From positions 13,314,822-13,378,821 of the forward strand of contig CAIIXF020000008.1 in assembly GCA_903813345.2 (NCBI GenBank): 64,000 bases of DNA, in the 5' to 3' direction. Below the pieces are notes generated by a model that was not told the origin of the DNA, did not search any database, and worked only from the letters and a program-made list of their open reading frames with translations. This document shows positions 1 to 64,000 of this stretch, one piece after another; within the stretch, counting starts at the first letter, position 1; every line of letters begins with the position of its first letter. Source of the stretch: Owenia fusiformis. Its lineage: Eukaryota > Annelida > Polychaeta > Sabellida > Oweniidae. The position numbers and the translations under genes were made by a program.

Positions 1-3000
1 TCGGATATCGTCATTGGAGGCATTCGAGATGGTCAACCATATTTCAAGGTCAGTTATAAAACATTTCTGAAAATGGAAACAAACGTTAATAATGCGAAAG
101 AGAAACAGAAAGCTTCAATAATGCTACAATAATATAAATTTGTTTTCTCAAAGTATACTTGTGTTTGTAATGTCGTATTCATAATTTAAATCAAAATGGC
201 AATAATAAGGTTTTGCATCGATTTATGCATAGTAGTTCTTTTAAAGTTTTTTGATCCGCTGTGTAAAAGTTATAAAAGTGTAGTTAATTACTTCATTACT
301 CATGTCCACAGACTCCATGCATGATGATCATATCAGAAATAGTAGCATTTGAAAGACACATAGACATACATGTACACATGCTAAATATATGTCCATAGGA
401 TCGTTTTGCCACTGCTAATGCTAAACCTAGTGTTGATGAGAGTCAGGACTGGGAGCTGTTACTTGCAAAGGAGGAAGGACCGTTTACCGTTCTAAAGTTT
501 ACCCGACCACTCACTAATTGTGACAATGAAGACAGAGATATAGAGGTGATTAGCCATTAGTTCTTGTGTATAATCACAGGCTGGTATCGAAAGATTTGTC
601 CGCTGTGACGGAGCATGCTATTTTTCATAAAAACACTAAGAATGCTTCACGATTTATTTTTTAACTCATATGTTTCGTTATATCAAAGATAATTACTTAC
701 TCCATGTAATGGATATATCATTTGCGTGTAACCTTCACTTCTGTTTGAAGTCCAATAACGCTAGGAGTAAAATCTATTGAAAACGGCGCCATAGTATCAA
801 ACTCTAAAATGTACCATTTCTTTTTAACTTTTTAATGGCATGATATAGTGACACGATAATATTTTTCTTATGTTTTCAGCATAACTCTGAATGTATTAAT
901 GAGATATTAATGCATTGGGTCTTTTCAATTTTTTTATAAAAAATAATATTAATATTTTTTGTCCGCTGCGACGGAGCATTTTTACAGTTCACATTTGCAA
1001 CTGCTTCGTCACAGCGGACAAAAAAATTAAACATTATTTTTTATAAAAGAATTAAAAAGACCAAATACATGAACATCTCATTTATACCTTCATAGTTATG
1101 CTGAAACCATGTGTAAATATTATCGTGTCACTATATCGTGCCATTAGAAAGTTAAACAAGAAATGGTACATTTTGAAGTATGATAGTCCGGCGCCATTTT
1201 CAATAGCTTTTCTTCCCAGCGTAATTGGACTTCAAACAGAAGTGAAAGTTACCCGCAAATGATATATCCATTGCATGGAGTAAGTAATTTTGTATGGTAT
1301 AACGAAACATATGAGTTAAAAAAATAAATCGTGAAGTATATTTAGTGTTTTTATGAAAAATAGCATGCTCCGTCACAGCGGACAAATATTTCGATACCAG
1401 CCTGTGATAATTACATGTAGTACTTGAGCAGATCAAAAATCAAACTTAATCCAATTCTTAAAGCAGCACAAAACTTTTCATTCTTGTTATTACAACCATC
1501 AACAATGCTTTTATTATTCAAGGAGGGTACCGTACGTTTGATTTACGCTTGGGGCGAAACTGATGGGGAATCCTCAGAAGAAGACCTTATGTACCACGGA
1601 GCCGAACACCGGGGAACAAAGAGCGTCAGTTTGTTGGATTATGGTAACCCTGAAGTCATGGATGTTACTGAAGAGGATGATCTACAACACTTTGACCTGC
1701 TTATTGGCAATGTAAGGAACCCATAAGAAAATACTATATGTACAGTCTCTGGTTGGAAAGGAATATTTCATCTTAATAATAGTCAAGAATACTTATTCAT
1801 ACAAGTTGCATGAGGCTAGTACACATTGTATGAGGCTAGTACATGTTGTGTGAGGCTTGGGTACATGTTACATGAGGTTACAGTACACATTGTATGAGGC
1901 TAGTGCATGCTGCACAAGGCTAGTTCACATTGTATGAGGCTAGTACAACTTGCATGAGGCTAGTACACATTGTACATGTATGAGCATGAGGCTAGTACAT
2001 GTTGTACACTAGTACTCATTTTATGAGGCTAGTACAAAATCTATGAGGCTAGTGTACATGCTGTTTGAGGCAAGTACAGATTGTATGAGGCTAGTACATG
2101 TTTTACAAGCCTAGTACACATTGTATGAGGCTAGTACATGGTGTACAAGGCTATTGTACATGTTGTATGAGGCTAGTACATGTTGTATGAGGCTAGTATA
2201 CATTGTATGAGTCTAGTACATGTTTTACGAGGCTAGTACACATTGTATGAGGCTAGTACATGTTTTACGAGGCTTGTACACATTGTGCGAGGCTAATATA
2301 CATTGTATGAGGCTAGTACATGTTGCATGAGGCTAGTAAACATTGTATGGGGCTAGTACATGTTGTATGAGGCTAGTGCACGTGTCATATGGGGCTAGTA
2401 CAAGTTGCATGAGGCCAAGTCACATTACACTCAGGTGGTTCTAACGAGGCTAGTTCATTCTGAATGACAATCAGAACCTGAGAATACCTGTTCATAATCA
2501 TATTTTTGCAGATTACGATATTACCTAAACGCACAGTATACGGATGCCGATTGCAGAGACTCCCAGTGTTGTCTGGGAAACATCACGTGATCCGAGTAAG
2601 AACATATTCTTCTTTCATGCAAATTCAACTTTAGTGATTCCTACTTACTTCAAGAGTAGTGGTCTTGTCTCTTTCTAGACTTCAACATAGTACTAGTATT
2701 TGACATTGGAATTTGTGATGATAAAATTGAATTTTTGAGAGCAACCATGATAAAATTGCATTTTATTTCCTCAAGATTGACCCATTAGTCGAGGAGAAGA
2801 ATAGAGGCATAGTGCACCATATCGTCCTCTATATGTGTAGGATGCCCGCCTCCAACATCGATATGTCTGACGAGAAACCCAACATATGCTGGGAGAGCAG
2901 AATGCCAGAAAATGTGACAGATTGTGACTCCATTATGTGGGGTTGGGGTGTAGGTGCAGGGGTATGTAAAACAATTTCATTCCATTCAGCCTATTTATTT

Positions 3001-6000
3001 CTATAAAGACTTTCTTGCTCCCCATAAGAGTTGATATGAAAGTTACATTTACAAAAATCATTATGAAATTAAGTGAACTGTGAAGTGATATATGCTCACC
3101 CTGGTATTAAGTTCACTTTTCTGGACAAGCAGAAGTCAAACAAGCCTGAGTGAAAAGGAAAATGTGCAATTGGATCACTGAATTAGACTTATCATTATCA
3201 GGGACCCATTAACAGAAACATTTGTAACTTTAAGAAGTTTCTGTTAACGACCCCCTGATTTTTCTTCCTTGCTAAAATGCATCGTGATTCAATGAATAAG
3301 AATGAGACTGTAATTGTTGGGCAATGCTAGGTCGAACCATGGGATTTCAAGAGATACATTAACGTCTGATTTTTTTGTTTTCATCAGATCTTTCACTTCC
3401 CTAAGAATGTTGGCTACCCTATAGGGGGAGTGGATGACCCGGTGTACATCAATTTAGAACTTCACTATGACAACCCTCAGAATCTAGAAGGTAAGAACTA
3501 ATTTTTTGAAATATAGCTCTCTATTGAATTCCTAGGACTAGGGTCCTTACTGTAGTATCCTTGATCATTTCTTCCCTTGTAATGTGTTGTAAGTTGTACA
3601 TGGTCAACTGGAATGAAAATTAAGACCATATTCACCAGTTAATTTCATTTTGCTATTAATTACAACTTTTACAAATATCTAAATATCTATATTTAAGTAA
3701 AAGTGCCAAAGGAATTGGACCAAAGGTTGTAATGGTACATCACAAGAAAAGGCAAACTCTAAGTGTGCGATACCAGTCATAAGAAAAACAAGCCCAATAA
3801 ATCCCAAAACCATGATCTAACGTGAAAATAAACAATGTCTAATACCCCCTTTCCTTCACCATTCAAGAACCCAGTGAAATGTAACTTTCTTCAGTTGTAT
3901 ATTGAACAGGATTAGTAACAAATGCAAATGCATTAATAAGATCTAATTCCAGGTGTGATAGACAACAGTGGCATGCGTATCTACTATACCAGTAATGTGA
4001 GAACATATGATGCGGGTACTATGGTTGTTGGGCATAGTTTATTCCCCATGGCCATCCCAAGTGGGGCCGAGGACTTCACTATTGAAGCACCATGCAGCAA
4101 ACAATGCACCAGCAGGGTAAGATAATACACCATTGACTTCGCATTCACATCCAAAATCGTCACCATCTGCCAATTATTAAAGACACGCAACACCAGCCAC
4201 TGACCACCAACTGCCAAACACCCTCCACGAAAAGGTTGGAGACTTATAACAATATGTCAACACTTGCGGTGGTGACATAATAAATTGTAATATTTCATTG
4301 ATCTCTTGTTTCAGCTGCTACCACCCGGGGGAATCAACATATTTACAGCTTTCCTACACACACATATTGCAGGTAATATTAAAAATGTCCAAGTTCTCAA
4401 TTACCAATGTTATTCCTCTACAAGCAGTGGGGAGCTGGCCAGAAATTCTCTCAAAATCATGCAGTTTTTCACCATTCTGAGCACTTGTTGCATGATTTTT
4501 TTAGTCAAAACTGTAAAAAGCTCCCCCTGGAAAAAAGCTCCCCTTTGGTAAAAACTGGCTACAGGCAAGAGTCTTGACATACCCTAACATGATATTTTTG
4601 ATGTTGAAGCAACCAAAACTCACATGGCAGATAATTACATTTCTGACATTATTAGAAATTTATAATGATATATAAATTCCAGTTGTTAAAAGTTAAAACC
4701 TCTCACAATTTTAAAATCTAATATCGCACAAGATTCATCTGAACTGCAAGCCATCAGTGAAATGAGAACTTCTTCATATGATTTTCAGGCACAAGTATAA
4801 AGACTCAGTTGTTCAGAGATGGTGTGGAACTGGCTCCCATAGCAGAGGATGAACATTATGACTTCAACTACCAGGTGAACAAATGAAGCAATCTCCTCAT
4901 TAATATAAGCATGTACATGTACCATAATAATATGACAAATATATTATGTGCAATAAGTACCTCCTTTACTTTAATTCATTGTTTTTGACACTACCTGTAT
5001 GTGTAGCAGGTAGTGTGTTTTTGACACTACCTGCTCTATTTACAGGTAGTTTAAAAAACAATGAGCCTAAATATCATTCCTGCCTATTGAACTTAATTAC
5101 AGAGACCTCATTATTTTAAGACATTAGGAGTTTTAATAAAGTTATGTCAACATGGTAATTTATTGATCGCTCCTCCTCCTCGTACAAGAGACAAAACTTA
5201 CCACTTTAACTATCTTTATTCAAAGTTTTTAAAATATTTGTGTATTAACTGTAGTAAGACACTCTACTCCTCTCAAAATTATCAGAATCATTTTAATTAG
5301 TACTGTATACTATCATCTTTAAAGATGTTTTTATTTTTGTTTTAGCAAACGCGACTTCTGAAGACACCCGTGAATGTTTTGCCTGTAAGTATAAGCCTTA
5401 GTTTGACAGACATTCTAGCAAGGGATATACATTCTAAAATCTTAAACTGGACATTCAGTGGTACAACAGTAAACTATTCATCCCTTTTCATCCTGTCAAT
5501 ATGATGCTATACATTATGTCAACTTTTAATTGAGTAGCATATATTTTCAAATATCTACCAAATATATATTCTCACGTCGCCATCATCAAGATGTCTAGTC
5601 TTATACACAAGATGGCCTAATTCTTGGGCTAACAATAAATCACCAAGATGTATAATCTTAAACACAAGATGGACGCATTCTTGGGCTAACAGTACCAGTT
5701 ATTGATTGTATATAATATAATATGTACATGTACCTGCAGGGAGATGAAATGCTAACAACATGCCACTACAAGACAAAAGATCGGAAACAGACCACCATGG
5801 TAAGATACATGAACATCTTATCATGTTTTTCCTATCAATATTATTCTATTCTGCTCTAAATTTTTGATCATGTCACAATTTTCTATGCTTTTACTTAGTG
5901 TATCATGCTGCTCTTTTTATTTTAATTTTAAAGTAAAAACGAGGCACTAATATGCAAAATATCACCACCTGCCAAACAAAAAAAACGCAGAACACCGTCC

Positions 6001-7221
6001 AGAAAAAAGTTGAGACTATTAGTATAAACAATATGTGGTGGACATAATAAGACTTGATATAATACTCATTAGTGTGTCATTGTTTCAACCTTTTGCTACT
6101 ACAGGGTGGCCCAGGGAGTTTTGATGAGATGTGCCTGAACTTCTTTACCTACTACCCAAAGATTAACCAAGCAACTTGTTTCTCTTCAACACAAAGTTTC
6201 TTTGACCTGAATCAGTACCTAGTGGAGAAGGCCATGTGAGTTAATACTGTAATGTTTTTCGAGTACAATGTTTGAGAATTATTTCAGTAAACAGTGAAAG
6301 ATTAACAGTGATGATGAAGAATACATAGCTTGTTTTATAATTTTATGAGTCATTTTAATAAAACATTTATCTGTTCATGATTGCCCTTTTAATTAATAAA
6401 TGCTATCTTCATATTTTGAGTACTCTAATCTAAAAAACATAATTAGTGGTAAATGATTCAGTGTACTTTTACTTGCCATTAAAACTGAAAATAACATCTA
6501 TGCTATAATGCTATGCATATAAGAGTCTTGTAAATTGTTTTAAAATGATTTTCTATTAATCCAAATTATAATTGACATTAGGCTGGGTGAGATGACCATT
6601 GACCCATCTAGCAATGCATCAATGATAGACAAACTCAAGGATATACCTTGGACTGAGAAGGACAGGCAACACTTTGAAAAGTTGGGCAGAGAGGGCAGAG
6701 GATTCCAGGAATCTTGCTCTTACGCTGGTAGTGGGAGATCTACTTTCAATGGAGTAAGAATGATATATTAAGCTGTATTCAGACCTCCAAGGAAATGTTC
6801 ACATCTTGATATATTTTTGAATCCTATATCTAATGCTTTTCTTTGGAATCAGACTGTACATGTATTTTAATAGTTTCTAATACTCCAAAAGTATACAATG
6901 AGCCTCCGGGAAAATTTTAATTGGTGCAATAAATAAATTCTATGAAAGATTACCTTTTAAAGTCAGTCATTGAGCTGCAATCTAAACAGGAATCTAACCC
7001 AATCACCTTATAATAGTTCATGCTTCATACCGTTTTTGACTTTTGACACTTTTCAGGAAACTTACTATGTTGCTAAGAAACCAATGTATCATACAAAGTA
7101 TGTGAAACCAAGCAAGTGCAGGACAGAGGAAACCTTTGAGGACACATCAACTGCAACACTGACACAACTAAGTCTCATCACCATGGCAACTACTGTCATG
7201 ACAACCATAATGACATTTTAG
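1..7221 (+). CDS. MOXD1: DBH-like copper monooxygenase (MOXD1 family), 5' end outside window
   Basis: Copper type II, ascorbate-dependent monooxygenase of the dopamine/tyramine beta-hydroxylase family; family members act in the secretory pathway. Fourteen exons, all in frame: 1-48, 399-545, 1523-1711, 2512-2595, 2776-2961, 3388-3490, 3953-4116, 4315-4372, 4789-4874, 5346-5384, 5740-5799, 6105-6235, 6582-6753, 7057-7221 (543 residues seen; human MOXD1 has about 613, so the signal peptide and DOMON start lie to the left). A DOMON segment (DIVIGGIRDGQPYF) comes first. CuA ligands are in IVHHIVLYMC and LELHYDNP; CuM ligands are in FLHTHIAG and the Met of DEMC. All copper ligands expected in this part are present. 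The tail ends in a weakly hydrophobic stretch (LSLITMATTVMTTIMTF), compatible with membrane or lipid anchoring. Family assignment is firm; substrate (MOXD1 versus tyramine hydroxylase) is not determined. Confidence 0.92.
575..1406. mobile_element. Foldback MITE, 5-bp target duplication ATAAT
   Basis: Almost the whole 832 bp is one inverted repeat: the left arm runs from CACAGGCTGGTATCGAAA and the right arm is its mirror, meeting near 985. The motif TTTGTCCGCTGTGACGGAGCA or its complement recurs four times. Flanks are ATAAT at 570-574 and 1407-1411. It lies in the second MOXD1-like intron, 29 bp after the exon ending at 545. Termini CA...TG and a 5-bp duplication suggest a hAT5-like non-autonomous element; that family call is inference. 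Confidence 0.8.
1806..2425. repeat. Minisatellite, 20-bp unit, about 30 copies
   Basis: Tandem units close to GTATGAGGCTAGTACATGTT, alternating between TACATGTTGT and TACACATTGT versions, fill most of the intron at 1712-2511. Units are imperfect, with small indels. Confidence 0.92.
4160..4285 (-). repeat. Dispersed GTGGTGACAT-family repeat
   Basis: Intronic copy with CACCATCTGCCA, ACTGCCAAACACC, AAAAGGTTGGAGACT and a final GCGGTGGTGACATAATA. The same ordered blocks recur at 5948, 39320, 43850, 48310, 48590, 60035 and 61170. No coding capacity seen; probably a short non-autonomous element. Confidence 0.7.
5948..6060 (-). repeat. Dispersed GTGGTGACAT-family repeat, diverged
   Basis: ATGCAAAATATCACCACCTGCC, then AGAACACCGTCC, AAAAGTTGAGACT and ATGTGGTGGACATAATAA: same block order as the copy at 4160, with indels. 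Confidence 0.65.
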
Positions 7222-8170
7222 ACACTGCTATAAAGGGAGTAAGAAAAGTATAAGACTTTCTTGTACTTTCTATCTTAAATACATATCCTGTTCTGGAGAG
7301 TTAAGGCCACTGGCTGGTCTTAACAGATTGCATTTTACTGATTATATTGCTTTGGAATATTTTAGTTTTACTTCACAGGATACTGTCATTTTAAACAAAG
7401 CCTGTCTTTGCAGTACTTATTTTTATACCTAAACTTATGAAGACATACATATTTGTATATCAGATTTTATATTTACCTTATAATTATTATACAATGATGA
7501 AGGCACATGAAAGAAATCATACAACCAACAAACAGATACAAAAGGCATGAACATAATGCAACAAGATTTATGGAAAAACTTTCAAAATGGCCATCAGAAA
7601 AGATAAATGTCATAAAGTTAATCAGCTCTAGAATTTGGTATTCTCTATTTTGTGTACAAAAGACTAGTCTAGGTTTGGAGAATGAAGTTCATCAGTCTAC
7701 TGCACGTTACGCCTGCTTTGGACATTTTTGATATTTTTACATATTGTAGATTTAAATGTCCTCTTTTGAATATCCATAATTTAATTTGGGTAATATTTCT
7801 ATATTTTTCATAAAAAGATTATTGGCACATTACACTAATGAACTTCTTTGTACAAATAGAGTCTTTTATTGAATCAGTCTTCTGCACGTTACGCCTGCTT
7901 CGGACAACTTTGAAATTTTTACATTTTGTAGATTAAAATGTTCTCTTTTAAATATTCATACATGTAATTTAATTTGGGTAATATTTCTATATTTTTCATT
8001 TAAATAATTATAATCACAGGAGAATGATCTCCAAACTGAGACTTGTCCTTTGAAGAAAATCCAATAAACGTTTTCATAGAATCGTCATGGCAAAAGACTT
8101 ACACTACGATAATGATCACAATCGTGGTAACTATCACACCACTAACATGACGAACATATCCCACAAGTGG
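7222..8170 (+). other. 3' UTR of MOXD1-like gene with an internal duplication
   Basis: AT-rich sequence after the stop. A block of about 125 bp beginning near TCTRCTGCACGTTACGCCTG and ending GGGTAATATTTCTATATTTT occurs at 7694-7810 and again at 7880-8000 with point differences, so a segment of about 186 bp was duplicated in tandem. A polyadenylation signal AATAAA lies at 8063-8068. From 8170 to 8817 only AT-rich sequence between the two convergent genes is seen. Confidence 0.6.
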
Positions 8171-8817
8171 TGTAATAAAAACTCAGTAAAGTTTGAATTA
8201 AAATTTTATGTAATCTTTATAAAATTTATACCATGTAACATTTTAAAACATTATGAGACACAATGAAACTATGGAGTTTTATATTTTCTTAATCATGCAC
8301 TTTAAATACCTACAATATAGTGAGGATATTTAGTTAAAACATGAGATTATAAAATTGTATCATCTATGTAAGAGGAAACAATCAGTGTCTACACACTTGC
8401 CAAATGTCTATTTGATATGTAATATAATATGCACATGTACAAGAAGTGTCATACGTACAATAACTTTGGCTTATTAAATAATAACTTATCAGCATATGAT
8501 TGTATATAAAATTTCATTTGAAATATAGTAGACATCTTAATACTAATTAAAGGATCTAGTTGTACTTTATATTTACGAACTCAAAGTACTTTTTACTTTG
8601 GTTGTAATTAGAGTCAGTTGTGAAAACTTGAAATATGAAAATTTTTTGACAGCCATTTCATTACCTCTTTAAAGAAACATGGTAGTATACTGAAAAGTAA
8701 AGCCAGTTGCAAGTAAACAAACCTCAGCAATGTGTAACATTTTAGCCATATAATTGGATTGTTTACTGTCTAAATTATCATGGTGCGATCAATTATATAA
8801 ATTATTGATTTGCAAGT

Positions 8818-8830
8818 TTTATTTATTTAG
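8818..8830 (-). promoter_or_regulatory. Probable polyadenylation signal of TFB2M
   Basis: On the minus strand this reads as overlapping AATAAATAAA about 85 bp after the TFB2M stop codon. Confidence 0.45.
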
Positions 8831-8912
8831 TACCAATTTAAGAAATGGAAAGAACAAAGATGATTCATTAAGATTTCAATCAGTAGAGTAAACCACAAGA
8901 GTTCTTAATATG

Positions 8913-11900
8913 TTATGATATTCTTGTAGATTTTTCTTTTAAGTCAATAGAAGGTTCCCATGACAATGTCTTAGCATATGAGCTGGTATTCTGCAAGATT
9001 ATAGGAGCATTTTTAAAGTAACTGTTGTAGACATCATCTAGTGTGATCGAGGAAAGATATGAACCTGGATATCCCCTGGCAGATGTCAGCACCTGCAAAT
9101 ATAGCAAACAAGCTGTTGCTATGGAAACACAAACATGTTCCAATTTCCAAATATATATTTCCTTCGGGATAAGTTTATAAACGTCTACTTATGATACTTG
9201 TTAAGGTATAATTAATGCATTTTAACTTCTGAACACAACAAACAATATAGCTATCTTCAGGTTCACATGGAGTTTCTAGGATTCTGTGAGATTCAAACTT
9301 AGTACAACTGTAAACATGTTTACAAGAAAATAAGAAAAAATAATTCCTGTAGGTCATCATACATTTACTGACCTTCAATGCTGTAATTACTTGCTCTGCA
9401 GTAATCTCTTTCAATTGTTCCATCATAGTGAAGCCATTAGCAATCAGATCAATACCACACCCTGGCACCCATTTTCTAGAAAATACATCTAATGCCTCAG
9501 TCACATTTATGATTTACAACAACCATACAGTGGCCAAAGCTTCCCAAAGTCGAGAGAGATATACAGCATTAAATATAGTGATAAGAAGTACGATGTTGAA
9601 TTTCTATATCGATTTTGTGATGCTACGGCCACCATATGACTGCCTGGCTGGTATAGAGTAAATGTGACTGAGGCCTTAGTATCTTAGTATATAACATTGT
9701 ACAGGCCATTTACTTATTCAGGGTCACATGATATGAACAAGAACACAAATGTGTACAAAATGTCCCCACCTACATGTATGGGTGATCCCATCAAATGGTT
9801 ATCCTAAAAATTAGTAGACAAGACTTTACCGACACAATTTGAGGATGGAAAATCCAAAATGGCCACCTTAAAATTTACCCAGAATGCCCAAAAATTAGTC
9901 AGTTCTAGATTTTCATACTAAGAACCACCCCTAAAAATTTGAAATTGATCCGTCACACAGTTAACCAGAAAACATGTAAACAAAACTTTATAGACAAGAT
10001 TTGAGGACAGAAAATCCAAAATGGCTACCTTGACATTTACCCTGAATGCCCAAAAACTAATCAGATCTAGATTTTCATACTAAGAATCATCCCTGAAAAT
10101 TTGAAATTGATCCACCAAACGGTTCACCTGAAAACGCGTAGACAAGATTTTACTGACAAGATTTTAGGACGGAAAAATCCAAAATGGCCGACAATAAAAA
10201 AGTGATCATGAGTTTTTGCTGATTTATTTTTACAAAATTATCACATATAACTACTGTTAACAATAACATAGGCTTTTACAACAAAGTACACCTGAAATTA
10301 TTTGTAAAGCTACTAAATAGTTAAAGTATGAAAAGTGAAAAACACCATTCAATATGATACAAAGTATTATCGCACGCTAACTTTTCTTAAAACATTCAAA
10401 ATGGCTGACATGACTGAGCTAACAGGTCCAAAACCTAATCAGATCTAGAATGAAGTGAGCTGAACAAGATGTTAAAGTTTTAAAAGCAACTGTGAAGCCG
10501 TTTTTCTTAAAGTTTGCAGACAAGGATTTTAGCATTTGACTTCAAAATGGCCGACAGGAAGTAGGTATCGAGCTAATTTTTTTTCATCCACATCTATATG
10601 CACTCATAAGTTATCCCTGAAAATTTGAAGGTGATATCTGTAGCGGTTTTGGAGAAAACTGCCGGATGTACTGTTACGTTCGAAAATAACAGAAAGTAAA
10701 AACAGCAATTAAAATATGATAACAATTTATTTATATTTTGAAAACTAAATAATATAACAATAATATAAAGGAGGTTTAATACTTAAGTGATGTCCAATCA
10801 ATGATACGGCTTATTCTTGATGTCGATAAATGTCGTTGACGATCCTTGAGAAAGTTCCAGATCACGAAATGTTTCAATAATCGTTAATAGTTCTCCAATG
10901 TTTGTAATAATCCAATAATGTTTGTTGTAATCCTATAATGTTTGTATCCAATAATGTTTGATGATAATCCACAAATGTATATGATAATCCGTATATAGTG
11001 TGTGTTGTAATATATGTCCATATAAAGTCCTCAGGTTGTATGTTTGTAGTGTTATAAATGTTCCCACAGTAATTATCTGCTAAGAAGATGTCCTTTTGAT
11101 AAACTTTGAAATTCTGCTGTCAGCCCAAATCAGCTCTCTCATTATATAGTGCAAAGGCATAGTCCAGATGTTTCAAGAAGTTACGATTTCTAGAAAATAA
11201 CACTGATTGGACATCTTAAGTCACATGATTCAATCTTGATTAAATGATTACAGTTCCAGTACTTTCTAGAAGGCCAAGAGTTAATGAGTCATTCAGTTCA
11301 GTTATGTTTACAAGATATAATGTCATTGTGACCTTGACTTGACCTAAGATCTCTAATGAAGATCAGTTACAGTATATGCATATTGATAAACTAAACTCAA
11401 TGTGAATATAATAGAATATAATACTGTAACACCTCCCTCCTTAAAAGAAAAGTTTTGAATACAATGAAAAACTTTTACAATAATATCTGGTGTAGCGAGG
11501 GTTACAATTTTTAATGATGAGGTTGAGACTTACATAACATTTGTTTACAATAGTCAAATACAATAATATTCATATGGTTACAGATTGAGTAAAACCCAAA
11601 AACATATTACAATAATATTATCAAATCACATTCGAAGTACAATCTTTTTTATTATATCAACATAAAGCCTCAAGTATATACAGTATAAGCCAAATAGCCT
11701 CTTATAAATAGAGGTATTACACTCTTGAAAGAGTGTCAGCAATTAAATTATCCTTGCCTTTGATGTGTCTTATGTCAAGATTGTACTCTGACAATAACAG
11801 ACTCCACCTCAACAATCTACGATTCTTGTTCTTCATTCTATGAAGGAATGTCAGCGGATTGTGATCAGTAAATACAGTAACTGCATGAACTGGTGCACTA

Positions 11901-14900
11901 ACATATACTTCAAAATGTTGTAATGACAGAAGTAATGCTAGACATTCCTTTTCTATGGTGGAGTAGTTTTTCTGATGTTTATCAAATTTCTTTGAATAAT
12001 AACACACTGGATGATCAATACCATCCTTTTCTTGTAATAGGACAGCCCCCATTCCTACATCAGAAGCATCTACTTGAATTTTGAATGGCTTGCTAAAATC
12101 AGGTGCAACAAGCACTGGCTGTTCACTTAGTATGGCCTTGATTTTATCAAAGGCTGTATGACATTGCTCAGACCATACATATTTGATGTTTTTCCCGAGT
12201 AAATTGGTCAATGGAAGAGCAATTGAAGAGAAATTTGGACAAAACTTCCTATAAAAGCCAGCCATTCCAAGACTTCTCATTAATTCTTTCTTGTTTGTAG
12301 GAGCTGGGAGTTGTGTAATTGATTCCACTTTGGCACTCACTGGTTTGACCTGTCCTTGACCTACCACATGGCCCAGATATTCAACTGTGGCTTTACAAAA
12401 CTCACTCTTGGCCAAATTGATGGTTAAATTGGCCAGAGAGATTCTTTCAAACAACTTACGCAGCAAACACATGTGTTCATCAAAAGTGTCAGAATAGACG
12501 ATTACATCATCGATGTATACACCAGTGTTTTTGAGATCTGCTAATAAGCTGTTCATCATTCTTTGAAATGTGGCAGGTGCATTTTTCATACCAAATGGCA
12601 TAACCTTAAATTGGTACAAACCATCAGGAGTAACAAAGGCAGATACCTGTTTTGCTCTTTCAGTTAATGGAACCCCTAGGAATCCTTTGAGGAGATCAAA
12701 TTTACTGACATATTTAGCAGTTCCAATTTTGTCAATACAGTCGTCAATTCGTGGTATGGGATAAGAATCGGTCTTTGTTACTCGATTCACCTTGATATAA
12801 TTAACTACTAGCCTACGTCCACCATTTGATTTTGGAACAATGAAAGCAGGTGAACTCCATGGGCTATTGCTCTTTTCAATTATGTCATTTTCTAACATAT
12901 AATTGACCTCAGCTCTCAAATCTTCAGATTTTGATGGATTAACTCTATAAGCATGTTGCTTAATAGGGGTTACATCTTGGACTTCAACATCATGATAAGC
13001 TATAGATGTCTTAGTCGGTACATCAGAGAAGATATCAGTGAACTCATGAATTAATTCTGTGACTTGCTGTTTTTGATCATTTGTCACATGGTGCAATTTA
13101 TGATCTAGATTTGATAATACTTCAGAGTTCTTTAACCTAGACAAACCTTTGATATCTTCATAGTCCAAATCAGTATAAGTGATATCATCTGAATCTTGTA
13201 GATCAGTTTCTTTTACAAGGATAGGTGCCAAAGTGACTACAGGTTTAACTGAGTCATGCTCTTTGTCTGGCTCAAAGTACCTTTTCATCATATTGATGTG
13301 ACACAGTTGTGTTTCTTTGCGCCTATCTGGAGTTTTGACAATATAATTGAGGTCATTGACCTTGGAATCCACTACATAAGGACCAAAGAATTTTGCTTGT
13401 AGCGGATTTGTCTGAAGTGGCAGTAATATAAGAACTTTGTCACCAGGCTGAAATGATCTTTCTTTGACTTTTCTATCGTACCAGGTTTTCATTTTATCTT
13501 GGCTTTTGAGCAAATTTTCTTTGGCTATTTCACAAGCCTTTGATAGGCGCTCTTTAAACCCAGTGACATAGTTCAATAAATTAAACCTTTCAGTTTCTGT
13601 CTAGTGTGTGCCAAAACCCCAGAAAATCACAAAAACCTATGTTGTGGTAGCTTACTATGAAGTGACCCATTATCATTATAGATTGGTCCATCAACTATTC
13701 ATTTTTACTTGTCTGCACTCAAAAAGGTGACACGAAAGGGCTAAACGGCTTGCACCAAGGTGCAACCATCAAAAAGATGAGTTTGATAAAAAAAATTTTT
13801 TTTCAAATAATAGCAATGGGTATACAATAAAGGAGGCAAATTTGATATTGATAAGTATGATAGTCCATTTGCGTGTGGCCATTTTTATAAAAAACAATAA
13901 TTGTGAAGAATTATATATTTCTGACCTGAAAATACCATATTTATTCAAAAGTCATGGTTGTTAATGATAATATTCCTATTTCACCTATTCAATGTTTTCA
14001 AAATATTTTGATTACCATTATATTCATTTTTGGCAAAGTAAATAAATATAGGGCTCACACAAGGATCAACTTTATTTGCAATATTTTCATATTTAGTGAT
14101 GTTTTGAAAAAATATAAGGTTAAACACAATTTTATTTGTTAAATGTTTAACAAAATAAACAGATTGTGTTTATTTCATTGTTTTGACTGAAAATCGCAAT
14201 TCATTGCTCTTCCTCTTAGAACGGCAGGGGATATACAAGTACATAAACAGTCTTAAAAAACGTTGATCCTTGTGTAAGCCCTACACTTATTTACTTTGCC
14301 AGAAACTGATATAATGGTTATTCGGTGGTATGAAAATCATTTCAGAGGTAAAATAGGAAGAATGTCTTTGAACTTGGAATAAAAAGCATTATATGGTTAG
14401 AAATACCCAATTTTTACCATAATTGTTTTTAATAATATAACCATACCCTCATGGACTATCTTTACATTTCAATAACCAATGTGCATTATATTTTGCATGT
14501 TTTACTGCAATTATTTGTAAAAATATTTTTAAATCTTACATTTTTGACTGGAAAGTGAAGAGACAATACTCAAATATACTCATATTATTGGTTATTTCAC
14601 CCAAACAGATTCGGGATTTTTTAGTCCAGGCATATGAAGACACTAGTGTGAATTAAATGGTCATATTATACAATACAATACAATACAATACAATACAATA
14701 CAATACAATACAATACTGATCCAATTCAGAATTACTAGAGAAAGTAACTCTCGTGGCTGTTGATTACTGATTGCAGTCATTAAACTAATGACCTCATATT
14801 TGGATGTCCTCTCTTCCGATATGATTTTACAATTCACTTCAAATTGGCAAAGGACCAGGTATAGTATGGCAAGTGATATCTGATTGTCATATATTTTACC

Positions 14901-17900
14901 ATGACTACTTTCTCAATATAAATATGACATTTCTCAAAAACACAATATGTTATCTTTCAAGAAAATTCAATTCTCAATGATTATAAAAATATCATTCAAA
15001 CAATCTAAAAAACTATGAATGGGGAACCCTTCTCAACATTTTTTGAAATTATTTACTCAACAGAGGTTCTTCTTTTTTATTTGAATTGCATGAAAATATT
15101 ATTCAACAAGTGATCTAAAACTTTTTCATTAGTAGAATTGTAATGAAAGTCTAGTTTTGGAGATATTAATTTTCAATGACCACAATTATGTTGAAAACAA
15201 TGGAAAGTTTGAGTTTTTCCAATGGAAAATAACATGGAACTTATGGTTTTTAACTTTATCGCATTTCAATACCCGTCCCCTTTTCAGAATTTGTTAATTC
15301 ATTAGCGTAGAAGAACTTTTGATATATTCGAATTAAGAAAATATACTTTAGAAAATAAGCCTAATATTTTTCAAAAAGTGACAAGGTGGGGATCTTATCA
15401 ATAATATTTCAGATATATTTTCAAATATTTATATTTTCAATTTCAATTTTTTGATACATTCAAGCAATATTACGAATGTTATTAATAACAGGTGGCACCA
15501 CATTTGATGCTTATACCCGTACATATAGTAGTAAAATCATGTAGTGTATCATTAAGTTGTCAAGTAATCAAACCAGAATGAAATCATAAAAAATAAGTTG
15601 AAAAATAAAGGTTGAGGGGGATTCATGATGTTTTTTTCTTTTCAAGTGAAGAAGTTGGATGATATCATTTTTATCACAGGGAATTTACATAAGAAAAATC
15701 ATATTGTTTTCACAAAAACACGTTCAGCCCCAAAACGTCAAATACTAATTAGATATTGAGCTATGACCTTGAAATGATCTTGATCCATAAACATTGACTC
15801 TCTGGTCATTTTATCATTGGTCATTAAATAGGACTGTAGCCCCACATTTGCCAACAACTTAGATATTGACCTTGAAATGACCTTGAAACCAAGTCACCTA
15901 ATCATTGGTCTCCAAAGGTCACAATTGTTCTCAATTGCCTTTAAACTCCAAATTGCTAGATATTGACCTTGGAAGTCACCCTATCATGAGTCGCTAGGGG
16001 CCACAGCAGATACCAGGGCCTTAATACACCAAATACTTAGATACTGATATTTGACCTTGAAATAACCTTGACCTCAGGTCACACATTCATGATTCACAAA
16101 ACGCCAAATATTTAGATATTGATGACCTCGAAATGATCTTGACCTATAGACCTTGACCCTGACAACAGGTCACCTAATAATCGGTTGTCAAGGGTCAGAA
16201 CCTTGGAAGTCACCCTATCATGAGTCGCTAGGGGCCACAGCAGATACCAGGGCCTTAATACACCAAATACTTAGATACTGATATTTGACCTTGAAATAAC
16301 CTTGACCTCAGGTCACACATTCATGATTCACAAAACGCCAAATATTTAGATATTGATGACCTCGAAATGATCTTGACCTATAGACCTTGACCCTGACAAC
16401 AGGTCACCTAATAATCGGTTGTCAAGGGTCAGAATTGTTCTCAATTGCCTTAAAACACCAAATTGCTAGATATTGACCTTGAAATTACCTACACCCATTC
16501 AGTTGATCTTTACCTCAGGTCACATAATCATCGGTTGTGAAGGGTCACACCATCGGCAAAATGTCTTAAAATGCCAACTATCCAAGATATTGATATTTTA
16601 AACTTGAAATTACCCTGACTTTTGACCTGTGTTGAATACACATTTTATGAACAAAACATAGTACGAAGTTGAAAACTGATCTTTTTGAAATGAAATTGCT
16701 GCTAATGTTTCAAAACTAAGGTATCTTTATTGCAAAAGTACTATTCAAATTGAATAAACCAAAAGAGATAGACTTAAATTATCTAATGTTCCATCAGATT
16801 TAGTAAAATTATAACTCTTAAGTAAATGTTGCAATATATGCTCACACATATCTTGTTGTATATCAATCTAGTGCAACTGCTACAGGTATCACTCTGACAC
16901 GTATCTGTGAACAAATCAAACTTCTTTGATGTTGATGTAATGCAAATTGGTATCTTTTAATATGACGTCCGTAAGATAAACCATCAATACTAGGATTGTC
17001 AAAACTTGCATTAATAAAATCAATTCCCGTCTCATCACTGTCACACCCATTACTACAAGATGATGCCTCTTAGATCACTGTCTGCAAGCTATACACTAAG
17101 TGATGCACTATATGCTCGTAATACTTTTTTTATTCAAAATCAAAAGTCAATGATACTATTCCTATTTTTTATATATCCGAATAACCATTATATATGTTTT
17201 CGACAAAGTAAATAATTGTAGGGCTCACACAAGGATCAACTTTTTGAAGACTTTTTCGTACTGGTGTAGACTCTCCTGCTTGCGAAGCAAGGGCGATGAA
17301 TTGAGATTTTTCTGTCGAAACAGGAAAACAAACATATAATTGTTTTTTCTTCAACAAATAAAAAATAAAATTGAGTTTACCTTCATATTTTTTCAAAACA
17401 TCACTTATATGAAAATGCTATGAACAAAGTTGATCCTTGTGTGAGCCCTATAATTATTTACTTTGTCAAAAACTAATGAAATGGTTATTGGTATATTTAA
17501 AAAACACTGACTATATAAAATAGGAATAATATCCTTGACAACAGTAACTTTTTAATAGAAATCGCATTTTAAGGTCATAAATATCCAATTTTTTACCATA
17601 ATTGTTTTTCATAAAATTACCACACCCGAACGGACTATCATTACACATCAATATCAAATTTGCATCTTATTTTGTATACTTACAAGTATTATTTAAAAAA
17701 ATGTATATTTTTCAAACTCATCTTTTTGACAGTCGCACCTTGGTGCAAGCCGTTTAGCCCTTTCGTGTCACTATTTTGACTGCAGACAAGTAAAAATGAA
17801 TAGATAATAGATCAATCTAAAATGACTATGGGTCAATTCATAGTAAGCTACCACAACATAGGTTTAGCCTAACTAAGCCACTTAGAAAGCAATTTGGCAC

Positions 17901-20900
17901 ACACTAGTCAGCCACTTTTCTTTTAGCAATTTAAGTGGACCACGCACAGAATGACCAAATACTAGCTCAAATGGACTGAACCCTAATGATTCTTGCTTAG
18001 CCTCCCTGGTAGCAAACAGAAGCAAGGGTATGCCCTCATCCCAGTCTTTCTCATATTCAAAACAGAAAGCTCTAATCATGGTCTTAAGCGTCTGATGGTA
18101 ACGCTCAAGAGCTCCTTGAGACTCTGGGTGATAGGCACTTGACTTACACTGTTTGATACCCAAGGTATCCATGACTTGTTGGAATAAGCCTGACATGAAA
18201 TTTGAGCCCTGATCAGACTGGAGATCTTTTGGCAGTCCAACTAAGGTGAAAAATTTGATGAGTGATTTCACTATGTTTTTGGCTTTGATATTTCTAAGTG
18301 GAATCGCTTCTGGAAACCGTGTGGCCATACAAAGAATAGTGAGTAAATATTGATTACCAGATTTTGTTTTTGGTAATGGACCAACACAGTCAATAAGAAC
18401 CTTACTAAATGGTTCATCAAATGCAGGTATAGGGTGTAAAGGAGCAATTGGAATTTTCTGGTTAGGTTTCCCTACCATTTGACATGTGTGGCAAGACCTA
18501 CAATACTCTTGGACATCTTGTTTTAATTTGGGCCAATAGAAATGGTTGAGTATTTTATGGTATGTTTTAGTTACTCCTAAATGACCTGCCATGGGAGAAT
18601 CGTGAGCTAGACTCAAGATTTCCTTATGATACGATTTTGGGACAACAATTTGATGTACAATTGCCCAATCGTCTTCAGAGGAAGCTTCAGGAGGTCTCCA
18701 CTTTCGCATTAATATGCCATCCTTTTTGTAGAAACAAACAGGGACCTTGTCAGCTTCATCAATAGTAAGACATCTTTTATGAAGATCAATGAGTGATGGA
18801 TCATGCTCTTGTTCATAAATTAATATGTGTTTAGAATGAGGATCTTTTTTCAAAGAATCACTATCAGAAATAGAGGATGAAACCTCAGAGCTAGAAGAGG
18901 ATGAAACCTCAGAACAAGGAGGGGATGAAACCTCATGAACACTAGCAGAAGAAGATGAAACTTCATCAGGACTAGCAAGAGCGGGCGAAACCGCATTAAA
19001 ATAGTGATCCTGCTCAGAAGGTGAATCACCTCTGGCAATAGGCTTTTTCAATGAAGAATTTGCCTCAATAGATGACTGCTTGGCTTGAACAGAAGGCTGT
19101 TTCAATGAAGAATGTGCCTTAAAAATAGGATAAGGATCATCTTTAACAAGTGGTGAGTGACATTCATCATCAAACAAGGAGCTTAAAAACCCACTATCAA
19201 AGTCATCTCCCACAGACGAATCCCCGCTATCAGCTAACTTTTTAGCCATAGCCCTAGTAACAGCACAAGCAGGATATATATCAGAGTCCTCTTGGACAGA
19301 ATCCTCAATAGAACAAGGCTGATCAGAAACAATGGGGTCTAATGATACCTTACCCCCAGCTAAATCATTGCCTAAAAGCAATGCGACTCCTTCAACAGGA
19401 AGTTGTGGCCTAACACCAACAATAACTGGCCCTTTGACTAACTCTGATGTGATATGAATACGATGGAGGGGAACTTTAGTAAATCCTAATTCAATGCCTT
19501 GCATCAAAATATGGGTACCTGTGAATGACTCCTCAGATAAAGGAAGGACGCCTTCTAACAACAAAGTCTGAGATGCACCCGTGTCTCTAAGAATCTTAAT
19601 TGGCTTTGAATTGGTACCATCACTTGACAGTGACACAGATCCTTCGGACATGAAAGGCTTATAATCCTCCATAATATCACCATGAGTAGATTTCTCAGTA
19701 TGAGTATATGAATCCCAAACAATGGGCTTTCTTGAAATGGGAACTGTAGCACAACCATTTGAATGAGCAGAACCAGACATCTCTCTTCTATTCTTAATCC
19801 TATAACATTCAGAAATAAGATGACCAGGCTTTTTACAATAGTTACAGGTGACATTTGATGTTGGACCTGACGATTTTGATTGATCTGATTTTGAGCTAAA
19901 ACTCTGTGATGAATTAGACTGGTCTTTTGCTTTGTTTGATGTATTTGATGATGAGGACTGGTTTGATTTTGTATCATATGAAGGTTTGTTACCTTGATAA
20001 CCTCTAAAGTTAGGATTGCCCTTGATAAAACTACCCTTATGAGTAAGAGCATAATCATCAGACAAGGTGGCAGCTTGACTTAAAGTTTCTACCTTGTGTT
20101 CATCTAAATAAGTTCTAATGTGGTATTGAACACAGTTTTTAAATTGTTCTATTAGCATAAGCTCTCTGAGCTTTTTAAACTCTTCAGATACATCCTTTGA
20201 GACAAGCCACCTGTCAAAAAGCTGCTCTTGCTCCCGAGCAAACTCAACATGGGTTTGGTCACTCTGTTTGTGGGCATTTCTAAATTTTTGTCTGTAAGCT
20301 TCTGGTACTAGTTCATAAGCTTTAAGAATTGCATTTTTAACTAGGTCATAATCAGAGCATACTTCTCCTGAGAGAGAGGCAAATATTTCACTTGCTTTAC
20401 CAATGAATACACTCTGGAGCATAACTGGCCATGCAGATTTAGGCCAGTCTAGGCTCTGAGCAACTTTTTCAAAATGTGTAAAGTATTTATCAACATTTTT
20501 CTCTTGAAATTTAGGTACAAATTTGAGAAATTTTGAAGCGTCAAACCTATTTTCAAAATGTTGATGCATAGTAGCATGTTCATCAGTTTTTGATTGAGCT
20601 TCTAATTCAAGTCGTTTTAATTCAACTTCTTTTTCTTTTTGAATTTCTTGTTCTCTCAATCTTATTTCTTTTTCATTTTGTAATCTAAGTTCAATCTCTC
20701 TCATTTCTCTTTCATTTTGCAATTCTTTCTCTCTCAATTCAAGTTCTTTGAGCTTAATAGGATCAGCAGGCTCAACATGCTGGGCTGGCTCCTCAGGCAG
20801 AAGTGATTCTGCTATCAAATATTGAAGTACAAAGTTTTTGATTGTACCTTTATTGTATGAGGTTTTGACTGACAGGCCAACATGTTTTGCAATTGCCAGA

Positions 20901-23900
20901 AGTTCAGTTTTCTTTAAATCATCAAATTCCTCCAAAGAGGGCGCTTCTAAAAATGTCTCAACCTCAAAACTCATTTTCAATTAATTGCTGTCTTCACAAT
21001 TTAAATATACAAATTTTGAATTTTGAATTTTGAAATATTTGAATTTTAGCTTGTTGTAGTTGTATCCCGGACAAGCCCCCAATTTCTGTTACGTTCGAAA
21101 ATAACAGAAAGTAAAAACAGCAATTAAAATATGATAACAATTTATTTATATTTTGAAAACTAAATAATATAACAATAATATAAAGGAGGTTTAATACTTA
21201 AGTGATGTCCAATCAATGATACGGCTTATTCTTGATGTCGATAAATGTCGTTGACGATCCTTGAGAAAGTTCCAGATCACGAAATGTTTCAATAATCGTT
21301 AATAGTTCTCCAATGTTTGTAATAATCCAATAATGTTTGTTGTAATCCTATAATGTTTGTATCCAATAATGTTTGATGATAATCCACAAATGTATATGAT
21401 AATCCGTATATAGTGTGTGTTGTAATATATGTCCATATAAAGTCCTCAGGTTGTATGTTTGTAGTGTTATAAATGTTCCCACAGTAATTATCTGCTAAGA
21501 AGATGTCCTTTTGATAAACTTTGAAATTCTGCTGTCAGCCCAAATCAGCTCTCTCATTATATAGTGCAAAGGCATAGTCCAGATGTTTCAAGAAGTTACG
21601 ATTTCTAGAAAATAACACTGATTGGACATCTTAAGTCACATGATTCAATCTTGATTAAATGATTACAGTTCCAGTACTTTCTAGAAGGCCAAGAGTTAAT
21701 GAGTCATTCAGTTCAGTTATGTTTACAAGATATAATGTCATTGTGACCTTGACTTGACCTAAGATCTCTAATGAAGATCAGTTACAGTATATGCATATTG
21801 ATAAACTAAACTCAATGTGAATATAATAGAATATAATACTGTAACAGTACGGACAGACAGACGGACGGACGCGCCTAGGCCGACAATATGGCCCCACACT
21901 ATGTGGTGGGGACATAAAAAGCTGAACTAATGGAAAGTTCTAAATCCCTATCACCAATCACATAGCATATTTTGCACTATTTCCTTCCATGTAGTCACTA
22001 TTTGCATACTATTGTATAGAGGTATTTCTGAGCATGGCCATGTCTTAGCAATAGAAAGCGCATTACATTGACCATTGGTGTTTCTCTATTTGCTCAATAT
22101 GGGAACATGCTTAAATTAAAAAGGTTTTATCTGTAGCCAGGGACGGCACTTATTTGACACCCTGTATATCCCCTTTGGCTTAAGTTTGCTTTGTTAATAT
22201 TCAAGGTCCTGTCTAGAGCAGCATTGAACTTACTCGAGTTCTGGTATAGTTCTGTAGGGCAACTTTCCAGCCAATAAGTGATACACAAACATGGGGAGTT
22301 TCACTAAAGTAGGATGGGGGAGCACTTCAAAAAGATCCAATTTTGGGGTCATCTTCACAAGATGTAAGGTTTGATCCTTACCCTGAAAATCATCCAAAAC
22401 TATTAATCTTACATATTTTTGGTTTTTCACCTTATTTGGTTATTTTTCTGACCGCTATTTCAAAAATTAGCAGTATGTAGGATGCGACAAATAAGCAAAT
22501 AACCATTTATCATTATACTACCTATAGTATTTACCTTGATATTACATCATATACATACCCTTAAAGTTTTGCTTGAAGAAGCAATTGTTAGCGGAGGAAA
22601 GAAGTCATCACTTCTCCACTGGAATAAAAAAACAACAACTTAAAAGTGATAGATTGTAAACTGGTTATATTAGATTTTAAAACAGGCAATATCTGTAACA
22701 TTGACAGGAAAGATCTAGTCAAAATTATAGTATGGGACGTTAATCGATTTAAAATCATGATGTACATGCACTGGTGAAAACTGAAGTATGGACTATTTAT
22801 CCTGTTACTTTCCTATATATGCTGACAATATTCAGCATATACTTGCTTCGGTCCATTAGCCATCACTTATTTCTCACTCTCAAGCTGATGAATCTATATA
22901 TGGTATGTATGTTGATTTATTCAATGTACCCTGGTATTTGCATGACGACAATGGAGAAAGCTCATGTATGACTCATACTGTTTAATTAATGTATTCCTTC
23001 AGTCATATGAAACACCTTGATGGATAAAGATGTGTATGCCTTACCTTTCCTATTTGCTCAATATCAAAGATGATATTCAGTAGAATCTTCACACCCCTGG
23101 TCCTGCTAAATAAATTATAGTTCATATGTGTGTCAGCTACCTCTCCAAGTATAGCCTGGAATATAAACATGAAACATGAACATGAGAAATAAAACTCCCC
23201 CTAATGCTAAAGCCTGGTATACCACTGAATACGAGGGTTGTCCCAGAAGTAATGCACTATTTACTCTAATCAAAATATCTTCAAAGATCATTCAATTCAC
23301 TGAAAATTTCATGGAAAAATCTTGATAAAGTTAGAGCAAATAGTGCATTACTTCTGGGACAACCCTCATACACATTCTAATACTCAGACCATCTCTGCCT
23401 TACTAAGAAGGCTACAAAGGTATTGTTAAAAGGCTGACATCTTTCACAATGATGAATATACAGGAGTAGGTTTATGTATACTGTTCTTCTTCTTAATTTG
23501 GCGCAACTTGTTTTGTCAGATTTGCTGTTTTGAATATTTAGCGGACTGAAGTTGGCAATCTTTGGCAATTATATTACAATGTACTAATGGTATTAAAATT
23601 ACCAGGGAATTTGGTGGACCTTTAAAATTTGGCTGATCTGCCAAATTAAAATGGCCACCAAATTAAGTAAAAGTATAGTAATGCCGGACTGTGCCCCAAC
23701 CCCCTTCCTCCCTCATCTGAAATACGGACTTTCAATTCACTATACCTTTATATGGTGATAAGCAGAAAATGAAACAGTTTACCTTTAGCATAGGACCAGC
23801 AATGAGTAAAAATGTCTGAGTTCTCCCGAGGCTGAAGATGCTCTCTTCTGTGATGCAACAATTGATAAGATATGTAAGGAACTGCTTTTGCTTGAAGTCT

Positions 23901-26900
23901 ATCTTGCTCTGGCAGATGATGTTAAACATCTGGAGAGGAATTCCTGTAAAGAAGATAATGGAATTCACTTAAGTCAGCTTGTACACAGCCAACTGTACAG
24001 TATGGTACTATATTCTTAATGTACCATACAGTACTGTGATTTCATAGTGCGATTTTGGGGTGTATGGACAAAATGTTAAGCCAATGCTGTCAATATACAA
24101 GAAGACCGATTTGCTGAAAATGAACAAAAATGTTGCTTCTTTTCTACCCTGCACGCAGAGTCTAGTTATGAACTACCCTCTGCCTTGTATAGACTATATT
24201 ACAGTTTAGCAGTCCCGCCCCAAAGATTGGTGCCTGTGACAGCCCGGGTAATAAATCATTTCAAATCTACCATGCTGACCCTTTCTCAACCAATCAGCGA
24301 AGTGGAAGGAATGTGTGCTAAATACGTGCTCATTAACTATGCCGGCATGTCAGAGGAAATGACCATATAGAAAAGTCGTCCATATTTCGATGACGAACTC
24401 TGATTGGCTCCGTGAGATCAGAGATTTATTGTAAACTGAAAGAGTGAAGACGAAGCTCTCTTTTAAGAAGTGAAGTCAAACGAATGCAAAGGGTACTTTT
24501 TTCAAAATGATTCATGAGATAAAACTGCCAAATACATGCTAGTCTATGAGGTGGCATTACATTCACGGGTCAGTATGAACAAACTACTAGTATTCATTTT
24601 GTCCATCCCTCTTGAACTTGAGGATATGTTATATTTGCCATATGAAGATCCCTGGGCACTAAGAACCCCTCCCATACCATTTAAATACAAGAAAATATAC
24701 AAGAAACATTTTACAAGAAAAATATACAAGAAAATGTTTTGAAACTGCCTATATACTGTAGATATACAGGGTGGGCCAAAAAAAAACCAATACCCAACTT
24801 CAAATCAGGATAAAAATAGTTACAATCAATATGGTACATTGACTTACATACCATTTTAAAGGTTATACAATTTCAAACAATTTGGTATATAACACTATGT
24901 CATGAAATCAATAGTAAAATTTTATTATACTTATTTGGGAGGCCGGGTTGCTATTTAAGGTCTCCAGATTTAAGGGAGAAAATAGTAAATCTGCGGAATT
25001 ATGTTAATTTTTTATTTATAGAATATCGTTCTTTTGTTAGGTGAATACATGCTTGGATATTGATATTTGCATTATTGTGTGACTATTATTGTTTATGAAT
25101 TTCAGTGTTGTTTAATCACATTTTACACTTTATTTATCTAAACAGTTTTAAGAATTGCTCAATATACCCCCACCCACTCCCCTCTGCATCAACAACCAGA
25201 ACAACGGCAACGCCAAAGCGTAGCGAATCCCATCGAACAGAAATGGCTGGCATTTTTACAAACGAATAGCAAATATCATAAAACAACACACCAGAAAGGC
25301 CACCATTTTCAAAATGGTTGCTCACTAGCCAAGTTGTCATCAGAAGAAATAATATGCTTTTAAGTAGCCACCTCTAAAATTTTTGAAAAATCTCACACGT
25401 ACTTGTAAAATTACACACATAAAAATGGTGGCCATTTTTCAAAATGGCCAACTACTCCCCAAAGTTCTATTAGACAATGTGCCATGCTTAAAGTATTCAC
25501 ATATCAAATATGAACAAAATCGCTCCACTACTTTTCGAGTTATAGTAAAATATGTTAAAATGGCGGCCATTTTTCAAAATGGCCACCGTCTACCAAAAGT
25601 GTCATTAGAAATAGACAGTGTGCCATGCTTATAGTATTCACATACCAAATATGAACAAAATCAAACCACTACTTTTCGAGTTATAGTAAAATACGTTAAA
25701 ATGGCGGCCATTTTTCAAATTTTTTTTCAAAATGGCCGCCTTCTACCAAAAGTGTCATAGGACAGTGTGCAATACTTATAGTATTCACATACCAAATATG
25801 AACAAAATCGCTCCACTACTTTTCGAGTTATAGTAAAATACGTTAAAATGGCGGCCATTTTTCAATTGTTTTTTCAAAATGGCCGCCTTCTACCAAAAGT
25901 GTCATAGGACAGTGTGCAATGCTTATAGTATTCACATACCAAATATGAACAAAATCGCTCCACTACTTTTCGAGTTATAGTAAAATACGTTAAAATGGCG
26001 GCCATTTTTCAACTTTTTTTCAAAATGGCCGCCTTCTACCAAAAGTGTCATAGGACAGTGTGCCATGCTTATAGTTTTTACATACCAAATATAAACAAAA
26101 TCGCTCCACTACTTTTCGAGTTATAGTAAAATACGTTAAAATGGCGGCCATTTTTCAAAATGGCCGCCTTCTACCAAAAGTGTTTTTAGACAGTGTGCAA
26201 TGCTTATAGTATTCACATACCAAATATGAACAAAATCGCTCCACTATTTTTTGAGTTATAGCAAAAATCGTAAAATGACGAGTAAAGGCCGCCATTTTTC
26301 AAGATGGCTGCCATGTGCTTCTTTAATATCTACATTTGTAGCATTATTAATGTCCTTTATAATTTTTTTACATTTAAAACATATTGCTATTACAGTTTTA
26401 CATATTACACCTAAATTACTGTAATATCGGCACTAAAATGGCCGCCATTTTGAAATGAGCGGCCATTTTGAAAATCGGCTTTCGAGCAGAACTTCTACCC
26501 CCATAGGGTATATGTGTACAAAATATGAACAAAATTGGGCCAACGGTATTTGAGTTATTGCCCGGACGGACGGACGGACGGACGGACGGACAGACGTACG
26601 TACGGACGGACGGACGGACGTACGTACGGACGGACGGAGGCGTTCCCTATATCCCTCCGAACTTCGTTCGTTGGGATAATAAGCTTCAAGTGATAGCGCA
26701 ATCTATCAATAGCCTTATTGAGAGATTTCTGTTGCAATTCATTTCAGCACTTTAAGATTCTGTTTCAGCTCATCAATGCTGTTTATTGGATGCTTTTGAT
26801 TGTACCATTTCTTTAAGATGGCTCCATGTATGGTAATCAAACACATTAGCATCGGGGTTGTTGGGTGGCCAAGCATCGAGATCCATCAAATTGACACCTT

Positions 26901-29900
26901 GTTTGCAAAGAAATGCCAATGTCTCCTTTGATCTATGGTACGAGGCAATGTCTTGTTGAAAAATAAAATCCTCGTCACATATACGTTTAATGTATTTTAA
27001 CAGACCCCCTTTGAGTACTTAATGATAATAGACAACACTAAAATTCCTAAACAATAAGTTTAGTCACACAATATGCAAATATACAAGCATGTATTCACCT
27101 AACAAAATGATATTCTATAAATAAAAAATTAACATTATTCCGCAGATTTACTATTTTCTCCCTAAAATCTGAATACCTTAAATACCGACCCGGCCTCCCA
27201 AATAAGCATAATAAAACTTTAATATTGATTTAATGACATATTGTTATATACCAAATTGTTCGGAAATGGATTACCTTTAAAATGATACATAAATCAATGT
27301 AACATATTAAACATAGCTATTTTCATTCTGATTTAAAGTTGGGTATTGGTTTTTTTTGGCCCACCCTGTATATGGACTTACCAGCTTCCCATTGTTTTGG
27401 CTGTACATGCCCCAGGAAGTCATGTTTTACATAGAGCTTGTGGCTGGTCAGACTGTTCATCTTAAATGCATGGTGAGACATCTTTCCCTCACTCTTATCA
27501 CATAGTTTCTGAACAATAAATACGGATAATTGCAAACTTACCTAACAGTGTTATGGGAAACTATAAACTGATAAACATTTCCTGCTTTTAAATAATCACA
27601 CAGAAACTAAATAATCACACAGAAACAATTTTTAAAAGCTAAGCATTGAAAAGAGGTTTAATGCATACTGCATTTGAAGTTCTAACAAGTTCATAAAATA
27701 TCACAAATTCAAATTCAACTAGAACAGCAACTCTGCGGAGTAGCAAACCCCACCAAACAAAATCTTTTAAAGTCATCAAGTCTTTCTTGAGAGGTCCTTG
27801 GAAAGAATGACTTATCCATCTAATAAACACAAATTCATTTAAGAGTGGGAAATGTGGGCAATAGTATTTTACATTATATTTGCCCACTTTATTCCATGGT
27901 GATTCAACTTTTTCCCACCTTTAACATACCTGAGTATACGGAAGAAACTGTTCATGTGCCTGGGTCACTGTCAACTGTTCAACACCACGTTCCAACAGCT
28001 CTTGGCTGAGTAAACCAGGACCTTGAATATACAAAACATCAAACTACAATCCCAAAGAACAAAGTGTACCACAAAACAATTTTAAACTCAAAATAAATAA
28101 GTGTTGCAGAATGACTTTAAATCGGCAATACGATTAAATACTAGCACCACTCTTTTTGCTAATCATTTTGGAAAAATTGCGGAGAAGCTTAGATGGGTAG
28201 GTAAACATTATCTAAATTTTTACAAAGGTCTTTAATCTATATTTATATTTACCTGCATTGCACTCTAGAAATGGCACTGACGCTTCAAGGTGAGGCTCTA
28301 AACAATCAACTATTTCTTCTGTAACAGTAAAATTAATCAGTACTGTACATGCACATGCAGAGTTGATTCCATTGTTGAACCACTCGCTTACCAAATAAAT
28401 GTACATTGTTAACATTGAAAAAACATTCTGCGATTCATGTAGGTTTTCAAGATGTGGTCCAATTTTCATCTTTTTACTTAAATCATAATTCCTTGATTTC
28501 CCCTAATTTTTCTCACCATTTCAAAAAAATTATTCATTTTGAGAAAATTCGTTATTTTTCTGATAAAATGTGTTTTCTTCGGGGTCAACCCAGTTGTCCG
28601 AAACCCAGTTGTCCGAAACCCAGTTGTCCGAAACCCAGTTGTCCGAAACCCAGTTTTCCGAAACCCAGTTCTCCGAAACCCAGTTCTCCGAAAATTAAAA
28701 AATTAAATTTCTTAGTATCTTGTCGCAACCTCGCGAATCAGGACAGCATACATTGGTAACACGTTGACATCGGTTAGCCCGGTCAATAATGGGTCCGAAA
28801 GTTCACGATCATATATATTCTTACTAGATTCTCGGCACATAGACTTATATGGACATTCTACAAATTTTGAACCGCATTGTCCAGCACGAATCGCACTCCT
28901 TCTTGGTGAAAATTCAAGACTGCCGCCAACATTTTAGACAATTATCACAGTCGAAAAGAATATTCTGGCGAAAGGAATATCTATCTCATTAGAATAACGT
29001 ATGGACGTCCGTAACAATTATATAATATTCATTTGATAATTTTTTCCATTCCCTTTTCTCAATAAAATATGGTTAATTATGTTTTCCAATATCAATTGAT
29101 AATATTTCTACCCTGAAAAATATCTAAAAAGAAGATTTTGGTTGTTCAGTACCACCCATTGTTAAGATTTCGTCCAAATTCTCGATAAATCAATAAAATA
29201 TGCTCATTTCGTATAACTTATATAATATATATGTGGCATATATACATATCAGATGTCTATCCTTTTTTCATCATAATATAAGAGGTTTGTATGTTTTAGT
29301 AGAAACGTATTCCTTTCCAAACATTTAGATTTAAGAATTTCTCCCATTGGTGATATTGTTCAAAATCAAAACTGTGTTTTTGCGATATATTGAACTGTTG
29401 AAGTAAGCGTGTAATAGTTTGTAGTAGAGCCAAGATTTGATCTGTATCATGTACGTACCCTGCATAAAAAAATTCGTTTTTAGTGTGCCATAGATGTCAA
29501 CCATTAACTATTGCAGAATCAAAAAAGGTTTTGTGAAAAATTAGGATAATGTTTAAAAATTATACACCGGACAATAAATAACTACTCAATGCAGACAGGG
29601 AGTTTTAATTGCCCAAAAACTGAGTATCAAAATGCATTTGTATCTCTTTAGTATCTTGCATGACTCGTTCATATGAATTCTTTATTTCTACCTCGTTCCC
29701 AATACATTCTGAGACAGTTCAACCTTTGCCCCACGTCCTGTTCGTCGTTAGTACATTGTCACTCGATATAATTGCCACGCGGTCCTAACTTCGACCGTTA
29801 ATTTGAATTTTTGACCTACCGGATATTTGAAAATCAAGGATTACGAGTCTCATACTGCACCGTTTTTCTTCAAACTTGTTCCATTCAAAGCATGACAAAA

Positions 29901-32900
29901 ATCTCTTTCTGATGGTACGTTATTATATTATCTTAAACAGAGTTCCTACTTCCAGCGTAATTTTGGTCCCCAGCTGTAAGAACAGCTGGGGAGTGGGGAC
30001 CAAAACGCTGCTAGAACGAGAGACTCTTTACAATAAAGTAATGCACTGACAAAAGTGCAATTTTGTTTTGCTTTTAATAATGGAAGAAGAAAAGTGCAGT
30101 ATCAGACTCGCAATCCTTGATTTTCAAGCATCTGGTAGGTCAAAAATTCCAATTAACGGTCGAAGACCGCGTGATTGCAGAAAGTGATGACCACGTGGAA
30201 ATTTTGAAACTACCCTTTCGAGTAGGCAAGTAGACCCCAGTCACCCCAAACGGTTCTAAGTACTTCCAATCCGTCCATACAGTTTAAGCCCGTTCTCGAG
30301 AGCGTAGTGAGAACTAGTTTGGTGTGATAATAGGGTCAGATACCACTGGCGGATTAGGGGGGGGGGGGGGGGGGGCGGGCTGGGGCCCTTGGGTGGGCCC
30401 AGAAAAAGAAATTGGGCCCAAAAAAAATTGTGGGCCAAAAAAAGGCCCCAAAAAGTGGGCCTCTTTGATCATTACTGGGCCTTTTAAGGCCTTATTTTTT
30501 AATTTCAGGCCAAATTTTGAAGGAAATAGGGCCTCAAAATTTGGGCCCACTTTTGGGTTTTAGGGGCCCAAATTTTTTTTTCTCTGACCTGAAACTTGGG
30601 CCCCCCCCGCCCTTATTGGTTCCCAGATCCGCCCCTGGATACTGAAAGTGTAAGCATGGACGACCTCCCACCGTCCAATGAATACAGTGGGTTCAGAATC
30701 AGAACGCGTTTCAGACGGCGTTCTGAAACAGCTCACTATAGCTTATTCCTTAAATTCTGGCCTGAATGCTTTGTACGTTGAGAGACGGGACGGGACACGA
30801 CCAGTGTGACAGCGCTGTCACGCTCGCCGTAGAATTTCTGCGCTCTCATACTTTTGCAGTCACATTTGCAGTCACAAGTGGCGTTTACATATTAACATAC
30901 ATAGGGGTCTACAATTTTTAAACCAATTTTCTTTATGCCCCATGGGGCTTTTTGAGAGGGAACAATATTTTTCCAATGGGTGATGGGCGTTCATAAAAGG
31001 GAAAATAGCTTTCCCAAGCCAGTGGGCATTTATTTAGTAAAGTTGACGTGTACATCTTTTGAAACCAAAAATTATTCTTCATTTAGGTACTCTGTTCGAG
31101 AAATAGAGATTAAATTCAAAAAGATGAAGTGAGTACATGGCGAAAATGAAACTTCTTGCGAATGGGAGAACATCCAATTTGATACGAGGACAGCCTGTCT
31201 TCGTTTCCAGTTAATCCCAAGTGATTACGTTTAGAATGTTTTGTTCTTTTACATTTTACGATTTGATAATCGAGACAGAGACTAAGAAATTAAATGCGAC
31301 GAAACATTTTGACAACGTAATATGTGTACTGTTTATTCTTAAAGTTTTATGCGTTAACTTATTTTATCGCTTTCAAAATGTTTAATTTTATTTTGCCTAT
31401 ATAAAATATATTGAATAAGATAAGATCAACTGTTCCGTAATATATATTGTGTTTTGATGACCTTTTTTAGAATCACAATGTAAAATAAATCCCCCGTTCC
31501 TGTCATTCTGGTAACGCCGTGGTGTAATGGATGCAATTCAAAGTGAGAGAGAGATCTATACATCAGAATGCGTCCATGCCATTAATTTTGCCAAATACAT
31601 GACATGAAACTGGCTTGAAGTGCGTCCCCCTTTATCTGGTAAATTATGACTAAATTTTTCGGACAACTGGGTTTCGGAGAACTGGGTTTCGGAAAACTGG
31701 GTTTCGGAGAACTGGGTTTCGGAAAACTGGGTTTCGGACAACTGGGTTTCGGACAACTGGGTTTCGGACAACTGGGGTGCACCCGTTTTCTTCACTTTCC
31801 CGTTTCCCTGACAGTGGCAACCCTGTTGTAATAGATACCATATTCTCTCTAATGGGTGCACAGTTCCAATGAGCACATATGCGAATTTTATGTTGACAGT
31901 ATAGTCTCAATAAACATGAAGTGCATAATGTTTGATTATTTAAACAACAAATGTACAGGGTGGTCAAAAAAATGGAAACCCTAGATTTTCCTTATATCTT
32001 TGTCACTTTAAGAAATTACTCCCTGATATTTCACACATGTGTACATCATTCAATTTCCTAGCACCCTACCATATTTCATGACGATCAGACTGTTAGTCAC
32101 AATTTTACAGCACTTTGAATAAGATGCTTTAGATTTGGCCATTATCGCGCTGTAGGCAAAACAGCACAGTTGTCAATGACTCGAATGCATTCCTCATCAG
32201 GTATGGCCTGAATGACACAAATGATCTAACTTTTGAGGTTTGCAATTGTTCTGAGGTCATTCTCATATACTTTTAGACGATGAGTACAGGTTTCCCCATA
32301 ACGCAATAGTGGCCACTGGGCATGTTCTTTACTGTAACATTGTGACTATCAATCTGATGGTCATGAAATAAAGTAGGCTGGTAGCAAATTGAATGATGTA
32401 CAAAAGTGTAAAATATCAGGGAGTTATCTTTTGAAATGACAAAGATATGCGGAAACTGGTATTAGGGTTTCCATTTTTTTTGACCACCCTGTATTACATA
32501 GCTAGCGAAGCATTTGTATGGAAGTCAATGTGAAAGTTAGAGGGCTGTCTACCGATATTGACCGATTACCCCGATATGGCCCGCTTGTAAACCTCGTTTT
32601 GATATTAGATTCTTTAATAACCATGACAATATCATGACGTCATGTTTTATTTCAATCAAATTCTACTTGCACACAGATGTGTGACTTCATTGATCAATAC
32701 AAAGTAGCCATGGGAATAAAGGTATGTAATACATCAGTTACTTTACTGTGACATGAAATATGCCTGCGTTCTTGCCCAAATATAGAGCCTCGCTCCCAAG
32801 GTCATCCAATATTGGGAGAACTCTTTATTTCACATTAAATAGTGACATAACCTTTATGTATAATGCAGAGAATATGATATATGCATTTGTACTATGAAAG

Positions 32901-33391
32901 TATATTAGTCAGAAGGTGCACCTACTTGCAATTTCCTTCTGGAAGACATAGTGGACAAAGGATTCAGGTCTAGCTTTCAGCAATCTCTCCTTTATATTTT
33001 CATTGTTCTCGTCATTCCAAAGTTGAGGAACGATTATTGGCTTTGATTTGCTTGACATCTTATGCTTGCAAATAATGTTTGTATGATTCCATGCTGGTAC
33101 TCGAGAAGGCATTACATTACTATGATAAAATTGAATATGTAATTTCTGAGTTGGCAAGCCATACTTCATTAGTATTGTCAAATGCCATTGTCTAAAACTC
33201 TGGATGGTCGATCTTGAAGTGTTTTGATATGAACATGCATAACATGTTGTAGATGTAGAAAAATGCTTTACACTTTTATTTGTTACTCCATTAGGCGATT
33301 TATTTGATAAACAACCTGTGTGTTTTAAGTGCATTATCCTTGCCTCCAGTCTAAGCAACTTCGACATGTGACATGTCGATTTGTAAGCCAT
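8913..33391 (-). CDS. TFB2M: Mitochondrial dimethyladenosine transferase 2 / transcription factor B2
   Basis: Mitochondrial rRNA-methyltransferase-fold protein used as an initiation factor by mitochondrial RNA polymerase. Ten coding exons: 33391-32926, 28318-28253, 28021-27930, 27508-27382, 23943-23783, 23155-23045, 22618-22559, 22430-22234, 9475-9373, 9092-8913; 520 residues, phases agree at every junction. The start codon sits in CCAAGATGGC. The N-terminus is basic and Ser/Thr-rich (MSKLLRLEARIMHLKH), as for a mitochondrial presequence. SAM-fold motif I reads FLECNAGPGLLSQELLERG, close to human LLECNPGPGILTQALLEAG. Later matches include IPLQMFNIICQSKIDFK, WRSDDFFPP (human WSSFDIYT) and the LVKMTPKLDLFEVLPH block. 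It is longer than human TFB2M (396), mainly at the N-terminus. The acceptor before 22430 has a poor pyrimidine tract. Introns total about 23 kb, mostly mobile DNA. Confidence 0.9.
9489..9679. mobile_element. MITE, copy A of the GCCTCAGTCACATTT family
   Basis: 191-bp element with terminal inverted repeats CTAATGCCTCAGTCACATTTA and TAAATGTGACTGAGGCCTTAG. A related copy is at 37950-38129. Its left end lies only 12 bp upstream (minus sense) of the acceptor of TFB2M exon 9 (exon begins 9475), so the branch point of that intron probably lies inside the element. Confidence 0.75.
9757..10671. repeat. AAATGGC/GGACGG composite repeat, left part
   Basis: Begins ATGTCCCCACCTACATG, then several degenerate units of about 170 bp containing AAAATCCAAAATGGCC, AATGCCCAAAAA and TTGAAATTGATCC. 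It is interrupted after GGATGTAC by the LTR element and resumes at 21847. Confidence 0.7.
10672..11431 (-). repeat. 3' LTR (element sense) of the Gmr1-like element
   Basis: 760 bp bounded by TGTTAC and GTAACA, matched along its length by 21087-21846. Target duplication GTAC lies at 10668-10671. Confidence 0.95.
11432..11443 (-). other. Polypurine tract of the Gmr1-like element
   Basis: On the minus strand AAGGAGGGAGG abuts the 3' LTR directly, the expected place for plus-strand priming in LTR elements. Confidence 0.8.
11717..13576 (-). CDS. RT-RNase H region of the Gmr1-like element (fossil)
   Basis: Retroelement Pol region. It opens with the C-terminal integrase GPY/F-type module (RSFQPGDKVLILLP ... 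AKFFGPYVV), then Ty3-type reverse transcriptase with SPWSSPAFIVPKSNGGRR, KFDLLKGF, MPFGMKNAPATFQ and the active-site box VYIDDVIVYS, then RNase H (IQVDASDVGMGAVLLQ, STIEKECLALL, VFTDHNPLTFL) and the usual end DNLIADTLSRV. It lies after integrase in the element, unlike ordinary Ty3/Gypsy order. Treated as a fossil part, not a host gene. Confidence 0.93.
   Translation of the reverse strand: MNYVTGFKERLSKACEIAKENLLKSQDKMKTWYDRKVKERSFQPGDKVLILLPLQTNPLQAKFFGPYVVDSKVNDLNYIVKTPDRRKETQLCHINMMKRYFEPDKEHDSVKPVVTLAPILVKETDLQDSDDITYTDLDYEDIKGLSRLKNSEVLSNLDHKLHHVTNDQKQQVTELIHEFTDIFSDVPTKTSIAYHDVEVQDVTPIKQHAYRVNPSKSEDLRAEVNYMLENDIIEKSNSPWSSPAFIVPKSNGGRRLVVNYIKVNRVTKTDSYPIPRIDDCIDKIGTAKYVSKFDLLKGFLGVPLTERAKQVSAFVTPDGLYQFKVMPFGMKNAPATFQRMMNSLLADLKNTGVYIDDVIVYSDTFDEHMCLLRKLFERISLANLTINLAKSEFCKATVEYLGHVVGQGQVKPVSAKVESITQLPAPTNKKELMRSLGMAGFYRKFCPNFSSIALPLTNLLGKNIKYVWSEQCHTAFDKIKAILSEQPVLVAPDFSKPFKIQVDASDVGMGAVLLQEKDGIDHPVCYYSKKFDKHQKNYSTIEKECLALLLSLQHFEVYVSAPVHAVTVFTDHNPLTFLHRMKNKNRRLLRWSLLLSEYNLDIRHIKGKDNLIADTLSRV
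14671..14715. repeat. Microsatellite (ACAAT)n
   Basis: About nine perfect copies of a 5-bp unit, ATACA/CAATA register, within the nested element. Confidence 0.95.
15967..16434. repeat. 234-bp tandem duplication rich in TGACCTTGA
   Basis: 15967-16200 and 16201-16434 look identical by eye; both start CCTTGGAAGTCACCC and end GGGTCAGAA. The block is itself built from shorter degenerate units of about 60-75 bp containing TAGATATTGACCTTGAAATGA, which extend over 15760-16520. Confidence 0.9.
17882..20980 (-). CDS. Gag-protease-integrase region of the Gmr1-like element (fossil)
   Basis: Retroelement region of 1032 codons. The N-terminal part holds a charged, coiled-coil-like stretch (about residues 75-130), then a retrotransposon Gag core (about 140-320; KFLKFVPKFQEKNVDKYFTH), a Ser/Asn-rich linker and a zinc knuckle CNYCKKPGHLISEC. 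The aspartic protease has the active-site triplet in LRDTGASQTLLL. A Ser-rich spacer with EVSSSS-type repeats follows. Integrase has the HHCC zinc module (HDSPMAGHLG ... CRSCHTC) and core motifs DCVGPLP, QSDQGSNF and ESQGALERYHQ. It belongs with the RT region at 11717-13576. Confidence 0.93.
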   Translation of the reverse strand: MKMSFEVETFLEAPSLEEFDDLKKTELLAIAKHVGLSVKTSYNKGTIKNFVLQYLIAESLLPEEPAQHVEPADPIKLKELELREKELQNEREMREIELRLQNEKEIRLREQEIQKEKEVELKRLELEAQSKTDEHATMHQHFENRFDASKFLKFVPKFQEKNVDKYFTHFEKVAQSLDWPKSAWPVMLQSVFIGKASEIFASLSGEVCSDYDLVKNAILKAYELVPEAYRQKFRNAHKQSDQTHVEFAREQEQLFDRWLVSKDVSEEFKKLRELMLIEQFKNCVQYHIRTYLDEHKVETLSQAATLSDDYALTHKGSFIKGNPNFRGYQGNKPSYDTKSNQSSSSNTSNKAKDQSNSSQSFSSKSDQSKSSGPTSNVTCNYCKKPGHLISECYRIKNRREMSGSAHSNGCATVPISRKPIVWDSYTHTEKSTHGDIMEDYKPFMSEGSVSLSSDGTNSKPIKILRDTGASQTLLLEGVLPLSEESFTGTHILMQGIELGFTKVPLHRIHITSELVKGPVIVGVRPQLPVEGVALLLGNDLAGGKVSLDPIVSDQPCSIEDSVQEDSDIYPACAVTRAMAKKLADSGDSSVGDDFDSGFLSSLFDDECHSPLVKDDPYPIFKAHSSLKQPSVQAKQSSIEANSSLKKPIARGDSPSEQDHYFNAVSPALASPDEVSSSSASVHEVSSPPCSEVSSSSSSEVSSSISDSDSLKKDPHSKHILIYEQEHDPSLIDLHKRCLTIDEADKVPVCFYKKDGILMRKWRPPEASSEDDWAIVHQIVVPKSYHKEILSLAHDSPMAGHLGVTKTYHKILNHFYWPKLKQDVQEYCRSCHTCQMVGKPNQKIPIAPLHPIPAFDEPFSKVLIDCVGPLPKTKSGNQYLLTILCMATRFPEAIPLRNIKAKNIVKSLIKFFTLVGLPKDLQSDQGSNFMSGLFQQVMDTLGIKQCKSSAYHPESQGALERYHQTLKTMIRAFCFEYEKDWDEGIPLLLFATREAKQESLGFSPFELVFGHSVRGPLKLLKEKWLTSVCQIAF
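21064..21081 (-). other. Primer-binding site, tRNA-Pro type
   Basis: Minus strand reads TGGGGGCTTGTCCGGGAT, 5 bp inside the 5' LTR. It differs at one base from the tRNA-Pro primer site used by gammaretroviruses. Confidence 0.8.
21087..21846 (-). repeat. 5' LTR (element sense) of the Gmr1-like element
   Basis: 760 bp, same sequence as 10672-11431 by eye. Target duplication GTAC at 21847-21850. Confidence 0.95.
21847..21916. repeat. AAATGGC/GGACGG composite repeat, right part
   Basis: GTACGGACAGACAGACGGACGG, then GCCCCACACTATGTGGTGGGGACAT, which mirrors the ATGTCCCCACC start at 9757. Together with 9757-10671 it forms the pre-insertion target of the LTR element. Confidence 0.7.
23232..23368. 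mobile_element. Mariner-type MITE, 137 bp
   Basis: Terminal inverted repeats of about 30 bp (GAGGGTTGTCCCAGAAGTAATG and its complement) flanked by TA. The ends resemble mariner termini. It lies in the TFB2M intron between exons 5 and 6. Confidence 0.85.
25340..26685. repeat. AAAATGGCGGCC tandem array ending in (GGAC)n
   Basis: About six units of 142-149 bp, each with CGTTAAAATGGCGGCCATTTTTCAA, AAAATGGCCGCC, TACCAAAAGTGTCAT, TATTCACATACCAAATATG and CGCTCCACTACTTTTCGAGTT. It ends in GGAC/CGTA repeats and GAACTTCGTTCGTTGGGATAA. The same terminal module recurs at 36003 and, decayed, at 59235. Each unit can form a hairpin of ATGGCGGCCAT with its partner. Confidence 0.9.
26773..26985 (-). pseudogene. 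Decayed mariner transposase C-terminal fragment
   Basis: About 70 codons read RICDEDFIFQQDIASYHRSK, then FLCKQGVNLMD, WPPNNPDANVFDYHTWSHLK. The second catalytic Asp is in FQQD and the third acid is the Asp of NVFDY, 37 residues on, which fits DD37D (maT-like) transposases. The N-terminal part is not seen, so it cannot be active. Confidence 0.8.
28590..28693 (+). repeat. 15-bp minisatellite, left end of the foldback element
   Basis: About seven copies of CCCAGTTGTCCGAAA; the later copies carry TTTTCCG or TTCTCCG variants. Translated it gives a meaningless SCPKP repeat. Confidence 0.9.
29776..30173. mobile_element. Foldback MITE, 5-bp target duplication ATTGC
   Basis: 398-bp near-palindrome: CACGCGGTCCTAACTTCGACC at left, mirrored by GGTCGAAGACCGCGTG at right, centre near 29980 (CCCCAGCTGTAAGAACAGCTGGGG). 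ATTGC lies at 29771-29775 and 30174-30178. Confidence 0.82.
30344..30637. mobile_element. hAT-like MITE with GGCGGAT ends and poly-G tract
   Basis: CACTGGCGGATTAGG at left and AGATCCGCCCCTG at right, flanked by GATAC at 30339-30343 and 30638-30642. A run of about 18 G follows the left end. GGGCCC-rich interior. Confidence 0.8.
31655..31773 (-). repeat. 15-bp minisatellite, right end of the foldback element
   Basis: Eight copies of TTTCGGACAACTGGG and its GAGAA/GAAAA variants: the inverse of the array at 28590-28693. Confidence 0.9.
31956..32491. mobile_element. Mariner-type non-autonomous element, 536 bp
   Basis: CAGGGTGGTCAAAAAAATGG at left and its complement (TTTTTGACCACCCTG) at right, flanked by TA. 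Longer sub-terminal mirroring: CCCTGATATTTCACAC against the complement near 32410. Interior only faintly coding-like (GCATTCCTCATCAGGTATGG); no intact transposase. Confidence 0.83.
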
Positions 33392-34379
33392 CTTGGATTT
33401 TTGCGGAGCCTTCTAGAAGTAACCAATCTGGAATAAAACAGTGATATGGTAATGTATAAAAAATACATGTGTTGAATGTTTTTCTCTCAAAACCTAAATT
33501 ATTGGTATACGAGTTATGGGGGTTCCCTTCCGACATCTTCAAAAGTGCTGAGGTATTTCTGATGTAAAATGAAAATCTCTTCATTCTGCCGATAAACCCA
33601 TAGAATTGGTGATTCAACTGCATAAAAAGAATCCTAAAATACTCAGGAATGTATGGAGGTAGGCATTTTAAGTGTGTAATGCATATAATACTTTCTCCAA
33701 GATTGTAGAAATACTATCTGAACAATTATTGGAGCGCAGGACTATAAGTCCTGGAATTAACTGTATTAACTGGTGGCTTTTGAAACCTGTAAAGAATAAA
33801 TAAGCTTTTATTCTCCATTGTTCTTTTATAATAGTAGAAGCTGCAAATACATTCCAAAGAATTGTCAGGTTGTTGCTTGTGCTGAAACTAGTGATATACG
33901 AACGAAACGTAAGGAATGAAATCTTGAATTTTTTCAAATGCAACCACATTTTTGTAGTACAAAGAAGGTCCACTTCAGCCATCGAAATATCATAATCCAT
34001 CGATAATGAATGGAATTTTATGCTAATTACTAGTCTATGGATATGTTTTGAACAAATGGGGTCAGAATATAGGCTCACAGGCAAAGATAAATTAATAGCA
34101 ATTTGTAACTTTTAAAAATGGGTTGGTGGATTTCCGGTCTGGACGAGGAGCTCCTTCCACTGTTATAAAAAAATTATCTTATTTGTTGTTATTTTACTTA
34201 TTTTGATATTTATTGCTTCTTATTTTCTTGCATATGGTGGACAAGCCGCTTCTATATTGCGGGAAACACTTTCCTGGCCTGTAAGAAACATTGTTTAACC
34301 ATTCGGTATACAGTTAAGAGCATAGGATATCGACATGGCAGTAAATATTGAAAATATTGTCCGAAATTTTCGAAATTCC
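33392..34379. other. Probable TFB2M 5' UTR intron; no gene recognised
   Basis: An acceptor TTTTATTCCAG is present on the minus strand at 33431-33441, just upstream of the TFB2M start codon, so a non-coding first exon further right is likely. A 138-codon open stretch at 33668-34084 (minus) shares faint block order (HQLIQLIPG ... SISTILE) with 34551-34760 (HQMARLIPF ... LPQCILELK). These look like two decayed copies of one unidentified repeat. Confidence 0.35.
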
Positions 34380-34500
34380 CTCTTACCGGAAACAAATCCA
34401 TTTTACACGGAAGTGACGTAACGAAATACCACGTTCGTGCTATTACGGAAAAGTTCGGGAAATTCCGTTATAACTGCCATCTTAATCGAACTTCGACCAA
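34380..34500. promoter_or_regulatory. Probable TFB2M promoter: ETS/CRE composite and YY1-like site
   Basis: CGGAAGTGACGTAA at 34408-34421 fuses a GABP/ETS site with a CRE, another ACCGGAAA lies at 34385, and GCCATCTT at 34476-34483 reads AAGATGGC on the TFB2M strand (YY1-like). GABP (NRF-2) sites are known in mammalian TFB2M promoters. The call rests on motifs and position only. Confidence 0.5.
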
Positions 34501-35149
34501 AAGAGCCATAAGAAACAAAAAGACCTCGTTCTGCCAACTAACCCAGACAATCAGCGGTTCCAATATATTAGAAGTAACATTTTGAGTTCTAGAATGCATT
34601 GAGGTAGGTTTCTAAGTGGAAGGGGCGTAGATAATTCTCCCAAGTTGTAATCGTACAGGCAAATGTATGCTCTCAGTACAGGACCATAGTCCTGGAACGG
34701 GATAAGTCTAGCCATCTGATGGTTCCTGTATTCAACTTTCAAGAAAATTCTGAGTCTCACGACTCAGACTCTCAGATGAATGTCTTTCAAAGATGAACTT
34801 ACCTAACACTCACTCTATGTAAGAGTTGATATTTAAATTGCCCATACTAGTTCACAAGATCTAAGTTCTATACAGGCGTTTAATATTGTTCAAAACAGAT
34901 TTTTAATAATATTTCAAAAGTTCAATTTTCATGCCTTTAATTGTGTCATGACAAGATATAAATTATCATTCAATTTATCATTGAACGTCAAATGCATAAT
35001 ATTTCAAAATAATTGAGGTAGTCAAATATGCATTTATCTTACCTATTTATATCTCCTTAAATTTTCTGAGAGATTTGATTATATTAAATGTCAATTTAAA
35101 AAGATAAATAAAGCTAAAAATATATTTTCGTTTCTTGACATGAGTGAAA

Positions 35150-35200
35150 GGTCAGAGGTTATTTCTCACGTTCTACTGAGTCGTTTGGCGGGGTAAGTTC
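35150..35200 (+). promoter_or_regulatory. Possible 5' UTR exon end (donor) of the MBD-PHD-F-box gene
   Basis: GGCGGG|GTAAGT puts a strong donor at 35193. A matching acceptor, TATTTACAG at 37330-37338, lies 13 bp before the start codon at 37352. The first exon and promoter would then sit just left of 35192, head-to-head with TFB2M. Confidence 0.4.
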
Positions 35201-36002
35201 TTGCTCGAATTGTCGTTGTTTTTGTTACTGTATTGGAATATGATCATATTTAAATGAAACATAACTATCGTGTTATATATATGATGCATTCTCGTGAAAT
35301 ATCATTGGGTTGATTTTCCAAAAATCAAATTTGAAATTGCTTCTAGTGGAAAAATCCCCATTTGTTTTGTGACACATTGACACAGGAAATCACCAATGTT
35401 TAGATTTACTACCTGGTACCAGTAGGCCTAATATCTACTGCAAGTTATTGCGGATAATTGGACAATTATAGAAAACATCACAATTCATGAATGATCATGT
35501 GATGTAGCACTAATAGAGCTACATGTAGATAATGAACTGAATTAGAGTCTAACCGACTCAGGCGATTGATTTAGGGGGTTACATGTAGTTTGGAATTCTA
35601 CATGTATAGCGAATATAGGACGCATTCTTGATAATATAAACACATGCAGTAATATGAATAATATAAAATGGCTTCCTCTTTTACTCATTAAATATCCACT
35701 CAATAGATGGAAGCGGTGTTGTAAGGCATGTGACATCATTATCCAATCAGTAAGTAGCATGTTATTTGTGAACCAATCACGTTGCGCCAACCTGTGAACT
35801 TCCTTATATGGAGCAAGTGAATTTATTTGACCTCATGATAGTATTACTAACATGTCAACTCTTGAGTTACTAATATTTTACATGTTAAACGTTTAGAAAT
35901 TATTTTACAACTCCGTTTGTATTAAAACTGAGTACATATTTGGTTACAAATCCATAGATTTTTGCAGATTGGTTCAAATAGTCGAAAAAGAGGTAATAAC
36001 AT

Positions 36003-36910
36003 ATTATCCCAATGAACGAAGTTCAGTAGGGATATACTGAAGCCCTCCATCCGTCAGTCCGTCTGTCAGTCTGTCTGTCCGTCCGTCCATCCGGAAGATA
36101 ACTCAAATAAATAGAAATGGCAGAAATTTTTCATAAAAATCTTATGTTTTTCATTTTAAACCAAAGTAATGAATATTATTGTTGAGGTGTCACGGTCCAA
36201 AAATATTTAGGTACGGTACAAGCTGGTACAAATGGTCTGGGACACGGTACTTTCGGGACGGGACAGAACATTAAAGAAAAATGATGCAATGTCTGATGAT
36301 GGCAGTTTCACTTTTCAAAATCATATTCAGATATGAAAAATGCCAATTAAAATCTAATATAAAGCATCTGCCGCGAATGTGATCGGCATTTCACATAATC
36401 TGCATGGTGTACTATCACCAATTCGTTTGTGATATTTTAGTCCTAAAATATTCCAAACTGCCGACTTTTTTGACTTAGATGCCGGCTCGATTTTTCAATT
36501 TCTTTTCTACATCCGGCATACTGATAATGCACTCGATTTGCGAACGACGATGAAGAAATTTACGAACTAGCATTTAAGCATTATCATCACCTGAAATCGT
36601 GAGTCCGTTAATAACACTTTTCAATGAAAAGAAGTGTAATCTAGGCACACATCTAGAACAAAATCAGAGGTGTTCCTCGCTATTTATACACGTTTTTCAT
36701 GCATTTTAGGGAAGGAATTTATGTACCGATATTAATCCTTTCTGTCCCGTATCCCGAACCGAAGCATTTTGACCGAAATTCGGTCCAATATTGGGAAACC
36801 GTGACACCTCTAATTATTATTTGAAATTTTGGTAGTATATTCACAAAAAAAAAAATTACATTGTGTCTGTACAAATTCATGATTTATGTGTTCGTTGGGA
36901 TTTCTACTCC
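36003..36910. repeat. GGACGG-family composite repeat, interrupted
   Basis: Starts TATCCCAATGAACGAAGTTC, then GAAGCCCTCCATCCGTCAGTCC and GTCTGTCCGTCCGTCC; it ends with GTGTTCGTTGGGAT near 36900. A separate MITE (36184-36810) lies within it. Confidence 0.65.
36184..36810. mobile_element. hAT-like MITE with GAGGTGTCACGG ends
   Basis: GAGGTGTCACGGTCC at left and AAACCGTGACACCTC at right; sub-terminal GGTACGGTAC / CCCGTATCCCGAACCG blocks. Target duplication not clean. Confidence 0.7.
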
Positions 36911-37351
36911 GTGGAGTTTCCGATTTCTAGTTCTCTATGATATAGATTGATATCAACATTAGAAAAAGTTTATGTCACATTTTGAATGAAGCAATCACTG
37001 AAAACACAACAGAAAAATCCAAAGATTTATATTTTCACACTGGCAGACAAAAGTCATACTCATTAGTTGCATCTCCCAGGTTGAATCTTTTCAAACAAAG
37101 ACGAGTATGAATAAATGATCATAAATGATCGAGTGCTGGATAAAACATTCTTTCAGATTACATGAGAATTGTTGGAGACTCGAGTAGGATGACACTTAGG
37201 TATACTTAGGTTTCAAGACCAAATCTTGTGACCAACAAAATATGACTCATTTGAAGGGTTTAAGTACCACTTTATAATATCATGTTTCATCCATTTGTAT
37301 TTCAGTGTCATTTAATCAGAAATTTACAATATTTACAGGTGATTATCTAAT

Positions 37352-40300
37352 ATGGCGGATCTTCCATCTGGAGTTGACGTTGAGCGGCTAAAGAAATTAG
37401 AAAATCGTCTCGCTGGAGCTTCCTCTCCTGAAGGTGAAAATAATCTCCATATCGATGAAGGTGGAGATAATAACAAAATAGAAACACAGAGTGCTGATGA
37501 TAGCTTTGAAATTCGCACTAAAAATGAAGAGGAGTCAAATGGCCACAAAGATGAAGCCATGGAAACTGGTGAGGAAAACAATGTCGCAGAGGATAGCAGT
37601 GTTCCAGTTCCAGATAATGACAATGTAACAGCAGAGAGCAATGTTACAGAGAAGAAAAATGAAACAAAAGATACTGATTCAACATCTGTGGCTAGTGAAA
37701 CACCAGCACCTTCTGAAACAAGTCAACAATCTGAACAAGCAGACCCTTTGAAGGTTAAGATAAAGGTTGAGCCTCCTGAAGAGAGCAATGAAAGTGAAGA
37801 CAGTAGATTCAGCAAACAACCAAAAGATTTTGAGATTTCTACAACAGAAAATGAGGAAAGTGAATCCTCTATGACAGCAAGTCCTACCACAAAATCAATG
37901 CTCAAGAAAACATATCCAAGTGAGTTAACATGGAGAAAATTATTGAGACTTAAGCCTCAGTCACATTTGCTCTATGGTAGACATACGGTGGCTGTAACTT
38001 TGCAAAATTGATATAGAATATCTACATCATACTGCTTATCACTATATTTTATGCTGCATATTTTTCAATATTTTGCGCAGCTATGGCCATCGTGTGTTTG
38101 TTATAGATCAAATGTGACTGAGGCATTAGTTCTTATTTGAAAAACTAGTCTAGCTACAAGCCCCTGACCCCGTCTCAAAGCTTGACCATACAGGTATGAA
38201 AACTTCTCACACTGGGTAGGTGTGTACTCAGGGATCACAAAGGCTTGTGGTTATAAAACTGTCATAAAACTTGTTGATTTACCTTCAGGTTTAAAATTAA
38301 GTAGTCTAGATGGACAGTATAATATCTTTTGTATTTTGAATATGAAAACTTCTTTTGCCATCTATGAAAGTAACTTAGATGTACTGGATGTGTTGTTGTT
38401 CATATCTTTTTCAATTAGCTCTAACTAGATTTTGAGTTTAAAATACTCACAAGAAAAGTATCGTGAACTACTGTAGATTGGGTTAATTTGGCGCTACTTA
38501 ATTTGGCGATTTTGCCATTTTTGGCATATTGGCGGCTATTTAATTTGGCGGATATGCAAAAGATGTTAAACCTACGCGGTCTTTGCGAATTACCATGTAA
38601 ATGGGGATGTTTGACTATGTTCATTTTTTCTTTTGAGGACCACTGGCGCTATTCACCAGGTTTGTACATTTTTGTGAGACCATCCTTTACATTTTGCACC
38701 TCAATCGATGCTGCTACTATACCATGCTTTTCCTTTCTAGTTTTCCCTGAGTATTAATGAGTGACTGACCAGTTCTGAGCCAATTTATGAGAGACATTTT
38801 TTCATCTTTTTTGAAAAAATAAACCGGAAGTGACCTTTAATACACTGGACGAAATAACCTAGATAATACCCGGGGATTTCATTCTAAATTTTTGCGAAGA
38901 TTTATATTGGCGAATTTTTCAATTTCGCCAAATTCGCCAAATTAAAGCGGGCGCCAAATTAACCCAATCTACAGTATCAGACTCCCTGATCTACTTTATT
39001 AGTGCATCCATGTATTACTAGTGTAGCATTTTTCCTTAAAATGTCATAATGTATTTGACTTTACTTTTCCAGAAAAATACAATCGCCAGAAAGAGATGGG
39101 AATCACATCTGACATGCTTGTTCCATTTGAAAAAGGTATGTAAATTTAAAACAACATTAAGAGTTTTTGTTGTGTAATTGTTGCTTAATTTGCAATACTT
39201 AAGCATTCACTGGAAACCTTTATTAAAAGCCTTACTATCTGCATACTTTCATGTCATCTTATCATTACAGTCACCATTTTTGTCACTACCACAACTGGTG
39301 ACATTGTATTATTTCAAGAAAAATTATGTCACCACACCACAAGTGGTGGCATATTGTTATAGTCTTAAATTTTTTGTGATGTTGTTTGGTGGTGCGCATT
39401 CGGGGTTTAAAATTTGTAACAAATGGGAAGTGGTGACATTTTGCATGTTAATGCCTTTTTTCTCAAGTTATTACCTCAACAGATCATTTTTACCAAGCTA
39501 TTGTTTTAATTATTATTTCAGGTTGGAGAAGAGAAGTAGTATTTCGTAATCCTGTAACAACAGATGATGGACATGCAAAAACAGTATGTGATATTTACTA
39601 TCACCCACCTGCTCGTCTTAAAGGTAGAAAATTGCGCTCAATGGTGCAAATAGGCGAGTTTTGTGAGACCCATGACGTAGAAGGTCTAACAGTTAAAAAC
39701 TTTAGTTTCCAGCGGGGTCCTATATTTGAGCCTCCTTTGGAGGAAATTCGTACAGCAGGCAAGAGTAAAGGGGGGATGCCCGCCAAAAACACCAAACCAG
39801 GAAAAACTCCAAAAAGTGCAAAGAAGTTCAAAATCAAAATCTGCACCCCTGGGCCTTCCCCAGCCAAGATAGCAGAACTAGACACAACAGAAGTGTTGAC
39901 CAAGGATTCAGAGCCAAGCAATCCATCTTCACTGATATCTGATGTTCTTGGCCAGTGGGAAGATGAACTAAAAGCTAAACCTACACCAAAAAAGAGGATT
40001 GGACCAAAATCAATGACACAAGGGGGTGGTCCAAAGCCTAAGAAGTTCCGGTCCCAGGCCCAGATTGATAGAAAAGACACCACGTAAGATTGCCTGTTTA
40101 TATAATATATCCAGATTTTTTTTTGATGAAAATTTAGTCCATCAATGTTATGTGTCCAATTTTTGAAGCTAAGTAGCCTTCGAGGTCCCCTTCTTTCATA
40201 CGCTTTCATTATTATTATGTTAAGCTGTACTCAGTCTATATCTCATATTTTACACTTCAAAAAAAGTGGCATTTAAAAATGCCATAACGTCCGATAAGGG

Positions 40301-43300
40301 TTGCATAATAGAGAATTCTTTCACGCCACCATTGGGAAATAGGCTTCAGGTTTGGACATGCTTGTGATTGGAATTGTGATCGTGATCGATTTTTTACTTT
40401 GTACTCATGTTAGAGGGTATTGAGTTTGAGAGCTGATTAACTTTTGGCAGGCCATTTTGTTTTCTGTTAGAAGTTTGTTTACATGTTAAAGAATTCTACA
40501 CTTTGTTAACTTTTGGGTGTCTACTTGATGGTGTGATTTCCACTGCATTATATACTTTGTGGATCAGTACATGTACGAGGATTGATCCAAAAGTTCTCCA
40601 CAGTTTGCTCTAAAAATCTAACAGCACATTGGTCAACCATTGTATAACAAGCCATAACAACTCACCCAGTATTTCAAGTTAACTTTGCCTCATAGGTCGA
40701 TTAATAATAAGTGTATATTCAATTTATATTTAGGTCCAGTACTCCAAAGCGTCCCCGACTAGAACCATGTACAATGACATGCCTTGGCCAACAGCACATT
40801 GGTCAACCCTCGTATAACAAGCCATAACAACTCACCCAGTATTTCAAGTTAACTTTGCCTCTTAGGTTGATTAATAATAAGTGTATATTAATTTATATTT
40901 AGGTCCAGTACTCCAAAGCGTCCCCGACTAGAACCATGTACAATGACATGCCTTGGCCAACCGCACATTGGTCAACCCTCGTATAACAAGCCATAACAAC
41001 TCACCCAGTATTTCAAGTTAACTTTGCCTCATAGGTTGATTAATAATAAGTGTATATTCACAGTGTTCGCGCTGGCCATTAAAATTTCTGAGTCCCAGGG
41101 ACGCAACCCATTTGAAAAATTTGAGTCCCCATCTAATTTTTTTGCGTCCCTCTTATTTCTTCACAAAGTTCAAGAAAATATTGTGAAAGTGAAAATAAAG
41201 TGGGCGATAAGTGCTTACACTATAATGGGATAAAAATGACATATATTGTAATTTGATGCATCCTCCCGATAAATATCTATCACTGGGTCCTTTTTACACA
41301 ATTCTTAAGTAATGTTATACCAAAATAGTCCGAAATGAATAAAGGAAATGCTCAAATTAAGAGTTTTGTTTTCACATTTTACAAACCTGCGATCTTGAAG
41401 GTCATGTCAAGGTCGTGAACTTTTGCTTCTTTTTATTAACATTTCTCCTTATTCTTAGATGAAAAACCTCGATCTATCATTAAACATTTATCTTGATGTA
41501 TAACATTAGATCATTATGTAATGGTTTCTAGTGGAAATGATAAAGATAATCGTGAAAAACAATCGTTTCAATTTGTGGGGAACCACAGGGGATTTCTGCA
41601 ATATTGTATGTTTTGATCTTCCATTTCGATTGCGGCATTTTCCGGAATATATCGGAACCAATCAAAATCCATGTCTCATACTGGAAACCCTGTTAATCTT
41701 CGGTAGTCATGATAGCCAATCAGATTTGTCGATATAAATATACCTGGATCATTGCTCGTATATCAAGGTAGTGAGTTTGAAAATCTTGATGAAAATCATG
41801 TTTCACCGCTACTGTGCTGCAGTAAAAGTTATCTTGAAGCAGTTTATAATTTTTGCGTCCTAGGGACGTAAGTTGATTTTGATTTTTACGTCCAACCTTC
41901 TGAAATTTCCGTAAAAATGGAAAAAAACGGCGTCAACGCGAACACTGATTCAATTCATATTTAGGTCCAGTACTCCAAAGCGTCCCCGACTAGAACCATG
42001 TACAATGACATGCCTTGGCCAACCGCACATTGGTCAACCCTCGTATAACAAGCCATAACAACTCACCCAGTATTTCAAGTTAACTTTGCCTCATAGGTTG
42101 ATTAATAATAAGTGTATATTAATTTATATTTAGGTCCAGTACTCCAAAGCGTCCCCGACTAGAACCATGTACAATGACATGCCTTGGCCAACCGCACATT
42201 GGTCAACCCTCGTATAACAAGCCATAACAACTCACCCAGTATTTTAAGTTAACTTTGCCTCTTAGGTTGATTAATAATAAGTGTATATTCAATTTATATT
42301 TAGGTCCAGTACTCCAAAGCGTCCCCGACTAGAACCATGTACAATGACATGCCTTGGCCAACAGCACATTGGTCAACCCTCGTATAACAAGCCATAACAA
42401 CTCACCCAGTATTTCAAGTTAACTTTGCCTCTTAGGTTGATTAATAATAAGTGTATATTCAATTTATATTTAGGTCCAGTACTCCAAAGCGTCCCCGACT
42501 AGAACCATGTACAATGACATGCCTTGGCCAACAGCACATTGGTCAACCCTCGTATAACAAGCCATAACAACTCACCCAGTATTTCAAGTTAACTTTGCCT
42601 CATAGGTCGATTAATAATAAGTGTATATTCAATTTATATTTAGGTCAAGTACTCAAAAGCGTCCCCGACTAGAACCATGTACAATGACATGCCTTGGCCA
42701 ACAGCACATTGGTCAACCCTCGTATAACAAGCCATAACAACTCACCCAGTATTTCAAGTTAACTTTGCCTCATAGGTCGATTAATAATAAGTGTATATTA
42801 ATTTATATTTAGGTCCAGTACTCCAAAGCATCCCCGACTAGAACCATGTACAATGACATGCCTTGGCCAACAGCACATTGGTCAACCCTCGTATAACAAG
42901 CCATAACAACTCGCCCAGTATTTCAAGTTAACTTTGCCTCTTAGGTTGATTAGTAATAAGTGTATATTCAATTTATATTTAGGTCCAGTACTCCAAAGCG
43001 TCCCCGACTAGAACCATGTACAATGACATGCCTTGGCCAACAGCACATTGGTCAACCCTCGTATAACAAGCCATAACAACTCACCCAGTATTTCAAGTTA
43101 ACTTTGCCTCATAGGTCGATTAATAATAAGTGTATATTAATTTATATTTAGGTCCAGTACTCCAAAGCATCCCCGACTAGAACCATGTACAATGACATGC
43201 CTTGGCCAACAGCACATTGGTCAACCCTCGTATAACAAGCCATAACAACTCGCCCAGTATTTCAAGTTAACTTTGCCTCTTAGGTTGATTAGTAATAAGT

Positions 43301-46300
43301 GTATATTCAATTTATATTTAGGTCCAGTACTCCAAAGCGTCCCCGACTAGAACCATGTACAATGACATGCCTTGGCCAACAGCACATTGGTCAACCCTTG
43401 TATAACAAGCCATAACAACTCACCCAGTATTTCAAGTTAACTTTGCTTCTAAGGTTGATTAATAATAAGTGTATATTAATTTATATTTAGGTCCAGTACT
43501 CCAAAGCATCCCCGACTAGAACCATGTACAATGACATGCCTTGGCCAACAGCACATTGGTCAACCCTCGTATAACAAGCCATAACAACTCACCCAGTATT
43601 TCAAGTTAACTTTGCCTCATAGGTTGATTAATAATAAGTGTATATTCAATATATATTTAGGTCCAGTACTCCAAAGCGTCCCCGACTAGAACCATGTACA
43701 ATGACATGCCCTGGTCAAGAGGGGAAGATGCCTAACCTCCAGTGTGGCATATGTATGTGTCTGTATCACACCAAGTGCGCTAACTTCAATGATGTTGTCA
43801 AAGACAGTGTTCTTTTTGTTTGTAGCGTAAGTATTCAATTTTTATTATATCACCACATATGGTGACATATTATTATGGTCTCCAACTTTTTTTGTGATGG
43901 TGTTCAGAGTTCGGCATCTGTAACAAATGGCAGGTGGTGACATTTTTCATGTTAGTGCCTTTGATACCTTCATACTAAGCACTTATAAAGGTTAAATTGT
44001 ACTTGATTTCATATTTTTGCAACCCGGGTATGGCAAAAGACTTGCTCATTTGGAAATGATCAGTAAAGTACTTTAACACATACAGTAGATCTATAACTGA
44101 TTGACTAGTCATCTTATCCATCTGTTATATATTCATTTTCTAGTTGTGGTTTGGCATTTGTATACAAAAAAACAGAATAACGGTATACTGACCTTTAGTG
44201 AATGAATGAAGAAAATATATTTTTATTTAAGACTTTTGCCATGGTATTTATTCATGAATAGGAGGATAGCCATTTGTTAGTACCAAACTTTAACATTTTT
44301 CAGAATTGCTTAACTGCGAGTACAACAGGCGGCAAGGAACGTTTAGTGGAGAAACACTACCCCTCTCAGACAATACCTCCAAACACTGCAAAGCCTGCAA
44401 TGCGTCCCCCACCACCTCTCCAGTTAGCCCCTAACCAGCAAGCCCCCAATAAGCCCCCTATACCGCAGACTGTACGGATGATGAGCCCAGCTTCCATTGG
44501 TGCTATGAAGCTGATCCAAGGACCAGGAACATCGGCATATTCAATTGTCAAAGACCCAATTGTTATGAATGTGAATCCAGTAAAAGTAGCATCTACTGCT
44601 TCAGTTGTTATGCAATCCCCTTTGAACAATTTAAGACCACCAGTTGTTGCAACTAATTCGCAGGTAACGACCACATTGAATCCCACTCAGGGGCCTTTTG
44701 TTGTGCATACCAACCAATCTACTCCAACCCCACAACGTATTGTACAAGTTGGCCCTGGTGGAATTATGACAGAAATATCCAATCCACCTCTACCACAATC
44801 TCAACAGCTGACTCTAAACGCCATGAATAACGCACCCAGGTTAACCGCAGTGCCAGTCTCTAGTAATATAAATCCAATGGTGGTTAACCCAATAGTAACT
44901 CTCCCCGCAGGTAACCTCAATTCTGTCAATTATGCCCCTCTAGTACTCCCGTCTGCATCCAGTGTCAACTCAAATCAAGGCACCCAAATACTTGGTCGCC
45001 CCCCTGTTACTAAACTAGCTGTCCCCCAGATACAAACCAATAATCAGCCACCCCCAGTTCATGTGACGAGCAATTCAGCATTCAATGTCCAGATCTCCCC
45101 ATCTACGTCGACAACATCTAGTAGTAAAGTAAAGGAGGATCCTAATCAGACTTTGGTGAGTGGTCAGTTGTTGACCCTACCTCCCAATGTTATCTCTAGA
45201 ATAAACCTATCAATGCCTCTCTCCCTACTTGTTGGCAAGACGTCTATTCTGGTGCCACCAGAATGTTTCATAAAGTTAAATGATACTGTGAAGGTGTTCC
45301 TTCCTGCGGATACACTTCCCAAAAAAGATGCATCTGAGGATAATCTGCCTATTGTGGACACAGCAAAAACAACTCCCGGATTTGTATCATTATTGAATAA
45401 ACCACTGGCTGCAGTTACCGCTAAGGCACCCGATGGGAAGATGTTACCCTCGACTTCACCTATGACGTCACCCAATCAGAATGCAGCCACACCAATGGAT
45501 ACAGATGAGCCATCGTCAACTAAATCTGATTCAAATCTAAATGCAACAATTCCCTCCATCTCAACCTCCTCAATGCCACAGATCAAATTGATAACAAGAA
45601 AATGTAAAGACATTAACCCTACACTTTGCTATGTGAAAAAACTGAACCAGGGGTTTGAATGCTTGCTTGAAATATTTTCGCACCTTGGATTGAAGGGGTT
45701 AATGGCTGCTAGTCAAGTTTGCAGGGCATGGAGAAAAACTGCACAACATACACGCTTGGTAAGTACATGTACATTGCTAAAACTGATAATAGATAAGGCC
45801 ATTCAAAATTAAGCTTTGAGCATGCATTCACTATACCATTTTTCATCACTATTGCAATGGTTTACTACAATAATATTTATACAAGTTAACATGAGCGACT
45901 TTGTATTGATAATTCCCAGACCTTCAACACTTCAATAAAAAGGGCCTTCAGTTTCATTTTCATGTACATGTTTTATGTACATTTAATTTTTTGTTATGAA
46001 GTGGCTTAGAATTTATTCCTCAGATGCATTAGACTGAGACTTGCCCAGAAAGCAAGGGGTCATGGTTTCAATCCCCACTAGGGTGGACTGACTTTTTCAC
46101 ATCAGCAGGATTTAATTCTGTGTTTTCATTAACCAGTGTATTATAACAGTTAAAATGATATTTCAATTTTTTATTTCAGTGGCGTGAAGTAAGACTTCAT
46201 AAAGTGAAAATTTCAAATTGGGAAAGGGCTGCAGAATTTTTCTCTGATATGATGGTCCAGAGTTTGGTAAGTACAGTATAACATGTCATGTTTGCATTTA

Positions 46301-49300
46301 AAGGTTTTTGCAAAAGCAAGCTTATGGATTTTGAAGAAATGTGAACACATTCTCAATAAATATTTATAGTTGCTTTGACCACATAGCTAATTGTATTCCA
46401 GTTATTTATAAATTCGATTAAAATGAATTTAGTGATGATTGAGTCCATTCAAGGTTTTTTCCAAAAGTTTTGATATCATAACAAATCAGTGCTTAACTTT
46501 CAAATATTTGAGCAATTTTGCATGAAACATGTCATATTCTATGAAAAGTGTTCAGATTATTTAGACAGGTTAATTTTTCAAATATGACTTCAGATTAGGA
46601 GGTGTTCACATTTCAAGATTTTTTTAACATGGGAGTCAATGGGAGGAAAAAATAGATAGGTGTTTTGATATACAGGTTTCACTTGTTTGTTGTAATGTTA
46701 ACAGTTCAGAAACGTCTTAACAAAGGACACAATTCTCAATTGAAAATGTAAAAAAAATTCTGAAATCTTATAATTTTCACTAAAAGGTTGTGAAATTGTG
46801 AAAAGCACTTTACTATTTGAATTTTTGAGTTTTGATAATCATTTAAGAAAATATTCTTTGTCAAACATTTATATTGTATATTACAGGATATGACGGGGGC
46901 TGCACAAGCAAGGACAAATGAATTCTGGGAGAATTTCAAAAATGCTGCTGAATACCTGTATACGTTAAAGCGAATACAGTTGGGGAAATGTCAGGTGTCA
47001 ATTGTACATGAAGTTGGAGAAAACATGAAACAGCTGAGATCCTTGAGGACTTTATTAAAGATCAGCACTTCTGAGTAAGTACATGGAATCACCCACTCAA
47101 TCATCCATCTGTCCGTCCATACGCTATTTTGTTCACTGGGGAATCTGACAACATTTAAATATGTAGGCAAGACTTGGAGTGTGTTACAAAACAGGGCAAC
47201 GATTTTTGAGAAACTTGATAAAACCTTGATATATAATAAGTATCAGGATCCCTTTCATAACTATCAAGTCATATTTGCTGCTTAATTTTAATTATCATGA
47301 TTTATTTATTATATTTTAAGGAATTACACACCTTCATTGGACCTCAGCAAGTTTGCGGAGTCACGGAAACTGGAAGAGCTCTTCATTAAAGGAGATAACC
47401 CTTATGCCTTGACATCATTTTCATCAGACTCAATTTTATTGAAAAATGGTTTTCAAAATCTGCAGACCTTGGTAAGAGATTGTAACATTAAGCATTTGTA
47501 TTTAAATTGTACTATCTAAGTAAAGAAGTTATGGAAGCTTTGTTTTATTTCTACACAAAGGGATTTACATTTCATTTTGGGAACTTTCATTCTGGGTCAA
47601 GTAACCATTTTACTCTTACATTTATAGAAGGTATAGTTAATAAAAGATCAAAAATCTATTTTGAAACATAACAGATTTAATTTAATTATAAAATAGAATA
47701 CAGCATAAGCCTCAAATGTTTTTTGTTTGTAATCCGATTTGGAGATGAATACAGTAAAATCATATATTCTTCAAAACTTATGGAGAAAAATGTTGAAAGC
47801 TGCAATTTGGAGTATAGGACAGAACACCAGATATCATACTTTTTGTGTCCTCTCCTGTACTGATAATATTCAATAAGGTTGTTGTGACAATCATTAGGTT
47901 TCTTTGAATCATTTTTAAAACTAATTGCAAAACCACAATATAGTGACAATGGGAAAAATCAATGAGCTTGGTAAACAATACACATAGTACACATAGAAAA
48001 ACATTTGGATTAATTACTCCAACCTAAGTTCACTACATATTTGCCATTTCCTACATCATCAAAATAAATTCTCTATCCTTAAAGTTTTTTCTTTATGATT
48101 TCCAGTCACTGTTGAATCTAAAAGGCAATGGAGATGAGCTTGCATTTCTCGCCTCCCTGAAGAATGTCTCTAAGCTTGAACTTGGGAATTGTACAGACTG
48201 GTCCAGTGAGGTAAGAGACTATGTTGTGTCATATCATGCAGACAAAAATAAAGCAGTACTGTTGAAACCTACTATTCCAGACTCAATTCTAACCAAAAGT
48301 TGTTGTTAGTCGGTATTGGCTGATAAAAACAGTGTTTGGCATTCGGCATCTGTAACAAATGGCAGGTGGTGACATGTTGCATGTCAATGCCTTGTTTATA
48401 CTTGTAGTATCATGTTTTAGATTTATGATTCCATCTGTAATACTCGTTTTAGATGTATCAACACATCAGTGCAATGACAGGGATTACCATGTTGCGATTA
48501 GAACAAGGTGGAGAGTCTGCAGCTCAAGGTCTTCCACTGGTCTTTAAAAACCTCAAGAAGTAAGTATAACATGAATTTTTATCCAATATGTATATCGTTA
48601 TGTCAACATTAGAAGTTGTGACATCTTGTTATGTCACCACTAGAAGTAGTGACATCTTGTTATAGTCTCCAACTTTTTGTGGACTGTGTTTGGTGGTTGG
48701 TGTTTGAAATATGGCAGTTGGTGTTCAGCATGTGAAACAAATGGCAGGTGGTGACATATTGCATGTTGATGTCTTGTGTATACATGTACTTGTTTTCTGC
48801 TATTTTCAACCTGTATTTAGAAATAAAAAGTGCTAAGCTAAATAAAAAGTGTGTGTCCAAATGAAAAAATGCTCCATGTGGTAGATATTTGATGCTTTTT
48901 CCTCGAATGGGTGTGAAATTCTCATTTTCTTGTATAATACCAAAATTGGTCAATAGCATGCCTTTTCATGTTGATCATCTATTAATACAAATAAATTTCC
49001 TTTGGGTTTCAAAGGACCACTTTCCCCACAGTTCAAGGATGATTATCATGAGGCTAGGAAGCAACTATTAACATGTTATATTATACTTTATATGTGGTTG
49101 CTCTCTTAGCAAGATTCAATAATTAAATACTGAAGATTGATTAATTTGTGTCTGTGTTTTTCAGACTTGACGTGTTACAGCTGATTCTGTTTGATGTGTC
49201 TCATAATGAGCTGCTGCCAAAGATGACGTATTTGAATTCCCTGCAACTCTGTCCTCAAGGAGGTGAAAAGGTATGATTGTGCTATATATGTATGACTGAC

Positions 49301-50067
49301 TCTGTTATAGGTTTATGATTGTGCCATAGGTGAGTCTTAATACCCTGTATTGTACTAGACAAATCAGAATTATTCAGACAGTTCTGATTTTGCTAAAGGG
49401 GATTATGATGAGCCTTATACATATATGTACATGTATGTAGGATAGTGAGAGTGCTACCGACAAGTATTATTGTGCTGCAGACTTGTTTGATTGTGCCAGA
49501 GGCAAATATGATTGTGCTAGAAACATGATTGTGCTAAAAACAGATATAATTGTAGAAGTGACAAGTATGATAGCGCTTTAGGCAGATTTGATAAAATTAA
49601 ATTCGATAACGATTCAAAAGTTGTTTGCAAATCTATGTATTTTTTAGCTCATATGGTGAGCTTTTGCAATCATTTTCTTTTACTTTCCTTATGCTGTAAT
49701 CAACTGATTAATTCAACTGTATTAATTGCAGTCGGGACAAGTTAACAAGGACACATATGCCACACTCTGTAAGCTGTCACACCTCAAGGATCTGGAGTGG
49801 AACTTCCTAGTAGACCCTGAGGGGGAACTCAACACACAGTACAACTACATAATACCCTATCAGGGGGAGGTACTCTCAAAGAAAGACATGTTGGAAATAA
49901 GGGATGACAGTGATAGTGACTATGAGGAGGATACCCCCCGTAGTGATTATATTAATATTAATACACTAGCCAAGAAACTTAAAAAGGATTTGAAATCAGT
50001 GAATGTTACACTGAATAAAGTTTCGAAAACTTTTCAGTCATATCTGACTGTGTCGTTGCATAAATGA
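37352..50067 (+). CDS. MBD-PHD-F-box-LRR protein (putative SCF adaptor that reads methylated DNA)
   Basis: Twelve coding exons, all in frame: 37352-37919, 39073-39135, 39522-40083, 43661-43826, 44304-45758, 46180-46266, 46887-47074, 47321-47471, 48106-48210, 48453-48559, 49165-49270, 49732-50067; about 1297 residues. Order: acidic disordered N-terminus; methyl-CpG-binding domain (about 211-275; GWRREVVFRN, DIYYHPP, KLRSMVQI), keeping the Asp, Tyr and Arg that MeCP2 uses for DNA contact; Lys/Pro-rich linker; PHD finger C-x3-C ... CGIC ... YHTKC ... C-x2-C, its last Cys pair split by the 43826/44304 intron; a long Pro/Thr/Asn-rich linker; F-box (LLEIFSHLGLKGLMAASQVCRAWR ends near 45735); then leucine-rich-like segments and an acidic tail. 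KDM2/FBXL19 proteins pair CXXC, PHD and F-box-LRR; here MBD stands in for CXXC. No named orthologue recognised; function is inferred. Confidence 0.88.
37950..38129. mobile_element. MITE, copy B of the GCCTCAGTCACATTT family
   Basis: TAAGCCTCAGTCACATTTG at left and CAAATGTGACTGAGGCATTA at right; internal GACATACGGTGGC resembles copy A at 9489 in inverse. It lies 30 bp after the first coding donor of the MBD-PHD-F-box gene. Confidence 0.75.
38471..38974. mobile_element. TA-flanked MITE, AATTTGGCG ends
   Basis: Perfect 24-bp terminal inverted repeats, CTGTAGATTGGGTTAATTTGG... and complement, flanked by TA. Inside, repeated AATTTGGCG motifs. A decayed relative may lie near 23490-23665. Confidence 0.88.
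39320..39455 (+). repeat. Dispersed GTGGTGACAT-family repeat
   Basis: ATGTCACCACACCACAAGTGG, ATTGTTATAGTCT, GTTTGGTGGT, TTTGTAACAAATGG and AGTGGTGACATTTTGCATG: inverse of the copy at 4160. It ends about 65 bp before the MBD exon. Confidence 0.75.
40620..43660 (+). repeat. Tandem array of intron-end plus PHD-exon-start units (12 decoy acceptors)
   Basis: Unit of 169 or 170 bp: about 118 bp of intron end (AACAGCACATTGGTCAACC ... TTTATATTTAG) followed by the first roughly 50 bp of the exon (GTCCAGTACTCCAAAGCGTC ... ACATGCC). Decoy exon starts: 40734, 40903, 41965, 42134, 42304, 42474, 42644, 42813, 42983, 43152, 43322, 43491; the true, full exon starts at 43661. Copies differ at few positions. 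42813-43151 and 43152-43490 share the variants CATCCCCGAC and GATTAGTAATAAG, marking a 339-bp dimer. Each decoy, read in the gene's frame, stops after a short tail (LGQQHIGQPSYNKP in the commonest version). Confidence 0.95.
41061..41947. mobile_element. hAT5-like non-autonomous element inside the exon array
   Basis: 887 bp with ends CAGTGTTCGCG and CGCGAACACTG, flanked by ATTCA at 41056-41060 and 41948-41952. Removing 892 bp restores a unit of exactly 170 bp, which confirms the borders. No transposase seen. Confidence 0.88.
43850..43965 (+). repeat. Dispersed GTGGTGACAT-family repeat
   Basis: ATCACCACATATGGTGACAT, TTATGGTCTCCAAC, GGCATCTGTAACAAATGGCAGG, TGGTGACATTTTTCATG. It starts about 24 bp after the PHD exon donor. 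Confidence 0.75.
46550..46690 (+). repeat. Dispersed GTGTTCAGATTA-type repeat
   Basis: AAGTGTTCAGATTA, GGTGTTCACATTTCAAGAT, AACATGGGAGTCAATGGGAGG and GATATACAGGTTTCA occur in the same order as at 51145-51500. Confidence 0.65.
48310..48395 (+). repeat. Dispersed GTGGTGACAT-family repeat, partial
   Basis: GTGTTTGGCATTCGGCATCTG, TAACAAATGGCAGGTGGTGAC and TGCATGTCAATGCCTTG: one half of the family consensus. Confidence 0.65.
48590..48780 (+). repeat. Dispersed GTGGTGACAT-family repeat
   Basis: Two GTTATGTCAACATTAGAAG / GTCACCACTAGAAGTAGTGAC blocks, then TATAGTCTCCAACTTTTTGTGG, GTTTGGTGGTTGG, AACAAATGGCAGGTGGTGAC. The palindrome CACCACTAGAAGTAGTG looks terminal. Confidence 0.75.
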
Positions 50068-51030
50068 TATCATTTACAGTGCGTGCATAGATAATACTAA
50101 TTGGAAACTTGAACTGAACAAAATGACAGCTATTTGAATTCGAATTTTGTAATCACAACATCTCCATATATGGCAGAATATCGAGTTGGAAGCCTGGGAT
50201 CCAATCCTCGTGGTATCCACCTTGTAAATATCCTTTGCTTTCCCTTGTAAAGTAACTCAGCATTTATAAAGATAATTTTGTCATCCTTACAAATCTGCTT
50301 GGATTTTTGTAGCATAGTTTGTAAAATAATATGCTTTTGAACTTATGCAATTATTTTATTTGTTACAAGTTTGTATCTTTGATCTGATTTTTTTTATTGC
50401 CAAATTAAATGTCTGCCATATGATTGTTCAGCTTTTTAACACACCAAAGCATCTTTGAATGACTTAACAGCTATTCTTGTTTTTGTACCCTAAAGTATGA
50501 TTATTTGCCAATATCCGTTTACTAAATGAGTATTTGCAACATTCATATCGTGCAACTTTACATATTCTCAGTTTCTCATTAATTAATTCAGACAATTTTT
50601 TCTCGTAAAATATATTCGTCACAATGTATTAAAACGTTCATGATTTTATTGAGGCATTATCCCTCATGAGTGGTCAAACAGGCTTGAAAGAGGTCATATT
50701 CAGAAAAATAGCTTGCTTCAATGAATCTTATTTTATTGCGATGTAACCACATTCAAAAATATTAGAAATGAGCTAGAACAAAAATTCCAAGAGATGAGAA
50801 AAATGATATTAAAGATATTCATTCTGTATGAAGCGTTACATAGGTCGATTGTCAATAAGGCTAAGAAATAATGTACAGATCCACATACACATATGTGAAT
50901 AATAAGGGTGTTTGAATGGAGACACAACACTGCTTATGTATTTGGGAGATGAGATAAATTGATCTGGAAACCAAAACAGGCCTATACTGTCAAAAATGTT
51001 TAGATGATGAACAATATGTAAATAAAATAA
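50068..51030 (+). other. 3' UTR of the MBD-PHD-F-box gene (probable)
   Basis: AT-rich non-coding sequence after the stop. The clearest polyadenylation signal is AATAAA at 51021-51026, inside ATGTAAATAAAATAAAAAAA. The true cleavage point is unknown. Confidence 0.45.
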
Positions 51031-51144
51031 AAAAAAGCAAATCGAAATATAGAATTTTATTTACCAATCTATTTTTTTCTTGTTATGTGATATTTTCTTG
51101 ATATTAGAGCAATACAAAATTGCTTCATGTTGAAGTGTAATTAT

Positions 51145-51500
51145 AGTAAAACCTGTTTAATCCCAATCTCTTGGACTGCTCAAAAGTGTTCAGATTAGCA
51201 GGTGTTCATGTTTCAATATTTTATAAACATGTAAGTCAATGGGAGATTGGGAGTGAGGAGTGTTCACATTGACAGGTGTTCGGATTAGACAGGTGTTTGG
51301 ATATACAGGTTTCATTGTACCCAGATGCCAATAGGTAGCTTACTATGACTGGCCAAAAGTGTTCAGATTAGCAGGTGTTCATATTTCAATGTTTCATAAA
51401 CATGTAAATCAATGGGAGATAACAAAGTTGGGAGTGAGGAAAGTGTTCACATTGAGGTGTTTGGATATACAGGTTTCATTGTACCCAGGTGCCTATAGGT
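51145..51500 (+). repeat. Dispersed GTGTTCAGATTA-type repeat, tandem pair
   Basis: Two successive copies (about 51178-51350 and 51352-51520) of AAAGTGTTCAGATTAGCAGG ... AAACATGTAAGTCAATGGGAG ... GGATATACAGGTTTCATTGT ... CCAATAGGTAG. Confidence 0.75.
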
Positions 51501-51519
51501 AGTTACCAGTTTCACCACC

Positions 51520-52734
51520 AGGTAGCTAATTCAGGTCAGATAACAGAACAGATAGAAAGTTGAATATTGTTCAGTTTGTAATGGTTCAATTTTCATAATA
51601 CCCTTATTTGTCTGATAATTATACTAATGGAAATCTGTCAAGTTATGTCCAGTATAAGAAGTATTTGTGATTTTATAACATGGGGTCCATGAACAAGGAA
51701 TCTTTCCGACGTAGATGTCTTTTGATTGATAAACCATTTTCTAAATCACATTTTTAGTAGTAATTTTACATGTAGATTTCATGAAGATGATATCACTTGA
51801 CTAATTTTGAATATTTGATGAGGTAAATCAAGATTATTTCTACTAACTTGCATTTAGTCTCATCATCAACTGTATAACTTTTGAAGTCATCATCTTATGC
51901 CATGATGAATTGATAATCTAAGCAACTTTATTTTGTAAGTCTTGATTTTTATGATGTACTCCAGGGGGAGGGAGTCTGTCTGCGTATTTATTGTCTCCTT
52001 AGGGTAATCATTATCACTAATGAAACAAAACAGAACAAATGATTTGACTACATTTACATTGTGTACATCACAATCTTATTTTTATTATTATACTGTACTC
52101 AATAAAAATAGATTTACTATACTCATACATCTAAGTTACCGTTGTGGCAATATTTAGAACATCTAATTCACAGAATGCCACTGTAATCATTTAAAAAAGT
52201 TGTAGACATCAATATAACACTATCCAGAGGGAAAGTCTATAATTTAATTTATAATTTAAATTCATTATTTAATTGAGGTATTATTGCTCCTGTGTAGTCT
52301 TGCACCAAACTCTTGTATATACCCTACTAACATGAAGACCTATCAGTATGGAAACAGATAATGGGGAGCAGAGGTTTGATGCAAGACTAGCTCTAATGCT
52401 GGTGGTCTGCAATTGTTTCATTGAATGCAAATTGAACAATACAACAACCAGCTACTAGCAATAACACAGGGATGCATTCCTAGAACCCATTCTTCTCCAG
52501 TGTAAGAAGATCAAACAACATTAAGAGAAGAAATAAGGGATCACCATGACTACAGTGACACTCTATATACCTACTCAACACAGTGTTCTATACCTGAGCT
52601 CTCTACATCATCTAGTCAGTAGCTCCAAAACACAAGTTCAACCAGTTAAACATACAGCCAGTCTAACTATTAATCCGTGTTGTCTCTCATTGAGACAAAT
52701 TCTTAAAATCGCGGATTCGGTAGTATTGAATCTC
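51520..52734. other. Intergenic, no gene recognised
   Basis: AT-rich sequence. Short open stretches only; nothing with recognisable protein similarity or clear repeat structure. Confidence 0.5.
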
Positions 52735-53060
52735 TAATAAAGATGGCGCGAAAGTTTTTCCTTATAAGGTCAAAATATTTCCCATGATGCAGTTCGCGGG
52801 GGAACAAAATTTTTCTACCTTGTTTTTCCCCGTTGGTTTAACATGGGGATTTTCATACCCATTTTTCAAGCGATATTTTCGATCGAATCTCCATGCGATC
52901 GGAGAAAACAAACTATCAGAAACAATTAGTCTTTTAATAATCTTTATATAACATATATTTTTTTTCATTTTATTGGCTCCTAACGGGGTGAAAACAATGA
53001 TTAAAAATGAGAGTATATTCCGGAAGAGAAGAAGTCACGTGACTAGTCGCCATATTGGAA
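52735..53060. promoter_or_regulatory. Orphan promoter-like cluster
   Basis: TTCCCATGATGCA at 52779-52791 (ZNF143/SBS-like), TCCGGAAG at 53019-53026 (ETS), the perfect palindrome GTCACGTGAC at 53034-53043 (USF/CREB-type E-box) and CGCCATATTGG at 53048-53058. CpG dinucleotides are denser than in the flanks. No coding exon could be tied to it. Confidence 0.45.
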
Positions 53061-54727
53061 AAAGCAATTCCATTCGACTTTCAACACGTTCATGCCAATA
53101 TTACCGCACTACAAACTGTAACATCGATGCAACAACTGAATAAAAGTACTCATCTTCATATTACATTATAGAGTTACGTTGAAAACCCACAAACAACTGA
53201 GCATTTGACCAAAGAAGACACGTCGCTATTATCTAGGTCAAGTTTAGTGGTTCGAAAGCAAATCTTACATACTCGTTTCCGAATTTTGTTGTTAATTGTA
53301 TAATCTTTTATTGATTAAATCTGGTATACTGACTATTAATTCAATGACAAAGAAGAAGAATTCCGATGGTGTCATTTTTTTATTTAGCTTGCGGGTGTAA
53401 AAACAAAATTGCGTAATTAATTTGATTTAGAACTTTCGGGTCTCACAAATAGCTACACGAAATGCATCGTTGAAAAATATTGACCAATCAAATTTTGTCC
53501 TTTTTGAGTACATATATGCACCATATATGCGAACGTTCTGATTCAAAGAGCGAACAGCGAAATGGAGAATTCTGAATAAATCAAAGGGTCTTAAAAGAGG
53601 CTACAGGGGACTATAAATATTTATATTGAATACCATTACAAATATGTGTCACTCACGCAAGTGTTTTAAAAGACGCTAGTGTTTTGGAGATGTGACAAGA
53701 TGATACAGAGACCTCTCATCTTAAGGTTATGTGTCCTTATGTTTGAATAATTGGTTACTCTTCAAACTTTTCTCGACTAATATCCAATTTTTCTGTAAAT
53801 CCTCTTTAAACCATATTACAGTACAAATATTTTACAATAGTACACAGTATTTTGAAACTTTTATCTCTATACTGTATGAACTTTCTTGTCATAAATCATC
53901 AAACAAGTGCAATTTTCATCTATTTATCATGCTCTGATTGTTTTTATAAAGTGTACTTTTTGGACCCCACAAATTTTAGGTGAGTTAGGAAACTTCATGC
54001 ATGATGTCATAATGGAACAATCATCACTCCGATACCCTTTTCTAGAGTGTAAACTTCATCTCAGACTCTTACATTTCAGAACACCTCTGATCCTGCCAAG
54101 CCAATCAGAGCCTGCGACACAAAGCATGGCTCTATGGTGTACTCTGATTGGTTGAATGCTTAACTGATCTGCCCTAGTCAGAGGGGGGTGTACTAGACTA
54201 TGACAGCAGGGTACAACTCTGATCTCTGAAAAGGGGAGTTTGTTTATAAACCCTTAAACAAAGGATTATATAATCATCCTGATACCATACATTTGCATTT
54301 AGATTCAGCATCAGTGATATATTTCTTAAATTCTATTTAATTGAAAGCCACCAGGCTCTTATCTAATTTTCAAATCATTCCCAGCATTATTTCATTATCA
54401 GAGGTCTGGTTCTCATGATTATTCCACAAATTTGATCGTAATTCTTTCACAATTTTTGCCATGCAGTTACACTGTAAAATACATTGTTTCAGGAATTTAA
54501 TTTAATTTAATTTAACTGTTTATTTAATTAATTAATTTAATTTAACTATTGATTAGCTATCAAGATTCTTTTACAGTTGGGTACTCCTTAATTAAGTACA
54601 ACTTTTATTCTTATTAAAAAAATATAATACTAAAAACCTCCCTTGTTAAGGGTATTTGTGCATTCAGCGGAGATCCTCCCACCTAGAAGTCTATATACAG
54701 TAATTAAAACAGACCACTACCCACAAT
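53061..54727. other. Intergenic, no gene recognised; AT-rich simple repeat
   Basis: No recognisable coding exon. 54493-54545 is a run of TTTAA/TTAAT units. 54000-54230 shares CAATCAGAG/CTGATTGG motifs with 24280-24420 and may be another decayed repeat. Confidence 0.4.
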
Positions 54728-55041
54728 CAGGGTTCCTACAGATTTCAACGAAATTCCCTGACCTCTAATGGACCATATGATTTTTTCTGACCATAATGAA
54801 CCAAATATTTTAGAATCCAGAGAAAAAGATATGAATGTTTTTGTATATACATATTTTGGGTAAATTTTAAAAATTCACTATTTAGATAATAAATGGACAA
54901 TGTAAATTTATCAAAAAATTGACTTTTTGTCATTGCAAAATTCTCCCACCATTTCTTTAATTTTAGGAGTAACTTTGACATTGTGCAACTGTTCAAGGTC
55001 AGGGAGGTAGATTCCTGTTGTCCCGGACTGTAGAAACCCTG
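54728..55041. mobile_element. hAT-like MITE with CAGGGTTCCTACAG ends
   Basis: CAGGGTTCCTACAGA at left, CTGTAGAAACCCTG at right, plus inner mirroring of CCCTGACCT and AAGGTCAGGGAG. 314 bp; no clean target duplication. Confidence 0.75.
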
Positions 55042-56731
55042 TTATAAATGGCTAAGAGTTGATACTCAGCCCAAAGGCAAGGTCACATTCTGGACTTGAT
55101 GATAAACTGGGAAACTGCAACAAACATTAACCCAGTGTATCATCTGTCCCAATGTGACTTTTCCAATGTGCTCGATATCACTTTTGAACCAATTATTGAC
55201 ATTGAGTACTGGACTGATTTGTTTTATACAAGCTTGGTGGAATATTGCTCAAATTTTGAGTATGATCTTATAGGCCATTAAACAATATGAATATGTATAT
55301 ATATATATACACAAGTATATCCCGGATATATATATATTTAACGAAATGGGGTCCAAATCTAATTCAGGGCACTGACTCTATTACTTATGTTAATCTTCAG
55401 TTTGATAACACAGTCTATTACACAGATCCAAGGAAATATGTATCTGTATGGAGCATCAGTTTAACTTGAGCCATATCTTGAGTCTGTGCAATCAACTGAT
55501 TATCACACATTGCTATTTTCTTGTACTACAAACACAAGCAAGAGCCAATGCCATTGTTATCCTGTAAAGATGACAAATTTGTCAGAAAATTAGAACATTT
55601 TCTCCAAAATCTGTTTTTAAGAGTAACTTCAGTAACAGCCGAGTGGGGCTACAATCCAATTATAAATGCGTCCCATTATTATACATTTTACCGCTTTATT
55701 CCAAAAATACAATAATCTTGTGCTGGAACACACTATGTACAGTGTTTAGTATACATACCTATACTAATATATGCGATTTAACAAAGGCTTTGATAGCTGA
55801 GAATCATTAAAGATTGTTCCTGTGAGAATTTAATGTTTTAGATTTATAAGAAAACTTAACAAATGTTCCAAGATTTTTCAACAGATATACTAATTGTACA
55901 TATATGTGCGTATCAATGTATAAATTTAATGCATTGAAGATGACATTATTGCAATTTGAAAACCAAATTTTCTTGCCACTACTTTCAGTAGCTGCTTTGA
56001 GATATATATGTGCACATCTAGCTGTAAATTCTAGGCCAGTACTAGGGTTAGTCTATGTACAATACATGTTCTGTATTCTTCTTTATAGCCATATATTGAT
56101 TGCGGAAACTATTGGGAATATTATTTTCTGTGCATTGTATACTATAGTTTGCAATTTCTCTCTATCCACAATACCGCTTGCAACAAAACTGCTCGCCTAA
56201 CTTCTCATTTGTCCTCTAACACATTCTGTAACATCACTTTGTTTCCCTTTACATCTCAAATACTCAATACACATTTAAACATGCACAGAGTATTCAGCCA
56301 TTTCAGTTATTGTAGATAAATATCTATTTACATCATGCCTAAAATGTCAAGCTTGTCAAGCTTAAGGTAGGTCAGGAGGAATAAACAATCTGGTAATTAG
56401 CTAATTAACAGCTCCACAAAATCTTCTCAAGATGTCCCACCTTAATTTATAGTCTACGAACTGTTTCGTTTTCTTCCATTATCCTACTATGAAGAGTTTG
56501 CAGTCAATGTTACTTCATTATATTCTGATGTTAAATTCCTCTTCTTAACTCTCTCATGCCTAGTCTTAAACCTCTCTCGTTTGTCATGACCACCAAGACA
56601 TCTAAAATATTACTGATAATACTCAGTTTGTAATTATCTGTACTCTAATTACCATTTTAATACAGTCTATAAACGGCTATGCGTCACTAAAAATACAACA
56701 GACATGTGCGTCATTTGACTTGACGTAGTTC
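55042..56731. other. Probable HIF-alpha 3' UTR and intergenic sequence
   Basis: Begins on the right at the HIF-alpha stop. AT-rich, with a TATA/ATAT microsatellite at 55292-55340. Open stretches of 60-98 codons on the plus strand (55096-55281, 55521-55715, 55904-56200) match no family I recognise. Confidence 0.4.
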
Positions 56732-59700
56732 TCAACGAGATAAGATATCTCGCATGTTGATGGTACGGAGAGGTCCGGTGCTGCCCTCTTTCTCAGCGGC
56801 TGAACCGTCCAGTGCTGTCAGAAGTTCTTTCCCCTGAAGTAGGCCATGTGACGGAGCATTAACCTGGAGAGTATAAAAGTATAAATTTTATTTATTTATG
56901 CACAAAAACAGACATAATGGTAGGGGTCTGTTTGATTACTGTAGAAGTGCTTTAAAATAGAACGCAGATGATATACAGAAACCTCAAATAGACATATTCA
57001 AACATAAATACATGTGTAATGTAAATAGAATGTACATTAATGTCAATATACAGAAGCCTCATCAGCCCTTTGAGACTTGGTAACATAAAAGGTCTCATAT
57101 TTCATACTGGAGAAAGAATGGTTGCAAAAAGCTTTAACATTCAAAAATACAACATATAAATTATGCATTGTATAGAAAATAGGAAAATATTTGAACCATT
57201 GTTAGAAACTCACCAAAATACAATTAAATGCAAAAAAATCAGAAGTAAAGAATAATTAAAGGGAAAGCAATGCATTTCTCAGGAATCCACATATACAGGG
57301 TGACCGGAAAAAAAGGAGACCATTGAAGTAATCAATTTCTCCTAAACTAGACAAGTGCCATCAATGAAATTTTGCATACACTGGAACAGTTATATGGAAA
57401 TTTGTTACTGAAGGTATCAATACAAGCATTCAACTGGTTCAGGAGCTATGATCATTTACATAACATGCTCCAAATAGGCACAATTGAGACCAACGCAGAG
57501 TTGGATTCATATGGCAAACTACCCTTACATGTTCTGCCCTCTATGGCATTATTATGGCATTACATATAGCAGTGATTGCCTTCTTTAGGTCAACAATAGT
57601 CTTGAGGATTGTTTTGGTATAGATTGTCTTTCAAATATCCATACAAAAAGAAATCAGCAGGATTCAAGTCTAGGCTGTAATGGCAATGAAGGGTTATCTG
57701 ACATGTGGTTCATCATCCTGTTGCCAAAGTGCTGATTTACCAAATCTTAAGAGTCACTTTAGGTATTGGGCATAGTGCCATGTTACTAAAACCACTATAT
57801 GGCACAATTAAATCCCATATGAAAACCAAGGGCTGCCCAAAACCTCCTTAGGATGATACTGTAACTGAGTGGGACCACTGAGTCAGAAGCCATAGGTCAG
57901 ATAAGCTTCGTCTCCATACACCTCAAATTTGAATCCACCTGATTTCTTTTTGTGGGGCAATTTGAAAGACAATGTGTACCAAAACAATCCTGAGACAATT
58001 GCTGACCTAAAGGTGGCAATAAATGCTAAATGTAATGCCATAACAAGGTCGGAATATGTAAGGGTATTTGCCAAATGTATCCAGCTCTGCGTTGGTCTCA
58101 ATTGCGCCTATTTGGAGCATGTTATGTAAATGATCATAGCTCCTGAACCAGTTGACTGCTTGTATTGACACTTTCAGGAACAAATTTCCATAGAACTGTC
58201 CTGATGTATGCAAAATTTCATTGATGTCACTAGTCTATTTTAGGAGATATTGCCTATTTCAATGGTCTCCTTTTTTCCGGTCACCCTGTAAAACACATTT
58301 CTGAATCATATTTTCATGCAAAGCCATGACCAAGATGAAAGAATACTGGTCAAACAATGTTAAATAAATAAGATTTATATCTTATATGCCACCAAATTTC
58401 CAGTAATACCCATTACTTTGGATTGAAAAGAAGATTTTCTCGAATAATTGATGGACAGACACAACATATACTCTTAAATGACCCTTGTTGGATTTATAAC
58501 TGTATACAGGAGCTGGATAATTTTGTCGACTGTTAACTTTAGATATTTTATCGAATGATCTTCAGGAGAAAATTTAGAGGTTTCACTGTTCACTGTCATT
58601 GAATCATCAATATATAATGTGATATTTTGTGGTTTCTCTCATTTATAATAACATTCTGGTATATCAAACTTTAAGTAGTCACTTCATTCCATGTTAATTC
58701 AACTCTATTCCACTCTTTTTAAAATACATTTCTCATTGTGAAGCATGACCCACCTCCGCATCCATACGGGTGATACTAGGCATCAAGCCTTGAAGATGTT
58801 TGCCCAGAGACTGTGAAGAAGGCCTAGTAGGACCCGTTGTGCCAAGAATCTGCTTCTGAAAATGTACCGCCAAATAAAAATAACAAAGCAAGCGACTGGC
58901 TCACATTGTGAGCCTCAAAGTCTCAATTTGCACACTATCTATCGTGTGACAAGAATTGACTTTGAAAATCAAAATATGACAACAACTAAGCGCTTGTGTG
59001 ATGAAGATCATTATCTGAAAATTAATATCTATCCTAAAGAGTATAGCCAACATGCTTGAAATATAGAAAAGATAAGAAAACGAGGAATAAATAATAAATA
59101 AATTGATAGTTTAACCTAAATATCTTAAAGGGGAGTATTTGGGCCATGCTTATACATAATCCTTTTACTCTCTAAATTATAATCCTTTTATTCTCTTATT
59201 TATAATCCTTTTATTCATATATTTTTATTATCTGATTATCCTAACAAAGTTTAGGGACATAGTGAAGCCCTCCATCCATATCATTAAATCAGTCAGTCCG
59301 TCCGTCTGTCCATCCATTCATCTATCCATTTTTCATATTTGGTGTGGAAAGTGTATATTGGTGAATAACTGTAGGCAAAATAATTTCAATTCCAACCAAA
59401 GTAATAAGTATAACTGTTTTGGTAGTTATACATATTCCCATGTTTTTCAGCCAGACCCCCAGGGGCTATGTATTTTCATATCTCTCTAATTAAACTCATT
59501 TTAAAGTGTCTTTAGAGTAGATTGCAAATGTTGCATCATTTTTCAGATTCGTGACTAATAAAATCTAAATGATGCTGAATTTTTGTCAACATTTTTCATT
59601 TCTAACCAAAGTAATAGGTATCGTTTCAGATTCAAGCCTCAGAAAATCCCAAATGGCCACCCAATGTTTCAGTATGATTCTTTGAATCTAAGATATTTTA

Positions 59701-62700
59701 TTTTAGAGTAGAACACAATTAATAATGGTGGCAAACAAAATACAACAACGATCCCATAATTCCCAAGTGCTTACCTTGTGTGGTCCTCTGCTCACGGTAT
59801 AGCCATTGTTGATGTCCTCCCCAGTCGTCAGAAGATTCAGTAAAACGCTGTTAGCCATTTCTACAAATAATATATCAGCACATGTTTCAATATAATTTAG
59901 TGAAACGATTCTCTGATTGCGACTATATTGATGAAAAACAATGAATATTTAAAATAAATCAGGGAAATGTTTATCGAAATGAACAACCTATGATTTTAGT
60001 TAAAGGCATGATAAGCAAGTAATAAGGGTGTTAATATTAGGAACAAGGCATTAACATCCAATATGCACAACCTGCCATTTGTTACAACACTGACAGCCGA
60101 ACACCTACTGCTGAATGCCAAACACCAACCAAAAAAACATCCACAAAAAGTTGGAGATTATGAAAATCTGTCACCACTTCTGGTGCTAATATAAAAATGT
60201 GTCACCATTTCTGGTGGTGACACATTTTGCCACTAGATTAATTCTGATAGCCATCACACCATATACCACATTGTTAATTCTACTTCCTAGTCAGGTTCCT
60301 GAACTTGCTGTCAGTGTACAATAGTACAATAACCATTATTCTATGTATAAAGCTGCACAATTAAGTTTAATTATAGTGCGTAATTTAAAACACCAAGGTG
60401 ATGGTTATATGTAATGTCAAGATGTTTTTACAAGCACAGTTTTTATAGACCATTTATTTGATATATTTAAACATTTTACACTGTTAAGTTTAATATGACC
60501 CAGGAGATAAAAGCATGATACATGCTGATGTTTTTTTCAAGTACGAAATCATAAATATTTCCTGAATTAAATAGAAATGCAAAAATACAATCAACGTTTT
60601 ATGGCAGAAACATAATAAAACGAAATGTCACCAGCTGCAAATGGTTACCAATGCAAATGTGTGATAGATGTCAATTGCCAAACATCAAATTTTGAATGCC
60701 AAATGCTCAATATCAAACTCTGAATGCCAAGTGCTCAATATCAAACTCTGAATGCCAATTGCTCAATATCAACCTCTGAATGCCAAGTGCTCAATATCAA
60801 ACTCTGAATGCCAAGTGCTCAATATCAAACTCTGAATGCCAAGTGCTCAATATCAAACTCTGAATGCCAAATGCTCAATATTAAACTCTGAATGCCAAGT
60901 GCTCAATATCAAACTCTGAATGCCAAGTACTCAATATCAAACTCTGAATGCCAAATGCTCAATATCAAACTCTGAATGCCAAGTGCTCAATATCAAAATC
61001 TGAATGCCAAGTGCTCAATATCAAACTCTGAATGCCAATTGCTCAACATCAAACTCTGAATGCCAATTGCTCAACACCAAACTCTGAATGCCAATTGCTC
61101 AACATCAAACTCTGAATGCCAATTGCTCAACATCAAACTCTGAATGCCAATTACCCAACACCAAACTACCAAATACCATACTGAATAGCAAATGCCAGTC
61201 ACAAAAAACTGTGGCTATAGCAATATTCAATGTCACCACCTGCCATTTGTTACAGATACCGAATGCTAAACACAAACCACCAAATACCAACAACCAAACA
61301 CCAACCGCCACCACTTGGGGTGGTGACATTATAACAACAATATGATTCTCAGACAAGTCTGTGAACTCTTAGGTAAAGAACTATAATCATAAAAATTGTC
61401 AAATCTGACATTCTCTGGGAATATCAGATCAGTCAGAGAGACCTAGTTATGCAGTAATTACTGACATCCTTATGTTTCTCATCAATAACCAGATATTATT
61501 GAAATATCAAAAAATGATCAATATGATAAACAAAAAACAATCTTTATTAGTGCATGCGGTTAGTGTAACATATTCACACTGTTTAACATCCTGTTTGCAC
61601 AGTCCTACCATTGCAATGAAAACATTGAGTTTTATGAGTATTTTATGGTCTCAGTCAATCATAACTATCTAGTTCAAGGGAACACTGTTAATTAAAAAGA
61701 ATACAATAATGCTGATATTGTAAATCGTGAGAAAGCTCAAAAATCAAATCAGGTCTCCCTAGATTCATAAAGATGTTTTAATGCACTCTACTGCTGACAA
61801 TAAAGCATTTTAAGACAATAAATGTTAGATCAATTCATCTGAAAAGTGTCCATTGTGAAGGGTGCTAAGGGACTTCTACTGAAGAGACCACTATCTCAAC
61901 AATTTGAAAAGTAAAGATTCTCATTTCGTTGTTCATTGCTTGTTCCTAGTACATTTCGTAATTCCTTGTAAATTTCTGTTTACAGACTAGTGTTCTTCAG
62001 GGATAATTTTCCCGGATCCCCTTTATAAGTAGCTTTCCTTGCCCTGATTGAGTGTTGTTGTAACCAGGTTACCATAGAAACCAATAATAAAGAGGACAAA
62101 TACTCCCTCTGGAGGGTCATAGCCCACTCACATCTGTACAGTAAAAAATGTATGCAATTTTATACTCACTTGACTGTTCCTTCTGAGCTGGTGTATGCCA
62201 TCTGGGTTTTTTAGTAGGAGGCCCCGTCTCCAGTTGATTAGTCGATAATGGTGTCTTAGGGATCAGTTCTTTCCTATTGGGCAACATTTCAGAAGCCATT
62301 CGTTTGTTCTGAAGTCGTCGCATATTCGTCAGGAACGAGCGTGACTTTGACGTTGTTTCCGGGTCTGGTGGTAAAGGAGAGAACACCGACTCTGTACGGC
62401 CAAGAATTCTGAAATTTAACATTTCTTGAACATTTACTTTGGATAAATAGTACAGTACCTCAGGTTCATTCAGTTACATTCAGTTAAAGGGTGTTAACAT
62501 GAGTCTGTCTAACTTAGACCTTGCTAGTGGGCAAATAAGTTTTCACTTTTCCACCTTCAATAGTCTTAGTAATATATTTTAAAAAAAACTTGTAAAATAA
62601 CTGACCACTTTTGCAGTTGTGTTTTTGTTTCTTTTTATGAGAATATATATGATTGTACAAAAAACCTTATAACTGTGATTGAAATGTTTTAAAGGAATAT

Positions 62701-64000
62701 TCCTTGCCAGACCCTTTCTCTCTTGATATGGTAGCTATGATCATATATATAGTTTCCATATTTAGCAAAACATGGGAAAATATTTTAATATGGTCAATAT
62801 TGATCATTTAAAAATCTAGTGCTTATTTCCAGTGAGCTGCCATCTTTTAAGATTTCTTGCAGGAAGTGATGTCATCAACTCTCAACTTCTATAACCTTGC
62901 CCATAACAGTATAGGAAAGTAGCACAAAATCACTTCTAGACAAGTGATCATTACTTTCTGTGCAAAAATATTTTCAGGGCTTGTCAACTTAGAATAAAAG
63001 AAGAGATTTTCAGAAGGATTAAATAAGATACAAAGTTGAAAAATAATATTTAGCTGGTTTTGTAATTCTTAATAGCTCCTCACCTAATGCTATATGCAAA
63101 GTTGAGAGTCGATGACATCACTTCCTGTGTGAAATTTAAAAAGATGGCAGCTTACTGGAATTGAGCATCACATTTCTAAGTGATCAAATTTGACCATATC
63201 AAAACATTTTTGCGTGTTTTGCTAAACATGGCAAGCATATATATGGTTATAGCTACCATATGAGGAGAGAGATGGTTTGGCAAGGAATATTCCTTTAAGA
63301 TTAACTTACGGGACAGAGATAGATACATCCCCAGTGTCTCTGTTGAAGACTGGATGGAAGGCAGACTCCCTTGAGAATGGGGTATCTTCCCCAGACATAG
63401 GGATATATGGAGACCTCATCTCCAGTTCAACATCCTGCAAAACAATGACCTTTCATAAATATGCGCATAATTATAATCTTGGAATCTGATTCGTGTGAAA
63501 TCTCTGGCTCAATATTCTGCATAACATTGTCCTGAAGATTACAGTACATCTTGTCTTGCAGCCACTTTGTAGATATGTTAGATTAAGTTGGCATGAATGA
63601 TTTCTGGAGCAATGTCCATACATCCATTAAGTAGGAATTGATGTATTACAGTAAACTATGTCTTGCAGCCACTATCTATATATTAGAATGGTATGTTCTT
63701 GATCTTTGTATGAATAAATTCTATAGCATTGTCCATACATCCATTATGTAGTTGATGTATTACAGTACATGTAAATTGTATCTCACAGCTACTATTATTT
63801 GCATGAATGAATTCTGGAGCATTGTCCATACATCCATTAATTTGTAAGAATTGATGTACATGTATATCACTGATAAAGGGATATGAAACCAAAGTTACAC
63901 ATGATACATGGGCTTTCTAGATGAGATGATGAGCCTTCATACCTGATTTACCCCCACCACCTGACTCTGATTATTACCATTTTGATGCCAGTAAGATCTT
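56732..64000 (-). CDS. HIF1A: Hypoxia-inducible factor alpha, C-terminal part (rest beyond right edge)
   Basis: Oxygen-regulated bHLH-PAS transcription factor; only the last 246 residues lie here. Exons: 64000-63943 (partial), 63434-63310, 62408-62170, 59860-59775, 58855-58754, 56863-56732; phases agree throughout. Exon two holds the prolyl-hydroxylation degron DVELEMRSPYIPMSGED, aligned to human DLDLEMLAPYIPMDDD. A basic stretch (GPPTKKPRWHTP) in exon three may serve nuclear import. The last exon carries the C-terminal transactivation domain: EVNAPSHGLLQGKELLTALD against human [23 protein letters not shown], keeping the Asn hydroxylated by FIH. The residue at human Cys800 is Ala. About 24 residues (SAAEKEG ... 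MRDILSR) follow where vertebrate HIF-1alpha ends. Single-HIF invertebrates do not split into HIF1A and EPAS1, so the symbol is nominal. Confidence 0.93.
57296..58288 (+). mobile_element. Mariner-superfamily element with decayed transposase
   Basis: CAGGGTGACCGGAAAAAAAGG at left and its complement (TTTTTTCCGGTCACCCTG) at right, flanked by TA. Arms of about 240 bp mirror each other (GCATACACTGGAACAGTTAT; AACTGGTTCAGGAGCTATGA). From 57929, a transposase tail reads NPPDFFLWGNLKDNVYQNNP and ETIADLKVAI, typical of the PDFFLWG motif near the third catalytic acid. Its right arm overlaps the coding tail. It lies in the last HIF-alpha intron. Confidence 0.85.
59235..59700. repeat. GGACGG-family composite repeat, decayed
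   Basis: TATCCTAACAAAGTTTAGGGAC, GTGAAGCCCTCCATCCAT and CAGTCAGTCCGTCCGTCTGTCC match the order at 36003. Two later segments repeat TTTCATTTCTAACCAAAGTAAT. Confidence 0.6.
60035..60235 (-). repeat. Dispersed GTGGTGACAT-family repeat
   Basis: AAGGCATTAACATCCAATATG, ACCTGCCATTTGTTACA, AATGCCAAACACCAACC, CATCCACAAAAAGTTGGAGA, GTCACCACTTCTGGTG, then a second CACCATTTCTGGTGGTGACA. One of the fullest copies. Confidence 0.8.
60688..61165. repeat. Minisatellite, 28-bp unit, about 17 copies
   Basis: Unit TGCTCAATATCAAACTCTGAATGCCAAG with few variants (AATTGC, AACATC). It directly precedes, and shares AATGCCAA-type motifs with, the dispersed repeat at 61170, from which it may have grown. It lies in the HIF-alpha intron 59861-62169. 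Confidence 0.92.
61170..61340 (-). repeat. Dispersed GTGGTGACAT-family repeat
   Basis: AATGTCACCACCTGCCATTTG, TTACAGATACCGAATGC, repeated ACCAAACACCAACC, then CCACCACTTGGGGTGGTGAC. Confidence 0.75.
62693..63294. mobile_element. Foldback MITE with TTAA target duplication
   Basis: 602 bp. AGGAATATTCCTTGCCA at left, mirrored at right, flanked by TTAA at 62689-62692 and 63295-63298. Arms extend about 250 bp inward (ATGGTAGCTAT, AAGATGGCAGC, GGAAGTGATGTCATC with complements). TTAA duplications fit piggyBac or Kolobok derivatives. The right end is 9 bp from the donor of a HIF-alpha exon. Confidence 0.87.
63490..63875. repeat. Degenerate tandem repeat, about 120-bp unit
   Basis: Three to four diverged copies of TGCATGAATGAATTCTGGAGC, ATTGTCCATACATCCATTAA, GATGTATTACAGTA and TGTCTTGCAGCCACT, between the first two HIF-alpha exons of this window. 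Confidence 0.75.

Follow-up and report, generated by a model that had tools for sequence, protein, structure and literature searches.

Minisatellites that span an exon–intron edge and carry decoy splice signals were named 'mirages' in amphioxus; the excerpts cited here report undisturbed regular splicing for that animal (PMC3087553, PMC3902484). They are known from Adh3, the globin genes BflGb6 and BflGb9, TnC, and PGBD5. Human tandem repeats at exon–intron edges, by contrast, are reported to alter splicing, according to the cited part of another source (PMC2812944). Here, we analyzed an array in the annelid Owenia fusiformis, located in a window of 64,000 nt (the whole stretch of DNA that was examined; all features below lie on its forward strand unless stated). 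The array is a minisatellite-like tandem repeat across an exon–intron edge, and each copy has an acceptor resembling the real one. We consider it probable that this array is a mirage that is tolerated through the selection of whole exons, and that an account without any function is sufficient.

Host gene and deposited protein

The array-bearing gene (37352..50067) has 12 coding exons and encodes a protein of 1297 aa with MBD, PHD-like, and F-box regions. Exons 2–12 joined in frame, and a 1107-aa query was 100% identical to the deposited O. fusiformis protein P0001 (1297 aa), by comparison with which exon 1 was placed. The MBD exon (39522..40083) ends at the donor CAC|GTAAGA, which starts the 3577-bp intron housing the array (40084..43660). 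The real PHD-like exon (43661..43826) is followed by the donor AGC|GTAAGT, and P0001 is built from its acceptor, 43661, the last of the series, although the deposited gene model may be partly ab initio. Pfam matches in the full protein comprised MBD and F-box; the LRRs named in the original prediction had no Pfam match there. The PHD label is weaker than originally given: the top Pfam match of the exon (PHD_ash2p_like; E = 0.021) was below the cut-off. A Cys/His pattern is common to this region and the bivalve homologues. No haplotig or paralogue without the array was reported, and the next exon of the gene (44304–45758) had one genome match.

Structure of the array

Twelve decoy acceptors (40734–43491), all with the sequence TTTAG|GTC, precede the real acceptor at 43661, and the 169/170-bp unit consists of 114 nt of intron end and 56 nt of exon start. 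The array of alike decoy 3' splice sites, with the real one last, was thus confirmed, with some corrections to the original description. Its units are unit 1 (40620..40789; decoy 40734), unit 2 (40790..40958; decoy 40903), unit 3, which is split by an insert (40959..42020; decoy 41965), units 4 to 12 (42021..43546; decoys 42134, 42304, 42474, 42644, 42813, 42983, 43152, 43322, and 43491), and unit 13 (43547..43716), which contains the true intron end and the first part of the real exon. The acceptors are spaced by 169 or 170 bp, except for 1062 bp across the insert, and TRF recovered the array as two pieces. When the unit was compared with the 498-Mb assembly, all 14 reported matches were at the host locus (only the best candidates were scored and very common words were skipped), ruling out a dispersed satellite.

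On average, each of the 13 units was 96.1–98.1% identical to the rest, the lowest values belonging to units 12 (96.1%), 13 (96.6%), 7 (96.9%), and 1 (97.0%), that is, to edge units and two interior ones. Unit-specific variants occurred in six of the 13 units (1, 3, 5, 7, 12, and 13), while unit 8 was identical to unit 10 and unit 9 to unit 11. The latter pairs form an exact 339-bp periodicity (42656..43398), in which 404 bp recur without change 339 bp further on (42656–43059 = 42995–43398). These identities agree with the growth by tandem exchange proposed earlier, and the dimer duplication, judged from the repeat itself, is recent-looking. The dimer had been placed at 42813–43490, where 334 of 339 positions are identical; the exact repeat is slightly displaced from that interval.

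The insert in unit 3 (41061..41947; 887 bp; no strand assigned), absent from the original description, is transposon-like, with 14-nt terminal inverted repeats that are 93% alike and ATTCA flanking both sides. It contains AATAAA twice on the forward strand (41194 and 41338), in both cases downstream of decoys 1 and 2, whereas neither AATAAA nor ATTAAA was found in the array intron outside the insert. No further copy of the insert was found within the window.

Splice signals and reading frames of the decoys

Joining each of the 12 decoys to the exon end at 40083 gave 31 residues (TSSTPKRPRLEPCTMTCLGQ...YNKP) followed by a stop at the same place in all, upstream of eight further exons. The first 17 residues were those of the real exon, apart from an R-to-H change in three decoys and a P-to-Q change in a single decoy.

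Splice sites were scored with simple matrices, which gave 1.35–1.63 for the decoys vs 0.11 for the real acceptor. As a counterpoint to tolerance, these slightly higher scores would favor the decoys if strength or order decided. The exon donor lies 166 nt from the real acceptor (the exon length) and 336 nt from the nearest decoy. The best GT in the single unit scanned scored -3.2, whereas ten of the eleven donors in the gene scored between 0.96 and 6.32.

Several other roles of the copied sites were rejected. A cassette exon starting at a decoy would find no good GT in the scanned unit and would need a donor in the insert, giving an exon of ~1 kb; the four best GTs of 40700–43661 were all inside the insert (best, 41867). 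For recursive splicing at AG|GT, GTCCAG scored -4.05 as a donor, and for intron gain via a copied site, the deposited protein shows a plain exon joint. Masking of the decoys by RNA structure was likewise discarded, as a single unit had a z of 1.52 and 188 of 200 shuffles folded no worse than it did; for the last unit with the exon, z was -0.96 vs shuffles.

Variable columns among the 12 decoys numbered 3 of 56 in the exon part and 12 of 114 in the intron part (Fisher p = 0.39). With 15–25 random substitutions, the probability that every unit stayed unbroken was 0.55–0.70, so that intact decoys require no selection. Purifying selection on the exon parts of the decoys was supported by neither the column counts nor the substitution simulation.

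Exon-edge arrays in other Owenia genes

At least four other genes carried exon-edge arrays, on the acceptor side at UHRF1-, BPTF-, and DPF/KAT6-like PHD exons and on the donor side at an SNF2-type exon. In three arrays, intron end and exon start are repeated ahead of the whole exon: L043 (86 bp x 9.7), L052 (56 bp x 11.1), and L031 (45 bp x 2.9; found by TRF alone). The donor-side array, L053 (68 bp), had the whole exon first; its CAT|GTAAGT donors, of which the stretch examined contained eleven, are identical, and the first is the real one. In L043, eight acceptors shared the same 15 nt up to AG, the last being the real one, and one decoy lacked the AG; in L052, eight of ten decoys had AAG before the exon start, which is weaker than the real TAG. 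Decoys are thus not all intact, and the units of 45, 56, 68, and 86 bp indicate that a length of ~170 bp, which had been likened to the nucleosome repeat, is not required.

Arrays touched 4 of 50 PHD matches, one being L058, in whose array exon sequence was not established, vs 12 of 200 control segments and 0 of 30 kinase matches, which are mostly long exons. Same-strand partial copies within 1.5 kb were found by blastn at 11 of 50 PHD matches vs 21 of 200 control segments, and opposite-strand copies at 0 of 50 vs 13 of 200; this excess of same-strand copies makes the term 'background rate' insecure. Among the 11 (L043, L052, L016, L022, L023, L028, L053, L025, L041, L058, and L059), L043 and L052 are arrays and L025 reflects an adjacent PHD exon, whereas L016, L022, L023, L028, and L053 each had one incomplete duplicate of an exon edge or of a piece of an exon (judged by eye, L023 via L028). 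L023 and L028 belong to the same gene, itself nearly a duplicate of L022. The survey was small, covering 50 of 83 listed matches (41 non-overlapping stretches after overlaps), of which 30 were given as loci and 20 were chosen by a short open frame before the sequence was seen, which is an incomplete rule. L021, L035, and L036, which have open frames of >1000 aa and a transposon-like look, were retained in the counts.

Proposed origin and tolerance of the array

The array probably began with a tandem duplication across the exon edge of a 169/170-bp piece made up of the intron end, the acceptor, and 56 nt of exon start. Unequal exchange would have expanded it to twelve partial copies and the intact exon, and an insert landed in unit 3. 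The decoys are acceptors without a usable partner donor, and the last acceptor alone sits 166 nt from a consensus donor; splicing would pick whole exons, so that exon definition would select the complete exon and allow the array to be tolerated. Occasional decoy use would lead to a premature stop and RNA decay. RNA with a stop upstream of further exons is a target of nonsense-mediated decay (NMD), and since the decoy stops precede eight further exons, decoy RNAs are expected to be such targets. Decoy use should therefore mostly give premature-stop RNA and not a stable MBD-only protein.

The original prediction that decoy use yields a stable MBD-only protein, at a ratio tuned by copy number, could draw on the 31-residue frame that is open in all 12 decoys, yet it now appears very improbable. 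When the decoy-terminated protein was compared with 3876 database candidates of suitable length, no match reached E ≤ 0.001, and the sequence cluster of the full-length protein has one member. Decay of such RNA is expected, the decoys show no sign of selection, and the intron lacks AATAAA/ATTAAA outside the insert. The like arrays at four other genes and the undisturbed splicing reported in the cited excerpt on amphioxus (PMC3087553) weaken this model further. Decay could be evaded if decoy 1 or 2 were spliced and the insert supplied the poly(A) signal that ends the RNA, for which the two forward-strand AATAAA motifs are suitably placed; however, hexamers of this type are generally expected to be common in AT-rich DNA and the protein search did not find such an isoform, so that this alternative last exon is hardly to be expected.

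A splicing rheostat seems unlikely. Copy number would here lower the yield of full-length message, either because the decoys engage splicing factors or the upstream donor without productive splicing or because they are used and give premature-stop RNA. In its favor, the AG is intact in all 12 decoys, all of which score above the real acceptor, and there are precedents: the decoy 3' splice site In100 in a caspase-2 intron blocks a donor via non-productive pairing, although according to the cited excerpt it additionally requires a pyrimidine-rich repressor site (PMC2082412), and repeats at human exon edges can alter splicing, as stated in part of one report (PMC2812944). In the portion cited on the ABCA7 intron VNTR, longer alleles gave more exon 19 skipping and blocking decay increased premature-stop forms, but these forms were unchanged by VNTR length (PMC5954066). 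The absence of a sign of selection on the decoys argues against a rheostat, as do the amphioxus arrays, which the cited text reports to be without effect on splicing (PMC3087553). Inflation of the copies by a faulty assembly consensus might be suspected from units that are 96–98% alike and two identical dimers; it is most improbable given the private variants in six of 13 units, the insert inside unit 3, and the PacBio reads of the published Owenia genome, whose N50 of 25.75–30.75 kb, as given in the cited part, far exceeds the array (PMC9977687). That excerpt gives a genome of 505.8 Mb vs the 498 Mb analyzed here, and the window possibly comes from another version (PMC9977687).

A tolerated mirage would account for the array as one instance of a process that has affected both exon sides repeatedly in the Owenia genome, and a function is unnecessary for its explanation. 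Recurrence was found for five genes (MBD-PHD-F-box, UHRF1-, BPTF-, DPF/KAT6-, and SNF2-type). Splice-site choice depends on sequence, order, and exon context, and these loci offer a natural test of exon context, as the site sequence is nearly constant across copies (L043 acceptors and L053 donors). They also provide material for tracing intron gain. We give little weight to the speculative prospect of a genome-wide mirage population in Owenia, at acceptors and donors of conserved exons, that differs in copy number among individuals and either causes a measurable loss of productive splicing or is a source of new introns.

Comparison with known systems

Among other systems, the internal exon-edge repeats of human duplicated genes are likewise of minisatellite type, but the cited excerpt gives an average unit of 30 bp and reports novel introns and alternative splicing, neither of which was seen in Owenia (PMC2812944). 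The ABCA7 intron 18 VNTR is a splice-site-containing minisatellite associated with premature-stop isoforms, which are only predicted in Owenia; as described in the cited part, it differs in its 25-bp unit, its donor-side position without an exon-start array, and its measured length effect on exon skipping (PMC5954066). Multiple copies of the 3' splice-site consensus in the C. elegans U2AF65 alternative exon also place acceptor-like sites in a row, although within the exon and with no exon-start copy mentioned in the cited passage, and caspase-2 In100, an intronic acceptor-like site unused as an acceptor, is there described as single, repressor-paired, and non-repeat, unlike the Owenia decoys (PMC2082412). 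Intron gain by tandem genomic duplication shares the internal duplication that copies splice signals, but in the cited excerpt the copied AGGT gives rise to a new intron, and none was seen in Owenia (PMC3443670).

The array is of a known kind, described in lancelets, and its interest is the recurrence in an annelid, which makes the idea of a lancelet peculiarity testable. Like the amphioxus mirages, it consists of tandem repeats across an intron–exon edge with decoy splice signals, and the BflGb6 unit (150–160 bp) similarly combines an intron 3' end with an exon 5' part. Both exon edges can be affected in amphioxus, and arrays at both occur across the Owenia genes. The Owenia array, with its annelid host, interrupting insert, and twelve decoys, differs from the two BflGb6 haplotypes (6 and 3 units) of a cephalochordate in which length variation and splicing were examined. 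In amphioxus the regular product is still made, and in Owenia the deposited protein follows the last acceptor.

Structure of the array

Analysis of the intron upstream of the PHD-like exon bore out the tandem decoy array of the original prediction, which is real, unusual, and was well described. The MBD exon (donor after 40083) opens the array-bearing intron, the PHD-like exon (43661–43826) forms the downstream border, and 12 decoy acceptors lie between them on a unit of 169/170 bp. Of each unit, 114 nt derive from the end of the intron and 56 nt from the beginning of the exon; the copies start at 40620, and the final one runs on into the real exon. An 887-bp insert splits unit 3; its inverted ends are 14 nt long and ATTCA flanks it on either side. 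Removal of the insert and one ATTCA restored a joint equal to that of the other units except for one base. Unit 8 was identical to unit 10 and unit 9 to unit 11, and an exact 339-bp periodicity extended across 42656–43398, the mark of a recent duplication of two units. All 14 matches reported in the genome for a 201-base array query lay at the host locus. The next exon of the host gene was matched once, indicating that a second allele is absent from the assembly.

The host gene and its protein

The spliced model of exons 2–12 (1107 aa) of the host gene (37352–50067) was identical to part of the 1297-aa Owenia fusiformis protein, and the deposited protein follows the last acceptor. Among the domains proposed originally (MBD, PHD, F-box, and LRRs), Pfam supported the MBD and F-box and found no LRRs in the host protein, whereas the PHD-like region, a Cys/His pattern common to the host protein and its bivalve homologues, fell under the Pfam cut-off. 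These homologues showed 29% identity in alignment, and a weaker MBD/F-box relative was found in Drosophila rhopaloa. In the accessible text of an annelid methylome paper, the named readers include MBD1/2/3 and MBD4 (PMC11292947).

Acceptor choice and the expected fate of decoy transcripts

To compare the splice sites, we used simple matrices, by which the decoy acceptors scored 1.35–1.63 and the real one 0.11. Since the decoys outscore the real site, local strength does not explain use of the last acceptor. With the same matrices, the best GT in the one unit scanned scored −3.2 and 10 of the 11 host-gene donors scored 0.96 to 6.32, so that the feature missing from the decoys is a donor. The resulting exon would measure 166 nt from the real acceptor, 336 nt from the nearest decoy, and 505 to 3093 nt from the others. 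Exon definition, the recognition of whole exons, is established for animals, and it would account for the choice of the last acceptor.

The decoys had been proposed to yield an MBD-only protein, with array copy number tuning its ratio to the full-length form. Reading from the MBD exon into any decoy gave 31 residues followed by a stop at an identical position. This stop would fall 5′ of eight later exons, and RNA decay is therefore the expected fate of such transcripts. Neither the distribution of variable columns nor the substitution count gave a sign of the decoys being kept: the 15 variable columns among the 12 decoys comprised 3/56 in the exon part and 12/114 in the intron part (p = 0.39), and as 12 of 510 single substitutions (2.4%) would break a unit, 12 unbroken units are expected in more than half of neutral cases. 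The proposed function exceeds the evidence.

Exon-edge arrays elsewhere in the Owenia genome

We surveyed 50 PHD matches from the Owenia genome with 1.5 kb on each side. Three loci showed an acceptor-side array like that of the host gene. At a DPF/KAT6-like PHD exon (L043; 86 bp × 9.7 units), whose 28-residue peptide best matched DPF3 and then KAT6 in the PDB, eight intact acceptors have identical upstream 15 nt, the last being the real one, and one decoy has lost its AG. A BPTF-like PHD exon (L052; 56 bp × 11.1 units) is preceded by 10 decoys, 8 of which have AAG versus TAG at the real site, and a UHRF1-like PHD exon (L031; 45 bp × 2.9 units) by two. On the donor side, 68-bp units follow the end of an SNF2-type exon (L053:2131–3114), with at least 11 identical CAT|GTAAGT donors, the first being real; the examined stretch ends while still within the array. 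Single or decayed edge copies were found at L016, L022, L028, and the PHD exon of L053. L022 and L023 (contigs C124 and C2) are near copies of one gene (93–98% alike), one of them being either a paralogue or a second haplotype left unpurged.

Arrays with a period of at least 40 touched 4/50 PHD matches, including L058, whose array may lack exon sequence, versus 12/200 control segments from those loci. A same-strand partial copy lay nearby by blastn at 11/50 PHD matches versus 21/200 controls, an excess on which we do not rely, since one PHD exon may look like another, as at L025. No array was found at 30 kinase matches, mostly long exons, and 11 of the 12 host-gene exons had no same-strand copy. 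On the plain reading, tandem repeats arise freely in the Owenia genome, and arrays that span one edge of an exon persist because the intact exon is retained. With mirage-type arrays recurring in Owenia, ordinary RNA data would suffice to test exon definition cleanly.

Other repeats in the window

An LTR-type retroelement (10671–21846) has identical 761-bp terminal repeats (10671–11431 and 21086–21846) with long minus-strand frames between them; an inverted repeat pair inside it (13633–14325/17865–17177, 81%) suggests a nested insertion. Two perfect tandem copies of a 234-bp sequence lie at 15966–16434, and further arrays at 25435–26277 (147 bp × 5.9) and 60684–61150 (28 bp × 16.7). Two 15-bp arrays 3 kb apart (28587–28693 and 31657–31776), whose units, AACCCAGTTGTCCGA and TTTCGGACAACTGGG, are complementary over most of their length, are perhaps the ends of one element. 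A 20-bp × 30.5 array (1806–2415) lies upstream of a copper type II ascorbate-dependent monooxygenase exon (2731–3003; Pfam PF01082, E 3.9e-12).

Comparison with known mirage minisatellites

Human exon-edge repeats were reported, in the accessible part of the source, to produce novel introns and alternative splicing, which cautions against assuming such arrays silent (PMC2812944). As far as could be searched, the mirage is new for an annelid: no mirage literature beyond PMC3087553 and PMC3902484 was found in a search that scarcely covered subscription papers, and the annelid minisatellite literature yielded one earthworm paper, whose accessible part describes repeats within an intron; an annelid mirage may already be in print. 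In the available sections of the amphioxus studies, mirages affect the globin gene BflGb6, BflGb9 with a copy on the donor side, and the earlier case Adh3 (PMC3087553), as well as TnC and PGBD5 (PMC3902484). The first of these studies reported undisturbed splicing and unstable length, with two BflGb6 haplotypes carrying 6 and 3 copies, and proposed that new introns can originate from the repeats (PMC3087553). The Owenia array has the same structure and belongs to this known kind: like the BflGb6 mirage, it repeats the intron 3′ end together with the exon 5′ part, in units of 169/170 bp compared with 150–160 bp in amphioxus (PMC3087553).
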